Origin: Rhizobium sp. SG_E_25_P2
GTDB lineage: Bacteria > Pseudomonadota > Alphaproteobacteria > Rhizobiales > Rhizobiaceae
Direction: 5' to 3'
Assembly: GCF_029892285.1 (NCBI RefSeq)
Contig: NZ_JARXVM010000003.1
Span: 248,001-312,000, forward strand
Length of the DNA: 64,000 nt
Shown here: piece after piece, positions 1 through 64,000 of the stretch
How the letters are laid out: the number at the start of each line of letters is the position of its first letter
Position numbering within the stretch: the stretch's first letter is position 1
The notes under the pieces: model-generated
The model's input: the letters and a program-made list of their open reading frames with translations, nothing else
The model's database searches: none
Told to the model about the DNA's origin: nothing
Translations under genes and position numbers: made by a program

Positions 1-1314
1 GAAGGTGAGGGGCTGCAATTTACCCTGCGGCTTGACATCAGGATTGGTCGAATTGTCGACAACTTTCAGATCATAGGGGAATTTGCCGCCCTCAACCTGC
101 TGCCATTGCCCTGCGGCGATATGCGTGACGCTGATGTTCTTAAGAGGCGAGGCTTTGAAATCCACCTTGCCGACAACCGTGTCCAGGCTGAGCGCCGCAA
201 TCGCATCGCGCACCGCCGCCTTGTCCTTGGGGTCGCCCGCAGCTTTCAGCGCCGCCAGACCGACCTCAAAGAGCGCATGGTCATAACCCAGCGGCTGGGT
301 CCATTGCTGACCGGTCGCCGCCGTATAGGCGTCGGCGATGTCTTGGGAGGATTGCCCGGTCAGGGATGACTTGTAGGGGAATGCGGGGGTCCACCAGACC
401 TCGGTCGACATGCCGTTGCCTCGTTCGCCGAGATTGGCCACCGAAGAGGGGAACAGCAGTCCGGCCGCCGTGGTGCAGATCTTCGGCTTGAAACCGGCCT
501 GGACAGCCTGGTTCCAGAAGGTCGCGAGATGGTTCTGGTAGGCGTGACCCGCAACGATCTCGACGCCAGCCTCCTTGAAGGCGGCAATCTGGGTGGAGAA
601 GTCGTCGGTGTCGAGCCGGAACAGACCCAGGTCCAACACATCGTATCCGCCAGCCTTGAAAGCCGGTGGGAAGCCATGCTCCGGATCATGCATCGCACGG
701 CCGCCGTCATTGTCGGCGTAGAGCGTGCCGACTTTCTTGTTGGTCGGCAGGGTGTCCCACATCTTCGCATAGGCTGTGCCGAGTTCGTCGGCGCCCCAGA
801 AGAAATGGAAGGTGAACGGGAAGCCTTTTTCCGGATTGTAATTGCGTTGGAAAGCCCAGCCCTGCCAAGGGCCGCCGGTGGAAATCTGCGGCACGCCGCG
901 GGCGTCGGAAATGTTGGCGATCGCCGTGCCGCCTTCAGCGTCGGAAATCAGGATGATGTCAGGGTTGTCGTTGAGGATCAGCTCGTTGCCGATCTGCAGC
1001 GAACGGGTCGGGTTGGACTGGTTATCCTTGACGATGATCTCGACAGCATAGGTCTTGCCATTGATCTCAAGGCCATTCTTCAGCGTTTCCTCTATGGCCT
1101 TGATCGTGTGGCTGGTGGACGCGCCGAAGGAGGCGCGAATGCCGGAAAGCGCCACAACAAAGCCGATGCGCAACGTATCGTCGGCGGCGCGTGCATGCGA
1201 CAAGCCCGAGGCCGACATCAGGGCCGTAGCGGCCGCCAGCTTGCCCGCCCCAGCCAGCATATCGCGCCGCGTGAAATGGGAATCGAATATGGTTGTGTTC
1301 GAAGTTTCTGTCAT
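1..1314 (-). CDS. LIV-type ABC transporter substrate-binding protein (partial, C-terminus off window)
   Basis: Periplasmic binding protein of the branched-chain amino acid (Peripla_BP_6) type. It would capture an unknown, probably aromatic or organic-acid, solute. About 438 residues are visible without a stop up to the window edge. The N-terminus carries a twin-arginine-like signal (RRDMLAGAG from about residue 16, then an Ala-rich hydrophobic stretch ending ARAADD). The mature part begins LRIGFVVALSG, as is usual for the family. The ATG at 1314 is preceded by GGGAGGGG at good distance. No permease or ATPase gene is visible on this side, so the rest of the transporter may lie to the left. It is divergent from the TetR gene at 1557, and the intergenic region contains two operator-like boxes. 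Family assignment is firm; substrate unknown. Confidence 0.9.
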   Translation of the reverse strand, partial: MTETSNTTIFDSHFTRRDMLAGAGKLAAATALMSASGLSHARAADDTLRIGFVVALSGIRASFGASTSHTIKAIEETLKNGLEINGKTYAVEIIVKDNQSNPTRSLQIGNELILNDNPDIILISDAEGGTAIANISDARGVPQISTGGPWQGWAFQRNYNPEKGFPFTFHFFWGADELGTAYAKMWDTLPTNKKVGTLYADNDGGRAMHDPEHGFPPAFKAGGYDVLDLGLFRLDTDDFSTQIAAFKEAGVEIVAGHAYQNHLATFWNQAVQAGFKPKICTTAAGLLFPSSVANLGERGNGMSTEVWWTPAFPYKSSLTGQSSQDIADAYTAATGQQWTQPLGYDHALFEVGLAALKAAGDPKDKAAVRDAIAALSLDTVVGKVDFKASPLKNISVTHIAAGQWQQVEGGKFPYDLKVVDNSTNPDVKPQGKLQPLTF

Positions 1315-1417
1315 GAGCCCCTCCCAGGGTTGTTGGCGTGGCGCGGGTCCGTTTTCGGATACTGCGCAGTGCAACCGGCTCCTCCGCCGGGCAAACGAGC
1401 TTGCGCTGCATGCCTCG

Positions 1418-1435
1418 TTGTTTATACAATCAACC
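1418..1435. promoter_or_regulatory. Operator-like pseudo-palindrome, site A
   Basis: GTTGTTTATACAATCAAC, 14 of 18 positions symmetric. It lies about 110 bases upstream of the binding-protein start and about 120 bases upstream of the TetR gene. Similar 18-mers occur at 3362, 10745, 10835 and 15320. The TetR product at 1557 is the nearest candidate ligand, by inference. Confidence 0.5.
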
Positions 1436-1467
1436 AAAATCGGTAAAGTCGTCAAAATCGCATCCTT

Positions 1468-1486
1468 CTATCGGTTTCATCGATAG
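1468..1486. promoter_or_regulatory. Second shared box (CTATCG...CGATAG), copy 1
   Basis: CTATCGGTTTCATCGATAG has inverted hexamers CTATCG/CGATAG around a 7-base centre. A copy with two differences lies at 10801-10819. The T-rich asymmetric centre flanked by an inverted repeat resembles LysR-type activator boxes. From the point of view of the minus-strand gene, it sits about 50 bases upstream of site A. Confidence 0.45.
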
Positions 1487-1556
1487 CTCCAATGACGAAG
1501 CGCAAAACAGGCGGCAAAAATGGTCCGGAATAAAGTGAGGGCCGAAAGGACATCAG

Positions 1557-2231
1557 ATGGTTGACGCTTCCGCAAAAAAGCCAGGAGGTCGCAGCGCCGT
1601 TCAGACACGCGCCAATGGCGATCATACCCGGGAGAAAATCCTCAACGCGGCGGAATTGCTGTTTGGAAATGAATCTTTCGACACGGTGTCTTTGCGCGAC
1701 ATCACCAACGCCGCCGGCGTGACGTTGGCCCTAGCCAGCTATCACTTCAAGGTGAAGGAGAATCTGTTCTCCGCCGTTGTCGCCCGGCGAGCTGCAGTCC
1801 TTAATGAGACGCGGCGTGAACGGCTGGCTGCGCTCGAGGCGGAAGGGCGAATGACGGTCGAGGCATTGCTCGATGCTTTCATGCATCCATTGTTTGAGCA
1901 AATGCAAAGCGATGATGAGGGATGGCAGGCCTATGTTCTTCTTCTGGCGAAATTGGGCGCCAATGATAGGTGGCTCCATTATATTCATGAGAATTTCGAC
2001 GAAACCGCCAATCTCTTTATCGACAGGTTGCGGGCGCTGCTGCCGGGGTTGACGGAAGAAAATCTGCTGCGCGGCTTTTCCTTCGTTCTGGTGCTGATGC
2101 TTCAGACAGTCTCGAAAAGTCGTCGCCTTGACTCTCTGTCCGATGGACGCTTCTCCAGCGCCGATCTCGATACATCCTATCAGGTCTTGCTGAATTTCTG
2201 CATGGCCGGGTTGGACGCTTTGCGACGTTGA
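1557..2231 (+). CDS. TetR/AcrR-family transcriptional regulator
   Basis: DNA-binding repressor of 224 residues, the usual TetR length. The N-terminal helix (TREKILNAAELLF) is followed by a helix-turn-helix at about residues 44-64 (SLRDITNAAGV...ASYHF, close to the TetR signature). The C-terminal all-helical ligand domain resembles the CerR/YcfQ-type regulators. The ATG follows a GAAAGGA ribosome-binding site. It is divergent from the solute-binding protein gene and convergent with the HxlR gene (17-base gap). Operator-like site A and a second box lie in its upstream region, so it may regulate itself, the transporter and the other genes that carry the same box. The ligand cannot be read from sequence. 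Confidence 0.9.
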   Translation: MVDASAKKPGGRSAVQTRANGDHTREKILNAAELLFGNESFDTVSLRDITNAAGVTLALASYHFKVKENLFSAVVARRAAVLNETRRERLAALEAEGRMTVEALLDAFMHPLFEQMQSDDEGWQAYVLLLAKLGANDRWLHYIHENFDETANLFIDRLRALLPGLTEENLLRGFSFVLVLMLQTVSKSRRLDSLSDGRFSSADLDTSYQVLLNFCMAGLDALRR

Positions 2232-2247
2232 CTCAGATTGCTGCCGT

Positions 2248-2709
2248 TTAAGGGCTGAAACTGGCGCGCGCCGCCATGATCGCCTGTTCATTCTCCTTGA
2301 TCCACCTGATCATGCCATCGAGACGTTCGGCAAGTGCCTGGCCGAGTGGCGTCAACGAATAGGTGACAGAGGGGGGGGTGGTGTCCAGCCGTGCGCGCGC
2401 GACCAAGCCGTCCCTTTCCAGAGCCCGCAAGCGGAGCGTCATAATACGCTGCGAAATCATTCTCTCGGCCGACATGACTGCAATGATGCGTCGGAGCGCA
2501 GCATGGCGGTAGTTTCCCGTCGTCAGGATCACCAATAGCAACGCGCTCCAGCGATCGCCCAGTCTGGCCATGATTTCCCTGACCGGATCATCCCGTTCAT
2601 GCCCGGCGGCGGCGATGTCGTCCGCCAGGCGCAGCAACGCATCCTCGGCAAAATCGGGGTGGCTCTGTCGCAGATGGGCAAGGAGCTTTGGCAAGGAGGC
2701 GTTCTGCAT
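2248..2709 (-). CDS. HxlR-family winged-helix regulator
   Basis: Small regulator of about 153 residues. The core reads DPVREIMARLGDRWSALLLVILTTGNYR, then RMISQRIMTLRLRALERDGLV and a wing ending YSLTPLGQAL. These are the landmarks of the HxlR/DUF24 MarR-like fold (WS at helix 1, ISQR at the recognition helix, VTYSLTPLG in the wing). The frame stays open to a TTG at 2745, but the ATG at 2709 is the first ATG; no clear ribosome-binding site supports either, so the start is uncertain. An N-terminal extension of about 35 residues precedes the canonical HxlR start. Co-oriented with the VOC gene at 2856-3353 and possibly responding to small aromatics or aldehydes. Confidence 0.85.
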   Translation of the reverse strand: MQNASLPKLLAHLRQSHPDFAEDALLRLADDIAAAGHERDDPVREIMARLGDRWSALLLVILTTGNYRHAALRRIIAVMSAERMISQRIMTLRLRALERDGLVARARLDTTPPSVTYSLTPLGQALAERLDGMIRWIKENEQAIMAARASFSP

Positions 2710-2855
2710 GGGCGCACCGGTGGAAAAGGATAGGATGCGGCGCAATCCTACAAACCGCGCAGCATGGTGATCCTATCCGCATGTGCGATGCTTTAGGAAG
2801 CCGCGCAGACCGATGGCGGCGACGTTTTCACAGTCGTGAATTGCCGAAGTTGCGA

Positions 2856-3353
2856 TCAAACCGGAAAATCGTGGCGGCTGAGGATTTCGATCAGGCTGCC
2901 CCAGGGGTCGTTGAAGAAGAAGGCTGTCGCGGCCGGCTTGCTGTTGCCGATGGTCACGTCGTCCTCAGCGCGCATGGGCTGACCGACGCCCCGGGCGACG
3001 CCGACGATCTCGACACCGGCTGCCTTCAGCGTCTCGACCGCAGCCTGAACATTGTCGACCGAGAAGCAAAAATGCTTGACGCCCTGGGTTTGTAAGTCGG
3101 TATTCGGTTTTTGCCGTTCGAGCGGCGTGGCGGCTGAGCCGGCGATTTCGAAGATTTCTATTCGCATGGCGCCGTTGCGCACGAATGCGCCCTTGGCCCC
3201 GATATGTGGAATCTCAAACCGGGATTCCGCCGTGAAGCCGAACATTGCGCTCCACCAGGCAATTGCCGCTTCTCGATCTCCGACGCTGATGCAAAAATGA
3301 TGTGGAGCGACATCTCCCAATAGCGGTCCCGGCATCACAATTATCTTTTCCAT
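2856..3353 (-). CDS. VOC-superfamily (glyoxalase/bleomycin-resistance fold) protein
   Basis: Single-copy vicinal-oxygen-chelate protein of about 165 residues built from two beta-alpha-beta-beta-beta modules. It starts VAPHHFCISVGDREAAIAWWSAMFGF and the second half is VKHFCFSVDNVQAAVETLKAAGVEIVG, ending DPWGSLIEIL. His in HHFCISV, His in KHFCFSV and Glu in LIEIL are the expected metal ligands. Function could be lactoylglutathione lyase-like, an epimerase or a dioxygenase accessory; the sequence does not decide. The ATG at 3353 lacks a strong ribosome-binding site, and a later ATG at 3335 is possible. Operator-like site B sits directly upstream of the start (3362-3379), which suggests repression from that site. 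Confidence 0.75.
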   Translation of the reverse strand: MEKIIVMPGPLLGDVAPHHFCISVGDREAAIAWWSAMFGFTAESRFEIPHIGAKGAFVRNGAMRIEIFEIAGSAATPLERQKPNTDLQTQGVKHFCFSVDNVQAAVETLKAAGVEIVGVARGVGQPMRAEDDVTIGNSKPAATAFFFNDPWGSLIEILSRHDFPV

Positions 3354-3361
3354 ATTTATTA

Positions 3362-3379
3362 GTTGGTCGTTCAATTAAA
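3362..3379. promoter_or_regulatory. Operator-like pseudo-palindrome, site B
   Basis: GTTGGTCGTTCAATTAAA; its reverse complement TTTAATTGAACGACCAAC aligns with sites A, D and E. This is the most degenerate member. It abuts the start of the VOC gene (3353, minus) and is about 115 bases ahead of the LysR gene. Confidence 0.4.
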
Positions 3380-3493
3380 TAAATGAGTTTATAGTGGCGG
3401 TCAACCTTGTCCCAGGCAGCGCCTGCCTGTAGGTCTATCGCTGGGAGTGATGGAAGAGGAGCCGTCAATCCGTCGAACTGCTAGGAGGACGAG

Positions 3494-4444
3494 ATGCGGT
3501 TCAAGGGACTCGATCTCAATTTGCTGGTGACGCTGGACTGCCTGCTGACGGAACGGAATGTTTCGCGGGCGGCGGAGAAGCTCTGTCTCAGTCAATCGGC
3601 GACAAGCGGCGCGCTTACTCGGTTGCGCGAATATTTCGGCGATGAACTGCTGTTGCAACTTGGGCGCACCATGGTGATGACGCCGCGAGCCGTCGAACTC
3701 CTGCCGGCCGTGCGCAGCGTGCTGCTGCAGGTGGAAGGCACGATCATCAAGCGGCCGGAATTCGATCCGCTCTCGGCCAAGCGCGAGATCCGGATCATCG
3801 CATCCGACTATATGACGATCACGGCGCTGTCGGCCGCCTTGCGGGCTATCAATCGCGAAGCCCCGGAACTGACCTTCAAGCTCACGGTTCCGGGCGAGAG
3901 TCCCCAGGACTTGCTCGACCGGGCGGAAGTCGAATTCCTCGCAATGCCTGACGTGTATCTGTCGCCGGATCATCCCAGCCAGCGCTTGTTCTCGGAGGAT
4001 TATCGAGCTGTTATCTGGAGCGGCAACACGCTCGTGAAGGGCGATGAGATCACACTGTCGGAATTTCTTCACATGCGACATGTGTCCGTCAACTATTCGC
4101 AATCGGGGCCGACATTCGAGGGTTGGTTCATCGAACGGTTCGGCAATGAGCGGCTGGTTGAAGTCACCACCTCTTCTTATTCCACGGTTCCCTTCCTGAT
4201 CGTTGGCACAGACCGGATCGCGCTCATGCATCAACGTCTCGCCAATGTGTTCGCGCGCATGATGCCGCTGAAGCTGCTGAAGCCTCCGGTGGAAATTCCC
4301 CAGATTCACGAAGCGTTGCAGTGGCACTTTTACAATGACAGCGACGAATGTCTGACCTGGGTGCGCAACCGCCTTATTGAGCATATCTCGACGCATATCT
4401 CCGAGATCGAACTGAATGGCGTCAGCTATCTCCTGGAGCGATAG
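3494..4444 (+). CDS. LysR-family regulator, NodD/NahR-like
   Basis: Transcriptional activator of 316 residues. It opens MRFKGLDLNLLVTLDCLLTE, the NodD/NahR/LinR-type beginning, with the winged helix-turn-helix at about residues 20-45 (VSRAAEKLCLSQSATSGAL). The rest is a periplasmic-binding-like inducer domain. The ATG follows an AGGAGG ribosome-binding site. It directly precedes, and probably controls, the co-oriented FAH-SDR-VOC-monooxygenase set (76 bases to the next start). It is a distant paralog of the LysR protein at 17876-18817: same length class, same N-terminal pattern and shared motifs such as GTERI/GTDRI...MH. Inducer unknown; members of this branch usually sense aromatics or flavonoids. 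Confidence 0.93.
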   Translation: MRFKGLDLNLLVTLDCLLTERNVSRAAEKLCLSQSATSGALTRLREYFGDELLLQLGRTMVMTPRAVELLPAVRSVLLQVEGTIIKRPEFDPLSAKREIRIIASDYMTITALSAALRAINREAPELTFKLTVPGESPQDLLDRAEVEFLAMPDVYLSPDHPSQRLFSEDYRAVIWSGNTLVKGDEITLSEFLHMRHVSVNYSQSGPTFEGWFIERFGNERLVEVTTSSYSTVPFLIVGTDRIALMHQRLANVFARMMPLKLLKPPVEIPQIHEALQWHFYNDSDECLTWVRNRLIEHISTHISEIELNGVSYLLER

Positions 4445-4520
4445 GCCGCATCGCTGAAATCGGTTTTCCTCCGCTTGAGCCAGAGGCTATTACCGGGCTG
4501 GTTTCAGGGGAGGAGCCATC

Positions 4521-5438
4521 ATGAATGACGACGCACAGATACCCTTCGTGCTGGGCATGTTCACAGTCAGCGGCAGTCCCGCGTTTCCTGCTCTTGTATT
4601 GGATGACGAGGCGGCGATCTCGATTGACGCCATCGCCCCGCTGGCGGCCCGATTGGGGCATGCTCTCACCGGCCAACACTCCATTTTTGGGTTGCTCCAA
4701 AACTGGGAGCGCAATTTCGCCGGCCTTTGCGCCACGGTCATGGCGTTGAATGATGCCGTTGCGGGAAAGTATTTCCGCAGCGCTTTCACATCGGTCGAAT
4801 TTCTGACGCCCTGCGCGCCGATTGAAGCGCCCCGGCAGATTTTATGCGAACTGACGGGCGTGGAGGATGCGCGCGACACATCATTCGTGGCGAAGCTCGC
4901 CTCTACAGTGGTTGGCCCTAAGGCGAAGATCCATCTGCCGAAATCGGCCGGCAGGGTCGTCGTGGAAGCTAAAGTCGGCGTGGTCATGGGCCAGCCGGCC
5001 TATCAACTGGACGCCGCCGATGGCGTCGGCGCCATTGCCGGTTATGTCACTGTGACCGATGTCACGCTTGTGGATTCCGAGATGCGGGGTTCATGGTTTA
5101 CGGCGAAATCGCAGCCGTCTTTTCTGCCGACAGGACCCTATTTCGTGCCGCGCGCGTTTGCCGGCGATGTGGATACGCTCGAAATGACGCTTGCGGTCAA
5201 TGGCGAGAAGGTCTTCCCGACGGGTCTCGACCAGCGTTCCACTCCGATCGGACCCGCCATCGCCGATCTGACGCAAGATTTTCAGCTGTTTCCCGGCGAC
5301 ATCATCTGCTGCGGGGCGGGTTGGGGCCAGGCGCTTGCGGATCTGCCGGGGCTTGGCGACGGCGACATTGTCGAGACTGCGGTGCGAGGGCTTGGCCAGC
5401 AGACGCTGAACAGCATGCGCGCCAGCACCGACGTCTGA
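4521..5438 (+). CDS. Fumarylacetoacetate-hydrolase-family protein, divergent metal site
   Basis: FAH-superfamily enzyme of 305 residues, a fold that hydrolyses, decarboxylates or hydrates acylpyruvates and oxo-acids. Family landmarks are GYVTVTDVT (about 174), SWFTAKSQPSFLPTGPYFVP (about 191-210) and FPGDIICCGAGWG near the C-terminus. The metal-binding E-x-E motif reads EAK at residues 149-151, so the second acidic ligand is replaced by Lys, which may alter or abolish metal-dependent catalysis. The N-terminal 90 residues are unlike the short FAH form. Start supported by GGGGAGGAG. First gene of a probable operon with the SDR (16 bases downstream). Confidence 0.8.
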   Translation: MNDDAQIPFVLGMFTVSGSPAFPALVLDDEAAISIDAIAPLAARLGHALTGQHSIFGLLQNWERNFAGLCATVMALNDAVAGKYFRSAFTSVEFLTPCAPIEAPRQILCELTGVEDARDTSFVAKLASTVVGPKAKIHLPKSAGRVVVEAKVGVVMGQPAYQLDAADGVGAIAGYVTVTDVTLVDSEMRGSWFTAKSQPSFLPTGPYFVPRAFAGDVDTLEMTLAVNGEKVFPTGLDQRSTPIGPAIADLTQDFQLFPGDIICCGAGWGQALADLPGLGDGDIVETAVRGLGQQTLNSMRASTDV

Positions 5439-5453
5439 GAGGAGGGGGCAAAT

Positions 5454-6245
5454 ATGGATTACTCACCTGATACAATTGGCGGCTGGGTCGGGAATCGACT
5501 GCACGGCAAGACGGCTGTCGTCACCGGCGCGGGGCGCGGCATCGGCAAGGGCATTGCTCTGATGTTTGCGGCCCAAGGCGCGCGCGTCATCGCCTGCGAT
5601 ATCAATGCCGACGCGCTCTGCCAGTTGCAGGATGAGGCGGATGCCGCGGGTATCGGTGAAATCGTCACGGTCGCCGCAGACCTCACCGGCGAGGAGGGCG
5701 CCGCTCATCTGGCAGACGCAGCCAGTGCTTTGCCTGTTGTCTCCATTCTCGTGAACGCGGCAGCGATCGCCGTGTTTGACTGGATCGATTCCATGCCTTT
5801 TTCCGCCTGGCGAAAGACGCTTGCCGGCGAACTCGATACCGTCTTTCTCGTGACCAAGGCGATCTGGCCGCTGATGAAGGCCAGGGGTGGATCGATTGTG
5901 AATTTCTCCTCCGCCAATGCGCATGTCGCGCTCGACACGCTGCCGGCTATCGCTCATTGCGCTGGCAAGGGCGGGGTTCTGGCCATGACGCGACAATTGG
6001 CGATGGAGGGCGGGCCGCACGGGATCCGCGCAAATTCCATCGCTCCCGGCTTCACCCTGACCGAGGAAACAGAGCGGCATCTAAACAATGAGGCGATGAT
6101 GAAATCGGTGCGCGCCAAATTGATGATCGATCATCTGGGCATGCCGCAAGATATCGGCTGGCTCGCCGTCTATCTCGGATCCGAAGAGTCACGCTATGTC
6201 ACCGGCGCAGATTTCAGCATTGATGGCGGCGCGACGGCTTGGTGA
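5454..6245 (+). CDS. SDR-family oxidoreductase with His in place of the catalytic Tyr
   Basis: NAD(P)-dependent short-chain dehydrogenase/reductase, 263 residues. The Rossmann motif TGAGRGIGKG is near residues 24-33, NAAA near 100, the catalytic Ser in VNFSSANAH, and the C-terminal signature is GADFSIDGGATAW. Where classical members have YxxxK the sequence has HCAGK (H168, K172). A related subset of SDRs with AHxxxKGGV is, to my knowledge, widespread, but the acid/base residue is then not Tyr. Strong ribosome-binding site GAGGAGGG. Sits between the FAH and VOC genes, so it probably oxidises a hydroxy or dihydrodiol-type intermediate; substrate unknown. Confidence 0.88.
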   Translation: MDYSPDTIGGWVGNRLHGKTAVVTGAGRGIGKGIALMFAAQGARVIACDINADALCQLQDEADAAGIGEIVTVAADLTGEEGAAHLADAASALPVVSILVNAAAIAVFDWIDSMPFSAWRKTLAGELDTVFLVTKAIWPLMKARGGSIVNFSSANAHVALDTLPAIAHCAGKGGVLAMTRQLAMEGGPHGIRANSIAPGFTLTEETERHLNNEAMMKSVRAKLMIDHLGMPQDIGWLAVYLGSEESRYVTGADFSIDGGATAW

Positions 6246-6422
6246 TTGCTATCGATGCGGACGATAATTTGTATCTCACCAATCCATTTTTCAGATTGTT
6301 GGCGGCGAATTATAAGCGGTTCGAGGCGGGAGGAAATCGCCCGATACACACATTCTTAGCCCGCGCGCCTTCGACCCTCGAGCGCGCTCCAGCACATTTA
6401 TGTCCGAAAAAGGATGAGCGTC

Positions 6423-7418
6423 ATGGCGGTCACAGGCATTGAAACCCTGCTCTTCGGTGTGGAGGATCTGGCCAAATGCACCCGATTTTTCGACGATTTT
6501 GGTTTAACGCAGAAGAGCGCCAGCGATGAGCACACGCATTACCAGTTGGAAGAAGGCTCCAACGTCATCCTGCGGCCGATGGATGATCCGCGCGTGCCGA
6601 AATCCGACTATCTCGGCTACGGCGTCAAGAAAGTCTATTGGGGTGTCGACACCCAGGAAAATCTCGATGAACTGGCCGAGAAGCTGGCTCTAAAGCAGCC
6701 TATCCAGCGCGACAATGACGGGACCGTCCATTTCGTCACCGGCTCGGGCCTGCCCTCGGCGCTTAGAGTGTTCAACCGCAAGAAGGTCACTTATGCGCCT
6801 GATCCCGTCAATGCGCCCGGTAATGTCAAGCGGCTCAACACCCAGCGCAAATGGAAGACGCGGGCGCGGCCCAAGACCATTACCCACACCGTGTTTGCGG
6901 TTCCCGATCCGCGCGCGGAATATGAGTGGTATCGCGACAATCTTGGCTTCCGGATGTCGGAAGAGCAGATCGGCATGGGTTTCTACCTGCGTTGCGACGG
7001 CGCTAATGAGCACCACAATCTCTTCCTGATCAACATGAAATTCCCAGCCCTGCCGGGCCATCCGCTCTATCACCACACCAATTTTGGCGTGGAGGATATC
7101 GACGAATTGATGATCGGCACCAATTACATGACCCGCAAGGGCTGGAATACGGGGCCGCTCGGCAGCGGTCGTCACCGTATCGCCTCGGCGCTGTTCTCCT
7201 ATCTCGAATGCCCAGCCGGCGGTGAAGCCGAATATGGCGCCGATAGCGATTATATCGATGACAACTGGATCCCGCGTGAATGGAACCAGGTGTTTGCAAC
7301 CTATTCCTGGATGCACAAAATTCCCGCCTTTCTTGGCGGGGCGCAGAAATGGGAGTTTCGCCTCCATCCCGAATTCACGCCGAAGGCCGAGGGCAAGGCG
7401 GACGCCGGCTGGGAATGA
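6423..7418 (+). CDS. Two-domain VOC protein, extradiol ring-cleavage dioxygenase type
   Basis: Protein of about 331 residues with two VOC modules. The N-terminal one (about 1-125, TGIETLLFGVEDLAKCTRFF) is probably structural; the C-terminal one (about 150-290) carries the facial triad. Candidate Fe/Mn ligands are His155 (THTVF), His217/218 (YHHTNFGV) and Glu270 (EAEYGAD). This layout matches type I extradiol dioxygenases such as biphenyl-diol or catechol 2,3-dioxygenases, although the C-terminal sequence is divergent. An ATG lies at 6414, but the AAGG at 6410 fits the ATG at 6423 better. Downstream lies an FAD monooxygenase, consistent with hydroxylation followed by ring cleavage. Substrate not identifiable. 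Confidence 0.82.
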   Translation: MAVTGIETLLFGVEDLAKCTRFFDDFGLTQKSASDEHTHYQLEEGSNVILRPMDDPRVPKSDYLGYGVKKVYWGVDTQENLDELAEKLALKQPIQRDNDGTVHFVTGSGLPSALRVFNRKKVTYAPDPVNAPGNVKRLNTQRKWKTRARPKTITHTVFAVPDPRAEYEWYRDNLGFRMSEEQIGMGFYLRCDGANEHHNLFLINMKFPALPGHPLYHHTNFGVEDIDELMIGTNYMTRKGWNTGPLGSGRHRIASALFSYLECPAGGEAEYGADSDYIDDNWIPREWNQVFATYSWMHKIPAFLGGAQKWEFRLHPEFTPKAEGKADAGWE

Positions 7419-7494
7419 GTTCGCCAGTCTTACTGAAATGCAATGTTAGCGGCCGGTTCGAGATCTGTCCGGTCCCACGGGAGGCGCTGGTTCC

Positions 7495-8631
7495 ATGAGT
7501 GTTGAAAATCTTGTCGGCAAGGTTTTGATTGTCGGCGGTGGCGTGGGCGGCATGGCCGCAGCCATCCGCTTCAGAGAGGCCGGCGTGAACGTCGATCTTG
7601 TCGATCTCGATCCGAATTGGGGCGTCTATGGGACGGGCATCACTTTATCGATCCTGACGCTTCGTGCGCTCTGCGATCTTGGCTTGGCCGATGACGTCAT
7701 GAAGGTCGGCAATTGCTATGACAATTACCTCATCTGCAATGCCGATGGCTCTGTCCTGCATGAAAGTAGCCTGCCTCGCCTCTATTCCGAAGACGTGCCG
7801 GCCGAAGGCGGCATTCTCCGGCCCGCTTTGCATGCGATCATGAAAGAGCGCGTGCTTAAAAAAGGCGTCCATGTGCGCACCGGCCTCTCCGTTGCCACGC
7901 TTGATGCTGATGATTTGGGTGTGACCGTCGCCTTCACCGATGGCGAGACTGGCCGTTATGATCTGGTCGTCGGCGCGGATGGCCTGTTTTCGAAAGTGCG
8001 CGGCATGATCATGCCGGATGCGCCGAAACCCGCTTTCACCGGGCAGGCTTGCTGGCGCGCCATGTTCGATATTCCCGAGGGCTGGACCTCTGGTCGCATG
8101 TTCCTGGGCGAGAAGGTGAAGCTTGGCTTCACGCTTTGTTCGCCGGACAAGATGTATCTCTATCTGCTGGAACATGTGCCGGATAATCCATGGCGTGAAA
8201 AGTCGGAACTGCCGGGCCTGCTGCGCGGCCTGATGGACGGATTTGGCGGCGAGGCGGCTCGATTGAAAGAGACGATCGGCGACGACGCCTCGATCATCTA
8301 CCGGCCGCTCGAAAGCGTTCTGATCGAGGACAGCTGGAGTCGCGGCAGGGTCGTCCTGCTCGGCGATGCCGTCCACGCCACCACCCCGCATCTGGGCTCT
8401 GGAGCCGGGGCCGCGGTCGAGGATGCGATCGTTCTGGTCGAGGAACTGGCGTCTTCCGCCTCAGTTGATGAGGCGCTTGAGAACTATGACCGTCGCCGGA
8501 TCCCTCGCGCATCGCTGGTCGTCAAGAATTCGCTGAAAATCGGCCAGATGGAGATGACCAGCGCGCCCATGAAGGATCAGGCGGCCCTGATGAGCGCGTC
8601 GATGGAGGTGATCGCCCAGCCCTATCGGTGA
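7495..8631 (+). CDS. FAD-dependent aromatic monooxygenase (PHBH/salicylate-hydroxylase fold)
   Basis: Class A flavoprotein monooxygenase of 378 residues. The dinucleotide-binding motif is VGGGVGGMAAAIRFREAG (about 12-29), the DG motif is VVGADGLFSKVR (about 160), and the FAD ribityl motif is LLGDAVHATTPHLGSGAG (about 287-303). Length and layout match salicylate, 6-hydroxynicotinate and 3-hydroxybenzoate hydroxylases, which hydroxylate (sometimes with decarboxylation) a phenolic or heteroaromatic acid using NAD(P)H. Start has GGGAGG 11 bases upstream. Last gene of the plus-strand set that begins with the LysR gene; a good hairpin terminator follows. Confidence 0.9.
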   Translation: MSVENLVGKVLIVGGGVGGMAAAIRFREAGVNVDLVDLDPNWGVYGTGITLSILTLRALCDLGLADDVMKVGNCYDNYLICNADGSVLHESSLPRLYSEDVPAEGGILRPALHAIMKERVLKKGVHVRTGLSVATLDADDLGVTVAFTDGETGRYDLVVGADGLFSKVRGMIMPDAPKPAFTGQACWRAMFDIPEGWTSGRMFLGEKVKLGFTLCSPDKMYLYLLEHVPDNPWREKSELPGLLRGLMDGFGGEAARLKETIGDDASIIYRPLESVLIEDSWSRGRVVLLGDAVHATTPHLGSGAGAAVEDAIVLVEELASSASVDEALENYDRRRIPRASLVVKNSLKIGQMEMTSAPMKDQAALMSASMEVIAQPYR

Positions 8632-8655
8632 TCTCCCTCGCCATCTGAAACAAGA

Positions 8656-8683
8656 AAAGGGGCGCTTCCACAGGCGCCCCTTT
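8656..8683 (+). terminator. Hairpin terminator after the monooxygenase gene
   Basis: Perfect 10-bp stem AAAGGGGCGC/GCGCCCCTTT with an 8-base loop, 25 bases beyond the stop. The T run is short (TTTG) but belongs to the stem. Confidence 0.7.
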
Positions 8684-8705
8684 GTCATTCTGTTTGCTGA
8701 TGCCG

Positions 8706-8746
8706 GAAAAACAAATCCCCCGCTCGGCGGCGAAGCAAAGCGGGGG
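8706..8746 (-). terminator. Hairpin terminator for the minus-strand FAH/epimerase operon
   Basis: Inverted repeat CCCCCGCT (8717-8724) / AGCGGGGG (8739-8746). Read on the minus strand it is followed by a T-rich stretch (ATTTGTTTTT), as expected for an intrinsic terminator of the gene ending at 8792. Confidence 0.65.
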
Positions 8747-8791
8747 TATGAGCGGCAGGGAGAAGCGCCGCCGAGGTTGAGCGGGGATTGC

Positions 8792-9763
8792 TCAGCTGGA
8801 GCTGACGGTCTGGTCGATTGCGCCGAAAAGGACATCGCCGTCGCGGCGACGCGCTTCCATTCTGACTGTATCGCCATTGCGCATGAACCGGGTTTTTGCT
8901 GCGCCGAGATCGAGGATTTCAATGCCGCGGCGCTCTGCAATGCAGCTTGAGCCGACTTCGCGGAAATTGGTGTTAGACACCGTGCCCGATCCGATCACGG
9001 TTCCTGCCACCAAAGTGCGCGAATAGGCCGCGTGGGCCACGAGTTCATGAAAACCGACGCCCATGGCGTAGCCATTGGCTGCGCCGAAGCGCTCGCCGTT
9101 CCAATCGACCGTCAGTTCCAGATCAAGCCGGCCATCGCGCCATTCCGGGCCGACTTCGTCGGGCGTGACCGCCACCGGCGCCATGGCGCAGGGCGGTTTG
9201 GCCTGCACCCAGCCGAAGCCCGTTTTCATCTCGATAGGAGCGATGCGGCGCAGCGACCAATCGTTGATCTGCACCAGCAGGCGAATATGCGTCATCGCCT
9301 GCTCCGGCGATGCGCCCCGCGCCACCTTGTCGGTGATGACGCCGAACTCGCCCTCGAAATCGATATCGTCCGCTTCGCTCGGGAAGGAGACGGTTTCGCG
9401 CGGGCCGAAGAATGTGTCGGACACGCCCTGATACATCAGCGGTCGGCCGGTTTTTTCCTTTTTGATGCCCAGCACGGTGTCCATCAGATCGCCGTGGCTG
9501 GCGAAGGCGGAGCCGTCGAGCCATTGCCATGCGCGTGGCAGAGGCGCCATGGCGTTCTTAGCATCAAAGTCGACTTCGCCCTCCACGGGGCCGGCATTGA
9601 GCGCCGCATATTGCGCTTCAAGACCAGGCGCCAGGCCCTCCCAATCCTCGAGCAGGCGCTGCAGCGTCTCCACGTCCGAGGCCGCGACCGCGCGCGAAAG
9701 ATCGCGGCTGACGATGTGAAGCCGCCCGTCCGGCTGGCCGTTTTGCATGGTAGCGAGTTTCAT
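8792..9763 (-). CDS. Fumarylacetoacetate-hydrolase-family hydrolase, long form
   Basis: FAH-fold enzyme of 323 residues, similar in layout to the bacterial FAH-like proteins that cleave or decarboxylate acylpyruvates. The metal site is intact: DIDFEGEFGVI gives the usual D/E-x-E ligands. The C-terminal catalytic region has VAGTVIGSGTVSN and RFMRNGDTVRMEA. An N-terminal cap of about 80 residues precedes the catalytic part. Start at an ATG with CGGAGGAAAC directly upstream. Second gene of a two-gene minus-strand unit behind the epimerase (38-base gap). Unlike the FAH protein at 4521, it should be catalytically competent. Confidence 0.87.
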   Translation of the reverse strand: MKLATMQNGQPDGRLHIVSRDLSRAVAASDVETLQRLLEDWEGLAPGLEAQYAALNAGPVEGEVDFDAKNAMAPLPRAWQWLDGSAFASHGDLMDTVLGIKKEKTGRPLMYQGVSDTFFGPRETVSFPSEADDIDFEGEFGVITDKVARGASPEQAMTHIRLLVQINDWSLRRIAPIEMKTGFGWVQAKPPCAMAPVAVTPDEVGPEWRDGRLDLELTVDWNGERFGAANGYAMGVGFHELVAHAAYSRTLVAGTVIGSGTVSNTNFREVGSSCIAERRGIEILDLGAAKTRFMRNGDTVRMEARRRDGDVLFGAIDQTVSSS

Positions 9764-9801
9764 ATGTTTCCTCCGTCTGTGTCTGTTTTGTCAACGCCGC
9801 T

Positions 9802-10725
9802 TCAGAATGACTGACGAACCAGCGCGTCCGCGTCCTCATCGCGGTAGAAGCCCAGTCGATCGGCAATGCCGGTTTCGATGGGCGGATAGGAACCGAACAG
9901 GCTCATCAGGTCTGCATCCGGCTCGTAGGCGATCTTGCTGCGGCTTTCGGGAAAGCGGCGAAACAGCGCCTCGACGAGTTCCGCAAACGACAAATGCAGA
10001 GCGGGCAGGGTGAAGGCCCGGTCCTTGCCCAAGGCGCTTGTCGCCAGCCCGCCGGCATGGGCGAAATTACGGGCGGCGGCGTCGACGGAGGTTAGCCAGG
10101 TCTGCCCTTCAGGGCTGACCGGCAGCACGATGTCTTCGCCGCGCATCACGGCGTAAAACAGCCGGCTCATGAAGGCCGATTTCTGCCGCGCGTCGGCGCC
10201 GTCGCGGGCCATGACGCCGGAGAGCCGCAGCGATACGCCGTCGAGCCAGCCACGCGCTGCGAAGTTGGAAATGGCCGCCTCCATCATCAGTTTGTGGGCG
10301 CCATAGACCATGGTTGGACCGGTCGGGGTGGAATCGGTCACCGGATTTGGCAGCGGCTTGGAAAATACCGCCACTGTCGAGGCGAAGACCAGCCGCGTTG
10401 CTGGATTATGATCCCGCAGCGCTTCGATCAGCGAAAGGGTCGAATCGACATTGACCCGCCGCGCCAAAGCGTAATTGGCCTCGGCCGCGCCGCCAAGGAT
10501 CGAGGCGAGCATATAGACGGTCGATGCGCCCGAAATCTCCCTGTCAAACAACGCCTTGTCGGCGAAATCGCCTGCGAACTCGCGCAGGCGCGGATCGGAG
10601 GAGGGTTCTTGGTTCACCGGAATCTGGTCGATGGCGACGAGCTCGGAGATCTTGTCGTCCGCCATCAGCAGGTCGCACAGACGCTGACCGACGAAGCCGC
10701 GCGCGCCGATCACCACGATCTTCAT
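9802..10725 (-). CDS. NAD-dependent epimerase/dehydratase-fold oxidoreductase, DenD-like
   Basis: Extended SDR of 307 residues. GARGFVGQRL (about 7-16) is the NAD-binding loop, Ser116 and Y141-xxx-K145 (YGAHK) are the catalytic residues. The overall pattern (ASTVAVF, MVYGAHKLMMEA, LDGVSLRLSGVMAR) recalls D-erythronate dehydrogenase DenD and related sugar-acid dehydrogenases, so oxidation of a hydroxy acid at C2 is plausible but not proven. The frame opens at 10800, but the ATG at 10725 with AAGGTGAG upstream is the clear start. Co-transcribed with the FAH gene. Divergent from the histidinol-dehydrogenase paralog; the shared intergenic region holds three operator-like boxes. Confidence 0.85.
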   Translation of the reverse strand: MKIVVIGARGFVGQRLCDLLMADDKISELVAIDQIPVNQEPSSDPRLREFAGDFADKALFDREISGASTVYMLASILGGAAEANYALARRVNVDSTLSLIEALRDHNPATRLVFASTVAVFSKPLPNPVTDSTPTGPTMVYGAHKLMMEAAISNFAARGWLDGVSLRLSGVMARDGADARQKSAFMSRLFYAVMRGEDIVLPVSPEGQTWLTSVDAAARNFAHAGGLATSALGKDRAFTLPALHLSFAELVEALFRRFPESRSKIAYEPDADLMSLFGSYPPIETGIADRLGFYRDEDADALVRQSF

Positions 10726-10744
10726 AATTCTCACCTTGCAATTG

Positions 10745-10762
10745 GTTGGTTGTTCAAACAGT
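10745..10762. promoter_or_regulatory. Operator-like pseudo-palindrome, site C
   Basis: GTTGGTTGTTCAAACAGT. The reverse complement aligns with site D over GTTTGAACAA and the following ACCAA. It lies 20 bases upstream of the epimerase start, in the position of a repressor site. Confidence 0.45.
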
Positions 10763-10800
10763 GAAACTAATCTTTCTTTTGTAGAATGCAACGGGCTCAC

Positions 10801-10819
10801 CTATCGGTTTTATCGATAC
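10801..10819. promoter_or_regulatory. Second shared box, copy 2
   Basis: CTATCGGTTTTATCGATAC matches 17 of 19 positions of the box at 1468. It is located between sites C and D, about 57 bases upstream of site C in the epimerase direction, similar to the roughly 50-base spacing at the left-hand binding-protein promoter. Confidence 0.45.
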
Positions 10820-10834
10820 TCGCTATCGTAACCT

Positions 10835-10852
10835 GTTATTTGAACAATCGAC
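10835..10852. promoter_or_regulatory. Operator-like pseudo-palindrome, site D
   Basis: GTTATTTGAACAATCGAC followed by CAA, centred about 55 bases upstream of the ATG of the histidinol-dehydrogenase paralog, consistent with control of that plus-strand operon. Confidence 0.5.
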
Positions 10853-10898
10853 CAAGTAAGTCTATAGCTGCGCCAAATCGAACAGGGAGGGCTTGCCA

Positions 10899-12215
10899 AT
10901 GGCCAAGTGGTTGAAACAGGGCGCGGAACCGTCGAGCATTGCGGATCAGGATCGCAAGGTTCGAGAAGTGGTCGAGGCGACGCTCGCCGACATCGAAGCG
11001 CGGGGCGACGCCGCCATACGGGATCTCTCGGTCAAGTTTGACGGTTGGGATCGCGAAGACTACCGCCTGTCTCAGTCCGAAATCGATGATTGCCTGGGCA
11101 AGCTCACCAAGCAGGACATCAAGGACATCGAGTTCGCCCAGACGCAGGTGCGCAATTTCGCCCGCATCCAGCGCGAATCGATCCTCGATGTCGAGGTCGA
11201 AACCTTGCCGGGCGTTGTGCTCGGTCACAAGAATGTGCCGTTGCAGGCCGCCGGATGCTATGTGCCGGGCGGCAAATATCCACTGCTCGCCTCCGCCCAT
11301 ATGTCGGTGATCACCGCCAAGGTGGCCGGCGTGCCGCGCGTCGTCACCTGCGCGCCGCCTTACAAGGGTGGTCTGGCGCCCGCGATTATCGCGGCGCAGC
11401 ACATGGCCGGCGCCGATGAAATCTATGCGCTCGGCGGTATCCAGGCGATCGGCGCCATGGCGATCGGCACGGCCTCCATTGCCCCGGTCGATATGCTGGT
11501 TGGTCCCGGCAATGCTTTCGTCGCCGAAGCCAAGCGTCAGCTGTTCGGCCGGGTGGGCATCGACCTGTTTGCCGGCCCGACGGAAACGCTGGTGATCGCC
11601 GACGACAGCGTCGATGGCGAATTGTGCGCCACCGACCTGCTCGGCCAGGCCGAACACGGCCCCGACAGCCCGGCCATCCTGCTCACCACCTCTGAAAAAC
11701 TGGCGCGCGACACGATGGCGGAAATCGAACGGCTGTTGCGGATCCTGCCGACCGCCGAGATCGCCCGCAAATCCTGGGGCGCCTACGGTCAGGTGATCGT
11801 GGCCGACAGCGATGAGGAAATGGTTGAAATCGCCGATCACATCGCGTCCGAACATGTTCAGGTGATGACGCGCGATCCCGATTACTTCCTCGCCAACATG
11901 ACCAATTACGGCGCGCTGTTTCTGGGGCCGCGCACCAATGTCGCCTATGGCGACAAGGTCATTGGCACCAATCACACGCTGCCCACCAAGAAGGCCGCCC
12001 GTTACACCGGCGGCCTGTGGGTCGGCAAATTCCTCAAGACCTGCACCTATCAACGCGTCACCACCGACGAGGCATCGGCGATGATCGGCCGCTATTGCTC
12101 GCGCCTTTGCGCACTCGAAGGCTTTTCGGGCCATGGCGAACAGGCCAATGTCCGCGTGCGTCGCTATGGCGGCGACAATGTGCCTTACGCTGGCCGGGCG
12201 GAAGATCTGGCGTGA
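10899..12215 (+). CDS. Histidinol dehydrogenase-family NAD-dependent alcohol dehydrogenase (catabolic paralog)
   Basis: HisD-superfamily enzyme of 438 residues that should oxidise a primary alcohol to the acid in two NAD-dependent steps, or a secondary alcohol in one. Zinc ligands and catalytic residues look intact: [11 protein letters not shown] (Gln, His), [13 protein letters not shown] (Asp), SEHVQV near residue 318 (Glu/His pair) and GHGEQANVR (His). It has the [15 protein letters not shown] and [12 protein letters not shown] family blocks. It is not in a his operon; catabolic paralogs such as sulfopropanediol 3-dehydrogenase are the closest functional precedent. An in-frame TTG at 10893 is too close to AGGGAGG; the ATG at 10899 fits. 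Its stop overlaps the next start (TGATG). Confidence 0.88.
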
Positions 12216-12985
12216 TGACGCAGGCGCTTCCGAAAACGCCATCCTTTCGCCTCGACGGCAAACGGGCGCTGGTCACCGGGGCGGGGCGGGGTCTCGGCCT
12301 GGCTGCGGCTGCAGCGCTTGCCGAGGCCGGCGCGCATGTCGTGCTCGCCGCCCGCAGTTCGGGAGAAATCTCCGAGGTTGCGGCGGCGATTGTCGCTGCA
12401 GGCGGTTCGGCGGAGGCGGTCACGCTTGACGTCACCGACCGGGTCGGCATGGAGGCTGCTGTCGCCGCCGTCGGTCCGTTCCATATTCTGTTCAACAATG
12501 CCGGCTCCAACCGGCCGAAGCCGATATGGGATGTGACCGAGGAGGATTACGACGCCGTCCTCGATCTCAATCTCAAGGCGGCGTTCTTCGTGGCGCGGGC
12601 TGTGGCGGTTGGCATGATCGAGGCAGGCATTGCCGGCTCGATCATTCATATGAGTTCTCAGATGGGACATGTCGGGGGTCCCAACCGCTCGCTCTACTGC
12701 GCCTCCAAATGGGGGCTCGAGGGCATGAACAAGGCCTTCGCGCTCGATCTTGCAGGCCACGGCATCCGTTCAAACACCATCGCGCCGACTTTCATCGAGA
12801 CGCCGATGACCAGGCCCTTCTTCGAGAACAAGGCCTTCCTTGACAGCGTGCTGTCCCGGATCAAGCTGGGTCGTCTCGGCAAGGTGGAGGATATCATGGG
12901 CGCGTTGGTGTTTCTGGCGTCGGATGCGTCTTCGTTGGTCACCGGCACATCGCTGGTGGTGGACGGGGGCTGGACGGCGGACTGA
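12215..12985 (+). CDS. SDR-family oxidoreductase (classical)
   Basis: Classical short-chain dehydrogenase of 256 residues. It has TGAGRGLGLA (coenzyme loop), NNAGSN, the catalytic block IIHMSSQMGH...LYCASKWGL (Ser, Tyr-xxx-Lys) and GTSLVVDGGWTAD at the C-terminus, typical of gluconate 5-dehydrogenase/FabG-like enzymes. It overlaps the upstream HisD-like gene by one base (TGATG), so translation is coupled; an open extension to 12017 lies inside that gene and is not used. It probably oxidises or reduces a hydroxy intermediate of the same pathway. Confidence 0.9.
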   Translation: MTQALPKTPSFRLDGKRALVTGAGRGLGLAAAAALAEAGAHVVLAARSSGEISEVAAAIVAAGGSAEAVTLDVTDRVGMEAAVAAVGPFHILFNNAGSNRPKPIWDVTEEDYDAVLDLNLKAAFFVARAVAVGMIEAGIAGSIIHMSSQMGHVGGPNRSLYCASKWGLEGMNKAFALDLAGHGIRSNTIAPTFIETPMTRPFFENKAFLDSVLSRIKLGRLGKVEDIMGALVFLASDASSLVTGTSLVVDGGWTAD

Positions 12986-13050
12986 TTTTCAAGGTGCGGC
13001 AGCGCCTGCGCAAAGGCCGCAAAGACAATATAAGGCGAGGAAACGAGACA

Positions 13051-14211
13051 ATGTTCGAACCATTTCCCGGCAATTATGTGTGGAATCTCTCCACCAATCT
13101 GGCGCTGATGTGCGGCGGCAATTACGGCGAACTTGATGAAGCCTGCCGGCCGCTGCGCGAGGCGGCGGCCCGCGGCGAGGACGCCGGCACGGCGCTGTTT
13201 TTCGACAGCTGGGTCGGCGTCGGCCGTAAGGTCATCGCTTTGGCTGATCGTGATCTTGCCGAGGGGCGAAAGTTGTCCGCCGGCGTCAAATATCAGCGGG
13301 CGGCCGGCTATCTTCTGGCCGCCGAGCGCATGCAGAGCCGCGATTATGCGCCGCGCTGGGAAGCCTATAATGATGGGTTGGCCTTTTTCCGCAAAGGCCT
13401 GGACCTGCAGGGCAAGGGCGTCGAATTCGTCAACATCCCCTATGAAGGCAAGTACTACACCGGTCTATTTGTTCGCGCCGAACCCGGCAAGGACGGACGC
13501 CCTGCGCCTTGCGTCGTCTCCTGCAACGGCCTAGATTCGATGAAGGAACAGATCTACAGCGCCGGCAATGCCGAAGCCTTCCGTCTGCGCGGCGTCTCGA
13601 CGCTGCTGATCGACCAGCCGGGCACGGGCGAGGCGCTGCGCAATCTCGGTCTTGTTGGGTGCCATGATTCAGAAGCCTGGGCGTCTGCAGCATTCGATTA
13701 TCTGAGCAGTCGCGCCGATGTCGACGCCAAGCGGATCGGCATGTTCGGCCTGTCGCTGGGCGGGTATTTCGCGCCGCGCGCCGCCGCCATGGATCCGCGC
13801 TTTGCGCTGTGCGCGGTGATGGGCGCCAACCACAATTGGGGCGAGATGCAGAAGCGCCGCATGGCGCGGGAAGGCGATCGGCCGGTTCCGCATTATTGGG
13901 ACCATGTGATGTGGGTGTTCGGCAAGTCCGATATCGACGCTTTCATGCAATGGGCGCCGTCGATGGATCTCAACGGCGTGGTCGAGAAGATCCGCGTTCC
14001 CTTCCTGATCACGCATGGCTCCGGCGATCGCCAGATCCCGGTCGAATATGCCCATCAGAGCTATGAACAGGCGGTCAACAGCCCCAAGCGCACGCTGTTT
14101 ATCACCACCAAGGATGATTTCGAGGTCGAACATTGCGGCGCCGACAATGGCACCATCCTGCGCGACTATATCGCTGACTGGATCTCAGAGACTTTTTCTG
14201 AAATGGTCTGA
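13051..14211 (+). CDS. Alpha/beta hydrolase, 2,6-dihydroxypseudooxynicotine-hydrolase/FrsA-like
   Basis: Hydrolase of 386 residues. An N-terminal helical domain (about 1-125) precedes an alpha/beta core. The nucleophile is Ser235 in MFGLSLGGYF, the acid Asp326 in THGSGDRQIP and the base His361 in FEVEHCGAD. The N-terminal cap and overall length match the family of 2,6-dihydroxypseudooxynicotine hydrolase and fungal Ayg1-type enzymes, which cleave C-C bonds of beta-diketone-like substrates. The start ATG follows AAGGCGAGGAAAC; the open frame from 12994 adds residues without support. Likely third gene of the HisD-like operon and the probable ring-fission-product or diketone hydrolase of this pathway. 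Confidence 0.85.
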   Translation: MFEPFPGNYVWNLSTNLALMCGGNYGELDEACRPLREAAARGEDAGTALFFDSWVGVGRKVIALADRDLAEGRKLSAGVKYQRAAGYLLAAERMQSRDYAPRWEAYNDGLAFFRKGLDLQGKGVEFVNIPYEGKYYTGLFVRAEPGKDGRPAPCVVSCNGLDSMKEQIYSAGNAEAFRLRGVSTLLIDQPGTGEALRNLGLVGCHDSEAWASAAFDYLSSRADVDAKRIGMFGLSLGGYFAPRAAAMDPRFALCAVMGANHNWGEMQKRRMAREGDRPVPHYWDHVMWVFGKSDIDAFMQWAPSMDLNGVVEKIRVPFLITHGSGDRQIPVEYAHQSYEQAVNSPKRTLFITTKDDFEVEHCGADNGTILRDYIADWISETFSEMV

Positions 14212-14236
14212 GGCGGCGCTCGGGATTGTGGACATG

Positions 14237-14262
14237 AAAAAGGGGCCGGCGGCCCCTTTTTT
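14237..14262. terminator. Bidirectional hairpin terminator
   Basis: AAAAAGGGGCC and GGCCCCTTTTT form an 11-bp stem around a short GGC loop, followed by T. It lies between the convergent hydrolase (+) and SMP-30 (-) genes and can serve both. Confidence 0.85.
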
Positions 14263-14289
14263 GATGCGTGGTCTTTTGCCGCCGGGCGC

Positions 14290-15300
14290 TCACCAATAAA
14301 TGAGCGGCAAGCCCGCGACAGGGCTGCGGAAATAGGGAATGCGATTGCCGCGCAGCGAGCCCAGGTAGACCGTCTTGAGATCTGGGCCGCCGAAGGTCAG
14401 CGAGGCCATCCACGGGCAGAGCGTTCCGGTCGCCTGCGCCATCAGATCGGGTGTGACGCGGCCCTCTTCCCAGGCCTTGTCGAGAATGGCTGTCTTGTCC
14501 GGCTGGCCGTCTTCGAGCAGCGTGAGGAGATCGCCTTTGGGCGTAATCGCGATCAGCCGGTCGGCCATGATCAGCGTCGACCAGAGATTGCCATAAGCGT
14601 CAAAGGCGATGCCGTCGCAGAAACCGCCGACATTGGAAGGCCCATAGACTTCGCGGTTCGAAAGCCCATCGGCTTCGACGCGGAAGCGGGTGATGTTTCG
14701 CGACGTCGTCTCCGCCACATAGACCCATTCCTCCTTGGCGTCGAAGCGCAACTCGTTCGTGCCGCAGAGATTGTCGGCGACGATGCGGGCGCCCTTCTCG
14801 TCGATCAGCGCAATATAGCCGTCACGGCTATTGGTCTTGACGTGATCTGTCCAGGGAATCATCCGCGTGGTGATGGTCAGCCACAGTCGCCCCTTGCTGT
14901 CGCGGGTGACGAAATTCGCCTTGCCGATCGGCATTCCCTCAATGTTGTCGATGAGCACGCGGCTGTCGCCATTGCGCTTGGTCAGTTCCAGCCGGTCCGT
15001 GCCGAAATTGGCGATCAGGATATTGCCCTCGGCGTCGAAGGCCAGGCCGTTGGGCAGGCTGCCCATGGTGTTGACGTAGCGATCCTCAAACGAGCTCCCG
15101 GCGTGCGTCTCCAAGCCCTTTTGCAGGATCAGTTCCTGTGTCCCGTCGGGAGCGATGCGCATCACTCCGCCGCGCGCGTCCGCCGCCCAAAGCGTGCCGT
15201 CTCGTTCCGCCAGAATGCATTCGGGCCGCTCCAGCCCTTCGCCGATAAAGGCGATATCCTCGCGCTGCACCTGAAAACCATCGAGCGGATTCGTCATCAT
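14290..15300 (-). CDS. SMP-30/gluconolactonase-family lactonase
   Basis: Six-bladed beta-propeller of 337 residues. Typical blade motifs are ERPECILAERDGTLWAADARGG (N-terminal, with the metal-binding Glu), LPNGLAFDAEGNILIANFG and GFCDGIAFDAYGNLWSTL (Asp ligand). Family members hydrolyse lactones such as gluconolactone; here the substrate is unknown and could be a lactone made by the neighbouring dehydrogenases. The ATG at 15300 follows GGGAGATGT. The gene is monocistronic on the minus strand, and operator-like site E lies 20 bases upstream, tying it to the same regulon. Confidence 0.87.
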   Translation of the reverse strand: MMTNPLDGFQVQREDIAFIGEGLERPECILAERDGTLWAADARGGVMRIAPDGTQELILQKGLETHAGSSFEDRYVNTMGSLPNGLAFDAEGNILIANFGTDRLELTKRNGDSRVLIDNIEGMPIGKANFVTRDSKGRLWLTITTRMIPWTDHVKTNSRDGYIALIDEKGARIVADNLCGTNELRFDAKEEWVYVAETTSRNITRFRVEADGLSNREVYGPSNVGGFCDGIAFDAYGNLWSTLIMADRLIAITPKGDLLTLLEDGQPDKTAILDKAWEEGRVTPDLMAQATGTLCPWMASLTFGGPDLKTVYLGSLRGNRIPYFRSPVAGLPLIYW

Positions 15301-15319
15301 ACATCTCCCAACTAAGTTA

Positions 15320-15337
15320 GTTGATTGTACGAACAAC
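15320..15337. promoter_or_regulatory. Operator-like pseudo-palindrome, site E
   Basis: GTTGATTGTACGAACAAC, 14 of 18 symmetric and followed by CAA as at sites A and D. Positioned 20 bases upstream of the SMP-30 start, as site C is for the epimerase. Confidence 0.5.
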
Positions 15338-15504
15338 CAAATAATTTCGCAAGGCTTGGACACACGGCTTCTCGTTGAAATTTCTGCCTTCTTGGGAAAA
15401 ACGCGGCGCGGGCAGGGAAGGGAACAAATATGTTCCTTCTTTTCAGCGCCTTAGACCTGAATTAGCGTCGCGCCTCATCTGCATCGGAATCTGGGGAGGA
15501 TTAC

Positions 15505-17094
15505 GTGGGCAATCGTTATGACATCATTTCCGTGGGCGGCGGCCATAACGGCCTAACGACGGCGGCCTATATGGCCAAAGCCGGCAAGAAAGTGCTGGTT
15601 CTCGAACGCAAGGGCCATCCCGGTGGCGGCGTCTCGACGCGCGAACTGACATTGCCGGGCTTCTGGCATGACGAGCACTCCAATGTGCATATCATGCTGC
15701 AGGGAAATCCGATGATCACCGAGGACGAACTCGGGCTGATGTCGAAATTCGGGCTCAAATACAACTATTCGCCGCTGCCATCAGCGACGGTGTTCGAAGA
15801 CGGCAGTTCGATCAAGATTTACAAGGACCTCGACCGGACCTGCCAGGGTATTGCCGAGTTCTCGCCGCGCGACGCCGAAGCCTACCGAAAATTTGCGGAA
15901 AAGAGCATGGCCTTCCTGCCGATGTTCATGTCCGGCCTCTATGCGCCGCCGTTTCCTATGGGCGCCTTCATGGCGATGATGGACCAGACCGATGAGGGTC
16001 GCGAAATCCTTGATTTCATGAGCCGTTCCTCCATCGATCTCGCCAATCAGTTTTTCGAAAGCGAACGGCTGAAGCTGCATATGGTCAGGCTCGTCACTGA
16101 AAATCTGCAGGCGCCGGACGATCTGGGCACCGGGATGGGCGTGTTCCTGATGCCCGGCATCATTCACAAATATGGCGTGTCGCGTCCTGTTGGCGGTTCA
16201 GGCGAACTGACCAAGGCGACCATCAAGGCGATCGAGCATTTTGGCGGCGAAGTGCGTTGCAACGCCGAGGTTCGTCGCATTCTCACCTCCGGCGGCCGCA
16301 CGACGGGCGTGGAACTGACGACGGGCGAAGTGTTCAAGGCCAAGGATGCGGTTATCGCCGGCATCCACCCCAAGGTGCTTGGAAACTTCGTCGATGGCAT
16401 TCCTGCCCGCGTCAATGAACGCGCCCAGCGTATAACTCAATCGCATTTTTCGATCATGCTCAGCCATTATGCGCTGAAAAAGCAGGCGCGGCTGAAGGCC
16501 GGCGGCGATCTTGACGATGCGCTGATGATCGAACTTATGACGTCAGACAAGATCAACGACATGCGCACCAGCTTCGACGCGCTGAAACAGGGCCGGCTGC
16601 CGCAGGTGCCGCTGTGCGCCGGCGGCGACATCGCCGTCAGCGATCCCTCGCGCGCGCCAGCCGGCTCCGGAACATTCTACGGTGTGACCTTTGCACCCTA
16701 TGATCTCGACGGCGATCCGCTTTCCTGGGAACGTCGCACCGAGGAGGCGGCCGACATGAGCCTCGCTTATTATCGCCGGTTCTATAACGGCCTTGATGAC
16801 GACAACATCCTGATGCGCGTGGTCAAAAGCCCGCTGGGCATGGAGCGCGACAGCCCCAATTCATTCCTGCGCGGCGATATCCATGGCTGCGCGCCCTATA
16901 TGTATCAGTCAATCGGTCACCGGCCGACCCCGGACTACGGTAATTACACCGTTCCCGGCGTCGAACGCCTTTATCTCGTCGGACCCTTCATGCATCCGGG
17001 CGGCGGCGTGTTCGGCGCGGGTCGGGGTACAGCGATCCGGATGATGGACGATATGAACATCGACTACGACAAGGTCATGGGAGCACGGGTATGA
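15505..17094 (+). CDS. CrtI/phytoene-desaturase-like FAD-dependent oxidoreductase
   Basis: FAD/NAD(P)-binding oxidoreductase of 529 residues. The N-terminal motif is VGGGHNGLTTAAYMAKAGKKVLVLER (read as GxGxxG...E), then GGGVSTRELTLPGFWHDEHS. The C-terminal FAD motif is GPFMHPGGGVFGAGRGTAIRMM. Proteins of this class (PYROXD2-like) are often annotated phytoene dehydrogenase but occur in catabolic clusters without carotenoid genes, as here. It starts at GTG 15505 with GGGGAGGA in front. The stop overlaps the start of the 75-residue gene (ATGA). Likely oxidises a hydrophobic or alicyclic intermediate; substrate unknown. Confidence 0.85.
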   Translation: MGNRYDIISVGGGHNGLTTAAYMAKAGKKVLVLERKGHPGGGVSTRELTLPGFWHDEHSNVHIMLQGNPMITEDELGLMSKFGLKYNYSPLPSATVFEDGSSIKIYKDLDRTCQGIAEFSPRDAEAYRKFAEKSMAFLPMFMSGLYAPPFPMGAFMAMMDQTDEGREILDFMSRSSIDLANQFFESERLKLHMVRLVTENLQAPDDLGTGMGVFLMPGIIHKYGVSRPVGGSGELTKATIKAIEHFGGEVRCNAEVRRILTSGGRTTGVELTTGEVFKAKDAVIAGIHPKVLGNFVDGIPARVNERAQRITQSHFSIMLSHYALKKQARLKAGGDLDDALMIELMTSDKINDMRTSFDALKQGRLPQVPLCAGGDIAVSDPSRAPAGSGTFYGVTFAPYDLDGDPLSWERRTEEAADMSLAYYRRFYNGLDDDNILMRVVKSPLGMERDSPNSFLRGDIHGCAPYMYQSIGHRPTPDYGNYTVPGVERLYLVGPFMHPGGGVFGAGRGTAIRMMDDMNIDYDKVMGARV

Positions 17095-17318
17095 AGGTTG
17101 TCGATGCACAGAACAAGGAACTGATGGCGGTTCGCAAGGTCGATATCGAGAATGGCGAACTCGTCATTCGCGGCAAGATTTTTGGCGCCATGCCGATGGT
17201 CGCTAAGCTGACGCCCGAGGAGGCGCGCGCCGGCCTCAAGTTGCTTGGCTTCAAGACCTTCCTCCAACTGATCCCGTTCATCTTCCGGCGTTCGCCGGAC
17301 AGATCAGGATCCGTTTGA
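17091..17318 (+). CDS. Small conserved-looking protein coupled to the FAD oxidoreductase
   Basis: 75-residue protein of unknown function. It begins MKVVDAQNKELMAVRKVDIENGELVIRGKIFGAMP and ends with a hydrophobic segment (TFLQLIPFIFRR). Its ATG overlaps the stop of the upstream oxidoreductase (ATGA), which strongly suggests a real, translationally coupled gene. There is no signal peptide. The composition (hydrophobic helix plus basic end) could place it at the membrane or as a small partner of the oxidoreductase. I do not recognise a named family with certainty. Confidence 0.65.
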   Translation: MKVVDAQNKELMAVRKVDIENGELVIRGKIFGAMPMVAKLTPEEARAGLKLLGFKTFLQLIPFIFRRSPDRSGSV

Positions 17319-17357
17319 GATCAGGCCGCCGCCGGCGGCGGCCTCGGCGCGCTCGGC

Positions 17358-17771
17358 GTGGCGATGGGTTTTGCCCGCAAGCTCGAGATTCCCATCTTGC
17401 TTGCTTCGACACTGTCCATCGATCCCAACTCGTCGCTGACCGTGTGGGATGCGTCCTTGTCGCATCAGACCCTGTTCGTGATGCTGGCGGCGGCGGTTAT
17501 CTTCATGCCGATCATTCTCGCCTATACCGCCTGGGTCTACAAAGTGCTGTGGGGCAAGGTCACGGCGGGCGACATCGGCCGCACTATGCCGAGTTTCGCG
17601 ATACTGCCCTCGAACATTCCGAACATGGTGATCGCAGGAGCGGCGGAAACCATCCATGGTCTACGCTTCGGCTATCTCGATTATCTCATGCTGCATTATC
17701 CTGTCCTGGCTCCACTGGTCATCGCGATGCAGTTGTCCGGCGAGAGACTTGCGCATCTCAGATACGCATGA
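17358..17771 (+). pseudogene. Mosaic remnant: cytochrome bd subunit II (CydB) C-terminus joined to another membrane-protein fragment
   Basis: The reading frame is open but the product is a patchwork. Bases about 17391-17577 encode DPNSSLTVWDAS...VMLAAAVIFMPIILAYTAWVY...WGKVTAGDI, which is clearly the last 60-65 residues of CydB (E. coli CydB ends with SLT-WD--SS--TL-VM...VPIIL-YTAW-Y...TKEDIERN). From about 17587 the frame continues with ILPSNIPNMVIAGAAETIHG...YLMLHYPVL, unlike CydB and resembling the C-terminus of a transporter-like membrane protein (DUF1646 is one guess). The first 10 residues match neither. No cydA is present. Best read as fused decayed fragments. The rest of 17319-17875 shows nothing else. 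Confidence 0.6.
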
Positions 17772-17875
17772 GAGCATCAAGACCGCCGTCAGTAAGATGC
17801 GCCGCAGCCAGGTGCATGTGCATATCCAATGCTGGAGCGGGGTCGCAACTCTAAGGCATTGACTGTGATGGGCGG

Positions 17876-18817
17876 TCAAGAATCCGTATTCTGATCGCCA
17901 TTGCGGAAAGGCTCTGCGATAACAGACATTTGGACTGCCGTCCTCAGCCATCGGTGCGCGGGATCCTCGTCAAGATAGCGAGGCCATACCATCACTTCAC
18001 AGACCGGTTGCATCTCGAAAGGCGCGGGAAACAGCAGTACCGGGAAACGCTTTGCCATCTCTTCGGCCATGCGGCGATGCATGGTCACGATCCGCTCGGT
18101 TCCCATGACCAGGAGCGGCGCGACGCTGAACTGATCCACGGTGCATTCCACGCGTCGCTGGCGCCCGTAACGCGGGAGGAACCATTCTTCGAACGCCAGG
18201 CTGACCTCGTTGCCGAGCCTGATGGAGACATGGCCCCGGTTCATATAGTCATCCATTGTGAGCTCGCGGATGTCGCGAGCGCTTTCAGCGCACATCATAC
18301 AGACATGCTCGTCGCGCAACACTTCCGTTTGCGGATGCTGGAGGCGGCTCGCATATTGTTCGGGGATAATCAGCATGTCGATCGTTCCCCGCTCGAAGGC
18401 TTCCAGGACGTCGACCGGCGTCCGCCGGATGTCGAGCCGCATGCCCGGTGCGCTGGCGGCCAATTTTCGAACTGCATCGGCCAACAGAACGTCAAGCATG
18501 TAGTCGGACGCGGCAACTGAAAATGTCCGCGAAATCGCAGCGGGTTCAAAGATTGGCCGAATCGAGATGGCGGAACGAGCCCGCATCAGCGCATCGCGTA
18601 CCGGACCGATTAAGCTCTGCGCCAGGGGCGTCAGTTCCATACGCCGCCCGACCTGCACCAAAAGCGTATCGCCAAAATAATCCCGGAGCCGAGCAAGCGC
18701 GGCGCTGGTCGCCGATTGGCCGATGCAGAGACGCTCACTGGCGCGCGTGACACTACGCTCTTCCAAGAGGGCATCGAGAGCAACGAGAAGATTGAGATCA
18801 AATCGATCCAGGCGCAT
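17876..18817 (-). CDS. LysR-family regulator, NodD-like
   Basis: Regulator of 313 residues beginning MRLDRFDLNLLVALDALLEE, with the helix-turn-helix at about residues 20-45 (VTRASERLCIGQSATSAALARL) and an inducer domain containing YMLDVLLADAV and GTERIVTMHRRMAEEM. Belongs to the NodD/NahR branch and parallels the LysR protein at 3494. Starts at ATG 18817. It is divergent from the outer-membrane protein gene at 18995, with a long near-perfect palindrome in between that is the obvious binding site. It probably activates the downstream transport and dioxygenase genes in response to a phenolic. Confidence 0.93.
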   Translation of the reverse strand: MRLDRFDLNLLVALDALLEERSVTRASERLCIGQSATSAALARLRDYFGDTLLVQVGRRMELTPLAQSLIGPVRDALMRARSAISIRPIFEPAAISRTFSVAASDYMLDVLLADAVRKLAASAPGMRLDIRRTPVDVLEAFERGTIDMLIIPEQYASRLQHPQTEVLRDEHVCMMCAESARDIRELTMDDYMNRGHVSIRLGNEVSLAFEEWFLPRYGRQRRVECTVDQFSVAPLLVMGTERIVTMHRRMAEEMAKRFPVLLFPAPFEMQPVCEVMVWPRYLDEDPAHRWLRTAVQMSVIAEPFRNGDQNTDS

Positions 18818-18835
18818 GTGTCCTCACTCCCAAAT

Positions 18836-18860
18836 TATGTATCGATGACATCAATACATA
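18836..18860. promoter_or_regulatory. Palindromic LysR-type operator
   Basis: A 25-base dyad with 12-base arms TATGTATYGATG / CATCRATACATA around a central A; the only asymmetry in the arms is one C/A pair. It lies 18 bases upstream of the LysR start and about 135 bases upstream of the outer-membrane gene, a typical divergent LysR arrangement. Confidence 0.65.
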
Positions 18861-18994
18861 GAATGAATCTAATCTGATTTTCATTTCTTTGACAGTCGTT
18901 AATTTTTCACAGTCGCCTTGGTGCAGGAGGATCGCGCCGCGACTTGGGGAAGAGCCGTCAATCGGCTCTCTGGGAACTATACATGGGAGGGGAA

Positions 18995-20086
18995 ATGAGT
19001 ATTTCGCACTGGGCGGCGGCTGCCGTCGTTTCATTCGTAGGAACAGATGTGCTGGGCGCAGATGTTGCCAATGGGGGCTTTCAGCCGCCCGCATCGACCG
19101 TTACTTTGTCCAACCTGGGTAAGGCCGGCCTGCTCAGATCCTATTTCGAAAGTGATCAGTTCGGATCTGTCCAATGGCGTGTCGGGCAGTCCCGTGTCAC
19201 GATTGGCGCAGCGGAGTCCTCGGGACTTCCGAACAGCCATTACAAGGACGGGACCGCCGATACCGTCGTGCCGCTGAACTTCATGTTCGGCCTGCCGGAT
19301 GGCCAGTCGGCAGTCCGCCTGGGGGTGAGGGGCACAGTCTCGAACGGCGCCAACTATCCCGTCGAACTCGACGGTGGCACCGGCCGGGTGGATCTGCAGT
19401 ATCTGCGCTTTCCCGATGCCAACACGATGTGGGCCTTGGGCGGCTTCATCGAATACACCGACCTCGACATTGAGGCGTCCGGATCGGTCGAGCGGCGGGC
19501 GGGAGGCCTTCGCGCCGATTTTCTCAACGAGTTCAGCGAACATTGGGGCGTTGCCGCGCGGGCGGAATATTCCTGGGGCGAGTCCGACCTGAAGATCGAT
19601 GTCGGCCCCGGCCTGGTCATGGAGCACAAGCAGGGCGACGACCACTTTTATACGCAAGCCGAACTGATCGGCCAGTATCGCAGCCAAGACTTCTCGATCA
19701 TTCCGGAAAACTGGGTTTTCCATCCGGTGCTCGGCATCGAGTTCCAGCGCAGTTTCATCGAGTCGACTGCCAACAGTTTCGGCGAAGTGTCGTCCGGCGT
19801 TGTCGGCGCGACCGAGGACTATGGCGCCGTCTGGGCGCATATGCGGATGGAAAAGGAAGTTCCGCCTGGCGGTTGGTCGCCCAATTTCCTTCTCGGCATC
19901 GAGCAGGAATTCGTCAACGACCTCAATGCGGTTGTCGATGAGCCGACCTATGCCGTTTTCGGCGCTGGCATCTCCCAAACCTTCGGCAGAAGCCACCGGA
20001 TGGAGGTTTCCTACACGCGCCATCAGGGACTGGAGGAACGTCGCTGGAACCAGGCTATCGTCGGCACGCTGACGATGAATTTCTAA
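18995..20086 (+). CDS. Outer-membrane beta-barrel protein (probable uptake channel)
   Basis: Secreted protein of 363 residues. The signal peptide is about 1-23 (MSISHWAAAAVVSFVGTDVLGA). The rest is rich in alternating, amphipathic strands with aromatic girdles (AVRLGVRG, VDLQYLRFPDANTMWALGGF, WGVAARAEYSWG, VFGAGISQTFG) and ends in phenylalanine (GTLTMNF), the sorting signal of barrel proteins. It may belong with the meta-pathway phenol-degradation barrels, but I cannot confirm this. The ATG at 18995 follows GGGAGGGGAA; longer frames upstream lack support. First gene of a plus-strand unit with an MFS transporter and dioxygenase, so it probably admits the substrate. Confidence 0.78.
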   Translation: MSISHWAAAAVVSFVGTDVLGADVANGGFQPPASTVTLSNLGKAGLLRSYFESDQFGSVQWRVGQSRVTIGAAESSGLPNSHYKDGTADTVVPLNFMFGLPDGQSAVRLGVRGTVSNGANYPVELDGGTGRVDLQYLRFPDANTMWALGGFIEYTDLDIEASGSVERRAGGLRADFLNEFSEHWGVAARAEYSWGESDLKIDVGPGLVMEHKQGDDHFYTQAELIGQYRSQDFSIIPENWVFHPVLGIEFQRSFIESTANSFGEVSSGVVGATEDYGAVWAHMRMEKEVPPGGWSPNFLLGIEQEFVNDLNAVVDEPTYAVFGAGISQTFGRSHRMEVSYTRHQGLEERRWNQAIVGTLTMNF

Positions 20087-20191
20087 AGATGTGACAAGGC
20101 CGCGGGTCTTTTGAGCCGCGGTCAACATCTGCGCCTCGGGATAGGAGACGGCGTGGAGACAATGGAACGATCAGCTTTCCGGGAGGAACCA

Positions 20192-21379
20192 ATGACAAAA
20201 CTGAACAGCTGGGGCGGACACGCTACCCTGAGCATCGGCCACATGGCGGGCATGATCGACCTGGCGGCCTTGCCGCTGTGGATCGGCAGTCTGATGAAGT
20301 TCTACGGTTTGGCCGCTCCGCAGGCCGGACTGACAGTAACCACCTTTCTCGCGGCCGTGGTCGTGTCGAGCGTCATATTCGCGCCGATGTTCACGCGGCT
20401 GAGGCACCGGTCCTTTGCCTTCTTTGGCTATTGCGTGGCCGGTTGCGCCTTCCAGGCGGCGTCCTGGCTGCCGGTGTCGCCGGACAGCCTCGTGGGTTTG
20501 GCGCTCCTGCACGCGGTGGCTGGCCTTGGAGTTGGCGCGGCGCTTTCTGTGACCCATGGGGCCATGGGGCGAACGGCCAATCCGCATCGCCTGTTTGGGA
20601 TCGCCAACGTGGCGATGGGAATTCTCGCAGTCATCATGTTCGCGGCGCTGCCCGGCGTCATCGCCGCCTATGGCGGACAGATCATCTTCCGCGCTTTTGC
20701 GATTACCATGGCCTTCGGCGCCGTCATCGCACTTCTGTTCTTCCCCGATGTGCCGCCGGCTGACGCGCCGGTGTCTGGCAAACGCGTGGCGTTCGTGAAG
20801 AAGCCGCTGCCGAAAGCCGCATGGCTGACGATCGGCGCCATCGGCTGCATCGCATTCAATCAGGCCATGGTCTTTTCCTTCGTGGAGAGGATTGGCGACA
20901 CGCGCAATTTCGGCGAAGGCGCCGTCCAAAATGTCCTGATTGTCACCGGCTTCGTGAACCTATTGCCAGGCATTCTCGCCGCCCTGCTGCAGAAGAAACT
21001 TGCGCCGGTCAATGTCGGCATCGCCGGCCCCATCCTCCAGGCTGTGTTTGCGCTCTCCCTGACGGGGGCCGCCACCTACACCTTCTTCGCAGTTCCGGCG
21101 ACGCTCTATGTCGCGCTGGTGATCTTCACTCACACGTTCATGTTCGGTCTTCTGAGCCGCGTGGATGAGACGGGGCGGGCAGTTGCTGCGACGCCTGCGA
21201 TGATGATGACTGGCTCGGCCGCCGGACCGGCTCTCGGTGGCATCGTGGTCGACACGGTGGGGTATCCCGGTCTTGGCTGGACTGTCGCCTGTTTTGCCGT
21301 TGTGGCGGTGACTTTCATGTTGATGGCCCGTCGCGAACTTTTACGCCAACGCGAACAGGTGGCGGTCGCCGTTGCCTGA
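20192..21379 (+). CDS. Major facilitator superfamily transporter
   Basis: Inner-membrane protein of about 395 residues with roughly 12 hydrophobic segments, for example VTTFLAAVVVSSVIFAPMF, LLHAVAGLGVGAALSVTHGA, ILAVIMFAALPGVIAAY and WTVACFAVVAVTFMLMA, and a central loop (SGKRVAFVKKPLPK) dividing two six-helix halves. This is the MFS plan. The ATG at 20192 follows GGGAGGAACC. Placed between the outer-membrane protein and the carotenoid-oxygenase-like enzyme, it likely imports the phenolic or isoprenoid substrate of that enzyme; export of a product cannot be excluded. Confidence 0.87.
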   Translation: MTKLNSWGGHATLSIGHMAGMIDLAALPLWIGSLMKFYGLAAPQAGLTVTTFLAAVVVSSVIFAPMFTRLRHRSFAFFGYCVAGCAFQAASWLPVSPDSLVGLALLHAVAGLGVGAALSVTHGAMGRTANPHRLFGIANVAMGILAVIMFAALPGVIAAYGGQIIFRAFAITMAFGAVIALLFFPDVPPADAPVSGKRVAFVKKPLPKAAWLTIGAIGCIAFNQAMVFSFVERIGDTRNFGEGAVQNVLIVTGFVNLLPGILAALLQKKLAPVNVGIAGPILQAVFALSLTGAATYTFFAVPATLYVALVIFTHTFMFGLLSRVDETGRAVAATPAMMMTGSAAGPALGGIVVDTVGYPGLGWTVACFAVVAVTFMLMARRELLRQREQVAVAVA

Positions 21380-21426
21380 TTTCAAATCCTCCCAAGACTG
21401 TAAAATTTCAACTACTGGAGTTTCAG

Positions 21427-22914
21427 ATGAACCAGCATACCAATTTCACCCCCGGCCTGCAGTTTCCAGACGATCTCGTGTTCACAGGCTATGCGGCGCC
21501 GGTGCGTATCGAGGGTGAAGTCCACGACCTCGAAGTGATCGGCCGCATTCCGCCGGAACTGGAAGGGATGTATATCCGCAACAGCGCCGACCACACTTAC
21601 CCGCCCCTGCACGGCAAGGACATCTTCCTGAACGGAGACGGCATGGTGCATTCCGTGCGTATCCAGAACGGCCATGCGGACCTGACCATGCGCTATGTAC
21701 GCACCCGCAAGTTCCAGCTGGAGCGGGCCGCTCGCCGCGCCATGTTCGGCGCCTATCGCAATCCCTTCACCGACAGCCCGGAAGTGGCCGGCGAAGACGC
21801 CAACACCGCCAACACATCCGTGCTCTGGCATCATGGCAAGCTCTATGCCCTCAAGGAAGCGGGTCGGCCCTATGAATTGGACCCCAACGACCTGACGACG
21901 CGCGGCGAAGTCGATTTCGGCGGCCAATTGAAGAGCTGCACCTTCACCGCCCATCCGAAGATCGACCCGCTGACCGGCGAATGCGTCGCCTTCGCCTACA
22001 ATTGCGAGGGCGTCGCCAGCGACGAGATCGAAGTCTATACGATCGACCGCGAAGGCCAGTTCACCCGCACGGAGCGCTTCAAGGCGCCCTATTGCTCCAT
22101 GGTCCATGACTTCCTCGTCTCGCGCAATTTCATCGCTTTCGTCATCTGCCCCATGGTCTGCGAATGGGACCGGGTGAAAAATGGCGAATCCTACTGGCAT
22201 TGGGACAGCCACAAGGAAACCTATATTGCCGTCATCCCCCGCGATCAGGGCGTCTCCGCCATCCGCTGGTACACCGCGCCGAAGGTTGCCATGCAGACGC
22301 ACACCTTCAATGCCTGGGACGATGGCAGCCGTCTGGTGCTCGATCATTTCGTCAATGAATCCGGCTGGCTGAGCCAGTTCCCCGACATCCACAATCCGCA
22401 TGCGCACGAATTGCCGCCCTTCGGCGAGCGCTGGATCGTCGACTTGTCGACGCGTGGCGGTGACGTAACGGTGGAGCGCTTCATCAATCACATTGGCGAA
22501 ATGCCGGTGGTCGATCCACGCTTTTCCATGCGTCGCACCCGGCATTTCTGGTTCGGCACCAACCATCCGGCCCGTTGGCCCATGCTGCCGCCCGGTCCTA
22601 AAGGCCCTCCCTTCACCTGCCTCGGCCATTTCGACGAAGAGACCGGCAAGATCGACCTCTTCTATGCCGGCCCTGATGCATCGCCGGAGGAACCCTGCTT
22701 CGTGCCGCGCAGCGCCGACGCGGAAGAAGGTGATGGTTGGCTGATGACCATGGTCGGACGACGCGCCGAAAACCGCACCGATCTCGTCATTCTGGATGCG
22801 CGCAACATCGCCCAAGGGCCGGTTGCCGTACTGAAATTCCCCTGTCGCGTGCACGAAGGCTTCCACGGCATCTGGGTGCCGGGCAACGCACTCGGTTCGG
22901 ATCGCGGGTTCTAA
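21427..22914 (+). CDS. Carotenoid-oxygenase (RPE65) family dioxygenase, stilbene/phenylpropene-cleaving type
   Basis: Non-heme iron enzyme of 495 residues that cleaves a C=C bond with O2. Four iron-binding histidines are visible: His176 (FTAHPKID), His227 (MVHDFLV), His292 (MQTHTFNAW) and His480 (EGFHGIW). The N-terminal block IPPELEGMYIRNSADHTYPP...HGKDIFLNGDGMVHSV is diagnostic. Bacterial catabolic members include lignostilbene dioxygenases and isoeugenol monooxygenase. With the outer-membrane protein and MFS gene upstream and aromatic-ring genes nearby, cleavage of a stilbenoid or alkenyl-phenol to an aldehyde is more likely than carotenoid cleavage. Confidence 0.92.
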   Translation: MNQHTNFTPGLQFPDDLVFTGYAAPVRIEGEVHDLEVIGRIPPELEGMYIRNSADHTYPPLHGKDIFLNGDGMVHSVRIQNGHADLTMRYVRTRKFQLERAARRAMFGAYRNPFTDSPEVAGEDANTANTSVLWHHGKLYALKEAGRPYELDPNDLTTRGEVDFGGQLKSCTFTAHPKIDPLTGECVAFAYNCEGVASDEIEVYTIDREGQFTRTERFKAPYCSMVHDFLVSRNFIAFVICPMVCEWDRVKNGESYWHWDSHKETYIAVIPRDQGVSAIRWYTAPKVAMQTHTFNAWDDGSRLVLDHFVNESGWLSQFPDIHNPHAHELPPFGERWIVDLSTRGGDVTVERFINHIGEMPVVDPRFSMRRTRHFWFGTNHPARWPMLPPGPKGPPFTCLGHFDEETGKIDLFYAGPDASPEEPCFVPRSADAEEGDGWLMTMVGRRAENRTDLVILDARNIAQGPVAVLKFPCRVHEGFHGIWVPGNALGSDRGF

Positions 22915-22928
22915 AAAAGACAGATCGA

Positions 22929-22959
22929 CCGGCCGCGCCACGCCGCACCGTGCGGCCGG
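22929..22959. other. Intercistronic hairpin
   Basis: CCGGCCGC (22929-22936) and GCGGCCGG (22952-22959) form a strong stem between the dioxygenase and GST genes. There is no T run, so it is more likely an mRNA-stability or attenuation element than a terminator. Confidence 0.35.
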
Positions 22960-22981
22960 ATCATCCAGGGAGGAGAAAATC

Positions 22982-23644
22982 ATGATAACCCTATACGGCG
23001 ACGTCACCCGGACCCGCGCCAACCGTTGTAGCTGGATGCTGAACGAGATCGGCATCGAACATCACCGCGAGCCGGTGTGGTTCCGTCCCGGCGCGCCCAA
23101 GCCAGACGCGTTTTTGGCGCTCAATCCCAATGGAAAATGCCCCACGCTGGTGGATGGTGATACGGTGCTGTTTGAATCGCTTGCGATCAACCTCTACCTG
23201 GCGAAAAAGTATGGCGGACTTCTGGGTCCTCAATCGATTGAGGAAGACGCTGTCATGACTCAATGGTCCCTCTGGGTCGCCACCGAGATTGAGAAATCAT
23301 TGCTTCTGACATCGGCCGTGCGCTACCTGTTCGAGCCGCAGGACCCTTCTTCTGACGAAGCGGAGATCACTATGCGCAAGCTCTCCCGGCCATGGGCGGT
23401 GCTTGATGCGCATCTGAAGGAAAGAGATTTTATCTTGGGCGACAGGTTCACCGTGGCCGACCTCAATGTCGCTGCTGTCATGCACTTCATTCCGATCGCC
23501 GGGATTGATATATCGCCCTGGCCTGCCATGCAGCGCTGGTTGGAGACCTGCCTCTCCCGTCCCGGCGCTATCGACACCCGGAGCGTGGCCTTTCGTGTTC
23601 CGCGTCCCTCCACGTCCCGCGATGTTTTCGCGATGTTCATCTGA
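22982..23644 (+). CDS. Glutathione S-transferase family protein
   Basis: Cytosolic GST of 220 residues. The N-terminal thioredoxin-like domain (about 1-82) contains LYGDVTRTRANRCSWML with a Ser/Arg active-site region and LNPNGKCPTLVDGD...LFESLAINLYLA (cis-Pro and the Glu-Ser glutathione motif). The C-terminal helical domain has ILGDRFTVADLNVAAVM (N-capping box). In aromatic clusters such GSTs act as glutathione-dependent lyases or isomerases (beta-etherase, maleylpyruvate isomerase). Starts with GGGAGGAG. Likely co-transcribed with the dioxygenase gene and may detoxify or further process its aldehyde products. Confidence 0.88.
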   Translation: MITLYGDVTRTRANRCSWMLNEIGIEHHREPVWFRPGAPKPDAFLALNPNGKCPTLVDGDTVLFESLAINLYLAKKYGGLLGPQSIEEDAVMTQWSLWVATEIEKSLLLTSAVRYLFEPQDPSSDEAEITMRKLSRPWAVLDAHLKERDFILGDRFTVADLNVAAVMHFIPIAGIDISPWPAMQRWLETCLSRPGAIDTRSVAFRVPRPSTSRDVFAMFI

Positions 23645-23681
23645 TTTTGACCCCATCTCAAAACCTGGACCAGTGCTCAAT

Positions 23682-24104
23682 ATGTTTCCACTTTCCATCG
23701 CATCCGCCATCATTGACGAGGCGCTCGCCGAGGCGCGCCGGCGCGCCTTCCAGCCGCTCGCTGTTGCGGTGCTGGATGCCGGCGGCCATCTGGTTGCCTA
23801 CAAGCGCGAGGATGGCGCCGGCATCGTTCGCTTCGATATTGCCTTCGGCAAGGCCTGGGGCTCGCTTGGCATGGGTTTCGGTTCGCGCGAGCTCAGCCAG
23901 CGGGCGGCCAAAAATCCGACCTTCATCACCACGCTGACCTCGATCAGCGGCGGACGAATGGTTCCCTCGCCGGGCGGCGTGCTCATCCGTGACGCCGACG
24001 GCCATGTGCTCGGCGCCGTCGGCATCTCCGGCGATGTGGGCGATAATGACGAGATCTGCGCCTTGGCAGGCATAGAAAAGGCCGGTCTCTTTTCCTCGAC
24101 CTGA
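23682..24104 (+). CDS. GlcG/HbpS-family (DUF336) heme-binding-like protein
   Basis: Protein of about 140 residues with the GlcG/HbpS fold: IDEALAEARRRAFQPLAVAVLDAGGHLVAYKREDGAG, then AFGKAWGSLGMG and a C-terminal GGVLIRDADGHVLGAVGISGD. These proteins accompany many oxidation pathways; roles in heme or cofactor handling are proposed, but a catalytic role is unproven. Cytoplasmic here (no signal peptide), unlike the second copy at 34630. ATG 23682 (or GTG 23673) has only a weak ribosome-binding site; 37 bases follow the GST stop, so it is probably the last gene of this operon. Confidence 0.85.
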   Translation: MFPLSIASAIIDEALAEARRRAFQPLAVAVLDAGGHLVAYKREDGAGIVRFDIAFGKAWGSLGMGFGSRELSQRAAKNPTFITTLTSISGGRMVPSPGGVLIRDADGHVLGAVGISGDVGDNDEICALAGIEKAGLFSST

Positions 24105-24133
24105 CCCTCACCTCCAGAGGAAGGATACCAAGA

Positions 24134-24172
24134 AGCCCCCTGCGGCCGTTACAGATGCGGCTGCAGGGGGCT
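24134..24172 (+). terminator. GC-rich hairpin at the end of the dioxygenase operon
   Basis: AGCCCCCTGCGGCCG (24134-24148) pairs with CGGCTGCAGGGGGCT (24158-24172), 14 of 15 pairs, 29 bases past the stop. It lacks a T run but is the natural end of the plus-strand unit. Confidence 0.55.
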
Positions 24173-24543
24173 CTGGATTCCTGACATTCGATCCGGCTGG
24201 ATCTATTCCGCAAAGACCTCGTCGCGCTCCCTTCGGATATACGGGACGATAGCAATGACGAGCATGGCGAGGCTGATGGCCAGCGCGCGCAGCATCAGGG
24301 AAGACACCCATGGCGCCAAGCGCAACAGTCTGGGGATCTTTGAACAGCCGCAACGCAAGCGGGACAGTGCCACGAGTGTCAGCCCACCTGTCAGGTTCTG
24401 CGGCGCGCGGCATTATCATCGGCCTGCTCCAGCCTGTCCTCAATCTCAATGATCTTGCTTCCTCTCCTGCTGAAGCTCCTGTTCAGTTCAATCTCGATCC
24501 TGCCCCGCCGCACAGGATTTGCGCGGCGGATCCACCTCAAATG
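24173..24543 (-). pseudogene. Gene-free stretch with a possible frameshifted membrane-protein remnant
   Basis: No intact gene between the GlcG-like and bicupin stop codons. On the minus strand one frame reads VPLALRLFKDPQTVALGAMGVF (about 24372-24305). A different frame continues MLRALAISLAMLVIAIVP, then a charged tail ending in a stop (about 24297-24206). Together this looks like a last transmembrane helix plus cytosolic tail of a transporter interrupted by a frameshift. Family not identified. A weak hairpin (24505-24529) follows the bicupin stop. Confidence 0.3.
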
Positions 24544-25554
24544 TCAGCCAGCCACGCCGATATCGGACGTGACGCTCCCTTTGAGCAACTGCGCCAGATT
24601 CTCCTCACGAGCGGGCCCGAAGGTGAATTCCTCTGTCGAAGCGCCGAGTTCATCCCAGAACTCCAGGCCGTCGCCGTTGGCCGCAGAGAGCAGCCAGCGC
24701 GCGGCTCCACTTTCCACCTGCGTGGCATAGGCCGTTCCAGCCGGAATGTTGGCGAAGTCGCCGGCGGAAAGCACATGAGCCTCGCCATTCAGCGACAGGG
24801 ACAGCGTGCCGGAGAGCAGGTAGAGGTTTACATGGGTGTGCACGTGGCGGATAGCGGGCATCGATGCCCCCTGACCGGCTTCAATCGTGCGGATATCCGT
24901 GACGCCGTCGCAGAGCGATCGCGGTAGAACCTGCGTCGACAGGTGTCCGGCAAGGCGGTGACGTTGCCCATATCCCGCCTGCAGCACATAGGACTGGCGG
25001 CCGCCTGGAAGCGCACGATCCGTAGTGTCGCCCGAGCTGACATCCGCATAGATCTGCTCGGGAACACGCATCACGCCATAGCGCTGCATACTCATGCCCA
25101 TACGAGAAAAGTCGAAGGGATGGTTTTCCGGGGGCAAGCCAGGTTCGGCCCACTCACTGCCGGCGCTGCCAAAGAAACCTTCCCATCCGCCCGGCGCGAC
25201 GATTCCGAAGAACTGCGTGCGTGGTGCGACCGACTGATAGGAATGCACGTCGTTGGGTGGCACGAAGGCGAAATCGCCTTCCGTCAGAATACGCGACTTA
25301 CCGTTGGCCCAGATACGCAACCGGCCACGGGTGCAGAACCAGGTGTCGTATTCCCGCTCGTGATAGTGCAGCGGGATCGGCTGGCGGTCGAGCGTTGCTT
25401 CGCAGACGACAGCGCCATAGCCGCCATTCGTTTCCTCGCGACCAGCCAGAACATGGACGACCTGGCCAGCGACATTGAAGGTTTCACCCTCACCCTGGCG
25501 GAGCACATAGGCGACCGCCTGCTTCGGCAAGGATTTAGTTTTAGCTTTTGTCAT
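24544..25554 (-). CDS. Bicupin dioxygenase, quercetin 2,3-dioxygenase-like
   Basis: Two-cupin metalloprotein of 336 residues. The first cupin (about 25-150) has PLHYHEREYDTWFCTRGRL (His, His, Glu ligands) and PNDVHSYQS (His). The second (about 215-310) has IRHVHTHVNLYLLSGTL and ANIPAGTAYATQ. The arrangement matches bacterial quercetinase/pirin-like bicupins that cleave the flavonol ring with release of CO. The second cupin lacks the final His (AGTAYA), so only the N-terminal site may be fully competent. Last gene of the six-gene minus-strand operon, 19 bases behind the esterase. Start ATG 25554 has AGGAGGACAG upstream. Flavonol or another enol is a reasonable but unproven substrate. Confidence 0.8.
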   Translation of the reverse strand: MTKAKTKSLPKQAVAYVLRQGEGETFNVAGQVVHVLAGREETNGGYGAVVCEATLDRQPIPLHYHEREYDTWFCTRGRLRIWANGKSRILTEGDFAFVPPNDVHSYQSVAPRTQFFGIVAPGGWEGFFGSAGSEWAEPGLPPENHPFDFSRMGMSMQRYGVMRVPEQIYADVSSGDTTDRALPGGRQSYVLQAGYGQRHRLAGHLSTQVLPRSLCDGVTDIRTIEAGQGASMPAIRHVHTHVNLYLLSGTLSLSLNGEAHVLSAGDFANIPAGTAYATQVESGAARWLLSAANGDGLEFWDELGASTEEFTFGPAREENLAQLLKGSVTSDIGVAG

Positions 25555-25573
25555 CTCTGTCCTCCTGGAGTTT

Positions 25574-26368
25574 TCAAGCCTTGATGCTGCGTTCGAAGAA
25601 GCGCAGCAGGGACGGCGCAAGCCGTGCCGAATGGCTGCCGGCGACATCGGGGCCATCCTCGGAAAACCACAGATGCCCAGCATCCGGAAATTCGAGGGCC
25701 GTGACGGGATATCCCGCCTGACGCAGCGCATCGGCAAAAGTCGAAGACTGCTGCGGCGACACGTCCCGGTCGACATGGCCCCAGCAAAGAAAGACTGGCA
25801 TCGATCGGGTTTCGGTGATCTGCCGCAACGGGGACGCCATGTGGTAAAGCAGCGGGTCGGAGAACAGCCTCTTGCCCAGCATGATTTCCGTCTTGTCCGG
25901 CGCCGTCACGCTGTTGACAGCCTGATCCGCCTGCCAGTGCGCCATCAGGTCATAGACCCCGTAGATACCGGCAAATGCCTTGGGCTGCGGGCAATTGAAG
26001 GCGGTGGAGAGGCTGACCAGCGCGCCGAGATGGCCGCCAGCCGAGACCCCGAGCACTCCGATCCGCTGCGGATCAATACGATGACCGAGGCCATGGTCCG
26101 AAAAATAGCGCAGGCCCGCCGCTACATCCTCGGCATTGCCTGGATAAGCCGGCGCGCCGGCGGTTGCACGCCGATAGTCGATGCTGGCAAAGGCAAAGTC
26201 CCGCTCGGCGAGATACCGGCCCCAGGCATTCAGCGCGCCGCGATGCCCCCGAACCCAGCCGCCGCCGGATACGGCCAGGATCAGTGGAAACGGACCATCA
26301 CCTGCCGGAACATGAAGATCCGCCTGTAGCGGTTCTCCGACGGCGCCGGGATAGCTGATCGTCTTCAT
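25574..26368 (-). CDS. Alpha/beta-hydrolase esterase (dienelactone-hydrolase/BD-FAE-like)
   Basis: Serine hydrolase of 264 residues. The oxyanion region is ILAVSGGGWVRGHR, the nucleophile elbow GVLGVSAGGHLGAL, Asp in CWGHVDRDVSPQQ and His in PDAGHLWF. This HGGG-like, GxSxGG pattern fits carboxylesterases of the hormone-sensitive lipase/BD-FAE groups. It may hydrolyse a depside, an aryl ester or a ring-cleavage ester in this operon. The ATG at 26368 is supported by GGAAAGGCG; an open extension to 26413 would overlap the upstream gene. Cytoplasmic, no signal peptide. Confidence 0.85.
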   Translation of the reverse strand: MKTISYPGAVGEPLQADLHVPAGDGPFPLILAVSGGGWVRGHRGALNAWGRYLAERDFAFASIDYRRATAGAPAYPGNAEDVAAGLRYFSDHGLGHRIDPQRIGVLGVSAGGHLGALVSLSTAFNCPQPKAFAGIYGVYDLMAHWQADQAVNSVTAPDKTEIMLGKRLFSDPLLYHMASPLRQITETRSMPVFLCWGHVDRDVSPQQSSTFADALRQAGYPVTALEFPDAGHLWFSEDGPDVAGSHSARLAPSLLRFFERSIKA

Positions 26369-26409
26369 ATGCTTCGCCTTTCCGCTGCCAGAGGGATCGT
26401 GTCGGCCGC

Positions 26410-27255
26410 TCACGCTTCCTGTGCGATCGGGTTGCGCAGGATGCCGAGCTTGTCGATTTCGACCTCTACGATGTCGCCCGGTTTCATCCAGAGCGGCGGA
26501 TTGCGCTTGGCGCCGACACCGCCCGGCGTGCCGGATGCGATGACGTCGCCCGCTTCCAGCCGTGTGAAGCTCGAGCAGTATTCGATCTGACGCGCGATAT
26601 CGAAAATCATCTGACCAAAGGTCGCCTCCTGCACCACTTCGCCATTGAGGCGCGTCTGGATGCGAAGATCATCGAGCGGACCCAGCTCCTCCGGCGTCAT
26701 CATCCAAGGGCCGAAAGCGCCCGTATCCGGAAAATTCTTGCCCGGGATGAACTGGTGCGTATGGCGCTGAAAGTCGCGTATACTGCCGTCGTTGTAGCAG
26801 GCGAAGCCGGCAATGTGGCCGAGGGCATCTTCGCGCGAGATATAGCGGCCGGGCTTGCCGATGATGACGGCGAGTTCGCCTTCATAGTCCAGCTCGGTGG
26901 AAACCTTCGGCCGTATGATCGGCTTCATATGACCGGTCTGGCTGTTGGAATAGCGGGCAAAGATCGTCGGGTGCTCGACTTCTGAACGGCCCGTTTCCTT
27001 GCGGTGCATCTCGTAGTTCAGGCCGACACAGAGGATCTTGTCGGGGTTCGGAATGACGGGCAGCCATTCGATCTCGGAGAGCGGAAAGGCCGCAGCCTTG
27101 GCCGTCGCATCTGCGACGCCGGCCAATCCGGCGGTCACGGCCGCCTTGAGATCGGCATAGTGGCCGGCCATGACAGCGCCTGCATCGTGAAAAGTCTCGC
27201 CTTCGATCACGCCCCAGGTGGTGCGTCCGGCGATGTTGACGGTAGAGAGTCTCAT
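26410..27255 (-). CDS. FAH-family hydrolase (acylpyruvase-like)
   Basis: FAH-superfamily enzyme of 281 residues with every catalytic landmark: ILCVGLNYEMHRKE, the metal motif LDYEGELAVIIGK (E-x-E), GFACYNDGSIRDFQR, PGKNFPDTGAFGPWM and VIASGTPGGVGAKRNPP. It closely fits the YcgM/FAHD1 type that cleaves acylpyruvates or tautomerises oxo-acids. Placed after the monooxygenase and VOC dioxygenase genes, it most likely hydrolyses the ring-cleavage product to pyruvate or fumarate plus an acid. Clearly intact in contrast to the protein at 4521. Confidence 0.92.
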   Translation of the reverse strand: MRLSTVNIAGRTTWGVIEGETFHDAGAVMAGHYADLKAAVTAGLAGVADATAKAAAFPLSEIEWLPVIPNPDKILCVGLNYEMHRKETGRSEVEHPTIFARYSNSQTGHMKPIIRPKVSTELDYEGELAVIIGKPGRYISREDALGHIAGFACYNDGSIRDFQRHTHQFIPGKNFPDTGAFGPWMMTPEELGPLDDLRIQTRLNGEVVQEATFGQMIFDIARQIEYCSSFTRLEAGDVIASGTPGGVGAKRNPPLWMKPGDIVEVEIDKLGILRNPIAQEA

Positions 27256-27296
27256 GAGCTTACTCCTTCAAATGGGATGGCCGGACCTTTGGCGTC

Positions 27297-28874
27297 TCAG
27301 GCAAGACGCGCGACAAGATCCTGTATGTGTTGTCGAAGAGCATTGAGGTCGGCGGCGGCAGCGAACACGTAGTGATCCGGACGCACGAGGGCTGCTACGG
27401 CGCCCTGCCGATCAAACCAATTGGCAAGCACACTATCCTTTTCCCGCAGCGCTGCTGCATCCGCAGCATCCGCGCCCTGCGGAGCGACAGCAAGAACAGT
27501 CAGCCCCTCCATCGCAGCGGCCAGCGCCTTGCCTTCCGTCTGCGTGAGATAGCGACCGTCCAGCACAAGCCGCCAGCTGGCGCCGGTAAAATGATCAAGA
27601 AGCCGGCTCTCGCCGTTTTTGAGGATCGCCGGCTGCGGGAAAAGCAGGCCGCGCGCTGGCGTACCCTCCGCAGCAATCAGCCCCTCTTCGATCGGAGGCA
27701 CGATCTCCTGGCGGGTGATCACCAGCGGCTGTCCGCCGCCTTCGGCCAGAATTCGGGCATCGCGGTCATCGGCCGCATCGACATCGCGTTCGCAGATTGC
27801 CTGGCCGATCGCCTTGATCCTGCCCGTCAGCGTCTTCACATGCCGCTTGCGCTCTTGCGTATAGGTCGACAGCAGGCTTTCGTGCGACTGTCCTTTGAGA
27901 ATGCGATCGAGCCGCCAGATCAGGTTGGAGACGTCGCGCAGGCCCTGACACATGCCCTGACCGATAAACGGCGGTTGCTGATGGGCGGCGTCGCCGGCTA
28001 TCACGACCCGACCCTTCTGCCAGTCGTCCGCCACCAGCGCATGGAAGCGATAGGCAGCAGCCCGCCACAACTCTCCGTCTTCAGGCGTCAGCCACCGAGA
28101 CAAAAGCTTCCAGACATTCTCCGGCATGGCCATCTCTCGCGGATCTTCACCCGGCAAAAGCATGATTTCCCAGCGACGGTGGTTTTTCGGCCCCATGACG
28201 AAACTCGCCGGGCGCGCCGGATCGCAGAACTGCGCGGAAGTCTTGGGAAGTTTAGCAAGGCCCTGATCATTGACGAGCACGTCGATGACGAGCCATGGTT
28301 CGTCAAAGATCAGGTCCTCAAGCTTGATGCCGGCAAGGTCGCGTACGCGGCTCGATGCCCCGTCACAGCCAATCAGATGGCGGGCGGCGACCTTCCGGGT
28401 CTCGCCCGAGGCATCCTTCAGCGTCGCGATGACCTCGTCCTTTCGGATGTCGAGGTCAACCATTTCAGCGCCGAGTGAAACCGTGACGCAATCGAAGCTC
28501 TCGGCGTGGCTGCGCAAAACAGCCTCGACCGGCGGCTGGGTGAAGACCATGCTTGGCGTGTAGCCGAGCGGATAGGGTTCCGGCACCATGTCGATGCGAC
28601 GGATGAGCTGACCCCTGGCGCCAAAGTGCTGCGAGGCGGTGAAGGGCGCGATATAGGGCATCACTTGCTCAGCCACGCCCATATTGTCGAAGTGGCGCAG
28701 GATTTCATGGTCGATCGCGATGGCGCGCGGCTTGTCATAGATATCGGTCAGCCGGTCGACGACCAGGGTGGAATGGCCGCGCGCGCCCAGCATGCCGGCG
28801 GCAACAGCGCCCGCGGGGCCGAAACCGACGACCAGCACATCATAACGGTCTGTGATTGAAGTCTCGTTGGTCAC
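27297..28874 (-). CDS. FAD monooxygenase, MhpA-like (3-(3-hydroxyphenyl)propionate hydroxylase type)
   Basis: Flavoprotein hydroxylase of 526 residues, the length of MhpA. It has VVGFGPAGAVAAGMLGARG (FAD Rossmann), LIGCDGASSRVR (DG motif), VVIAGDAAHQQPPFIGQGMCQGLRD (the PPFxGQGM signature of MhpA/PheA-like enzymes) and a C-terminal thioredoxin-like domain ending VRPDHYVFAAA. It would ortho-hydroxylate a phenolic acid with NADH and O2 to a catechol, which the neighbouring VOC enzyme could cleave. The most likely start is GTG 28874 with GAGG upstream. Downstream of the VOC gene by 33 bases. Confidence 0.92.
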   Translation of the reverse strand: MTNETSITDRYDVLVVGFGPAGAVAAGMLGARGHSTLVVDRLTDIYDKPRAIAIDHEILRHFDNMGVAEQVMPYIAPFTASQHFGARGQLIRRIDMVPEPYPLGYTPSMVFTQPPVEAVLRSHAESFDCVTVSLGAEMVDLDIRKDEVIATLKDASGETRKVAARHLIGCDGASSRVRDLAGIKLEDLIFDEPWLVIDVLVNDQGLAKLPKTSAQFCDPARPASFVMGPKNHRRWEIMLLPGEDPREMAMPENVWKLLSRWLTPEDGELWRAAAYRFHALVADDWQKGRVVIAGDAAHQQPPFIGQGMCQGLRDVSNLIWRLDRILKGQSHESLLSTYTQERKRHVKTLTGRIKAIGQAICERDVDAADDRDARILAEGGGQPLVITRQEIVPPIEEGLIAAEGTPARGLLFPQPAILKNGESRLLDHFTGASWRLVLDGRYLTQTEGKALAAAMEGLTVLAVAPQGADAADAAALREKDSVLANWFDRQGAVAALVRPDHYVFAAAADLNALRQHIQDLVARLA

Positions 28875-28907
28875 AATCAAGCCTCTGCAAAACGGAAGAC
28901 GGGGGCG

Positions 28908-29801
28908 TCAGGCGCCGGAAAACCCGATGGAAATCTGTGCCTTCTTGCAGGCATCGCTCTTGGGTGGCGCTATCCCCCAATGATCTGTCCGGCCAGGCGG
29001 CCAGACCCATTCGTCCGGTCCCTTCACGCGGTAGCTCGCGTCCACTTGCAGAACTTCCGCCGTGTATTCGATCACGACACCCATCGGGTCGATGAAATAG
29101 GCGAACACATTGTCGCCAGGGCCATGGCGACCGACACCCCAGCCGATCGGATAACCCTTGTCGATGACGAGACCTGAGCCTCGCATCACCGACTCAAGGT
29201 CCGGCATCAGAAAGGCGATGTGGTTCAGGCCATGGGACGCGGCGTCGGCCAGCACAACGGCATGGTGATCGTTGTTGCAACTGAGGAAGGCCATCATCTT
29301 CGAACGATCGGTCAGACGGAAGCCGAGCACGGTTCGATAGAAGTCGGACAGGGCTTCGATATCGGCGCTGTTGATGTTGACATGCGCCAGTCGCTGCACC
29401 CGGTTCGGCACAACACGCGCGTCCTTGCGGCGGTCGCCATGGACGAATTCCAGCACCGAACCCTGTGGCTCACGAATGACAAAACGCTCACCGCCCGACG
29501 GCGCATCCGCAGGTCCAGGCGCGCGAAACACGGCGCAGCCCGCCTGCACGGCCTTGTCGAACAGGTCGGCGAGATCCTCGACGGAGCGAACACGGAAGCT
29601 GATCTTGCGCAGTTCCGACCGTTCGCTCTGCTTCAGTTCGAGAACGTGAAAATCGTCACCCGTCGCAGCCAGAAACACCTTGTCCCCCACCTCGGCGACC
29701 ACCTCCAGCCCCCAGACACGGGTATAGAAGTCGATCGAAGCGGAAAGGTCAGGCGTGCCGATCTCGACACTGCGCAGCGCGGTTACGGGAAAGTCGGTCA
29801 T
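28908..29801 (-). CDS. Two-domain VOC extradiol dioxygenase
   Basis: Ring-cleavage dioxygenase of 297 residues with two VOC modules. Expected metal ligands in the C-terminal module are His in RLAHVNINS, His in GLNHIAFLM and Glu in GVVIEYTAEV. These fit type I extradiol enzymes related to catechol/biphenyl-diol 2,3-dioxygenase. Its ATG overlaps the stop of the amidohydrolase gene (ATGA), so translation is coupled and the start is well fixed. Combined with the MhpA-like hydroxylase and FAH hydrolase downstream, it defines a hydroxylation, meta-cleavage, hydrolysis sequence for an aromatic acid. Confidence 0.9.
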   Translation of the reverse strand: MTDFPVTALRSVEIGTPDLSASIDFYTRVWGLEVVAEVGDKVFLAATGDDFHVLELKQSERSELRKISFRVRSVEDLADLFDKAVQAGCAVFRAPGPADAPSGGERFVIREPQGSVLEFVHGDRRKDARVVPNRVQRLAHVNINSADIEALSDFYRTVLGFRLTDRSKMMAFLSCNNDHHAVVLADAASHGLNHIAFLMPDLESVMRGSGLVIDKGYPIGWGVGRHGPGDNVFAYFIDPMGVVIEYTAEVLQVDASYRVKGPDEWVWPPGRTDHWGIAPPKSDACKKAQISIGFSGA

Positions 29802-30859
29802 GTCGAACACGTCTCCTCATCCAGTCCCAGAAAGTTCAGTGCATTGCGGAAGACCAGAGCCTCACGCAGGTCCTCGTCGTCATACGCCTCCGCGATACGG
29901 CTGATCGGATCGCTTTCGCGAAAGTTGAACGGATAGTCGGTGCCGATCATCACCCGGTCCTCGCCAAACACCGAAACGACCCGGCGTAGCATGTCCCGAT
30001 CAAACACAAGCCCATCGACATAGAGCTTCCGCGCCACCTCTGACGGCCGAGCCGGCATGCTGTCACCGATGGCCGCGAACACCTGACGGCCCTGCTCAAG
30101 CCTGGGCAGAAGCGATGCGAAGGTTCCGCCGCCATGGCTGAAGGCGATGCGCAGTTCCGGAAATTTGGCAAGCAGTCCACCGGTGATGACCGAGGCGACG
30201 GCAAACCCGACATCGCTCGGATAGGCCAGCACCTGCTGCAGCGGCGCCGGGCCGACGAGCCGATCCATGCCGGCCGGGCGCACCGCATGCACGAAGACAG
30301 CGACACCGAGCCGCTCAACCTCGGCAAAAAACGGATGAAATCGGGGATCTCCGATCGGCACGCCATTGATGTTGCTACCGATCTCGACGCCACGGAAGCC
30401 CAACTCAACGACGACGCGGTGGAGCTCGGCAATGGCAAGATCGAGGTCCTGCATGGGTAGACCACCGAAACCGACGAAACGCCCGCCTCCGTGCCGGACC
30501 ATATCGGCAATCACATCATTGACATGGCGCACCAGATCTCGGGCTGCGCCTACCACGATCCAATAGCCGAAAAGCTCCGGCATCGGAGACAGCGCCTGCA
30601 CGGCAATGCCGGCGCGATCCATCTCCTCGATCCGCCGCTCTGCAACCCAGCAGGCATCGCTGATTGTACGGTAAGGTTTCTGATCGATCACGACCGTAGC
30701 ATGACAAGCCTCGGCTGGCGTCATTGAAGGCCAACCGGCAACAACCCCACCACCGGGGGGAGACGGAAATTGCGAGGGCGCCACATGGCAATGCACGTCG
30801 ATGCCGACGCAGCCGCACGCGCTCCTCCACCGTCTTGCCATGCCTGCGCCTTGGCTCAT
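29798..30859 (-). CDS. Amidohydrolase-2 family decarboxylase/hydrolase (ACMSD-like)
   Basis: Metal-dependent amidohydrolase-fold protein of 353 residues. Metal ligands appear as H23-x-H25 (DVHCHVAP), His in VFVHAVRP, His in IAFSHGGGTF and Asp in GTDYPFNF. The family includes 2-amino-3-carboxymuconate-6-semialdehyde decarboxylase and gamma-resorcylate decarboxylase, so non-oxidative decarboxylation of an aromatic or muconic acid is the best guess; hydrolysis is possible. The ATG at 30859 is well placed behind GGAGGAG; the longer open frame up to 31009 would run through the promoter. First gene of the six-gene operon, divergent from the GntR regulator. Confidence 0.88.
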   Translation of the reverse strand: MSQGAGMARRWRSACGCVGIDVHCHVAPSQFPSPPGGGVVAGWPSMTPAEACHATVVIDQKPYRTISDACWVAERRIEEMDRAGIAVQALSPMPELFGYWIVVGAARDLVRHVNDVIADMVRHGGGRFVGFGGLPMQDLDLAIAELHRVVVELGFRGVEIGSNINGVPIGDPRFHPFFAEVERLGVAVFVHAVRPAGMDRLVGPAPLQQVLAYPSDVGFAVASVITGGLLAKFPELRIAFSHGGGTFASLLPRLEQGRQVFAAIGDSMPARPSEVARKLYVDGLVFDRDMLRRVVSVFGEDRVMIGTDYPFNFRESDPISRIAEAYDDEDLREALVFRNALNFLGLDEETCST

Positions 30860-30915
30860 TTTCGTCTCCTCCATGGCCTTCTTGATAATGTGCAAAATAC
30901 TCCCCGTAAAGGCAT

Positions 30916-30956
30916 AATTTATAAATTTTGTGACTTCGGCGAGTCGTGTATATAAA
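30916..30956 (+). promoter_or_regulatory. Sigma70-like promoter of the GntR gene with abutting palindrome
   Basis: TTGTGA (30928-30933), 17-base spacer, TATAAA (30951-30956). A perfect 12-base palindrome AATTTATAAATT (30916-30927) touches the -35 box and is a candidate operator between the divergent GntR and amidohydrolase operons. Confidence 0.6.
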
Positions 30957-30986
30957 AGCTTGAGGTAAGTGGGGAACGACACAAAC

Positions 30987-31691
30987 ATGGATGCGGCAAA
31001 CAGGGGCACGGACAGCCCGGCAACGCGTGCGACAAGCGTCTATGAACGCCTCAAGGCGGACATCCTTTCGGCTACGCTCGAACCTGGTCGCAAACTTCAG
31101 CTGCGCTTTCTCATGGAGCACTACGATGCGGGACAAACGCCGCTTCGCGAAGCATTGAACCGCCTCTCGACGGAAGATCTTGTCATCGGCAAGGAACAGC
31201 GTGGTTTCTTCGTCAAACCCATCAGCCTGGAGGAACTGGGCGAGCTAACGAAGACCCGGTGTTGGGTCGAGGGTCTGGCGCTGCGCGAATCCATGACCAA
31301 TGCGGGCCCGGCCTGGGAAGAAGCTTTGCTCGTCGCTCATCACCGGCTCGACCGCGCGCCGCGATCGCTCGATCCGGAACGCTTCGAAAGCAATCCGGAA
31401 TGGGAACGTCTGCACCATGCATTTCACGTCCAGCTCATCGGCGGCTGTGCATCGCGTCCGCTCATCGCTTTCTGCGAACAGCTGGCGGACCAGTTGAACC
31501 GTTACCGCGCGCTCTCCAGCCGCAAGGCATTTCGCGTTCGCAAGGTCAGCCAGGAGCATGCCGATATCTTGGCCGCGGTTCTCGCCCATGACTGCGAGAA
31601 GGCCGTTGCCTTGCTGCAGCGTCATTTCGAGCGGACCGCCGAGGTCATTAGGACGGATCTGGAAAACGGATCGGTCGCAGGACCTGGTTAG
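30987..31691 (+). CDS. GntR-family regulator, FCD subfamily
   Basis: Regulator of 234 residues. The N-terminal winged helix is SVYERLKADILSATLEPGRKLQLRFLMEHYDAGQTPLREALNRLSTEDLVI (the PLREAL recognition helix is diagnostic). The C-terminal FCD ligand domain contains WERLHHAFHVQLIGGC and a final QEHADILAAVLAHDCEKAVALLQRH, with the metal-coordinating histidines usual for this class. ATG 30987 is preceded by GGGGAA; a GTG at 30969 is possible. Divergent from the phenolic-degradation operon, which it probably represses until an organic-acid inducer binds. Confidence 0.92.
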   Translation: MDAANRGTDSPATRATSVYERLKADILSATLEPGRKLQLRFLMEHYDAGQTPLREALNRLSTEDLVIGKEQRGFFVKPISLEELGELTKTRCWVEGLALRESMTNAGPAWEEALLVAHHRLDRAPRSLDPERFESNPEWERLHHAFHVQLIGGCASRPLIAFCEQLADQLNRYRALSSRKAFRVRKVSQEHADILAAVLAHDCEKAVALLQRHFERTAEVIRTDLENGSVAGPG

Positions 31692-32018
31692 TCAACGGCC
31701 GCTTATCAGAAGATGTTGATGCATGGCTGGCTGCATTCCGGCCCGGCGTGCGGAACGCGCGTGGCGCAGGACCTGGCAAATACCTGCCATCTTTGATCGG
31801 AACCATTGCGCTCAGTGGCGTCTGCCGATCCACAAGATCTTCCATGACCGCTGCGGCAGGACGGGAATGTTTTCTGGAACGATGATTGCTGGACATGCGC
31901 AATCTCGCCTGATCCTTGGCAAAGACGGTATGGGCATTGTTCCTCCATGCAGACAACCGCGACTGATTCAGCAAGTCAAATCTTTATTGCCTAGGTCTTC
32001 ACCCGATTGCCCTGAACC
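31692..32018. other. Gene-free stretch between the GntR and cold-shock loci
   Basis: Open frames exist on both strands (for example 31723-32076 plus, 31706-31948 minus), but their products are Arg/Pro/Cys-rich, show no family resemblance and lack ribosome-binding sites. I see no gene, repeat or RNA here. Confidence 0.4.
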
Positions 32019-32052
32019 AAAGGTTGACAAACCTTTTGATGACCAATATAAA
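32019..32052 (+). promoter_or_regulatory. Strong sigma70 promoter of the cold-shock gene
   Basis: TTGACA (32024-32029), 17-base spacer, TATAAA (32047-32052). The -35 box lies inside an inverted repeat AAAGGTT-GACA-AACCTTT (32019-32036). Transcription would start near 32059, giving a leader of about 135 bases, as is typical of csp genes whose 5' UTR senses temperature. Confidence 0.75.
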
Positions 32053-32195
32053 GGGCAATCGATATTTTGCTGTTGAGCTTTGGTTATAGCGCGTTTGGCA
32101 CCGCGCCCTGAACGAACCTTCCCTTTAAAGCATCGCTACACTATCCACTGCGCATTCGCGCGGTGGTCTCATCTATTGCTACGAAAGGGTTTATC

Positions 32196-32405
32196 ATGAC
32201 CACTGGCACAGTAAAATGGTTCAATTCCACCAAGGGCTTCGGCTTCATTCAGCCTGACAACGGCGGCCCGGACGCATTCGTCCACATCTCTGCCGTTGAA
32301 CGCGCTGGCATGCGCGAAATCGTTGAAGGCCAGAAGATCGGCTACGACATGGAGCGCGACAATAAGTCGGGCAAGATGTCGGCCTGCAATCTTCAAGCAG
32401 CCTGA
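32196..32405 (+). CDS. cspA: Cold-shock protein, CspA family
   Basis: RNA chaperone of 69 residues. The sequence TGTVKWFNSTKGFGFIQPDNGG (in two short blocks, RNP1 KGFGFI and RNP2 DAFVHISAVERAG) is the OB-fold cold-shock domain, and the length is standard. It acts in the cytoplasm by melting mRNA structure. Start ATG 32196 with GAAAGGG upstream. Preceded by a strong promoter and long leader and followed by a small conserved gene behind a terminator, an arrangement often seen in rhizobia. Several csp paralogs usually exist, so the symbol denotes the family. Confidence 0.96.
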   Translation: MTTGTVKWFNSTKGFGFIQPDNGGPDAFVHISAVERAGMREIVEGQKIGYDMERDNKSGKMSACNLQAA

Positions 32406-32468
32406 TCCGGAATCAGCTTTCCTCTGACCACGGATGTACTGGCAGTGCGAGAGCGCGAGACCAATGAA

Positions 32469-32496
32469 GGTCAGGCAATTTGCCTGGCCTTTTTTT
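32469..32496 (+). terminator. Intrinsic terminator after the cold-shock gene
   Basis: GGTCAGGC-AATTT-GCCTGGCC (one G-U pair) followed directly by seven T. A textbook Rho-independent terminator, partly leaving read-through to the small gene downstream. Confidence 0.92.
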
Positions 32497-32539
32497 ATGC
32501 CTCACTCGCAGCCGAGCAGGACTGCAGACGGGAGACTTC

Positions 32540-32815
32540 ATGACGCGAGAAGCAGCAGAACTTCAGGCGATCAACACAGCCTGGCAGATCGCCATTCAGG
32601 AGATCCTCAGAGTGGTTGTGCGCGATATGTACATGACCGGTGACGAACCGGCCTTCAGGTCGCGGGTCAAGCGGATCGAGGAAACAGCCGTCGAAAGCAT
32701 CTATTCAGGCTTGGTGCTGCGTGGCGCCGATGAATGGACGCAAGTCCTGGTCAAGGAAAAAGCCAGCAACTTTGTAACCACGCTTCTAACGTCGTTTACC
32801 TACGACAAAGTGTGA
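32540..32815 (+). CDS. Small conserved hypothetical protein downstream of csp
   Basis: 91-residue soluble, mostly helical protein: MTREAAELQAINTAWQIAIQEILRVV, then EPAFRSRVKRIEETAVESIYSG. GGGAGA precedes the ATG. Comparable small genes follow csp genes in rhizobia by my recollection, but no function is known. Located after the csp terminator, so expression may come from csp read-through or an own promoter not obvious here. No signal peptide or membrane segment. Confidence 0.65.
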   Translation: MTREAAELQAINTAWQIAIQEILRVVVRDMYMTGDEPAFRSRVKRIEETAVESIYSGLVLRGADEWTQVLVKEKASNFVTTLLTSFTYDKV

Positions 32816-32932
32816 AGAGTGTCCTGAGTCCCAGTTTCGCGACGATATGCGGGCGTACAGAGTAAGTGTTTTTCATGGATGAAAGCGCGGCTTGGGGACA
32901 GTATGGGAAAGCCCAACAAACACTCGATTCGG

Positions 32933-33829
32933 TCACGGCTTCAGAGACGTGGTCAGCATTTCGACGAACGCTGTCACCTTTGCCGGTCGAAACCTGGCAG
33001 CTGGATAGACCAAATAAATGCCGCCCGATGGCAACCGCCACTCAGGAAGAACGGGCACCAAGCGTCCGTTCGACATGTCGTCGGTCACCAGGAAGTCAGG
33101 CAGGACGGACAGTCCGCCGCCTCTCATGACAGCCTCCATTACCGCCGGCGTGGTGTTGATCGCGATGTCTGCCTTGAAATGTACCGAGCGCGCGCCCTCA
33201 TGGTCATGGTTGAATGTCCACTCCAGAGGCTCTCGCAGCGCATTGTTGGCGACGAAGGGTAAAGCCTGGAGGTCGGTAGGATCTCGTAGCTGGGCTAATT
33301 GTCTGGTCAATTGACGCGGACCGACCAGGAGCTGCCTGAACGAACCAATCCGTCGCGCCTGCAGACTCGAATCCGCCAGCCATCCGACGCGAATGGCAAG
33401 ATCCATCTGGTCCGCGATGAGATCAATCGACTTGTCGCTGAGGTTGAGTTCCACCTTGCACTCCGGGTATCGCGCCGTGAAGGCGGTAACGATGGGAACG
33501 ACGATCGAAGCGCCATAGTCATAGGGCGCTGTGATCTTCAGAATTCCCTTCGGAGCAGTCCTGGCTTCAGCCAATTCATCGAATGCGTGTTCGGCTTCAC
33601 GCAGAATCGAAACGCAACGGGCATGGAACAGCTTTCCTGCTTCCGTCGGCTGTATTCGACGTGTGGTGCGCATCAACAGCGTTGCGCCGACATCCTGTTC
33701 CAGTCTCGCAACCTGTTGGCTGACGACAGCCTTTGTTATGCCGAGATAGTCAGCCGCCTTGGTAAATGATCCTGTGTCAACCACAGCGGCAAAATAGGCG
33801 AGACGATTGAGGTTCGTTGCTCCCTGCAT
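32933..33829 (-). CDS. LysR-family regulator, CrgA/DsdC-like branch
   Basis: Regulator of 298 residues. It has LNRLAYFAAVVDTGSFTKAADYLGITKAVVSQQVARLE (read as the LysR helix-turn-helix, about 5-43), then the effector domain KGILKITAPYDYGASIVVPIVTAF and MRGGGLSVLPDFLV. Different branch from the two NodD-like LysR proteins. ATG 33829 with GGGAG; the longer frame to 33946 has no support. Divergent from the DsbA-like/GlcG/MBL/SnoaL operon starting 107 bases away, which it likely controls. Confidence 0.92.
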   Translation of the reverse strand: MQGATNLNRLAYFAAVVDTGSFTKAADYLGITKAVVSQQVARLEQDVGATLLMRTTRRIQPTEAGKLFHARCVSILREAEHAFDELAEARTAPKGILKITAPYDYGASIVVPIVTAFTARYPECKVELNLSDKSIDLIADQMDLAIRVGWLADSSLQARRIGSFRQLLVGPRQLTRQLAQLRDPTDLQALPFVANNALREPLEWTFNHDHEGARSVHFKADIAINTTPAVMEAVMRGGGLSVLPDFLVTDDMSNGRLVPVLPEWRLPSGGIYLVYPAARFRPAKVTAFVEMLTTSLKP

Positions 33830-33935
33830 GACGGACTCCCGTTTGATTGTAAGGTTATAGCATACATTCTGTCCGCTTTGCCGATCTTTTTGTTTCAATT
33901 CATCCATGTCATCTTTGCTTTCCAAGGAGAAAGAC

Positions 33936-34601
33936 ATGAACGACAAGGTTCACATCACCTATCTTTTCGATCCCCTTTGCGGTTGGTGCTACGGCGCTTC
34001 CGACATCATGCGTCGGCTGTCTTTGCGACCGAATTTACAGGTCGCGCTGGCGCCAACAGGGTTGTTTGCCGGTCCTGGCGCCAGAGCAATGAATGCGCAA
34101 TTTGCCGCCTTTGCCTGGTCAAACGACGTGCGGATCGCCAGTCTCACTGGTCGGCGCTTTGCCGAGGCCTATCGCGACAAGGTTCTCGGCATGGAGGGGA
34201 GCATGCTGGACTCCGGTCCAGCCACGCTTGCGATGACGGCCGTCGCCTTGACGGCGCCTGCCGCAGAACTTGAGTGTCTTCGTCTCATTCAGGAGGCCCG
34301 CTATGTCTTGGGCCGCGACGTTACCGAGAGCCAGTCGCTCATCGATATCCTGGATCAGGCCGGTTTCGGCGCTGCGGCTGCACGCCTTGTGTCGCCCGAC
34401 GTAGAATTGGTTTCGACAAATAGGCGACGAATTGCCGATGCACGCGCGCTAAAAGACGAATTTCGGGTCGATGGTGTGCCTGCGCTGATTGTGGATGACG
34501 GGCGTAGCCGCCGCTACCTCGCGGCAAGCGCGTTGCTGGGAAATGCGGATCCGATCTCCAGCCTACTGGGCGCAAGCGCGTCTGCTGGCATTGGCGTATA
34601 G
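33936..34601 (+). CDS. DsbA-family thioredoxin-fold protein (CGWC)
   Basis: Cytosolic thioredoxin-fold protein of 221 residues. It opens KVHITYLFDPLCGWCYGASDIMRRL with the redox motif CGWC at about residues 15-18. A long helical insertion and cis-Pro loop VDGVPALIVDDG follow. FrnE-like/DsbA-family members with FDPxCxWC act as disulfide oxidoreductases or as glutathione-dependent isomerases. Start ATG 33936 after AAGGAGA (a longer frame begins at 33906). First gene of a four-gene operon with a secreted GlcG-like protein, an MBL-fold protein and a SnoaL-like protein. Confidence 0.85.
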   Translation: MNDKVHITYLFDPLCGWCYGASDIMRRLSLRPNLQVALAPTGLFAGPGARAMNAQFAAFAWSNDVRIASLTGRRFAEAYRDKVLGMEGSMLDSGPATLAMTAVALTAPAAELECLRLIQEARYVLGRDVTESQSLIDILDQAGFGAAAARLVSPDVELVSTNRRRIADARALKDEFRVDGVPALIVDDGRSRRYLAASALLGNADPISSLLGASASAGIGV

Positions 34602-34629
34602 GCCGTTCATTTTCAGAAAGTTGTCCGAC

Positions 34630-35124
34630 ATGAAGACCAGGCATATCGCGCTCTTTTTGTTTTCCTCGGCGATCCTATGGGCGTTGACGTCAGTCACAAG
34701 TTTTGCCCAAGCCATGCCACCCTATGGCGCTCCTATCACTATCGAGCAAGCCAAAAAGGCTGCGGGCGCAGCCGTCGCCCGGATGCGCAAACTCAATATG
34801 GATATGACGATCGCCATCGTCGATTCCGGCAGCAATCTCATTTATCTCGAACGCTCCAATCAGGCAGGCATCGGCACGATCGACGCGGCGATCGGCAAGG
34901 CGAAGGCCGCCAATGGCATCAAGACGCCGACAAAGGTGATCGGGGAGATGATCCTAAGTCGCAACCAGAGCAATCTGCTTGGAGTGCCGGGCGCTTTTCC
35001 CGTTGAAGGCGGGATGCCGATCATTGTCGACAACAAGGTTATCGGTGCGATCGGCGTCAGCGGTGGCATGCCGGCTGACGACGGCGCCATCGCCACGGCT
35101 GGCGCAGCGGCTGTCCAGCCCTGA
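34630..35124 (+). CDS. Secreted GlcG/HbpS-family protein
   Basis: 164-residue periplasmic protein. Signal peptide about 1-28 (HIALFLFSSAILWALTSVTSFAQA), then the GlcG/HbpS fold: TIEQAKKAAGAAVARMRKLN, TIAIVDSGSNLIYLERSN, AIGKAKAANG and GGMPIIVDNKVIGAIGVSGG. Proteins of this family bind heme or sit next to dehydrogenases. Weak ribosome-binding site. 28 bases behind the DsbA-like gene; the pair may handle a periplasmic redox cofactor. Second member of this family in the window (first at 23682, cytosolic). Confidence 0.87.
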   Translation: MKTRHIALFLFSSAILWALTSVTSFAQAMPPYGAPITIEQAKKAAGAAVARMRKLNMDMTIAIVDSGSNLIYLERSNQAGIGTIDAAIGKAKAANGIKTPTKVIGEMILSRNQSNLLGVPGAFPVEGGMPIIVDNKVIGAIGVSGGMPADDGAIATAGAAAVQP

Positions 35125-35321
35125 AAAGACGTGTTTTCGGGCCAATACAAGCGTTTTGCATCCGAGTTGAAGACCCGTTCACTGTCGAGATTGAGACGCG
35201 CGGCGGCAAAATTTTGCGTTCAGCGACCGGGTCGGTCGTCTCAGGTGAGTTCGATGAGAAGTCCAGGGGCGCAAAATCCGCAGTTCTCATTTTTCCTACA
35301 CAACCATCACAGGAGAGTGCC

Positions 35322-36218
35322 ATGTTTACCAGGAGAAACATCATGAAAACCACCATAGCCGCTGGGGCCGCCGCCGTATTCGCGCCGGCTGGCTTCGGCC
35401 ATGCGGCTGCAAGCCTCACCTGGAAATCATTCCCGGCTGGCCAGAACGGCTTCTTCCGCGCCCCGGTTCTCGTCTACGGGCAGACTGAAGCTGTCCTAAT
35501 CGACGGCGGATTTACGCTTGCCGACGGCCTAGCCCTCGCCGAAGCGATCAAAGCCACGGGTAAGACGCTGAAGACGATCTACATTAGCCAGTCCGACCCT
35601 GATTATTACTTCAGCCTTGGGCCGATCAAGTCCGCCTTTCCGGACGCCAAGGTCATTGCAGCTTCTGCTACGGTCGATGCCATCAAGGGAAGCGTCGAAA
35701 AGAAGCTTGCGGTCTGGGGACCCCAGCTCAAAGATAATGGGCCGCAGGCATTGGCCGATGTCGTCATGCCGGAAGCCTTTGACGAAAAGACACTGATTGT
35801 AGACGGGGAAACCATCGAGATTGTCGCTGCGGAAGGCCTGGCCAACCGCCGCTATCTCTTCGTTCCGTCCCTCAACGCGGTGTTCGGCGGTGTGATGATC
35901 TTCAACGGCGTGCATGTCTGGACCGCCGATACCAACAGCGCCGAATTACGGGCCGCCTGGGTTGCCAATCTTGAAAAGATTGCTGCTCTCAAGCCATCCA
36001 TCGTTGTTGCCGGGCACATGGCTCCCGAAGCCAAGATGGACCTATCGGGCGTAGAGCACACTATTGCCTATCTCAAGGCGTTCGAGGAAGAACTTGCCAA
36101 AACAAAGGACTCGGCTGTGCTGAAGGCGGCCATGGAAGCCCGTTTTCCTGGCCTCGGCATGGGTGTTGCCCTTGACATCGGCTCCAAGGTCGCCACCGGC
36201 GAAATGAAGTGGGGCTAA
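35322..36218 (+). CDS. MBL-fold protein lacking the classical zinc motif, probable Tat substrate
   Basis: 298-residue metallo-beta-lactamase-fold protein. An N-terminal MFTRRN...hydrophobic...GHAAA looks like a twin-arginine signal. The fold is indicated by VLVYGQTEAVLIDGGFTLADGL, YISQSDPDYYFSLG, VFGGVMIFNGVHVWTAD and PSIVVAGHMAPEA. Where active hydrolases have HxHxDH the sequence has S89-Q-S-D-P-D94, so at least two zinc-binding histidines are gone; an aspartate pair and the later His remain. A related non-canonical MBL subgroup exists, to my knowledge without assigned activity. A second ATG at 35343 also has a good ribosome-binding site (AGGAGAAAC). Confidence 0.8.
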   Translation: MFTRRNIMKTTIAAGAAAVFAPAGFGHAAASLTWKSFPAGQNGFFRAPVLVYGQTEAVLIDGGFTLADGLALAEAIKATGKTLKTIYISQSDPDYYFSLGPIKSAFPDAKVIAASATVDAIKGSVEKKLAVWGPQLKDNGPQALADVVMPEAFDEKTLIVDGETIEIVAAEGLANRRYLFVPSLNAVFGGVMIFNGVHVWTADTNSAELRAAWVANLEKIAALKPSIVVAGHMAPEAKMDLSGVEHTIAYLKAFEEELAKTKDSAVLKAAMEARFPGLGMGVALDIGSKVATGEMKWG

Positions 36219-36224
36219 TCTCGC

Positions 36225-36620
36225 ATGGGCGTTGGTCTTGACCTCATCAGAGCCACCTATGACGGCTCGTCAGAAGACAATGGCCGCAACTTGCTTGCGG
36301 CTTTGGCGCCCGATGCGACATGGACGGAAGCAGAAGGCTTTCCCTATGCCGGCGTCTATGTCGGTCCTGATGCCATCATCGCCGGTGTCTTCCACCGGCT
36401 TGGTGAGGAGTGGATCGGCTACAACGCCAAGGTCCATACGTTCATGGAAGACGGGGATCGGGTCGCCGCGTTCGGGGTGTACTCTGGAACCTATAAGGCG
36501 ACTGGCAAGTCGATGACCGCGAGCTTCGCCCATCTCTACGAAGTGCGCGACGGAAAGATCGCCAGTATGGTGCAGTATGTCGACAGCCATATGGTTGTTC
36601 AGGCATTAAAAGAAAACTGA
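36225..36620 (+). CDS. SnoaL/NTF2-like protein
   Basis: 131-residue cone-fold protein: LIRATYDGSSEDNGRNLLAALAPDATWTEAEGFPYAGVYVGPDAIIAGV (read in parts), then GTYKATGKSMTASFAHLYEVRDGKI and a final VQYVDSHMVVQAL. This is the SnoaL-like/ketosteroid-isomerase-like fold used for small hydrophobic ligands. Six bases behind the MBL-fold gene, so clearly in the same operon. No catalytic assignment possible. Confidence 0.85.
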   Translation: MGVGLDLIRATYDGSSEDNGRNLLAALAPDATWTEAEGFPYAGVYVGPDAIIAGVFHRLGEEWIGYNAKVHTFMEDGDRVAAFGVYSGTYKATGKSMTASFAHLYEVRDGKIASMVQYVDSHMVVQALKEN

Positions 36621-36630
36621 TAACGGCCTT

Positions 36631-36663
36631 CATCTTGGCGCGAAACGCGCTTGCGCCAAGATG
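36631..36663 (+). terminator. Long hairpin at the end of the DsbA-like operon
   Basis: Perfect 11-bp arms CATCTTGGCGC and GCGCCAAGATG with an 11-base loop, 10 bases past the stop. No T run, but AT-rich DNA follows. Probably a terminator or 3'-end stabiliser. Confidence 0.5.
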
Positions 36664-36762
36664 AATATATAAGTCAATTATAAAATTGATGATCTATTTT
36701 ACGGATACGAATAACTAATTGATTTTTTAATTCCCTGCATCTCGAAAAAGATTTTCAAAATG

Positions 36763-37575
36763 TTAGTATACCTGTCCCTTTGAGGGCTCCTGCGCTGAGC
36801 CGCCGCCGATCTGGAGAAAGTCGGTCAGCAGCCGACTCGTCGCTTGCGTCAGCAGTCCCACATCGCTGCCGATGCCGACAAAGGTAGCCCCCAGTTCGAT
36901 ATAGCGTCGGGCGAGAGCCTGATCGGCGGTGAGAATTCCGGCCGCTTTGCCAAAGGATTGGATCCGCGCCAGCGCGTAGGTCACCGCTTTTTGCACCTCT
37001 TCGGCGCCCGGTTTGCCGAGGAAACCCATGTCGGCGGCGAGATCGGCGGGGCCGATGAACACGCCGTCAACGCCGTCGGTGGCGGCGATCGCATCGAGAT
37101 TGGCGAGCCCGGCTTTGCTTTCCACCTGCAGCAGCAGGCAGATTTCGTCATTGGCGGTCTGCAGGTAATCGGGAATCCGGTTGAAGGCCGAGGCCCTCGC
37201 TAGCGAGGCGCCGACGCCGCGGACGCCATGCGGGGGATAGCGCACGGCGCGAACCATGGCTTCGGCCTGTTCCCTGGTCTCAACCATCGGCACCAGGATG
37301 GTTTGGGCGCCGATGTCCAGAATTTGTTTGATCAGCCAGGTTTCGCCGATTGGCGGCCGGACGATCGGATGGGTCGGGTAGGGCGCCAGGGCCTGCAACT
37401 GTGTAAAGAGCATCGGTATGTCGTTCGGCGCATGCTCGGCGTCAAGCAGGATCCAGTCGTAACCGGCGCCCGCGCAGATTTCGGCGTTGATCGGGCTGGT
37501 CAGCGCCGCCCATAAGCCGATTTGGGTGCGCCGCTCCATCAGAGCGGCCTTGAAGGTGTTTTTCGGCGCCGGCAT
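36763..37575 (-). CDS. hpaI: 4-hydroxy-2-oxoheptanedioate aldolase
   Basis: Class II (metal-dependent) HpcH/HpaI aldolase, 270 residues. It retro-aldol cleaves 4-hydroxy-2-oxoheptanedioate to pyruvate and succinate semialdehyde, the last step of homoprotocatechuate catabolism. Landmarks are IGLWAALTSPINAEICAGAGYDW, LLDAEHAPND, the metal site LQVESKAGL (Glu) and GVFIGPADLAADMG (Asp), and conserved R in IVRPP. The ATG at 37575 is preceded by AGGACC; a longer frame exists. It follows hpaH by 8 bases and ends the hpaFEDGHI operon. Confidence 0.95.
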   Translation of the reverse strand: MPAPKNTFKAALMERRTQIGLWAALTSPINAEICAGAGYDWILLDAEHAPNDIPMLFTQLQALAPYPTHPIVRPPIGETWLIKQILDIGAQTILVPMVETREQAEAMVRAVRYPPHGVRGVGASLARASAFNRIPDYLQTANDEICLLLQVESKAGLANLDAIAATDGVDGVFIGPADLAADMGFLGKPGAEEVQKAVTYALARIQSFGKAAGILTADQALARRYIELGATFVGIGSDVGLLTQATSRLLTDFLQIGGGSAQEPSKGQVY

Positions 37576-37583
37576 GGCTGGTC

Positions 37584-38387
37584 CTATTTGAAATGGCAGG
37601 AAATGGTTCCGTAGGGTCCGAAATCGCCACAAATCGTATCGCCATGACGCGCCTCGACGGGGCGGATGAAGGATCCGGCCAGCACGATCTGGCCGGCTTC
37701 GATGCCGTCGCCATATTGCGCAAGGCGGTTGGCGAGCCAGGCGACGCCACGCGCCGGATGATTGAGGACGCCGGCGCCCAGCCCTGTTTCTTCGACCTCG
37801 GCATTGCGGGACACGATCGCGCCCATCCAGCGTAGATCGACGGCGTCGACTCGCATTTGCCGACCGCCGATCACGATGCCGGCATTGGCGGCGTTGTCGG
37901 AGATCGTGTCGACGATGCTGCGCGTCTTCTTCGTTTCCGGGTCTATCCTCACGATGCGCGTATCGAGGATTTCCAGTGCAGGGGTCACATAATCCGTGGC
38001 GTTGAGCACGTCGAACAGGGTGACTCCCGGTCCCTTCAGGGCGGTTTTCATGACGAAGGCGATTTCGGCCTCGATCCGCGGCTGGATGAATCGGTCCTCG
38101 GGGATCACGGCGCCGTCTTCGAACGCCATATCGTCAAGAAGCACGCCTGAATCCGGGATGTCGATATTCAGCGCATATTGCATGGCCTTTGATGTCAGCC
38201 CGATTTTCCAGCCGATCACGCGCCGGCCGGCGGCGAGTTTGTGGCGGACCCATGCGCCCTGCACCGCATAGGCGTCATCCATGGTCATGTCGGGATGCGC
38301 AAGCGACAGGAGACCCGTCTGCCGGCGCGTTTTTTCCGCCTTGTCGAGCGCCTGTGCGGCCGCCAAAATATCATCTTGGGTCAGCAT
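37584..38387 (-). CDS. hpaH: 2-oxo-hept-4-ene-1,7-dioate hydratase
   Basis: Hydratase of 267 residues from the FAH-like MhpD/HpaH family. It adds water to 2-oxohept-4-ene-1,7-dioate to give the HpaI substrate. Family blocks are [14 protein letters not shown], the metal-site [14 protein letters not shown] (E-x-E), [22 protein letters not shown] and [18 protein letters not shown] 38387 lies just past the hpaG stop (TGAACCATG), with GAGG of the upstream coding end as ribosome-binding site, so the two are coupled. Position between hpaG and hpaI supports the assignment. Confidence 0.95.
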
Positions 38388-38390
38388 GGT

Positions 38391-39254
38391 TCATACCTCG
38401 TCGGCGATGGTGTTGCGCAGAAGGCCGATGCCGTCGGCTTCGACTTCCACGACGTCGCCCGGCTTCAGCCAGATCGGCGGATCGAAGCGGGCGCCAGCGC
38501 CCGTCGGCGTACCGGTCACGATCACATCGCCCGGAACCAGCGTCGTAAAGGTCGAGATGTAGTTGATGATTTTGCGGAAGGAGAAAATCATCCTGCTCGT
38601 GCGGTCACTTTGGCGCACTTCGCCATTGACGCGGGTGGTGAGTTCAATATCGGCCAGTTGGCTTTCGTCTGTATAAGGAACCAGCCAGGGTCCGATCGAG
38701 CCGGTGCGATCGAAATTCTTGCCTTGGGTCACGTTGAATTTAGCGTGGCGCACCCAGTCGCGGATCGTGCCTTCATTGCAGAGCGACAGCGCGGCGATAT
38801 GATCAAGCGCTTCCGCCTCGGCGATACGCCGACCGCCCTTGCCGATCACGATGACGATCTCGCCTTCGTAATCAAGCTGCGGACTTTCCGGCGGCCGGAT
38901 CAGCGGTTGGTCATGGCCGGTGAAGGAGCGGGGAAAGCGGATGAACAGCGAGGGATTGGCGGGGGCCGTCTGGCCGTCCTTGTATTCCTCGTTGCGATCG
39001 GGGAAGTTGACGCCGACGCAGATGAGCTTTTCCGGCTGGGGAATGGGGATTTCGAAACGGAATTCGCCCGGCGCAAGATCCGGCGTCAGTGCTGCGCCTT
39101 CTGCAGCCAATTGTCCCAGCGCACCGGCTTCGATGACTTCGCGCAAGGTCGGCCATTGCGGGTATCGGGACGATAGAACAACAAGGCCGCCATCCCCAAG
39201 GAGGCCATATCCCTGGCGATCTGCGGTGGAAAAGCTGACGAATCTCGCGGTCAT
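38391..39254 (-). CDS. hpaG: Homoprotocatechuate-pathway isomerase/decarboxylase, FAH family
   Basis: FAH-superfamily enzyme of 287 residues. HpaG decarboxylates 5-oxopent-3-ene-1,2,5-tricarboxylate and isomerises the product to 2-oxohept-4-ene-dioate. The sequence has ICVGVNFPDRNEEYKD, LDYEGEIVIVIGKGG (metal E-x-E), KNFDRTGSIGPWLVPY and VIVTGTPTGAGARFDPP. E. coli HpaG is a two-domain fusion; here a single domain of normal FAH length must do both steps or act with another FAH protein. Start ATG 39254 follows AGGAACCG. Located between hpaD and hpaH. Confidence 0.88.
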   Translation of the reverse strand: MTARFVSFSTADRQGYGLLGDGGLVVLSSRYPQWPTLREVIEAGALGQLAAEGAALTPDLAPGEFRFEIPIPQPEKLICVGVNFPDRNEEYKDGQTAPANPSLFIRFPRSFTGHDQPLIRPPESPQLDYEGEIVIVIGKGGRRIAEAEALDHIAALSLCNEGTIRDWVRHAKFNVTQGKNFDRTGSIGPWLVPYTDESQLADIELTTRVNGEVRQSDRTSRMIFSFRKIINYISTFTTLVPGDVIVTGTPTGAGARFDPPIWLKPGDVVEVEADGIGLLRNTIADEV

Positions 39255-39367
39255 CTCGGTTCCTTGCTTATGCTTTTGATAGGCGTGTCAGGTGTCAGCG
39301 CGCCAAGCTGACAGATCTCTCCCCACAGGCAGCGGGGGGAGATCACGTCAATGGTTCAAGCGCACGG

Positions 39368-40348
39368 TCACGGTGCGATGATCGGTTGCGCTTTGAGCAC
39401 GGATTCGACTGGCTCCTGGCCGGCGAACAGGCTGCCTTCCTCAAACCACGACTTGGGAGCAGGGGCGCCCCACAGCGTTTGACGCTGCGGATCTTTGAGG
39501 TCCCACTTGATCGGCTCAAGGTCGGGATCGACCGTCTGATAGTCGGAGCAATAGATCTCGATGCGATGGCCGTCTGGATCGCGGATATAGAGGAAGAAGG
39601 CATTGGAAATGCCATGGCGGCCCGGTCCACGCTCGATATTCGGCAGCCAGCCCGTCGTCGACATCAGATCGAGCAGGTCGATGATGTTGAGCGGCGTCGG
39701 CACCCAGAAGGCGGTGTGGTGAAGGCGGGGGCCACGGCCATTGGTGAAGGCGATGTCATGGACGCCACCCTTGCGATGCGTCCAGGCGGCCCAGAGACGG
39801 CCGGTCTCCTCATCTGCGGTGTATTCCGTCACCCGGAAGCCGATTTCGTTGTAGAAGGCCACGCTCTCGTCCACATTCGGCGAGAAGCAGTTGAAATGGT
39901 CGATGCGCAGCGGCTTTACGCCTTTGTAAAGCGCGTATTTCTGATGGATCGGCGGCAGACGGTCCATCTTGGAATAGAATTCGAGTGGCGTGCCATGCGG
40001 ATCGCGGGTGCGGAACGTGCGCGCCTGATAGGGCCGCTCCACCCATTCGACGCCGAGGCCCTTGCCTTCGAAGAATTGCGCAGCCTTGTCGAGTTCGCCT
40101 TCGTCATAGACCTTGAAGCCCAGTTCGCGGGCTTCGGCCTTGTCGGATTTGCGCAGCACGATGCAATGGTGGCCGCGTTCCTCCAGGGCGCGCAGATAAA
40201 TCGCATCGGATGTCTCATCCGTCACCTGCAGGCCGAGCGTGTCGACGTAGAAGGCGCGTGAACGGGCGAGATCGGTGACGCCGAACTCGACATGGCTCAA
40301 ACGGACGATGTTGAAGGGGGGGTAGAGATTGGGGATCGGCAGAGCCAT
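39368..40348 (-). CDS. hpaD: 3,4-dihydroxyphenylacetate (homoprotocatechuate) 2,3-dioxygenase, VOC type
   Basis: Extradiol dioxygenase of 326 residues. It opens homoprotocatechuate to 5-carboxymethyl-2-hydroxymuconate semialdehyde. Two VOC domains; the catalytic one has metal ligands His151 (RIDHFNCF), His210/211 (RLHHTAFW) and Glu264 (HRIEIYCSDY). The whole frame resembles the Gram-positive-type enzymes (Brevibacterium HPCD, Arthrobacter MndD) rather than the unrelated type II HpcB/HpaD of E. coli, so the pathway uses the type I enzyme. Starts with GAGGAGGAACCC. Placed between hpaE and hpaG. Confidence 0.95.
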   Translation of the reverse strand: MALPIPNLYPPFNIVRLSHVEFGVTDLARSRAFYVDTLGLQVTDETSDAIYLRALEERGHHCIVLRKSDKAEARELGFKVYDEGELDKAAQFFEGKGLGVEWVERPYQARTFRTRDPHGTPLEFYSKMDRLPPIHQKYALYKGVKPLRIDHFNCFSPNVDESVAFYNEIGFRVTEYTADEETGRLWAAWTHRKGGVHDIAFTNGRGPRLHHTAFWVPTPLNIIDLLDLMSTTGWLPNIERGPGRHGISNAFFLYIRDPDGHRIEIYCSDYQTVDPDLEPIKWDLKDPQRQTLWGAPAPKSWFEEGSLFAGQEPVESVLKAQPIIAP

Positions 40349-40369
40349 GGGTTCCTCCTCGAGTGAAAA

Positions 40370-41884
40370 TCAGCCGCCAAGCTTCTGGATGGCGTGGGCG
40401 GTGTTGGCGAAAGCGATGTTCTTGGTTTCCATGTAGAAATCGAACGACCAGTCGCCGCCGTCGCGGCCGATGCCCGAATTCTTGACGCCGCCGAACGGCG
40501 TCGGGAGATGGCGTACATTTTCGGAATTCACCCAGATCATGCCGGCTTCAAGGGCGTCGGTGAAGCGGAAGGCGCGGGTGACGTCATTGGTCCAGACATA
40601 GCCGGTGAGGCCATATTCGACATCATTGGCGAGCGCGAGCGCCTCGCTTTCGCTCTTGAAGGGGATCGCGGTGAGAACCGGCCCGAAGATTTCCTCCTGG
40701 GCGATCCGCATCTGGTTGTTGGCGTTGGTGAACAAGGTGGGGGAGACATAGCAGCCGCCGCCAGGGCCGTCGAATTTCGCTCCACCCGCAGCGACCGTCG
40801 CGCCGCCCTGCTTGCCGATCTCGATATAGTCGAGCACCTTCTTTTCGTGTACCGGATGGATCAGCGGGCCGATGACGGTGGCGGGATCGAGCGGATGGCC
40901 GACCTTGATGCGCTTGGCCTTTTCGGCCACCATGCCGGTGAACGTCTCATAGATGCTTTCCTCCACCAGCAGGCGAGAGGAGGAGGTGCAGCGCTCGCCG
41001 TTCAGCGAATAGATCATGAAGACGGCTGCGTCGGCGGCGCGTTCGAGATCGGCATCGGCGAAAACCACCACGGGGTTCTTGCCGCCCAGTTCGAAGTGGA
41101 CGCGCTTGAGCGTGTCTGCGCCCTGCTTCATGATCATGGAACCGGTGCGGCTTTCGCCGACAAAGCCGATCGCCTTGATGTCGCGATGCTCGGTCAGCGC
41201 CCGGCCGGCATCCTCGCCGAAGCCGTTGACGAGATTCCAGACGCCTTTCGGCAGGCCAGCCTCCTCGGCGATTTCGACCAGCAACCGGGCCGTGAGCGGC
41301 GAAAATTCAGCCGGCTTGTGGACGATGGTGCAGCCGGCGGCCAGCGCCGGCGCGATCTTCCAGGTCGACAGCATGAACGGGGTGTTCCACGGCGTGATCA
41401 CGCCGACCGGACCGATGGGCGAGCGGGTGGTCATGTTCACCTGGCCTGAGGCGCGGAGCGTCTTGCCATCGCGGGCTTCCGGCGCGCGGTCCGCGAAGAA
41501 CCGGAAGTTTTCCGCGCCGCGCAGCGCCGCCTTGGCCATGAATTTTAGCGACTGCCCGGTGTCCATGCATTCGACGAAGGCGATCTCCTCGGCGCGCGCG
41601 ACAATGGCGTCGGCAATCTTGTGCAGCAGTTTCTTGCGCGCGGTTCCGTCCATCTGCGCCCAGCCGGGGAAGGCGGCCTTGGCGGCTTTCGCCGCGCGGT
41701 CAATGTCGGCCGCGCCGCCGCGCGCAATCTTGGAGATCGGCTTCAGATCAACAGGGGAAATGGTTTCGAACGTCGCGCCGTCCGCCGCAGCAACGTCTTC
41801 TCCGCCGATGCGGTTGAGCACTGTGTCTCCGAACTTCTCCAGATAGGTCCGGGCCTTTGCAATATTGTCATCAAGCTGCGACAT
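40370..41884 (-). CDS. hpaE: 5-carboxymethyl-2-hydroxymuconate semialdehyde dehydrogenase
   Basis: NAD-dependent aldehyde dehydrogenase of 504 residues that oxidises the HpaD product to the tricarboxylate. It has the ALDH signatures VITPWNTPFMLSTWKIAPAL, FELGGKNPVVVF (Glu) and NGERCTSSSRLLVE (nucleophile Cys), and ends with GGVKNSGIGRDGGDWSFDFYMETKNIA, which is characteristic of HpaE. ATG 41884 with GGAGAC upstream. Lies 21 bases ahead of hpaD and 68 bases after hpaF in the same operon. Confidence 0.95.
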   Translation of the reverse strand: MSQLDDNIAKARTYLEKFGDTVLNRIGGEDVAAADGATFETISPVDLKPISKIARGGAADIDRAAKAAKAAFPGWAQMDGTARKKLLHKIADAIVARAEEIAFVECMDTGQSLKFMAKAALRGAENFRFFADRAPEARDGKTLRASGQVNMTTRSPIGPVGVITPWNTPFMLSTWKIAPALAAGCTIVHKPAEFSPLTARLLVEIAEEAGLPKGVWNLVNGFGEDAGRALTEHRDIKAIGFVGESRTGSMIMKQGADTLKRVHFELGGKNPVVVFADADLERAADAAVFMIYSLNGERCTSSSRLLVEESIYETFTGMVAEKAKRIKVGHPLDPATVIGPLIHPVHEKKVLDYIEIGKQGGATVAAGGAKFDGPGGGCYVSPTLFTNANNQMRIAQEEIFGPVLTAIPFKSESEALALANDVEYGLTGYVWTNDVTRAFRFTDALEAGMIWVNSENVRHLPTPFGGVKNSGIGRDGGDWSFDFYMETKNIAFANTAHAIQKLGG

Positions 41885-41952
41885 GTCGTCTCCATCGGTC
41901 AGTCAGGCGCCCGCGGCACGGCCCGGGCAAACTATGTGTTCGGATCGGGTGA

Positions 41953-42345
41953 TTAGCCGCCCTGCGCCCGCAGGCGGGGATGGATGGCGTTCTTTTTCCA
42001 GCTGAACGCAGTGTCGATTTCGCGGATTTCGAGCGTCAGCGCGAAATGCGGGGTTGCGAATTGCGGCGCGAGAAATTTCGTGACGGCGGCGAAAATCGCC
42101 TCTCCGGTCTCCTTGCGATCGTCCTGGCTACGGCCCATGCCGACGCGGAACGACATATCGATGAAACCGTTGGCCTCGAGCAGGTCGGCGACCGCATAGG
42201 CATCGCAGCGGATGGCGCGAACACGCACAGCACCCAGTTCGAACAGGCCGGTGTCCAGGATCGTCTGGTGAACAACGCGACACAAAGCGGAAAAATCCAC
42301 TGCGTCGCCCAAATTGGCGGAATATTCCATTGTAAAGTGGGGCAT
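41953..42345 (-). CDS. hpaF: 5-carboxymethyl-2-hydroxymuconate delta-isomerase
   Basis: 130-residue member of the tautomerase superfamily (CHMI). It begins MPHFTMEYSANLGD, so after removal of Met the N-terminal proline is the catalytic base, as in the known enzyme. Later blocks are MSFRVGMGRSQDDRKETGEAIFAAV and FALTLEIREIDTAFSWKKN, typical for HpaF. It isomerises 5-carboxymethyl-2-hydroxymuconate. CGGGAGGATCC precedes the ATG. First gene of the hpaFEDGHI operon; a palindromic operator lies just upstream, shared with hpaR. Confidence 0.95.
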   Translation of the reverse strand: MPHFTMEYSANLGDAVDFSALCRVVHQTILDTGLFELGAVRVRAIRCDAYAVADLLEANGFIDMSFRVGMGRSQDDRKETGEAIFAAVTKFLAPQFATPHFALTLEIREIDTAFSWKKNAIHPRLRAQGG

Positions 42346-42370
42346 GGATCCTCCCGATCCGCTCTTGTAA

Positions 42371-42382
42371 TTAACATGTTAA
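42371..42382. promoter_or_regulatory. Palindromic operator between hpaF and hpaR
   Basis: Perfect 12-base palindrome TTAACATGTTAA, 26 bases upstream of hpaF and 70 upstream of hpaR. AT-rich palindromes of this kind are MarR-family sites; HpaR is the obvious ligand, by position. Confidence 0.7.
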
Positions 42383-42451
42383 CAAAATGATCGAGCTTGT
42401 CAAGCAGCTTGCGCGTCGATCTCCAGCGTTACGATTGCAAAAAGGCGGGAA

Positions 42452-42943
42452 ATGAAGTTAGAACCCGGCATGACAGAAAGACCGACCACCAAGATCGCCC
42501 AGGACGCCTTCTTGCCGCGCAACACCCGACGATCCCTGCCGATCGCATTGCTGCGCGCGCGCGAAGCCGTGATGAGCCACTTCCGGCCGATGCTGAGCGC
42601 TCATGACATGACCGAGCAGCAATGGCGCGTCATCCGCATTCTTGCCGAACAGGATACTGTCGACGCCTCCGAAATGGCCGATAAAGCCTTCATTTTGGCT
42701 CCCAGCCTGACACGGATCATCCGATCGCTCGAAGAGCGCGGCATCATCGCCAAGCTGAAGGACGCGAATGACGGACGCCGGGTTCTCCTGAAGATTACGC
42801 CGGCTGGCTTGGCCATCATCAATGAGGTCGCGCCAGAGAGCCGCATGATATACGAGCGCCTCGAGACGCATTTCGGGCCAGAAAAGATCGACCTTCTGCT
42901 TGACCTCCTCGACGAGATATCGACCTTTAACGAAGACGCGTGA
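42452..42943 (+). CDS. hpaR: Homoprotocatechuate operon repressor, MarR family
   Basis: MarR-type regulator of 163 residues. Typical HpaR beginning RRSLPIALLRAREAVMSHFRPMLSAHDMTEQQWRVIRIL, a winged helix TVDASEMADKAFILAPSLTRIIRSLEERGII and the wing DANDGRRVLLKITPAG. In the known system HpaR represses the meta-cleavage operon and is released by 4-hydroxyphenylacetate or its 3-hydroxy and dihydroxy analogs. ATG 42452 or a second ATG at 42470 may be the start. Divergent from hpaF with a shared palindrome; convergent with the kinase gene (6-base gap). Confidence 0.93.
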   Translation: MKLEPGMTERPTTKIAQDAFLPRNTRRSLPIALLRAREAVMSHFRPMLSAHDMTEQQWRVIRILAEQDTVDASEMADKAFILAPSLTRIIRSLEERGIIAKLKDANDGRRVLLKITPAGLAIINEVAPESRMIYERLETHFGPEKIDLLLDLLDEISTFNEDA

Positions 42944-42949
42944 ACCCGC

Positions 42950-43924
42950 TCAGACAGCATCGGATAGCGCTCGCGCTTCTGCGACATATCGCGCCAATCG
43001 TTCAGCGGAGTCCGGCAATTCCGGCCGGGCGCCGACCCAACCGATATAGGTGAGACTGCGCAACAGCAAGAAAAGCGGCAACTGGGCGAGATCGGCGTCG
43101 CTCAAATGTTTTTGGCTACGATAGCCGTGGATCAACGCGGCTTCGATCAGTTGATAAAGCGGTTCGTGACGGTTGCGCAAAAGTGTTGTGGCGATGTCAA
43201 ACAGCCGCCAACCGAAACCGCAATCATCAAAGTCGATAAAGGCGATGCCCGACGCGCCGATAAAGACGTTCTCGCGCACCAGATCGGCGTGAACAAGCCC
43301 GAAATCGAGCGTTTCGGCCACTTCGGCAAGGCGATCTCTCAATTGGCCGCGTAGCGCCACAAGATACCGCCGGTCGATCTCGGCAAGCCCCGCCACATCC
43401 CAGAAACGGCCCCAGACAGGTTGTTCGCCAAGAAGTCCATTCGCGTCCCATTGAGGGCGTGAAAAATGCGCGGGACGCCGCCAGCGGTCGGCGATTTCAT
43501 GCATCCTGGCCATGGATGCTCCGATGTCGTGAAACAGAGCTTCCAGTTCGTCGGCGCCCTGGGCAAGCGGCGCGCCGGATTCGCCCAGGGGGACGCCGTC
43601 GACCCAATCGATCAGGTCCGCAAATTGCGGCTCGTCTCCATCAAGCGAAATCAACAGCCGTCCATCAGACGCTGCGATCGGTTCTGGCGCCCGAAGTCCA
43701 TTTCGCCGCAGGTCGTCCATCCAGTGCAATTCGGACAGAAGCGCCCATTCGGAGTGGTATCCCGGCCGATGCAGCCGGAGCGCGGCCTTTTGACCATGGG
43801 CGAGGCGGACTTTGAAAACGGCGTTCTCGCGATATTTCAGCAACTGCGGGGTTTGGTCCTGCAGATCCCAGGCCGCCATGGCCCTGATGGCGCGGGCTTG
43901 CAAATCGTCAATGATTGCACTCAC
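42950..43924 (-). CDS. APH-family small-molecule kinase (hydroxylysine/homoserine-kinase-like)
   Basis: Aminoglycoside-phosphotransferase-fold kinase of 324 residues. The N-lobe has LLKYRENAVFKVRLAHGQKAALRLHRP (nucleotide-binding Lys). The catalytic loop is H212-A-D214-L-V-R-E-N219 and the metal Asp is in IAFIDFDDCGFG (about 231-233). APH members next to class III aminotransferase-fold phospholyases phosphorylate hydroxylated amines (mammalian hydroxylysine kinase with 5-phosphohydroxylysine phospho-lyase is the established precedent). Here the gene starts at GTG 43924, two bases after the stop of such an aminotransferase. Last gene of the IclR operon. The substrate is inferred to be a beta-hydroxy-amine; see findings. 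Confidence 0.85.
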   Translation of the reverse strand: MSAIIDDLQARAIRAMAAWDLQDQTPQLLKYRENAVFKVRLAHGQKAALRLHRPGYHSEWALLSELHWMDDLRRNGLRAPEPIAASDGRLLISLDGDEPQFADLIDWVDGVPLGESGAPLAQGADELEALFHDIGASMARMHEIADRWRRPAHFSRPQWDANGLLGEQPVWGRFWDVAGLAEIDRRYLVALRGQLRDRLAEVAETLDFGLVHADLVRENVFIGASGIAFIDFDDCGFGWRLFDIATTLLRNRHEPLYQLIEAALIHGYRSQKHLSDADLAQLPLFLLLRSLTYIGWVGARPELPDSAERLARYVAEARALSDAV

Positions 43925-43926
43925 GG

Positions 43927-45210
43927 TCAGAGCCCCGCCAACACGTCGTCGAGTGTTTGCAGCATGAGATCCGCATTGTCTTGGCTGAAAGGCATCGGCG
44001 GACGGATCTTGGTGGCGTTCTGGTGAATTCCAAGTTTGCCCATCAAGACGCCGCGCTGCCGCATCTCGTTGATCACGGTCGTGGCGAGATTGGTTGCCGG
44101 CTCCCTGGTTTTCTGATCGAGCACCAGTTCGGCTCCGAAAAACAGCCCGCTGCCGCGGACATTGCCAATCAGATCATGCTTTTCCGCCAGCCGCGACAGG
44201 CCGTCGCGCGCATATTCGCCCACGACGCGGGCGTTTTCCATCAGCAGTTCGTCCGTCAACACATCCAGCACTGCCGAGGCGGCTGCGCAGGACACTGGAT
44301 TGCCGCCGAAGGTATTGAAATAGCGGAAAGCCTTGCGGAAGGCGTTCAATGTGTCCGAGCTCGCCACGACGCCGCCAATTGGATGGCCATTTCCCATCGG
44401 CTTGCCGAGGGTGACGACGTCGGGAACGATCCCGGCGCGCTGATGCCCCCACATATGCGTGCCGGTGCGACCAAAGCCCGGTTGTACTTCATCGCAGATC
44501 AAAAGGCCGCCGGCTTTGCGGACCAGATCAGCTGCTTTCTTGAGAAAGCCGTCGGGCAGTTCGGGGAAACCTTCATTGGCGAAGAAGGGGTCGATGATCA
44601 GAGCCGAAAAGCCATGGGGCGACGCCTGCAGGGAGGCGATCGCTTCCTCGATCGCCTGGGCCCAGGCATTGGTGAATGCCTCGCCCGGTTCGCCGCCCAG
44701 TGGCCGATACCCGTCGGGCGCTGGCACATGCCGGACATGGCCGCCGTAACCGCCGACCGGCGGCATGCGGGTCGACAGCTGCGACACTGCGGCGGTGTTG
44801 CCGTGATAGGTACGGTCTGTCGCGATCACCCCGGTTTTGCCGGTCACGGCTTGGGCCATGCGCAGCGCGATATCGTTGGCCTCGCTGCCGGTGCAGGTGA
44901 GGATTGCGGTGTCCAGGCTTTCATGGAAGGTCGCCGTCAGCTTCTCGACATAATCGAGAATGCCTTCATGCAGATACCGCGTATGGGTGTTGAGCATGGA
45001 AGCCTGCTTGCAGATGGCCTCGACCACGCGAGGGTGACAATGGCCGACATGCGGGACATTGTTATAGCAGTCGAGATAGCGTTTGCCGTCTGCATCCCAG
45101 AGCCAGACGCCCTCTGCCTTCACCAGATGAACGGGGTCGAGATAGAATGTCGACATGTTTTTGCCAAGCAGTCGCTCGCGGCGGGCGAGAAGCGCGGTCT
45201 TGTCGTTCAT
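43927..45210 (-). CDS. Class III aminotransferase-fold enzyme, phospholyase-like (AGXT2L-type)
   Basis: PLP enzyme of 427 residues. It has YLDCYNNVPHVGHCHPRVVEAI, LTCTGSEANDIALR, the Asp of LLICDEVQPGFGRTG and the Schiff-base Lys of VTLGKPMGNGHP. The CYNNVPHVGHCHP and FFANEGFPELPDGF blocks are those of ethanolamine-phosphate and phosphohydroxylysine phospho-lyases rather than of ordinary omega-transaminases. Such enzymes eliminate phosphate and ammonia to yield an aldehyde. It starts at ATG 45210, one base after the upstream aminotransferase stop, with GGGAGGCAAG. Directly followed by the APH kinase gene, the expected partner. Confidence 0.85.
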   Translation of the reverse strand: MNDKTALLARRERLLGKNMSTFYLDPVHLVKAEGVWLWDADGKRYLDCYNNVPHVGHCHPRVVEAICKQASMLNTHTRYLHEGILDYVEKLTATFHESLDTAILTCTGSEANDIALRMAQAVTGKTGVIATDRTYHGNTAAVSQLSTRMPPVGGYGGHVRHVPAPDGYRPLGGEPGEAFTNAWAQAIEEAIASLQASPHGFSALIIDPFFANEGFPELPDGFLKKAADLVRKAGGLLICDEVQPGFGRTGTHMWGHQRAGIVPDVVTLGKPMGNGHPIGGVVASSDTLNAFRKAFRYFNTFGGNPVSCAAASAVLDVLTDELLMENARVVGEYARDGLSRLAEKHDLIGNVRGSGLFFGAELVLDQKTREPATNLATTVINEMRQRGVLMGKLGIHQNATKIRPPMPFSQDNADLMLQTLDDVLAGL

Positions 45211-45211
45211 C

Positions 45212-46573
45212 TCACTTGCCTCCCGTCGCAGCATGAAGGCCTGCGTCCACCGCAGACACGATCCGGGATACATCCTTCGCGGTCACGACGAGCGGCGGCG
45301 AGATAATGACGTTGCAGCCGGATGTTCGGATCATCACCCCCTCGGCATAGGCCGTGTCGAAGACCTTCTGAACCACATCCTTGGCGGCTCCAGCCTTGGT
45401 CTTGCGGTCGGAGACGAGCTCCAGCGCGCACATCAGGCCGCGGCCGCGCACATCGCCGACCAGTTCATGCGTGTCCATAAGAGCCTGAAGGCCGGCCAAC
45501 AACTCGTCGCCGCGCGCCGCCGCATTGGCGGCGACATTCAGGCGGCTTGTTTCCTTGAGTGTGGCCAGCGCCGCCGCAGCGCCGACGGGATGACCGGAAT
45601 AGGTATAGCCGTGGCCGATCGACCCGATCGCCCCCTTTGAATTTTCAAACGCAGTTGCGATCTTGTCGGCGATCATCACGGCGCCGAACGGGAAATAGCC
45701 ATTGGTGATCGCCTTGGCGGCGCACATGAAGTCGGGCTTGACGCCCCAGCCGCGAGAACCGGTCCAGGCTCCGGTGCGGCCGAATGCGGTGATCACCTCG
45801 TCTGCGATCAGCAGAATGCCGTGACGGTCGCAGATGCCGCGCATCAGCGGCATGAAGGTTTCGTGTGGAACGATGACGCCGCCCGACCCCAACACCGGCT
45901 CCATGATCATCGCGGCAATCGTGTCGGCGCCCTGGAAGGCGATTTCGTCCTCGAACTGGCGGGCGATCGCCTGGGCGATTTCTGCGGGATCGGACGTGTT
46001 GAATGGGTTGCGGTATTCATAGGGCGCGGCGAGATGAAAGACGCCTGGCAGCAGCGGTTCATAGTTGCGGCGGAAATTGGCGTTGCCGTTCACGGAGGCG
46101 CCACCGAAATGGGTGCCGTGATAGCCCTTCTTCAGAGCCACGAATTTGGTGCGCTCCGGCTGGCCGTTGATCTTGTGATACTGGCGAGCCAGGCGAAGGG
46201 CAGTTTCCACTGAATCCGACCCGCCCGAGGTGAAGAAGGCGCGTGTCAGTCCGTCTTCCTTGAACCATTCCGACAGTTCATAGGACAGTTCGATCGCCTT
46301 GTCGGTGGAAGTGCCGCGAAAGGCGGAGTAGTAGGGCAGGGCGTCAAGCTGATCGCGGATCGCCTGCTTTACCGGTTCGCAGGAGTAGCCGAGATTGACA
46401 TTCCAGAGGCCGCCGACGGCGTCGAGCAGCGTCTTGCCGTTGACATCGGTGACTTCGACGCCTTCGGCTGCCTGGATGATATGCGGCGGGTTGGTCTGCA
46501 TTTCAGCGGGATGCGCCATGGGATGCCACATATGGCGCGCATTGTTCTCGGTCAGGAAGTTGGTTTCACGCAT
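45212..46573 (-). CDS. Class III omega-aminotransferase (pyruvate-type)
   Basis: PLP-dependent aminotransferase of 453 residues. It has HMWHPMAHPAEMQTNPP at the N-terminus, FFTSGGSDSVETALRLARQYH, LLIADEVITAFGRTG (PLP Asp) and MCAAKAITNGYFPFGAVM (Schiff-base Lys). The pattern matches beta-alanine/taurine/omega-amino acid:pyruvate transaminases. ATG 46573 follows GTGAGG; a TTG at 46603 overlapping the HAD stop is less likely. Differs clearly from the phospholyase-like neighbour; it could transaminate a primary amine (for example an arylethylamine) or recycle amino groups to alanine. Confidence 0.9.
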   Translation of the reverse strand: MRETNFLTENNARHMWHPMAHPAEMQTNPPHIIQAAEGVEVTDVNGKTLLDAVGGLWNVNLGYSCEPVKQAIRDQLDALPYYSAFRGTSTDKAIELSYELSEWFKEDGLTRAFFTSGGSDSVETALRLARQYHKINGQPERTKFVALKKGYHGTHFGGASVNGNANFRRNYEPLLPGVFHLAAPYEYRNPFNTSDPAEIAQAIARQFEDEIAFQGADTIAAMIMEPVLGSGGVIVPHETFMPLMRGICDRHGILLIADEVITAFGRTGAWTGSRGWGVKPDFMCAAKAITNGYFPFGAVMIADKIATAFENSKGAIGSIGHGYTYSGHPVGAAAALATLKETSRLNVAANAAARGDELLAGLQALMDTHELVGDVRGRGLMCALELVSDRKTKAGAAKDVVQKVFDTAYAEGVMIRTSGCNVIISPPLVVTAKDVSRIVSAVDAGLHAATGGK

Positions 46574-46599
46574 CGGGGTCCTCACATAATCCGGTTGAT

Positions 46600-47259
46600 T
46601 CAAAGTCCGAGCAACTGAAGTGCGCGGCGATAGCTGTCGGCGGGGCGGGTGACGTCGAAATGCACATGCGGCAGGCCGACGGCGACCGCTCCCTCTATGT
46701 TCTTGGCCTGATCGTCGACGAAAACGCAGTTTTCGCGGTCCAGCCCGAGTTCGGCGAGAACGAGTTCATAGGCCCTGGGATCGGGCTTGAGGATCTGTGT
46801 GTAGGTGGCGTCGACGATCACGTCGAAGAGTTCGATCAGGGGAAATCGTTTGCGGAAATCCACGCCGTAGAAAAGATCGAGCTCATTGGACAGGATAGCC
46901 AGTTTCAGACCCGCGGCGTGCGCGGTCAGGATCGCGTCACGCGCCTCTGGCCGCAACACCAGTTCCGGCTCGGCGCCGCGAGCGCGCTGCACAAAGGTCT
47001 TCATGTCCGTCCAGGTTTCTCCGACAAGCGCGCCGACCTCCCGCGTTCGGCTCATCCAGTAGTCGCGTTCGGTGATCTCTCGCGCCTGCATACGCTCCCA
47101 CAACCGATCGGACGACGGATCGAAGGGGCCGCGCCAGGTCAAGGAGCCGGGCTGAAGACCGAGTGCGCGCTCCGTCTCGTCATGGGTCTCGAAAAGTGTT
47201 CGGGTTACGACCCCGCCAAAATCGAGGATCAGCGCCTTTTGTGAATTGTCCGTGCTCAT
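46600..47259 (-). CDS. HAD-superfamily hydrolase (subfamily IA)
   Basis: Haloacid-dehalogenase-like hydrolase of 219 residues. Motif I KALILDFGGVVTR (nucleophile Asp13), motif II LAILSN (Ser), motif III Lys in LKPDPRAYE and motif IV CVFVDDQAKNIEGA. The small helical cap is of the C1 type. Likely a phosphatase acting on a small phosphorylated metabolite, which would fit a kinase-containing pathway (repair or removal of a dead-end phosphate ester). Its ATG overlaps the UPF0261 stop (ATGA). No specificity can be read from sequence. Confidence 0.88.
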   Translation of the reverse strand: MSTDNSQKALILDFGGVVTRTLFETHDETERALGLQPGSLTWRGPFDPSSDRLWERMQAREITERDYWMSRTREVGALVGETWTDMKTFVQRARGAEPELVLRPEARDAILTAHAAGLKLAILSNELDLFYGVDFRKRFPLIELFDVIVDATYTQILKPDPRAYELVLAELGLDRENCVFVDDQAKNIEGAVAVGLPHVHFDVTRPADSYRRALQLLGL

Positions 47260-48509
47260 GGGCGTCCCTTTGCGACGAGTCCCTCTTCCACCCAGGCATC
47301 GAGAATTTCGAGCGCCTTGGCGGCAAATTCGGGCGAATTGATATGGGCGTCGATCTCTTCATACCGCGCAGTGGCAGGCACGGCCTGGCGCATCGCGTCG
47401 ATGAAAGCGTTGAGCGCGTCTGGCTCATGCAGCGGCTCGCCCTTCTGATCCCATTCCTGGATCCCCTGGATCGGCAGGATAAAGGCAACGGGCGACGCTA
47501 CGCCCGACAGTTTTGCGCCAATGACCTCGGCTATCTCGCGACGCCCGGCAGGATCGGTGGTGATGGAGGCGATCAGCCTGTTATGGGCATGAAAGGGCCG
47601 TTCGGCGAAGCGTTGGGGCAGGGGGCTCCAGGCCTGCAGGTCCACCATGTCAACCGCCCCCGGCGCCACGATCTGCGGAATTCCGGCCAAGCCCGCATTT
47701 TCCATCCGATCCGGCCCGGAAGTGACGACGGTGCCATTGTGGTGATTGGAGATTTCCTGGATGCAGAAATCGAAGACTGCGGCAAAGCCCTTTTGGGCCG
47801 CGATCGCCTCGAACGCCCGTCCGCCCATGCCGGTGGCGTGAAAGACGGCGACGTCATAGCCCCGGCGTTCGAGCTCGGGCCTGAGATATTTCATATATTT
47901 GAGGCAGGAAGATCCAAGTGAGGTCATTCCGATCAGCGGTCGGTCGCCTTTCGGTCGTGCGCCGTGGCGCGCGGCGCCAACGACGGCGCCGCAAGCCTGG
48001 GACAGAACAGAGCCACAGATATCGTTCAGCCCGTAGAGACCTCCCGCCCACAGGATCATCATCAAATCGGGGGCGATCCGTTCCGGCGGGATAAGATGCG
48101 AATAGGCGATGGTGGAAACCACGAATTTGGGAATGCCAAGCGGCAAGACGGCCGCGACGTCGAGTGCGAGATCGGTGCCCATGGAGCCGCCAAGCGCGAC
48201 CATTCCGTCTACCCCGCCCTCTTCAAAGAGGGTTCTGACGAGCGTGCATGCTCCTTTCGCCATCATCGCCATCGAGCTGTTTTCATCGCCGCTGTCGATT
48301 ATGTCCTGGATCGTAGCGTTGACCGCGAAGGCAATGTCATGCCGTGAGAAATCGGGTGTATAGGGCGGGTCTCCCAGCACGCTGACATCAATCATCACGG
48401 CCTGTCCGCCGGCTTGCGCGATTGTCCTGGCCATGAAGGTCAATTCGTCGCTTTTGGTGTCGCCAGTGCCGATCACCACTATCCTGGGTTTGCGCGCTTG
48501 ATCGCTCAT
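47256..48509 (-). CDS. UPF0261 / Tm-1-like ATP-binding domain protein
   Basis: 417-residue protein of the UPF0261 family, named after the N-terminal ATP-binding domain of tomato Tm-1. Landmarks are VVIGTGDTKSDELTFMARTI, DGMVALGGSMGTDLALDVAAVLPLGIPK, IGMTSLGSSCLKYMKYL, VFHATGMGGRAFE and PGAVDMVDLQAWSPLP. Usually a separate TIM-barrel partner is encoded next to it, but none is seen here. The biochemical role is unknown in bacteria; it occurs in catabolic operons. Overlaps both neighbours (IclR stop, HAD start) by ATGA, so it is part of a rigidly coupled operon. Confidence 0.9.
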   Translation of the reverse strand: MSDQARKPRIVVIGTGDTKSDELTFMARTIAQAGGQAVMIDVSVLGDPPYTPDFSRHDIAFAVNATIQDIIDSGDENSSMAMMAKGACTLVRTLFEEGGVDGMVALGGSMGTDLALDVAAVLPLGIPKFVVSTIAYSHLIPPERIAPDLMMILWAGGLYGLNDICGSVLSQACGAVVGAARHGARPKGDRPLIGMTSLGSSCLKYMKYLRPELERRGYDVAVFHATGMGGRAFEAIAAQKGFAAVFDFCIQEISNHHNGTVVTSGPDRMENAGLAGIPQIVAPGAVDMVDLQAWSPLPQRFAERPFHAHNRLIASITTDPAGRREIAEVIGAKLSGVASPVAFILPIQGIQEWDQKGEPLHEPDALNAFIDAMRQAVPATARYEEIDAHINSPEFAAKALEILDAWVEEGLVAKGRP

Positions 48510-49294
48510 CCCGTTTCTCTCCCTCGTTGCAGCGCCGCCTGTTCCTTGCGGTCGACGCCGAAAAATGCTTCTGAAATCCGTCTGGCTGCTGCTGCGGCGG
48601 CAAGCCCGTGCTGCCTGATTCTGGCGGCATCCGTGCGCACCAAGGGCGCTGCCACGGTGATGCAGCCGATCGGCCTTGCTTTCGGATCCGATATTGCCGC
48701 GGACGTGCTGAAGACCCCTGCCTCCATGCCCTGGCGATTGATGGAGTAACCGTCGGTGCGCGTCTGTTCGATCGCCTTGCGGAAGGACGCTTCGTCGCAG
48801 GTGGTGTAGTTGGTGAACGCCGGCATCGGACCGGTCGCCGCCGCGTCCACGTCCTTGTCGGGACAGGCTGCGATGAAGGCGAGACCGGATGCGGTTGCGT
48901 GAAACGGCAACAACGTTCCGATGGCAATGAAGACCCGATGCGCCTTGGTCGAATCTTCGACATACACTGTCGATAGGCGGCCGCCGGAGTATTCAGACAG
49001 GTGAACTGTTTCGCCGCAGTCTTCCATCAACTGACGAACGAAAGGAATGGCGGTTTTCAGAAACGGATAGCGCGCCTCGCGGATGCGTCCGAGTCTAACC
49101 GGAGCCGAACCCAGACGGTACTTTCGGTTGTCAGGGAGCTGCTCCACGAAGCCATGCTTTTCAAGCTCGACGAGGAAGCGTCTCGTGGTCGCCTTGTCCA
49201 GCCCGCAGGCGACGGCGACCTCGGTGAGGCCCGCATCCCTATCCATGAGCGATAGCGTGTCCAGCAATGTCAGAGCTTTACTGATCGTTCCCAT
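48506..49294 (-). CDS. IclR-family regulator
   Basis: Regulator of 262 residues. The winged helix is TISKALTLLDTLSLMDRDAGLTEVAVACGLDKATTRRFL (about 2-40), followed by the IclR effector domain (YPFLKTAIPFVRQLMEDCGETVHLSEY, RVFIAIGTLLPFHATASGLAFIA, INRQGMEAGVFSTSAAI). Start ATG 49294 has GAGGAAAA; the open frame to 49444 runs through the promoter. It overlaps the next gene (ATGA), so it is the first gene of the six-gene operon it probably regulates, together with the divergent permease-dehydrogenase unit. A GGTT...AACC dyad lies upstream. Confidence 0.93.
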   Translation of the reverse strand: MGTISKALTLLDTLSLMDRDAGLTEVAVACGLDKATTRRFLVELEKHGFVEQLPDNRKYRLGSAPVRLGRIREARYPFLKTAIPFVRQLMEDCGETVHLSEYSGGRLSTVYVEDSTKAHRVFIAIGTLLPFHATASGLAFIAACPDKDVDAAATGPMPAFTNYTTCDEASFRKAIEQTRTDGYSINRQGMEAGVFSTSAAISDPKARPIGCITVAAPLVRTDAARIRQHGLAAAAAARRISEAFFGVDRKEQAALQRGRETG

Positions 49295-49437
49295 TTTTTC
49301 CTCGTGTTCCGGACTTTCGAGTCCGGTTCTGGTGGTTTCCCACCCGTCAAGCGCGCCTTCGCCAGCGCCGAGATACTTAACATGCGAAATAACTTGACAG
49401 GTGACGCGGCTTTTTGCAAGTCTATATTTGAAGCACT

Positions 49438-49454
49438 GGTTCATTATTTAAACC
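49438..49454. promoter_or_regulatory. Dyad in the IclR/permease intergenic region
   Basis: GGTTCATTATTTAAACC, 6 of 8 base pairs symmetric around a central A, about 145 bases upstream of the IclR start and 115 upstream of the permease start. Candidate IclR operator controlling both directions. Confidence 0.45.
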
Positions 49455-49568
49455 ATGCTTAGGCCGGTTTGCAAAGAGCACTCAAAACAGCCGCAGCCGG
49501 ATCGAACTGGAGGATCGTCGCCCATCGGTGGCGGAAAAATCGCAACGCCAAAGGGGAGCTTACGCGAT

Positions 49569-51020
49569 ATGAGCAATTCAACCACACAAGCGGGCGCTGA
49601 CAACCGCCTGCGCAAGAACAGCCTCGGCGTCAGCGCCGTCACATTCCTGGTGGTCTCGGCAGCCGCGCCGTTGACGGCGGTCGCCGGTGGCGTACCGCTG
49701 GCCATGCTGCTGGGCAACGGATCCGGCATTCCCTTGACCTTTCTGCTGGTCACCGCGATCCTGATCTCTTTTGCGGTCGGATATGTCGCCATGGCCCGGC
49801 ATATTCGAAACGCTGGCGCTTTCTACGCCTATACGGCGCAGGGACTGGGCGGCATGATGGGCGGCGCCGCCGCTTTGATCGCAATCCTCGCTTACAATGC
49901 GATGCAGATCGGCGTTTTCGGTCTGTTTGGAGCTGCCACTTCAGGTCTCTTCGCCGGTTGGGGACTGGACCTGCCATGGTGGGTCTGGACTTATATCGGC
50001 ATCGCGGCCGTCGCTGTTTTCGGTTACCGTCGTGTCGACCTGTCCGCCAAGGTGCTGACCATCCTGGTTATTCTAGAATATCTCGTCGTGTTGGTGATTG
50101 ACGTCGCGATCCTGTTGACCGGCGGCGACAGCGGCCTTTCCATGACGCCATTCACGCCCTCGGCATTTATGAACGGCGTGCCGGCAATTGGAATTCTATT
50201 CTGCTTTGCCGCCTTCATCGGTTTCGAGGCCACGACGATCTATAGCGAAGAAGCCCGCGAGCCGCACAAGACCGTGCCGCGCGCCACCTATATCTCGGTG
50301 GTCATCATCGGCCTGTTTTACATGCTGACATCGTGGCTGATGGTCGTCGGCGCCGGCGTCGACAAACTCGTGCCTGAATTGCAGGGGCTGCAGGATCCCA
50401 CGAGCTTCCTGTTCGGTCTCGCCGATCGCTATGTTGGTCACGGCATCGGCGTCGTCATGGGAGTCTTATTGGTCACCAGCCTGTTTGCCGGCGTGCTGGC
50501 TTTCCACAACGGCGTCGCCCGTTACATCTATGTCGCCGGCCGCGAAGGCCTGCTGCCGAAGAGCGTGGGTGTCACCCATCCGAAATATCAGAGCCCGCAT
50601 GTTGGCTCCGTCATCCAGACGGTGATCGCAGTTCTCGTGGTCGCCTTGTTCGCGGCGACGGGACAGGATCCCGTGCTGGCGCTGTTCTCCTGGCTCACCA
50701 ATGTCGGAACGCTGGCGATCATTTTCCTGATGGCGCTGACCGCCTTCTCGATCCTGACATTCTTCAGCCGTCATCCGGCGTTGGAGAAGAATGTGGTCGT
50801 TACCAAACTTCTGCCGGTGATTACCGGTGTGATCCTGCTCGCGCTTGTCTACAAGATTGCGGTGGATTTCGGAGCGATCGCCGGCGCCAATGGTTTCCTT
50901 GCCGTGTTCCTGCCGGGTCTGGTGCTGATCGCGGGCGCGATCGGTCTCATCCTGGCGGCGCGCCTGAAAGCTGCCGATCCGGCTGCTTTTGCAAGATTGG
51001 GCGCCGGTCAGGACAGTTGA
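49569..51020 (+). CDS. APC-superfamily amino acid/amine permease
   Basis: Inner-membrane permease of 483 residues with about 12 hydrophobic segments. The N-terminus GVSAVTFLVVSAAAPLTAVAGGVP is the APC signature in TM1 (SAAAP), and later FCFAAFIGFEATTIYSEEAREPHKTVPRA is the TM6/TM7 block. Related to putrescine/amino acid importers (PuuP/YhdG-like). ATG 49569 with GGGGAGC upstream; the frame from 49455 has no support. Divergent from the IclR operon and followed by an aldehyde dehydrogenase, so it probably imports the amine degraded by these genes. Confidence 0.9.
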   Translation: MSNSTTQAGADNRLRKNSLGVSAVTFLVVSAAAPLTAVAGGVPLAMLLGNGSGIPLTFLLVTAILISFAVGYVAMARHIRNAGAFYAYTAQGLGGMMGGAAALIAILAYNAMQIGVFGLFGAATSGLFAGWGLDLPWWVWTYIGIAAVAVFGYRRVDLSAKVLTILVILEYLVVLVIDVAILLTGGDSGLSMTPFTPSAFMNGVPAIGILFCFAAFIGFEATTIYSEEAREPHKTVPRATYISVVIIGLFYMLTSWLMVVGAGVDKLVPELQGLQDPTSFLFGLADRYVGHGIGVVMGVLLVTSLFAGVLAFHNGVARYIYVAGREGLLPKSVGVTHPKYQSPHVGSVIQTVIAVLVVALFAATGQDPVLALFSWLTNVGTLAIIFLMALTAFSILTFFSRHPALEKNVVVTKLLPVITGVILLALVYKIAVDFGAIAGANGFLAVFLPGLVLIAGAIGLILAARLKAADPAAFARLGAGQDS

Positions 51021-51034
51021 TAGCACAGCCAACG

Positions 51035-51059
51035 GATGGCGGGCCTCACGCCCGCCATC
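51035..51059 (+). other. Strong hairpin between permease and dehydrogenase genes
   Basis: Perfect 10-bp stem GATGGCGGGC-CTCAC-GCCCGCCATC, 15 bases past the permease stop, without a T run. It may act as partial terminator or processing signal that sets different levels for the permease and the dehydrogenase. Confidence 0.55.
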
Positions 51060-51080
51060 TTCATAAAAAGGGACGGAACC

Positions 51081-52559
51081 ATGCAGGACAAGATCGATTT
51101 ACTGCGCCATCAGACGCTGGAACCGCAGTCGCTGTTTATTGGCGGCGACTGGATGCAGGCCCGCAGCGGCGCGACGATGGGGGTAATTTCACCGCTTGAC
51201 GGGCGCCGCCTCACCACCATCGCCGATGCGGGCGCGGAGGATGTCGATCTGGCTGTCAAGGCGGCGCGCTCTGCATTCGACAAGGGCGGCTGGTCGAAAG
51301 CGACGCCGGTCGAACGCAAGAAGGTGTTGATGAAGATCGCCGATCTGATCGACAAACATGCGCTCGAACTGGCGGTGCTCGGCGTGCGCGACAATGGCAC
51401 CGAAATTTCCATGGCGCTGAAGGCGGAGCCCGGCAGCGCCGCGAGCACGTTCCGCTATTATGCGGAGGCCATCGACAAGGTCTATGGCGAGATCGCGCCG
51501 ACCGCCGCCAATGTTCTCGGGCTGATTCATCGCGAGCCGGTCGGGGTGGTCGCGGCCATCGTGCCCTGGAATTTCCCGATGATGATCGGGGCCTGGAAGA
51601 TCGCGCCGGCCCTGGCGGCTGGAAATTCGGTCGTGCTCAAGCCGGCCGAAGGCGCGTCTCTGACCCTATTGCGGCTTGCGGCGCTTTGCGCCGAAGCAGG
51701 ATTGCCCGAGGGCGTTCTGAACGTCGTCACGGGCCGCGGCGCCGTCTCTGGCGAGGCGCTCGGCCTGCATATGGATATCGACGTCCTCGCCTTTACCGGT
51801 TCGGGTCCGGTCGGTCGGCGGCTGCTTGAATACTCGGCCCGATCCAATCTCAAGCGAGTCTATCTCGAATTGGGCGGCAAATCGCCCAACATCGTGTTCG
51901 CCGACGCGCCTGATCTCGATCAGGCGGCGAAAGTCTCCGCTTACGGAATCTTCCGCAATTCCGGACAGGTTTGCGTCGCCGGGTCGCGCCTGCTTGTCGA
52001 GAAAAGCGTGCATGCCGAGTTTTCGCAAAAAGTAGCCTCGTTCGCCGCCTCGATGAAGCTCGGCGATCCGCTCGATCTCAAGACTGAGGCCGGCGCGATC
52101 TCAAGCGAGATCCAGTTGATGAAGGATCTCAGCTATGCCGAACAGGCTCTCGCCGAGGGAGCGCATTTGCTGACAGGCGGTAAGCGCATTCTGGAGGAAA
52201 CGGGCGGCTATTTCATGCAGCCGACAGTTTTTGATGTGGAGCCGTCCATGACGCTTGCCCGGGAGGAAGTATTCGGTCCCATTTTGTCCATCCTCCCCTT
52301 TGATGGCGAAGAGGAAGCCCTGCGGATCGCCAACGCCACCGAATATGGCCTGGCCTCCGCCGTCTGGACTTCCAACCTGTCGCGCGCCCATCGCATGGTG
52401 CGTGGCGTCAAGGCCGGCGTCGTGCATGTGAACACCTATGGCGGCAGCGACAACACGGTTCCGCTCGGCGGCGTCAAGCAATCCGGCAACGGCCATGACA
52501 AGTCTCTGCATGCGTTCGACAAATATATCGACCTGAAGACCGCCTGGATCCAGCTCTGA
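51081..52559 (+). CDS. Aldehyde dehydrogenase, PuuC/phenylacetaldehyde-dehydrogenase-like
   Basis: NAD(P)-dependent aldehyde dehydrogenase of 492 residues. It has VAAIVPWNFPMMIGAWKIAPALAAGN, the catalytic Glu in VYLELGGKSPNIVF and the nucleophile Cys in NSGQVCVAGSRLLVEKSVH. The C-terminal GVKQSGNGHDKSLHAFDKYIDLKTAW is very like PuuC and phenylacetaldehyde dehydrogenases, which oxidise amine-derived aldehydes. Starts at ATG 51081. Linked to the permease and, across the divergent IclR promoter, to the kinase/phospholyase operon; hydroxyphenylacetaldehyde to hydroxyphenylacetate is the reaction that would feed hpaBC next door. Confidence 0.9.
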   Translation: MQDKIDLLRHQTLEPQSLFIGGDWMQARSGATMGVISPLDGRRLTTIADAGAEDVDLAVKAARSAFDKGGWSKATPVERKKVLMKIADLIDKHALELAVLGVRDNGTEISMALKAEPGSAASTFRYYAEAIDKVYGEIAPTAANVLGLIHREPVGVVAAIVPWNFPMMIGAWKIAPALAAGNSVVLKPAEGASLTLLRLAALCAEAGLPEGVLNVVTGRGAVSGEALGLHMDIDVLAFTGSGPVGRRLLEYSARSNLKRVYLELGGKSPNIVFADAPDLDQAAKVSAYGIFRNSGQVCVAGSRLLVEKSVHAEFSQKVASFAASMKLGDPLDLKTEAGAISSEIQLMKDLSYAEQALAEGAHLLTGGKRILEETGGYFMQPTVFDVEPSMTLAREEVFGPILSILPFDGEEEALRIANATEYGLASAVWTSNLSRAHRMVRGVKAGVVHVNTYGGSDNTVPLGGVKQSGNGHDKSLHAFDKYIDLKTAWIQL

Positions 52560-52653
52560 AGCTGTGAGGCATGTCAGCCATGGCGTTTGGAGATTGTTGG
52601 CGCAGAATAGGCAAGCAGTCGAACGCAAAGACGCCAATCGCGGACGATCCAAG

Positions 52654-52691
52654 AAAAACACCCCGTTTCGAGCCTGAAACGGGGTGTTTTT
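52654..52691. terminator. Strong bidirectional terminator
   Basis: Perfect 16-bp stem AAAAACACCCCGTTTC / GAAACGGGGTGTTTTT with a 6-base loop, between convergent aldehyde dehydrogenase (+) and hpaC (-). T runs are present on both strands. Confidence 0.95.
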
Positions 52692-52695
52692 GCAT

Positions 52696-53208
52696 TTATC
52701 CGCCGAAGCTGCCGACCTGAGACGGCACCCGCACGTAATTGCGATCGAAATAGAGCAGCGCCTCGCCGTCGGGTCGCGACCGGATGCCGATCACCTGGCC
52801 GATGAAGATATTGTGCGTTCCGACCAGTTTCGCCTCGACCAGGTGGCAGTCGAACGACACCATAGCATCCGCGAGCGCCTGACTTCCGGAGGGCATGTCC
52901 ACCCAGTTCGCCGCCGCATAGCGGGCGGACATGTCCGCCTGCTTGCCCGCGAAATAGCCTGCCAGCTCCTGATGGTCGTTGGCGAGCACATTGACGCAAA
53001 ACCGGCGATTTTCCAGGAATAGGCCGGATTGCGCCGATTTTCCGTTCATGCAGACAAGCAGCGTCGGCGGCTCGTCGGTGACGCTGCACATGGCGGTGGC
53101 GGTGAAGCCGCCGCGTCCAGCCGGGCCATTGGTGGTGATCACGTTGACCGGGGCGCAGACCCGGGACATCGCGTCGCGAAAGTCGGTTTTCGAAACCGTA
53201 TCCTCCAT
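52696..53208 (-). CDS. hpaC: 4-hydroxyphenylacetate 3-monooxygenase, flavin reductase component
   Basis: Small NAD(P)H:flavin oxidoreductase of 170 residues. It supplies reduced flavin to HpaB. Family blocks are DFRDAMSRVCAPVNVITTNGPAGRGGFTATAMCSVTDEPPTLLVCMN (start of the flavin reductase domain, flavin-binding TATA..SV) and FCVNVLANDHQELAGYFAG, with a terminal RNYVRVPSQVG. ATG 53208 is preceded by AGGAGAAAGACC; it begins 12 bases after the hpaB stop. The gene ends just before a strong terminator. Confidence 0.93.
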   Translation of the reverse strand: MEDTVSKTDFRDAMSRVCAPVNVITTNGPAGRGGFTATAMCSVTDEPPTLLVCMNGKSAQSGLFLENRRFCVNVLANDHQELAGYFAGKQADMSARYAAANWVDMPSGSQALADAMVSFDCHLVEAKLVGTHNIFIGQVIGIRSRPDGEALLYFDRNYVRVPSQVGSFGG

Positions 53209-53219
53209 GGTCTTTCTCC

Positions 53220-54785
53220 TCATCCCTGGGTGAGAGGGTTGAGCCAGGTGTCGCCGGTCCAGCCGTTCTCGTCGTAATCGCTCATGCAGGCGTCCACCAG
53301 CGCTTCCATTTCGCGAAGGCGACCGCCGCGCTCGGCGCCCTTCAGCACCTGAAGACGGACTTCTTCCGGCGCGCCAGCATAGTTAAGTTCATAGAGCGCG
53401 TGGCGGCCGCCGAATTCTGTGCCGGTCGCGTCCCAGAGGAGCTTCATGATTTTGATGCGCTCGATATGGCCCATGTTGTCGGAGCCGCGCACATATTGCG
53501 CCAGATAGCGGTCGATCTCTGGATTGGCAAAATCCTTGGCCGAGGAGGGCAGGTAGATCAGCCCGGAGGCGACCGTGCGGCGCACGATGTCGATGACCTT
53601 CGGATAGGCCTCCGACATGAAGGTGCGATAGCACAACGCAGCTTCGAGATTGGGAAGGACAGTGCCGTTCGCCCAGGGGATCGGATTGTGCGCCATGGCG
53701 TTGGAGAAGGTCCAGAACTGGTGCCGGATGGCGATTACCTCACCCAGCATGGCCTGATTGCCGCGGAACGCGTCGCCGCCTGTGGCGCGCAAGGCCTTCG
53801 CCAACAGGCCGGCGATGAAGTCCAGCTTCACCGCTAGACGCGTGCAGCCTTGGAAGCAGTAGCCGTGCATGAAGCCCGATGCCGGGTGGAAAGAGAGGAT
53901 CTTGGCCGCATCGCGCAGCACCAGCACGTCTTCCCAGGGGATAAACACATTGTCGAGCACGAGAATGGCGTCGTTCTCATCAAAGCGCGACGACAGCGGG
54001 TAGTCGAAAGGCGTGCCGACGGTGTTGGCCGTCTGCTCATAGGAGACGCGGCAGAACATCTTGATGCCTGGTGCGTTCATCGGCACGATGAACATGACCG
54101 ACAGAGACGGATCTTCCGTCACCGTCGCCGAACTCTGGGCAAGGAAATTGTAGTGTGTTAGCGCCGAGGAGGTCGCGACGACCTTCGCGCCGGACACATA
54201 GATGCCGGCGTCGGTTTCCTTGGTGATGTGGACGAAGACGTCCTTGACGGCGTCGGCGGGCTTGTGGCGATCGATCGGCGGATTGACGATCGCATGGTTC
54301 ATGAACAGCACGCTTTCCTGCGCGCGCTTGTGCCAGGCGAGAGCATTGTCCTTGAACTGGCCGTACCAATCGGCATTGGCGCCGAGCGTGTTCATCAGCG
54401 CCGCCTTGTAATCGGCGGTGCGGCCCATCCAGCCATAGGACATGCGAGCCCAATCGGCGATCGCGCCCTGCTGGGCGACCAGGTCCTCCGACGATTTCGC
54501 CACGCGGAAATATTTATGGGTGTAGCCGCCATTGCCGGTGTCGGTGGGTGAGGTCAGCCTCTCCTTCGTCTTTTCCGCATGCAGCGCATCATACATGCGC
54601 GCGATGGAGCGGGCGGAATTGCGCATTGACGGATGCGACGTCACATCGGCCACGCGTTCTCCGTTGACATAGACTTCGCGACCATCGCGCAGGGATGCGA
54701 GATATTCCTCGCCGGTGAAGGGGCGCGTCTTTTCGCTGCGATAATCCTCGGCCAACATGCCGGGGCGACGGGTCTGAATATTCAT
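53220..54785 (-). CDS. hpaB: 4-hydroxyphenylacetate 3-monooxygenase, oxygenase component
   Basis: FADH2-dependent monooxygenase of 521 residues, the size of HpaB. It hydroxylates 4-hydroxyphenylacetate to homoprotocatechuate. It has HITKETDAGIYVSGAKVVATSSALTHYNFLAQ, TPFDYPLSSRFDENDAILVLDNVFIPWEDV and SGLIYLPSSAKDFANPE...RIKIMKLLWDATGTEFGGRHALYE, all very typical. CAAAGGAGGAG precedes the ATG. Forms an operon with hpaC and is divergent from hpaA, which in the known system activates it. Connects the amine genes with the meta-cleavage operon. Confidence 0.96.
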   Translation of the reverse strand: MNIQTRRPGMLAEDYRSEKTRPFTGEEYLASLRDGREVYVNGERVADVTSHPSMRNSARSIARMYDALHAEKTKERLTSPTDTGNGGYTHKYFRVAKSSEDLVAQQGAIADWARMSYGWMGRTADYKAALMNTLGANADWYGQFKDNALAWHKRAQESVLFMNHAIVNPPIDRHKPADAVKDVFVHITKETDAGIYVSGAKVVATSSALTHYNFLAQSSATVTEDPSLSVMFIVPMNAPGIKMFCRVSYEQTANTVGTPFDYPLSSRFDENDAILVLDNVFIPWEDVLVLRDAAKILSFHPASGFMHGYCFQGCTRLAVKLDFIAGLLAKALRATGGDAFRGNQAMLGEVIAIRHQFWTFSNAMAHNPIPWANGTVLPNLEAALCYRTFMSEAYPKVIDIVRRTVASGLIYLPSSAKDFANPEIDRYLAQYVRGSDNMGHIERIKIMKLLWDATGTEFGGRHALYELNYAGAPEEVRLQVLKGAERGGRLREMEALVDACMSDYDENGWTGDTWLNPLTQG

Positions 54786-54884
54786 GGAACTCCTCCTTTG
54801 ACATTGATCAAGATGTTAGGTCTTGAACTCGCCGCTCGCCATGCACAGAATGGCAAAATCACTTGCACTTTTTCAGGCCTCGCG

Positions 54885-55760
54885 ATGAACCGCTCTGTCC
54901 CTTCCTTTTTTGTTTACGGCGAGCCGGATCGGCCGCTTGATGTCGGCTTTATGCATGTCGAAACCGTGATGGCGCGCAGAAATGTCCATCTTGGCCAGGT
55001 TGCAGCGCATCGGCACGCGCGAATGGCGCAGATTACCTTCTGGACAAGCGGGCACGGCGCCTATTTCATCGAAGATCAGCGTTTGGATTTTTTAGCGCCG
55101 TCGGTCAGTTTCGTCCCGAGCGGCGTCGTTCATGGTTTCAGCGTTGAGCCGTCAAGCGCCGATGCGATCGTGGTCTCCATCGCAGACAGCGCTTTGATGC
55201 CCATTCGCGACCAGACGATCCTGGCGCTGGACGCGCCTTTGATGCTGACGCATCAGGGCGGCGACGCCGATTGGTCGCGGCTGGGTCGGCTGTTGGAGCA
55301 GATCGCCGAGGAATATCGGCTGACCCGTCCCGGCGCCGACCGGGTGCTGACCGCGCTCACCGCCGTCGCGTTGACAGAGATCGCCCGGCTTCGACCCGAG
55401 CAGTTTGTGAGCAACATTTCCGGCAACAGGCTTTTGGCCTCGGATTTCCGTCGTCTTGTCGATCAACATTTTCGCGACAACTGGCCGGTCGATCGCTATG
55501 TCGCTTCGCTGGGTACGACGCCGCATCTGCTGGCCCGCGCCTGCGAACAGGCGTTTGGTCTGCCCGTGAAAGCTTTTCTCAACGAACGGCGGCTTCTGGA
55601 AGCCAAACGTCTGCTGCTCTTCACGATCCGGCCTCTTGAGGATATCGCGTTCGAGATCGGCTTCAGGGACGCTGCCTATTTCTCCCGTTTCTTCAAGATG
55701 CGGGCTGGTCTGCCGCCCAGCGAATGGCGGGCCCGAAACACCTCCGACAGCGGCGCCTGA
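54885..55760 (+). CDS. hpaA: AraC-family activator of hpaBC
   Basis: Regulator of about 291 residues. The N-terminal cupin domain (PSFFVYGEPDRPLDVGFMHVETV, HIGQ-like and SFVPSGVVHGF blocks) senses 4-hydroxyphenylacetate in the known HpaA. The C-terminal AraC/XylS double helix-turn-helix is LASDFRRLVDQHFRDNWPVDRYVASLG...HLLARACEQAFGLPVKAFLNERRLLEAKRLL...DIAFEIGFRDAAYFSRFFKMRAGLPPSEWR. ATG 54885 is chosen because it places the cupin at the usual distance; the frame is open further upstream and no ribosome-binding site is clear, so the start is uncertain. Divergent from hpaB. Confidence 0.9.
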   Translation: MNRSVPSFFVYGEPDRPLDVGFMHVETVMARRNVHLGQVAAHRHARMAQITFWTSGHGAYFIEDQRLDFLAPSVSFVPSGVVHGFSVEPSSADAIVVSIADSALMPIRDQTILALDAPLMLTHQGGDADWSRLGRLLEQIAEEYRLTRPGADRVLTALTAVALTEIARLRPEQFVSNISGNRLLASDFRRLVDQHFRDNWPVDRYVASLGTTPHLLARACEQAFGLPVKAFLNERRLLEAKRLLLFTIRPLEDIAFEIGFRDAAYFSRFFKMRAGLPPSEWRARNTSDSGA

Positions 55761-55782
55761 CCCCATACACCGTGTCATCGCG

Positions 55783-56493
55783 CTATTGGGCGAGATAGGC
55801 GCGGTGGAGAATATCGGGTTGTTCGAGCAGGGTTTCCGGGGCGCCCGAAAATGTCAGCCTGCCGCGCGACATGACGCTGGCCTCGGATGCGACCTTGAGC
55901 GCGATCGTCGTGAATTGCTCGATCAGCAGCACGCCGGTCCCCTGTTCGGCGAGCCTGACGATAACCCCCATCAGCCTTTTCACGATCAGCGGCGACAAGC
56001 CGAGCGACATTTCGTCGGCGAGAATGAATTTTGGTCTCGCCACCAGCGCCTGACCGAGAGCCAACATCTGCTGCTGACCGCCGGACATCGAGCCGGCCAA
56101 TTGGGCCTTGCGTTCGGCAAGCTCGGGAAAGATCTCGAAGACGTCTCCGACGGCGCGGTCGGCTTCCGCCCGGCTGTGTCCGAAGCCGGCCGCTTGCAGA
56201 TTGTCGAACACGCTGAGGCCGGCGAGCACGCGGTGGCCTTCCGGCACGGCCGCCAGACCGGTGGATCGGATGACTTCCGGCGCCTTGCCGGCAAGTTGCG
56301 CGCCGTCGATATCGACCGATCCGCTTTCAATTGGCAAGACGCCAGCAAGCGCAAGGACAAGCGTGCTTTTGCCAGCGCCATTCGGCCCCAGCAGCGCGGT
56401 GATCCTGCCGGTCTCCAGCGTCAGGGAGAGATTGTCGACCGCCCGCTTGTGTCCTCGACGGACGTTGAGATTGTGAATGGTGATGCGGCTCAT
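55783..56493 (-). CDS. livF: LIV-type ABC transporter ATP-binding protein LivF
   Basis: ATPase subunit of 236 residues. Walker A LLGPNGAGKSTLVLAL (about 35-50), Q-loop region RSTGLAAVPEGHRVLAGLSVFDNL, signature GSMSGGQQQMLALGQAL and Walker B KFILADEMSLGLSP (Asp, Glu). The short form with VPEGHRVL is the LivF type. Its ATG overlaps the livG stop (ATGA). Last gene of the transporter; convergent with hpaA, with 22 bases between the stops. Imports together with LivGMH and the binding protein at 59119. Confidence 0.94.
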   Translation of the reverse strand: MSRITIHNLNVRRGHKRAVDNLSLTLETGRITALLGPNGAGKSTLVLALAGVLPIESGSVDIDGAQLAGKAPEVIRSTGLAAVPEGHRVLAGLSVFDNLQAAGFGHSRAEADRAVGDVFEIFPELAERKAQLAGSMSGGQQQMLALGQALVARPKFILADEMSLGLSPLIVKRLMGVIVRLAEQGTGVLLIEQFTTIALKVASEASVMSRGRLTFSGAPETLLEQPDILHRAYLAQ

Positions 56494-57206
56494 GCAACCT
56501 CCTCGGCGCCGAGATAGACGGCGCGAACGCGGGGATCGCTGAGAACCTCGCGGGTCGGTCCCGATATGACCAGCGAACCAAAATCTAGCACCATCGTGGC
56601 CCCGCAGACGGCCTGGATCAGGTCCACATCATGGTCGATCAGCAAGGTCATCGCGCCGTTGAAGGCGTGGATGCCAAGGATGATCTGTCTGAGACGGTCC
56701 ACTTCCGTCTGGCTAAGGCCGGCTCCGGGTTCGTCCAGCATCAGCACTTTCGGTTTTCCAGCTAAACAGCGGGCGATTTCTGTCATGCGGCGCTCGAAGG
56801 CGTTGAGGCCCTGCGCCCGCGCCTTGCGGATAGACGACAGTCCACAAAACTCCAGCGCCTGAGCCAGTTGCCGCTCCCGCTCGGCATAACCGAAGCCGAG
56901 ACTGTCAAGCATGACGCCGACATTGTCCTCGACCGTCAACTCATCCACCACCTGCTCTTTCTGGAACGAGCGCCTGAGCCCCCAGCGGCTGCGCTTGTGC
57001 GGCGGCATTGGCAGGATTTCGGCGCCGACGGCGCGGACTGAGCCGGCGGCTGGTGTGATGAATCCGGACAAGACATTCAAGAAGGTGGTTTTTCCTGCGC
57101 CATTCGGTCCGATAATGCCGACCACGGGCGTAACCAGTTCGACCGTCACTTTGTTCAGCGCCATGACGCCTCCAAAGGTCACGGTGAGATCGCGGATAGA
57201 GATCAT
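56490..57206 (-). CDS. livG: LIV-type ABC transporter ATP-binding protein LivG
   Basis: ATPase subunit of 238 residues. Walker A IIGPNGAGKTTFLNVL, Q-loop LRRSFQKEQVVDELTVEDNVGVML, the signature region LNAFERRMTEIARCLAG (a departure from the usual LSGGQQ, as some LivG have) and Walker B KVLMLDEPGAGLSQ. Starts at ATG 57206 with AAGGAGGGG; overlaps the LivM stop (ATGA). The frame extends to 57548 inside livM and is not used. Note the degenerate ABC signature (NAFERR instead of LSGGQ), though this does not by itself imply loss of function. Confidence 0.92.
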   Translation of the reverse strand: MISIRDLTVTFGGVMALNKVTVELVTPVVGIIGPNGAGKTTFLNVLSGFITPAAGSVRAVGAEILPMPPHKRSRWGLRRSFQKEQVVDELTVEDNVGVMLDSLGFGYAERERQLAQALEFCGLSSIRKARAQGLNAFERRMTEIARCLAGKPKVLMLDEPGAGLSQTEVDRLRQIILGIHAFNGAMTLLIDHDVDLIQAVCGATMVLDFGSLVISGPTREVLSDPRVRAVYLGAEEVA

Positions 57207-58231
57207 GGCTGCCCCTCCTTGCGGCTCCGCCGTCGGGCGAACAGGTCGGCCATCTGTCCGGCAATGCCGTGCGGAGCTGTCGTCAATGCATGGATCAGGG
57301 CGGCGCCGAAGATGATATAGGCAGCGTCGCCGCTGACTCCGATATCGTTGAGAAGCGCAGGCATGAAGCGATAGAGCAGGGCGGCGATGACCGCGCCGTA
57401 CCAGTGCCATGCGCCGCCGACGATAGTCAGCGCGAAGATCATCACCGACTCCGCCGGAGGGAAGGAGCGCGCGTCCAGCAGTTGGAGATTGCCGGCCAGC
57501 AGCCCCCCGGCAATGCCGGCCAGGAAGCCGGAAAGGCCAAACCCCCAAATTTTGTATCCGGTCACGTTGACGCCCGCCGACATGGCGACCGCTTCGCTGC
57601 GGCGGATCAATGCCCAGGCTCGGCCTGGCCGGGAGCGTTCATGCAGTTGGATCAGCAGAAAGCCGAGCGCTGCCACGATCACGCAGTAGCGAAAATAGGC
57701 CTGGTCGGATTGCGCGAGCCAGGGACGGGGCATGTAGGACACAGACTTTACCGCGAAGCCCAGCAGTCCGGGGCCTCCATTCGGAAACTGCAGGACATTG
57801 ATGAGAATGCCGAAGCCGCCCGCCGCCATCAGCGTTACCAGAGCCAGGTAGAGCCCCCGCATTTTCAGGGCTGGATAGGCGAAGATCATCCCGACCGCCG
57901 CGGCGAAAAATCCTCCGAGCAGCACATTGATCTCGAATGGCAGATCAGTTCCATAGGCCAGTCGAAGAGCCATCCAGCCGCCGCAACCCATGAAGGCCAC
58001 ATGCGCCAGGGATACCTGGCCGAGCTTGCGATAGAGCAAGCCGATGCTCGCAGCCGTCAAAGTATAGATGACCACCGATGTCATCACTTTCAGCCACAGG
58101 GCGGACGCAAAAACCGGAAGCGCCAGCGCGAGCGTGATCAGGAAGACTGGAGCCAAGGCTTTGGCCATCAATTGTCTGCTTTCGCTATCGGCGGTCGCCG
58201 AAGCTGTCGTCGTTTGGTTGAGGGCCTGCAT
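57203..58231 (-). CDS. livM: LIV-type ABC transporter permease LivM
   Basis: Permease of 342 residues with about nine hydrophobic segments. It has YTLTAASIGLLYRKLGQVSLAHVAFMGCGGW (the LivM signature GQvSlgHaaF) and GVNVTGYKIWGFGLSGFLAGIAGGLLAG, near the cytoplasmic loop that binds the ATPase. It ends in a basic tail (FARRRSRKEGQP). ATG 58231 overlaps the livH stop (ATGA) and follows AGGAG. Inner membrane. Part of the same unit as the binding protein at 59119. Confidence 0.93.
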   Translation of the reverse strand: MQALNQTTTASATADSESRQLMAKALAPVFLITLALALPVFASALWLKVMTSVVIYTLTAASIGLLYRKLGQVSLAHVAFMGCGGWMALRLAYGTDLPFEINVLLGGFFAAAVGMIFAYPALKMRGLYLALVTLMAAGGFGILINVLQFPNGGPGLLGFAVKSVSYMPRPWLAQSDQAYFRYCVIVAALGFLLIQLHERSRPGRAWALIRRSEAVAMSAGVNVTGYKIWGFGLSGFLAGIAGGLLAGNLQLLDARSFPPAESVMIFALTIVGGAWHWYGAVIAALLYRFMPALLNDIGVSGDAAYIIFGAALIHALTTAPHGIAGQMADLFARRRSRKEGQP

Positions 58232-59103
58232 CAGTCGGCTCCTGCGAATGTCAGCCTGCGGCCGCGCTGCAACCACAACAGCGCCAGGATCGCCACGATA
58301 AAGGGCGAGGCGACGCGAAACGGCGCAAGCGGTTTGTAGAGGGTGAGAAAACTTTCGATGACGCCGATCGCCAGACCGGCGAAGAATGTCGTGCGGATCG
58401 AGGTCAGTCGTCCGATGACGGTGGTGGCGATGATCGGAATCACGATGAAGGTCAGCACCGCCGGGTCAAGCCGGACGAGATCGCCGAACAGCATGCCGGT
58501 AATCCCCGCCATGAGACCGGAAAAGCCCCAGGCGATGGTCTCGACCTTGCGGATCGGCGTGCCAAGCACCGCTGCCTGCTGGCGATCATCGGCAAGCACC
58601 CGCATCATCAGTCCGAGCCGCGTGCGGGCGAGGAAAAATCCCATGCCGGCGGTGATTGCAATGCCGGCGACCAGAGCCAGAAGGCGCGTTCCCGTCATTC
58701 TCAGTCCGAGCAAATTGATCGCTACGCCGTCGAGAGCGAGCGTCAGCTTGCGAGGATTGACGACCCAGAGCAGGTTCATCACGCCGAGAATGGCGATGCC
58801 GAAGCCGAGCGTGGCCACGGCCTTGACGACTGGCTCGCGATGGGCGAGCCCCGGCGCCACCAGCGCGCCATAGCCGGCCGACAAAAGGATGCCGATCGAC
58901 AGGCAGACCGCCCAGGCCAAGGGCTCTGGATAACCCCATTGCAGGATCTGCCAGGCGCACATGGCGCCAAGGCCGCCAATCGCACCATAGGCGAAGTTCA
59001 GGACGCCAGTCGCCCGATTGAGCAGCACGAGCCCGACCCCGCCGAGGGCGTAGAGAGCGCCCACGGCAAGACCGGATACGAGGAAGAGGCCATAGGCGCC
59101 CAT
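58231..59103 (-). CDS. livH: LIV-type ABC transporter permease LivH
   Basis: Permease of 290 residues with about eight membrane segments: LFLVSGLAVGALYALGGVGLVLLNRATGVLNFAYGAIGGLGAM (the LivH N-terminal signature), RTRLGLMMRVLADDRQQAAVLGTPIRKVETIAWGFSGLMAGITGMLFG (ATPase-contact loop and helix) and a C-terminal FIVAILALLWLQRGRR. Downstream of the binding-protein gene by 15 bases and overlapping livM. Solute is unknown; the genomic context (hpa genes, alcohol oxidation) suggests an aromatic compound. Confidence 0.93.
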   Translation of the reverse strand: MGAYGLFLVSGLAVGALYALGGVGLVLLNRATGVLNFAYGAIGGLGAMCAWQILQWGYPEPLAWAVCLSIGILLSAGYGALVAPGLAHREPVVKAVATLGFGIAILGVMNLLWVVNPRKLTLALDGVAINLLGLRMTGTRLLALVAGIAITAGMGFFLARTRLGLMMRVLADDRQQAAVLGTPIRKVETIAWGFSGLMAGITGMLFGDLVRLDPAVLTFIVIPIIATTVIGRLTSIRTTFFAGLAIGVIESFLTLYKPLAPFRVASPFIVAILALLWLQRGRRLTFAGAD

Positions 59104-59118
59104 CGCTTCATCCGTTCA

Positions 59119-60375
59119 TCAGTTGCTGGAAATTCCGAGCTCTTTTTCCTGGGCGCGGATTGGATCGAGATAGGCGCTGTCGACATCGGCGCATCCGCCC
59201 ACCTGCTTGAAACCGCCATCAATCATCTGCATCATGACATTGGCGTGGTTCGGCATGTGGCGATCGCCGGGGCCTACATAGTAGGGGCCGCAGAGAAGAT
59301 CGGATTTCTCGTTTTTGATTGCGCGGATCGCGTCGGTGACGGAGTTGCGATCGATCTTGGCCGGGTCGAGTTTCAGCATGGCGTCGACGAAGAAGCGGGC
59401 CGAGAGATAGCCGGACTGGCTGAAGGTATCGCGTGGATCACTCGTTTCGCCGTATTTATCCATGATCTCGCGCCAGTTGGTCGCATCGGGTCCCGTTCCA
59501 TCGATTGGCGTCAGTTCGGCGTTCACATACATTTTGCCTGACCAGGCGTCGCCGAGAAGAGCCGGCACATCCTTGTCGTAAAGCGGGGTCGACGAAATCC
59601 ATTTGTATTGATCCTGCGCGCCCGATTCCATCACAACCTGCAACAGGGCCGCCGCCATACCGGCAGGCAGATTGACCAGAATGGTGTCGGCGCCGGATGC
59701 GACTGCCTCAAGATAGGCGGAATTCATGTCGGCTGCGCCTGGATCGATCAGAACGCTCGATCCCGTCAGGTTCTTGGACTGCATGTATTTTTCGGTCCAA
59801 CCGCAGGAATAGCGCCCGACAGTGGGAATGGTCAGTCCGATGCAGACCACATTCTTGGACTCGAGATTGGCCACAGCCCATTGCGCGGCGCCAACGCTTG
59901 ATGGCAATGGACCCTGATTGGTCGAAACGATGTTCTTGGATTCAAAGCACTCCGCGACGGCGCAGCCCGACGCCATCGACATGACGTTTTCATCTTGGTA
60001 GAGCTTGGCGTTGACGCCCATTTCCACGAAAGAGGCGCTGCCGACAAGGGCTAGGACGTTCTTGTCCTTGACGAGTTTGGCGGCAACCTGTCCCGCAACC
60101 TCGGGGTTCCATTGGTCGTCTTCTACCAGATATTCGATCGGGCGGCCATTGATGCCGCCATTGTCGTTGACGCAGTTGAAATAGGCCTGGGCGGCCTTGG
60201 CGGATGACGAAAAATCGTCCGGACCGGTGCGGCCGACGACGGCGCCGACCTGGATCGGCTCACCCTCGGCTTTCTTGCCATTGTTGAGGCCGCAACTCGG
60301 CGCGGCCATGGCGCTTGCTCCGCCAACGAGGATCATCGCCGCCGAGGCGGCAAGCAGATAGGCTGTTTTTTTCAT
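59119..60375 (-). CDS. LIV-type ABC transporter substrate-binding protein
   Basis: Periplasmic binding protein of 418 residues. Signal peptide about 1-27 (KKTAYLLAASAAMILVGGASAMAAPS). The mature protein has IQVGAVVGRTGPDDFSSSAKAAQAYFNCVNDNGGINGRPIEYLVEDDQWNPEVAGQVAAKLV, the Peripla_BP_6 core. It has a comparatively high number of Cys (AAPSCGLN, SGCAVAECFES, DLLCGPYY, VGGCADVD), some of which may form disulfides. ATG 60375 with GGAGAGCC. Start of the transporter portion; 83 bases after the GMC stop with a perfect palindrome in the gap. Distinct from the binding protein at 1-1314. Confidence 0.93.
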   Translation of the reverse strand: MKKTAYLLAASAAMILVGGASAMAAPSCGLNNGKKAEGEPIQVGAVVGRTGPDDFSSSAKAAQAYFNCVNDNGGINGRPIEYLVEDDQWNPEVAGQVAAKLVKDKNVLALVGSASFVEMGVNAKLYQDENVMSMASGCAVAECFESKNIVSTNQGPLPSSVGAAQWAVANLESKNVVCIGLTIPTVGRYSCGWTEKYMQSKNLTGSSVLIDPGAADMNSAYLEAVASGADTILVNLPAGMAAALLQVVMESGAQDQYKWISSTPLYDKDVPALLGDAWSGKMYVNAELTPIDGTGPDATNWREIMDKYGETSDPRDTFSQSGYLSARFFVDAMLKLDPAKIDRNSVTDAIRAIKNEKSDLLCGPYYVGPGDRHMPNHANVMMQMIDGGFKQVGGCADVDSAYLDPIRAQEKELGISSN

Positions 60376-60445
60376 TTGGCTCTCCTCCAGTTGTTGTATG
60401 TCGCCCGTGGGCGGACGACCGGCCGCCTCCGATCAGCCGGTCTTC

Positions 60446-60468
60446 CTCGGCGTGACGGTCACGCCGAG
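60446..60468. other. Perfect palindrome containing the stop codon of the GMC gene
   Basis: Arms CTCGGCGTGAC and GTCACGCCGAG around a single central G. The GMC stop (60459-60461) lies inside it. In mRNA it could form a very stable hairpin at the junction between the oxidoreductase and transporter genes and so modulate their relative expression. Confidence 0.55.
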
Positions 60469-62054
60469 ATCATTTTGCCCGTGATGAAGGAAGCCGCGCG
60501 GGCTGCAATCATCATGGCGGGCGCATTGGTGTTGCCGGAAACCAGTGTCGGCATGATCGAGGCGTCGCTCACGCGCAGCCCTTCGACGCCATGGACTTTC
60601 AGATCCGGTCCGACCACGGCCATGCGATCGTCGTTGCGTCCCATCTTGGCTGTGCCGGATGGGTGAAACACGGTCTTGGCCGTTTGGCGGATAAAACTTC
60701 TCAGCGCATCCGGATCCTTCTCGATGCCGGGCTTGGGCAGCACCCGGCGCTTGACGAGTCGCGCTAACGACGGCGCCTCGAGGATACGGATTGCCAGCTC
60801 CACGCCGCGCACCAGCGTTTCGACATCCTGTGGATCAGACAGCGAATTGGCGTTGAAAAGCGCGCCGTCGCGAGGATCTGATGATTTCAGTTTGACGGTT
60901 CCGCGCGACCGCGGCCTCAAGAAGCAGGGGCCAATCGACAGGCCGTGGCCCGGCTCGGGGTCGCGATCGGCAAACCCGACCAGAACCGGCAGAACATGGA
61001 ACTGGATGTCCGGTTGCCCGGTGCCGGCGGTGTCGACAAAGCCGCCGCTTTCCACGACAGTCGAGCTTAGCAAGCCGCGACGCGTCAAGATATAGCGCAG
61101 CATATGCATGGCGGCGCGGATGCCCTTGTCTTCGCCCAGAATCGAGATGGGGTCGCGGGTTTCTCCCTGGACAGGCACTTCGAGATGATCCTGGAAGTTG
61201 GCGCCGACGCCCGGAAGATCCGCCACCACCGGAATGCCCAGATCGCCCAGATGGTCGGCATCGCCAATCCCCGACAGCTGCAGGATCTTCGGCGTCGCAA
61301 TCGCGCCGGCCGCCAACACGATTTCCCTGGTTGCGCTGAGCCGGCGGCCGTCGAGCAGTTCTACGCCGGTGGCGCGCTTGCCGCTGAACAGGATGCGGCC
61401 GACCTTGGTTTCCGTCATGATCTTCAGGTTGGGCCGCTTTTCGGCGTCACGCAGAAAGGCCTGCGCAGAGGACCAGCGACGGCCATTGCGCGTCGTGCTC
61501 TGATAGAAACCGACGCCCTGCTGGACCGCGCCGTTGAAGTCGGGGTTGAACGGAATGCCTGCTTCTGTCGCCGCTTTGACAAATGCTTCGTTGAGGGGGT
61601 GGCGGTGCCGCGGGTCGGAGACTGCGAGCGTTCCTGACGCGCCATGAAAGCGGTCCGATATGCGCTGGTTATTCTCAAGCGACCGGAAAGCCGGCAATAC
61701 GTCCTCATAGGACCAGCCTTTGCAACCCATCTGCGACCAGGTGTCGTAGTCGTTGCGATGGCCGCGAATGTAGATCATTGCATTGAGCGAACTGCCGCCG
61801 CCGAGAACATTGCCTTGCGGCACAATGGACGGGCGGCCATTCAGCCCCTTTTCCGGTTCCGACACATAAGGATGGATGTCGATGCCCTTTTCCAAGACTT
61901 TGAAAAAGGTCGCGGGGATATGGATGAAAGGATCCTTGTCGGTGCGGCCGGATTCAATCAGCAACACGCTGTGGGCGGGATTTTCCGACAGGCGGTTCGC
62001 CAGGACGCAACCGGAGGAGCCGCCGCCGATGATGATGAAATCGAACGTTTCCAT
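60459..62054 (-). CDS. GMC-family FAD alcohol oxidase/dehydrogenase
   Basis: Glucose-methanol-choline oxidoreductase of 531 residues. ADP-binding motif DFIIIGGGSSGCVLANRLSE at the N-terminus, GMC signature 1 VLGGGSSLNAMIYIRG, signature 2 AGAIATPKILQLSG, and the C-terminal active site FHPSGTAKMG (His) plus NTNAPAMMIA. Oxidises a primary alcohol to an aldehyde with electrons to a quinone or O2. ATG 62054 lies two bases after the dehydrogenase stop, so the pair is coupled. A longer frame reaches 62198 inside the dehydrogenase gene. With the aldehyde dehydrogenase it would convert an alcohol to a carboxylic acid. Confidence 0.92.
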   Translation of the reverse strand: METFDFIIIGGGSSGCVLANRLSENPAHSVLLIESGRTDKDPFIHIPATFFKVLEKGIDIHPYVSEPEKGLNGRPSIVPQGNVLGGGSSLNAMIYIRGHRNDYDTWSQMGCKGWSYEDVLPAFRSLENNQRISDRFHGASGTLAVSDPRHRHPLNEAFVKAATEAGIPFNPDFNGAVQQGVGFYQSTTRNGRRWSSAQAFLRDAEKRPNLKIMTETKVGRILFSGKRATGVELLDGRRLSATREIVLAAGAIATPKILQLSGIGDADHLGDLGIPVVADLPGVGANFQDHLEVPVQGETRDPISILGEDKGIRAAMHMLRYILTRRGLLSSTVVESGGFVDTAGTGQPDIQFHVLPVLVGFADRDPEPGHGLSIGPCFLRPRSRGTVKLKSSDPRDGALFNANSLSDPQDVETLVRGVELAIRILEAPSLARLVKRRVLPKPGIEKDPDALRSFIRQTAKTVFHPSGTAKMGRNDDRMAVVGPDLKVHGVEGLRVSDASIMPTLVSGNTNAPAMMIAARAASFITGKMISA

Positions 62055-62056
62055 GG

Positions 62057-63460
62057 TCAGCTCAGCACAGTCTGGATGGTGGTGAATTCCTTGAGGCCTT
62101 CGGCGCCAAATTCCACGCCGATGCCGGAGTTCTTGACGCCGCCGAACGGAGCGTTGGGCTGGATGGCCCCATGTTTGTTGATCCAGACCGAACCGCATTC
62201 CAGCTTGAGCGCATACCGGCGCGCCTGTTCCGGGTCCGACGACCAGACCGAACCGCCAAGGCCGGCGGGATTGCGGTTGGCGCGTTCGATCACCTCGTCG
62301 ATGTCCGAGTAACGAATGATCGGCAGGGCAGGGCCGAACTGCTCTTCGTCGACAAGGCGCATCCCGTCCGTCACATCGGCCACGAGTGTGATCGGATAGA
62401 AATAGCCGGCGCGATCCATCGGTTGACCGCCAATCAGGATGCGGCCTCCATTGGCGTGGGCGTCTTCGACGAGTTCGCGCACTTTGTTGAACTGCATCTC
62501 GTTCTGTACGGGCCCGAGAATGCTAGTCTCGTCCATGCCATCGCCAACTGGAATATTCGCGGCATAGGCCGCCAGCGCCTCGCAGACGTCATCATAGATG
62601 CTGTCATGGACGTAGAGGCGTTTAAGGGCGGCGCAGGTCTGGCCGTTGTTGATGAAAGCGCCCCAGAAAAGGCCCTCGGCGATCCCTTTGGGATCGACAT
62701 CGGGGAGGACGATGCCGGCATCATTGCCGCCGAGTTCCAGTGTCAGCCGCTTTAATGTATCGACAGCGGACGCCATGATTTTCTTGCCGGTTTCAGTCGA
62801 ACCGGTGAATGTCATCTTTGCGACGGTCGGATGAGCGGAAAGCAGGCCGCCGATCGGATTGTCGCCAGTGACGACATTGACCACGCCGGGCGGCAAAACG
62901 GTGTTGATGATTTCCACCAGGCGGATGGTCGATAGCGGCGTCATCGGCGACGGCTTGATCACCACCGTGTTGCCGGCGCGAATGGCCGGCGCGATGTGCC
63001 AGCAGGCGATCATGACCGGCCAGTTCCATGGGGTGATCGAGCCGACCACACCGATTGGCTTGCGATGGAGTTCGACGCGGCCTTCACTGTCGTCCTGCAG
63101 AACCTCGACAGGAAGCCGGAGGTCCGCTGTGTAGCGTGTCCATGCAATGGCGCCGCCAATTTCGAAACGCGAGCCAAGACCGTTCATAGGTTTGCCCTGC
63201 TCGAGGGTGAGCAGATGGGCCAATTCCTCCGCATGATCCCCGATGGCGTCAGCCATCGCGCGGCAGGCCGCCATGCGGTCCTGATCCGATGTCTGACTCC
63301 AGCTCTTGAAAGCCGCGGCCGCAGCGACGACCGCCTGGTCAAGTTGTTGGGGCGACGCCAGCGGCATCATCCCGACAATATCGCCGTTCGCCGGATTGTG
63401 AATGGGCGCGTGGTGTTCTGTCGGCACGCTTTCGCCGCCGATGATCAAGCTGTAGTCCAT
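62057..63460 (-). CDS. NAD-dependent aldehyde dehydrogenase
   Basis: Aldehyde dehydrogenase of 467 residues. VVGSITPWNWPVMIACWHIAPAI, catalytic Glu in LTLELGGNDAGIVL, nucleophile Cys in FINNGQTCAALKRLYVHD, and ending NAPFGGVKNSGIGVEFGAEGLKEFTTIQTV. The LELGGNDAGIV form is found in a group of short ALDHs acting on alcohol-derived aldehydes. ATG 63460 with TGGGAGGAAAC. First gene of the minus-strand unit ALDH-GMC-transporter, downstream of the AraC-type regulator. Natural function: oxidise the aldehyde made by the GMC enzyme. Confidence 0.92.
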   Translation of the reverse strand: MDYSLIIGGESVPTEHHAPIHNPANGDIVGMMPLASPQQLDQAVVAAAAAFKSWSQTSDQDRMAACRAMADAIGDHAEELAHLLTLEQGKPMNGLGSRFEIGGAIAWTRYTADLRLPVEVLQDDSEGRVELHRKPIGVVGSITPWNWPVMIACWHIAPAIRAGNTVVIKPSPMTPLSTIRLVEIINTVLPPGVVNVVTGDNPIGGLLSAHPTVAKMTFTGSTETGKKIMASAVDTLKRLTLELGGNDAGIVLPDVDPKGIAEGLFWGAFINNGQTCAALKRLYVHDSIYDDVCEALAAYAANIPVGDGMDETSILGPVQNEMQFNKVRELVEDAHANGGRILIGGQPMDRAGYFYPITLVADVTDGMRLVDEEQFGPALPIIRYSDIDEVIERANRNPAGLGGSVWSSDPEQARRYALKLECGSVWINKHGAIQPNAPFGGVKNSGIGVEFGAEGLKEFTTIQTVLS

Positions 63461-63615
63461 TTCTGTTTCCTCCCAGGCGCCGCTTGGGAGGCGACGCTGA
63501 TCTTACGGGAGCACTATCCGATTAGACGCTATCGCTGTCTTGGAAGATTGCGCGGGTCGTCTTGGAGAAAAACGCAGGTGCGGCGCACAAAAAATCCGCG
63601 GCGTCTCGGGTTTTC

Positions 63616-64000
63616 CTATCCCTGTTTGAGGCAATCTGTCGGCGCGCAGTGAAACAGGTCCTTGAAGCTGCGATTGAAGTAGGAAATGTCGTTGAAGCCG
63701 GCGGAATAGGCGACATCGGCGATCGTCGCATTGCCGCGATGATCCTTGATCTGTTCTATTTTCTGCTTTGCCAGCTTGAGCCGCTTGTCGCGGATGATCG
63801 TCGTGCAGGTGACGCCAAGCCCCTGAAAGTCCTGCTGCAGCGTGCGGATGGACACGCCGATGCGCGTCGCAAGCCATTTGGCTGACAGATTGGCGTCGGT
63901 CAGATGGCGATCGATCAGGATGTCAACCATCTGCAGGCGACGCCCCGCGCTATCGTTGACCAGGTGTGGCAACGCCTCCGCATCCGAGACGAATGCCTGC
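63616..64000 (-). CDS. AraC-family transcriptional regulator (partial, N-terminus off window)
   Basis: The last 128 residues or so of an AraC/XylS-type regulator. The first helix-turn-helix is NLSAKWLATRIGVSIRTLQQDF, the second NATIADVAYSAGFNDISYFNRSFKDLFHCAPTDC. The frame is open to the window edge with no start visible. The AraC-binding-like-domain family with RTLQQDF (for example the FeaR/AraC-binding group) regulates amine and aromatic catabolism. Same strand as, and 155 bases upstream of, the aldehyde dehydrogenase-GMC-transporter unit, which it likely activates. Confidence 0.93.
   Translation of the reverse strand, partial: QAFVSDAEALPHLVNDSAGRRLQMVDILIDRHLTDANLSAKWLATRIGVSIRTLQQDFQGLGVTCTTIIRDKRLKLAKQKIEQIKDHRGNATIADVAYSAGFNDISYFNRSFKDLFHCAPTDCLKQG

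Follow-up and report, generated by a model that had tools for sequence, protein, structure and literature searches.

A kinase and phospho-lyase gene pair in a Rhizobium hpa island as a candidate phosphorylation-elimination entry for octopamine-like amines

The window, a 64,000-nucleotide stretch of DNA from Rhizobium sp. SG_E_25_P2, contains an hpa island in which the genes for a small-molecule kinase and a class III PLP enzyme lie on the same strand, 2 bp apart. Since antisense ORFs masked real genes when calling was done by ORF length alone, gene calls were codon-scored instead. The genes are as follows.

36763..42345, minus strand: hpaF-hpaE-hpaD-hpaG-hpaH-hpaI, homoprotocatechuate meta-cleavage (profiles; 72-90% identity to their R. 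leguminosarum counterparts)
42452..42943, plus strand: hpaR, MarR-type regulator, convergent with the kinase gene (75.5% identity to R. leguminosarum hpaR)
42950..43924, minus strand: KIN, APH-family small-molecule kinase, proposed 2-aryl-2-hydroxyethylamine O-kinase (PF01636; 6ef6, 1.1e-44)
43927..45210, minus strand: PLY, class III PLP enzyme, proposed aryl-ethanolamine-phosphate phospho-lyase (matches to 5g4i and 6tor, and tree)
45212..46603, minus strand: AT2, second class III aminotransferase, proposed aromatic-amine transaminase of tyramine/dopamine type (NF005683, above cut-off)
46600..47259, minus strand: HAD-IA hydrolase (PF00702)
47256..48509, minus strand: UPF0261/Tm-1-like ATP-binding protein (NF002676, above cut-off)
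48506..49444, minus strand: IclR-type regulator (PF01614, PF09339)
49455..51020, plus strand: APC-family permease (AA_permease_2), proposed amine importer (PF13520; codon-scored start 49569)
51036..52559, plus strand: ALDH, proposed hydroxyphenylacetaldehyde dehydrogenase (PF00171; PuuC, BADH and StyD profiles all below cut-off)
52696..53223, minus strand: hpaC, flavin reductase (RutF profile 188.6 bits; HpaC profile 152.9 bits, cut-off 205.95; both below cut-off, RutF higher)
53220..54785, minus strand: hpaB, 4-hydroxyphenylacetate 3-monooxygenase oxygenase component (TIGR02310, 763.7 bits, cut-off 885.2)
54633..55760, plus strand: hpaA-type AraC regulator (PF12833; codon-scored start 54885)

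This map confirms what a sequence-only reading of the region had described, gene positions included: the adjacent kinase and class III enzyme inside the hpa island, the divergent unit of an AA_permease_2 protein and a PuuC-like ALDH (565.6 bits, below the PuuC cut-off of 850), and the flanks formed by hpaR-hpaFEDGHI (36763-42943) and hpaCB-hpaA (52696-55760). Three genes that it had not described, for AT2, the HAD hydrolase and the UPF0261 protein, belong to the same tight strand run, which is headed by the IclR gene, whose true start probably lies inside the ORF at 48506-49444. An operator search near this gene gave one weak palindrome only (49442-49457), and an operator reading was dropped. 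In profile searches HpaD, HpaE and HpaI score above their curated equivalog cut-offs (417.2, 777.9 and 406.6 bits, respectively), HpaF is CHMI (PF02962, 1.2e-45), and hpaB shares 90.5% identity with its annotated R. leguminosarum counterpart. The names hpaG, hpaH, hpaR and hpaA, at first provisional, belong to genes with 65-82% identity to their counterparts in the annotated Rhizobium leguminosarum locus. There, hpaG is annotated as a fumarylacetoacetate hydrolase family protein and hpaA as a helix-turn-helix protein.

PLY is a member of the class III aminotransferase sequence family (PF00202, 265.4 bits, cut-off 30.5), as are ETNPPL (6tor) and 5g4i, its nearest solved relative, which we take to be the Arthrobacter phospholyase with accession A1RDF1. 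It matches these two solved phospho-lyases at 8.8e-105 and 2.5e-120, respectively, while the best of the other solved class III enzymes is dialkylglycine decarboxylase at 1.7e-62, the first aminotransferases following at about 1e-55. In a phylogeny of 43927-45210, the lyases of the pair group together in a supported clade of 81 rows (SH-aLRT 97), beside which 5g4i branches with a support of 85, a position made unsure by its long branch; placement among phospho-lyases, as previously suggested, is thus upheld. Residue K270, presumably the PLP-binding lysine judging from its motif, is invariant in a 6-row alignment and aligned with the lysine of 5g4i and 6tor. N212, E213, F215 and P216 occur in 81/81 rows of the clade; 5g4i and 6tor differ at these positions, apart from the E213 of 5g4i, and so do all or nearly all of the 23 other rows.

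KIN (PF01636, 87.9 bits, cut-off 23.2) finds its best solved match in 6ef6 over nearly its full length, a protein that we take to be the aminopropanol kinase of a bacterial microcompartment. Its residues H212, D214, N219, D231, D233 and D234 are invariant in a 38-row alignment and presumably correspond to the APH catalytic motifs HxDxxxxN and DxDD. The best solved matches of AT2 are 6s54, an aspartate aminotransferase family protein, and 5lh9, an omega transaminase. Two more phospholyase paralogues are encoded in the genome: the first has a kinase gene of its own next to it, and the second is part of a 1042-aa frame that also holds an APH domain. This fusion paralogue was considered as the source of the function and dropped, the genome's own C1 copy being only 36% identical.

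How the pair is arranged in other genomes was assessed in 80 clade loci, the best from 584 confirmed candidates, so the tallies describe close relatives rather than every carrier, with gene presence judged by per-gene identity thresholds of our own choosing. Of the 76 loci among these best 80 that hold both genes, 75 have the kinase immediately downstream of the lyase and on its strand. ALDH was found in 55 of the best 80, IclR in 52 (at a loose 30% threshold), the HAD hydrolase in 36 and the APC permease in 25, and fewer than three of KIN, AT2, UPF0261 and ALDH are present in 21. Eight of these 21 partner-poor loci were inspected; the pair sits among genes of other functions, and locus L156 has the lyase alone. 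A phylum sample contained seven pair-bearing genomes, two of which belong to the 80 as well; four of the seven loci hold only the pair, and three of the seven genomes are without CHMI, one of these also without hmgA. (L117 is a contig of genome G280; L137 corresponds to G545, L145 to G582, L143 to G326 and L159 to G336.)

In 35 of the 80 clade loci (best 80 of 584) there are core hpa genes within 10 kb, but in none of 20 other phospholyase loci (Fisher p = 5e-5, relatedness ignored). These controls were hand-chosen, not random, among the next-best phospholyases (49-54% identical), and a search of them with hpaB, C, D, F, G, H and I (E 1e-15, any identity) found nothing. Since the kinase follows the lyase so consistently and hpa linkage sets the clade apart from the controls, the arrangement exceeds chance. 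Two next-best phospholyase copies outside the 20 controls, in G150 and G198, have hpa genes at distances of about 14 and 20 kb. Linkage takes about eight gene orders, and the tree needs 13 changes of linkage state, some "absent" states being contig ends. It is conserved in several genera, which disposes of the concern that it might be unique to this strain. In an order-level sample, CHMI occurs in 8/8 pair-bearing genomes versus 51/289 others (p = 1.6e-6, relatedness ignored). A genome-wide CHMI search of the 45 clade genomes whose locus has no core hpa genes, the other 35 being judged from the locus, found it elsewhere in 35, so that 10 of the best 80 have neither. In L110, L159 and L143 the cassette, or its UPF0261-ALDH part, has homogentisate genes as neighbours, and the genomes of L159 and L143 are without CHMI. 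Because the cassette adjoins hpa genes and, in these three loci, homogentisate genes, its acid product, previously proposed to be a hydroxyphenylacetate, is likely an arylacetic acid. A UPF0261 copy with at least 49% identity is present in 17/297 genomes, all 17 with CHMI; the family is tied to hpa islands.

Much the same island also exists without the pair. In seven pair-less genomes, the same aminotransferase, UPF0261 and IclR genes sit next to hpa genes or no more than about 11 kb away, usually with ALDH and, in the four genomes of genus g3, with HAD and APC as well. The kinase and lyase are therefore an add-on, and specificity for a beta-hydroxy-amine would be confined to them, because the remaining genes occur near hpa without them. 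AT2, HAD, UPF0261, the permease, ALDH and IclR would form a core aromatic-amine module, in which AT2 most likely takes on amines lacking the hydroxyl group, tyramine and dopamine, from which the same aldehyde results. Of the original interpretation, the placement of kinase and phospholyase and the hpa linkage stand, but the idea of the whole set serving one route has to be narrowed, as AT2, UPF0261 and IclR occur pair-less near hpa.

We think it likely that the pair provides an ATP-spending, two-step entry for 2-aryl-2-hydroxyethylamines that plugs into the hpa island. Candidate substrates would be octopamine and norepinephrine, or else derivatives of these that are N-methylated or substituted on the ring. 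The APH-type kinase would phosphorylate the benzylic hydroxyl; the PLP phospho-lyase would then expel phosphate and ammonia from Ar-CH(OPO3)-CH2-NH2 to leave an arylacetaldehyde, which the divergent ALDH would oxidise to the arylacetate. Hydroxyphenylacetate, whose breakdown is established for the hpa pathway, would be degraded by the enzymes assigned by homology as HpaBC and HpaDEFGHI. UPF0261 and the HAD hydrolase have no role in this scheme, which we count against it, together with the 21 partner-poor loci and 10 hpa- and CHMI-less genomes (both of the best 80) and the three phylum-sample carriers without CHMI.

As far as is known, characterised relatives of the two enzymes act on small aliphatic substrates (phosphoethanolamine, aminopropanol), which also speaks against the route. 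A small aliphatic hydroxyamine (ethanolamine, 1-amino-2-propanol or hydroxylysine) might then be the substrate, the hpa neighbourhood reflecting co-inheritance in catabolic islands instead of a shared pathway. The nearest solved kinase, taken to be the microcompartment enzyme, and the nearest solved lyases, 5g4i and ethanolamine-phosphate phospho-lyase, would fit such a substrate, as would the partner-poor loci and the phylum-sample carriers without CHMI. Nevertheless, we consider it unlikely given the hpa linkage that the controls lack, its recurrence in so many arrangements, the homogentisate linkage in two CHMI-lacking genomes, and a genome already supplied with two other phospholyase paralogues. 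Moreover, a linked decarboxylase homologue, found in 10 of the best 80 loci, is of the aromatic-amino-acid (DOPA/tyrosine) type. Together with a dimethylglycine-dehydrogenase-like protein encoded in 7 of the 80, it points to aromatic amines.

The latter protein, which in L138 shares one operon with EtfAB-like, FolD and PurU genes, would also suit another aryl hydroxyamine ending in arylacetate, whether N-methylated, ring-methoxylated or one we did not consider, with octopamine and norepinephrine as minor substrates. So would P450 and glutamine-synthetase-like genes in 7 of the best 80 loci and an FAD hydroxylase in 5, with hmgA beside it in three genomes. However, these accessory genes were not found in the island of the window and are missing from most of the 80 loci, and a demethylated amine would still be a 2-aryl-2-hydroxyethylamine; we hold this possibility to be improbable too.

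Octopamine hydro-lyase (EC 4.2.1.87) and synephrine dehydratase (EC 4.2.1.88), from Pseudomonas aeruginosa and Arthrobacter, achieve the same overall conversion as proposed here, phenylethanolamine to hydroxyphenylacetaldehyde; the older literature describes both as ATP-free, and they are not known to have assigned genes. A class III enzyme that removes water or transaminates directly, with no phosphorylated intermediate and a separate role for the kinase, has a precedent in PbfA, a class III ammonia-lyase that releases water and not phosphate (PMC8154272), but is very improbable here since PLY resembles solved phospho-lyases much more closely, by score, than it does the rest of class III, reaches 221.4 bits with the PbfA profile (NF049939) against a cut-off of 525, and is almost invariably coupled to the kinase.

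The proposed phosphorylation-elimination route differs in other ways from known systems. The hpa pathway with tyramine or dopamine entry has the ring-cleavage genes and the arylacetate intermediate in common with it; there, entry is classically by amine oxidases or dehydrogenases, whereas here it would be by an aminotransferase module with an optional kinase-lyase pair. Unlike the microcompartment aminopropanol kinase, KIN has partner genes that serve arylacetate degradation, and no shell genes are annotated in the two annotated loci examined. We know of no hpa link for hydroxylysine kinase and 5-phosphohydroxylysine phospho-lyase. That system uses the same two-step chemistry, phosphorylation then elimination (title of a work cited in PMC8154272), but on an aliphatic amino acid and not an aryl amine.

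Both plants and animals produce amines of the octopamine and norepinephrine type, on which bacteria have for decades been known to grow; to our knowledge, no genes have been linked to a phosphorylating route. Our literature search, which had most subscription papers outside its reach, turned up nothing joining octopamine with homoprotocatechuate, or a phospholyase with an aminopropanol kinase. Nor was any paper recognised as describing the gene set, the accessible parts of PMC8154272, PMC3390384, PMC8217296 and PMC12084978 included. As far as the accessible part of one 2021 paper goes, documented class III lyases besides PbfA are only ethanolamine-phosphate phospho-lyase and one close relative (PMC8154272).

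Taken together, these findings suggest that the pair is a removable two-gene module by which soil, root-nodule and marine bacteria probably use octopamine- or noradrenaline-like amines. On balance, we lean towards seeing in it the first gene-level phosphorylation-elimination route for octopamine, norepinephrine and synephrine, optional in similar hpa islands of one genus and carried on a conjugative Rhizobium plasmid, where it would turn a tyramine/dopamine island to beta-hydroxylated amines, with UPF0261 as a further part of aromatic-amine catabolism. If this is true, the pair brings a new substrate class to the class III lyase group, provides a gene marker for aryl-ethanolamine degraders, and offers a lead on the UPF0261 family, which Pfam continues to label "uncharacterised".

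Within the window (G000:C3:248001-312000), the island (about 36763-55760) centers on a minus-strand run of touching or overlapping genes encoding an IclR regulator, a UPF0261 protein, a HAD hydrolase, a second class III aminotransferase (AT2), a class III PLP enzyme of the phospho-lyase type (PLY), and an APH-family kinase (KIN). Genes for a permease and for an aldehyde dehydrogenase (ALDH) are transcribed divergently from this run, which is flanked by hpaR and hpaFEDGHI on one side and by hpaC, hpaB, and hpaA on the other. HpaD, HpaE, and HpaI score above curated profile cut-offs, and HpaB and HpaC match their own families with scores under cut-off. Gene content, family matches, and linkage confirm the sequence-only observation of a kinase and a phospho-lyase in a locus for homoprotocatechuate degradation. 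The genes referred to are as follows.

35343-36218 (+), Vmh-family metallo-hydrolase-like gene beyond hpaI (274.5 bits against a cut-off of 430), followed by a 131-aa protein
42950-43924 (-), KIN
43927-45210 (-), PLY
47256-48509 (-), UPF0261
52696-53223, hpaC, scoring higher with RutF (188.6 bits) than with HpaC (152.9 bits)
55783-63460 (-), stretch beside hpaA with a LIV/urea-type ABC ATPase gene and its neighbors
60459-62054 (-), choline-dehydrogenase-like GMC oxidoreductase in that stretch
62057-63460 (-), second aldehyde dehydrogenase, with a phenylacetaldehyde-dehydrogenase-like score

Through the stretch adjoining hpaA, hydroxyphenylethanols could also enter the homoprotocatechuate pathway.

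Among solved structures, the closest to PLY are the phospholyase 5g4i (2.5e-120) and the ethanolamine-phosphate phospho-lyase 6tor (8.8e-105); the remaining solved class III enzymes follow, with dialkylglycine decarboxylase first at 1.7e-62 and aminotransferases from about 1e-55. It fails the PbfA profile. For KIN, the best match is the aminopropanol kinase 6ef6 (1.1e-44), followed by amicoumacin kinases (about 1e-15), and its catalytic-motif residues do not vary across 38 aligned sequences. Across an order sample of 297 genomes, PLY relatives form two groups: eight genomes, the window's own included, show at least 65% identity, followed by a gap to 54%. In each of the seven other genomes of the first group, the gene adjacent to PLY is the top match to the kinase. 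Scanning named genomes yielded 584 confirmed candidates, the best 80 of which (62-88% identical to PLY) come mainly from Rhizobiaceae, Mesorhizobium relatives, and Rhodobacteraceae, plus three Granulosicoccaceae bins. Together with the window, these 80 make up a single clade (81 rows, SH-aLRT 97), next to which 5g4i branches with a support of 85 on a long branch. Residues N212, E213, F215, and P216 are fixed across the 81 rows, and all or almost all of the 23 other phospholyases compared differ there. In a phylum sample, 10/398 genomes have a match with an E-value no higher than 1e-160, and each of them belongs either to the family of the window or to a single further family in the same class.

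The proposed linkage to hpa genes holds in several genera and has been rearranged many times. PLY is immediately followed by KIN, in the same orientation, in 75 of the 76 loci, among the best 80, that have both. By identity thresholds that we chose per gene, these 80 loci also contain UPF0261 (58), AT2 (57), ALDH (55), and IclR (52), and 35 have core hpa genes. None of 20 neighborhoods of other phospholyases, which we chose by hand from the order sample as controls, has core hpa genes, AT2, UPF0261, or ALDH above threshold, nor do they match hpaB, C, D, F, G, H, or I at E 1e-15. The hpa gene orders are diverse: KIN faces hpaR; KIN directly precedes hpaF-E-D-G-H-I on the same strand; KIN faces hpaH; hpaABC lies between KIN and hpaF; hpa genes follow UPF0261; hpa genes lie upstream of AT2; hpa genes are split between PLY and KIN; or hpa-hpaR precedes ALDH-AT2-PLY-KIN. 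The tree needs 13 changes of hpa-linkage state, with some absences being contig ends. The window's order, with one extra gene annotated gabD, recurs in Rhizobium leguminosarum ATCC 14479, on plasmid NZ_CP030763.1, which is typed as conjugative. The genes there, among them the kinase and lyase (DLJ82_RS33845 and DLJ82_RS33850), are 53-90% identical to those of the window, and their annotations are generic ("phosphotransferase" or "aspartate aminotransferase family protein", for example). In two genomes, a second phospholyase, 53% identical, shares the island with the hpa genes, at a distance of about 14 kb in one (G150:C1:38828-40063) and about 20 kb in the other (G198:C2:823235-824473).

CHMI (hpaF, PF02962), found in 59/297 order genomes, is present in 8/8 genomes with the KIN-PLY pair versus 51/289 others (Fisher p = 1.6e-6, kinship ignored). 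Among the 45 named genomes whose locus lacks core hpa genes, 35 have CHMI elsewhere, and 8 of the other 10 have hmgA, the presence of which is weak evidence alone; gene position tells more. A block of genes for a metallo-hydrolase and an FAD hydroxylase, plus hmgA and fah, flanks the cassette of Kandeliimicrobium roseum (L159/L225) and adjoins UPF0261 and ALDH in Citreimonas salinaria (L143/L229). In L110/L231 this block comes after the cassette, with hpaR-hpaFED-decarboxylase-hpaGHI beyond it. The block also holds a 68-aa-type protein in all three. Its content suggests a hydroxyphenylacetate-to-homogentisate route. No linkage of hmgA was found in three further CHMI-lacking, hmgA-bearing genomes (L227, L228, and L230). 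Both ring pathways begin at dihydroxyphenylacetates, so that an arylacetate is the most likely product of the cassette.

From family and context, the pair would convert Ar-CHOH-CH2-NH2 via a phosphate ester to an arylacetaldehyde, which AT2 would also form from tyramine or dopamine and which ALDH, then the Hpa enzymes, would take up. UPF0261 and HAD stand outside this route, unexplained by it. Gene context favors octopamine-type compounds as the probable substrates. D,L-octopamine is among the compounds of a Biolog PM plate (PMC3390384). Fewer than three of KIN, AT2, UPF0261, and ALDH occur in 21 of the best 80 loci; in eight of these that we examined, the pair (PLY alone in L156) sits amid genes of other functions, twice beside an IclR gene. 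Among seven pair genomes of the phylum sample (two also among the 80), three lack CHMI, one of these also hmgA, and four of the seven loci have nothing of the cassette but the pair. The pair may therefore act on an aliphatic substrate, most of all at such loci. Such a substrate is less probable for the window, because two other phospholyase paralogs of the same genome could take ethanolamine-like compounds: G000:C4:34634-36913, beside its own kinase, and G000:C1:54217-57000, part of an open frame of 1042 aa that includes an APH domain.

Accessory genes accompany some of the best 80 loci. A decarboxylase matching DOPA decarboxylase (7xin, 6.2e-120) and tyrosine decarboxylase occurs in 10, and a dimethylglycine-dehydrogenase-like protein (5l46, 1.7e-114) in 7. 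In L138 (3982-16532), the latter heads a same-strand run with UPF0261, ALDH, HAD, PLY, KIN, SDR, EtfB- and EtfA-like, FolD, and PurU genes, as expected of a candidate N-demethylation front end passing the N-methyl group to folate. None of these accessory genes was found in the 20 controls. Seven loci (L114, L130, L133, L136, L146, L150, and L158) have a cytochrome P450 and a glutamine-synthetase-like gene near the pair, four of them with a 104-aa-type protein. On the Shinella sp. plasmid NZ_OZ000532.1 (L235, 11289-16978), KIN is followed directly by genes for an AraC regulator, a siderophore receptor, a substrate-binding protein, and a siderophore-interacting protein. Catecholamines bind iron, and a link to these genes is conceivable.

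The hydroxylated-amine route is the best-supported reading, from gene context, but its specificity lies in the pair and not in the whole set, the rest of which is found near hpa genes without it. Window-type UPF0261 (at least 49% identity) occurs in 17/297 order genomes, all with CHMI, and nine lack clade-type PLY. Four of the nine, from one genus (g3, Mesorhizobium), have hpa genes, hpaFED, hpaR, hpaCB, and hpaA among them, beside AT2-HAD-UPF0261-IclR and permease-ALDH, with neither PLY nor KIN. The pair is likewise absent from G093, where AT2 adjoins hpaR-hpaF, and from G202 and G098, where about 11 and 9 kb, respectively, separate the AT2-UPF0261 part from hpa genes; ALDH was seen in G093 and G202, not in G098. 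The other two (G224 and G181) were not readable as a single island. UPF0261 itself is near hpa genes even without the pair in G105, G229, G248, G265, G202, G098, and G093 (L254-L262). Two genomes of genus g3 (G069 and G209) do have the pair. The pair thus supplements an amine module already feeding the hpa pathway, to which, judging from family and context, the kinase and phospho-lyase would add a beta-hydroxylated amine as input.
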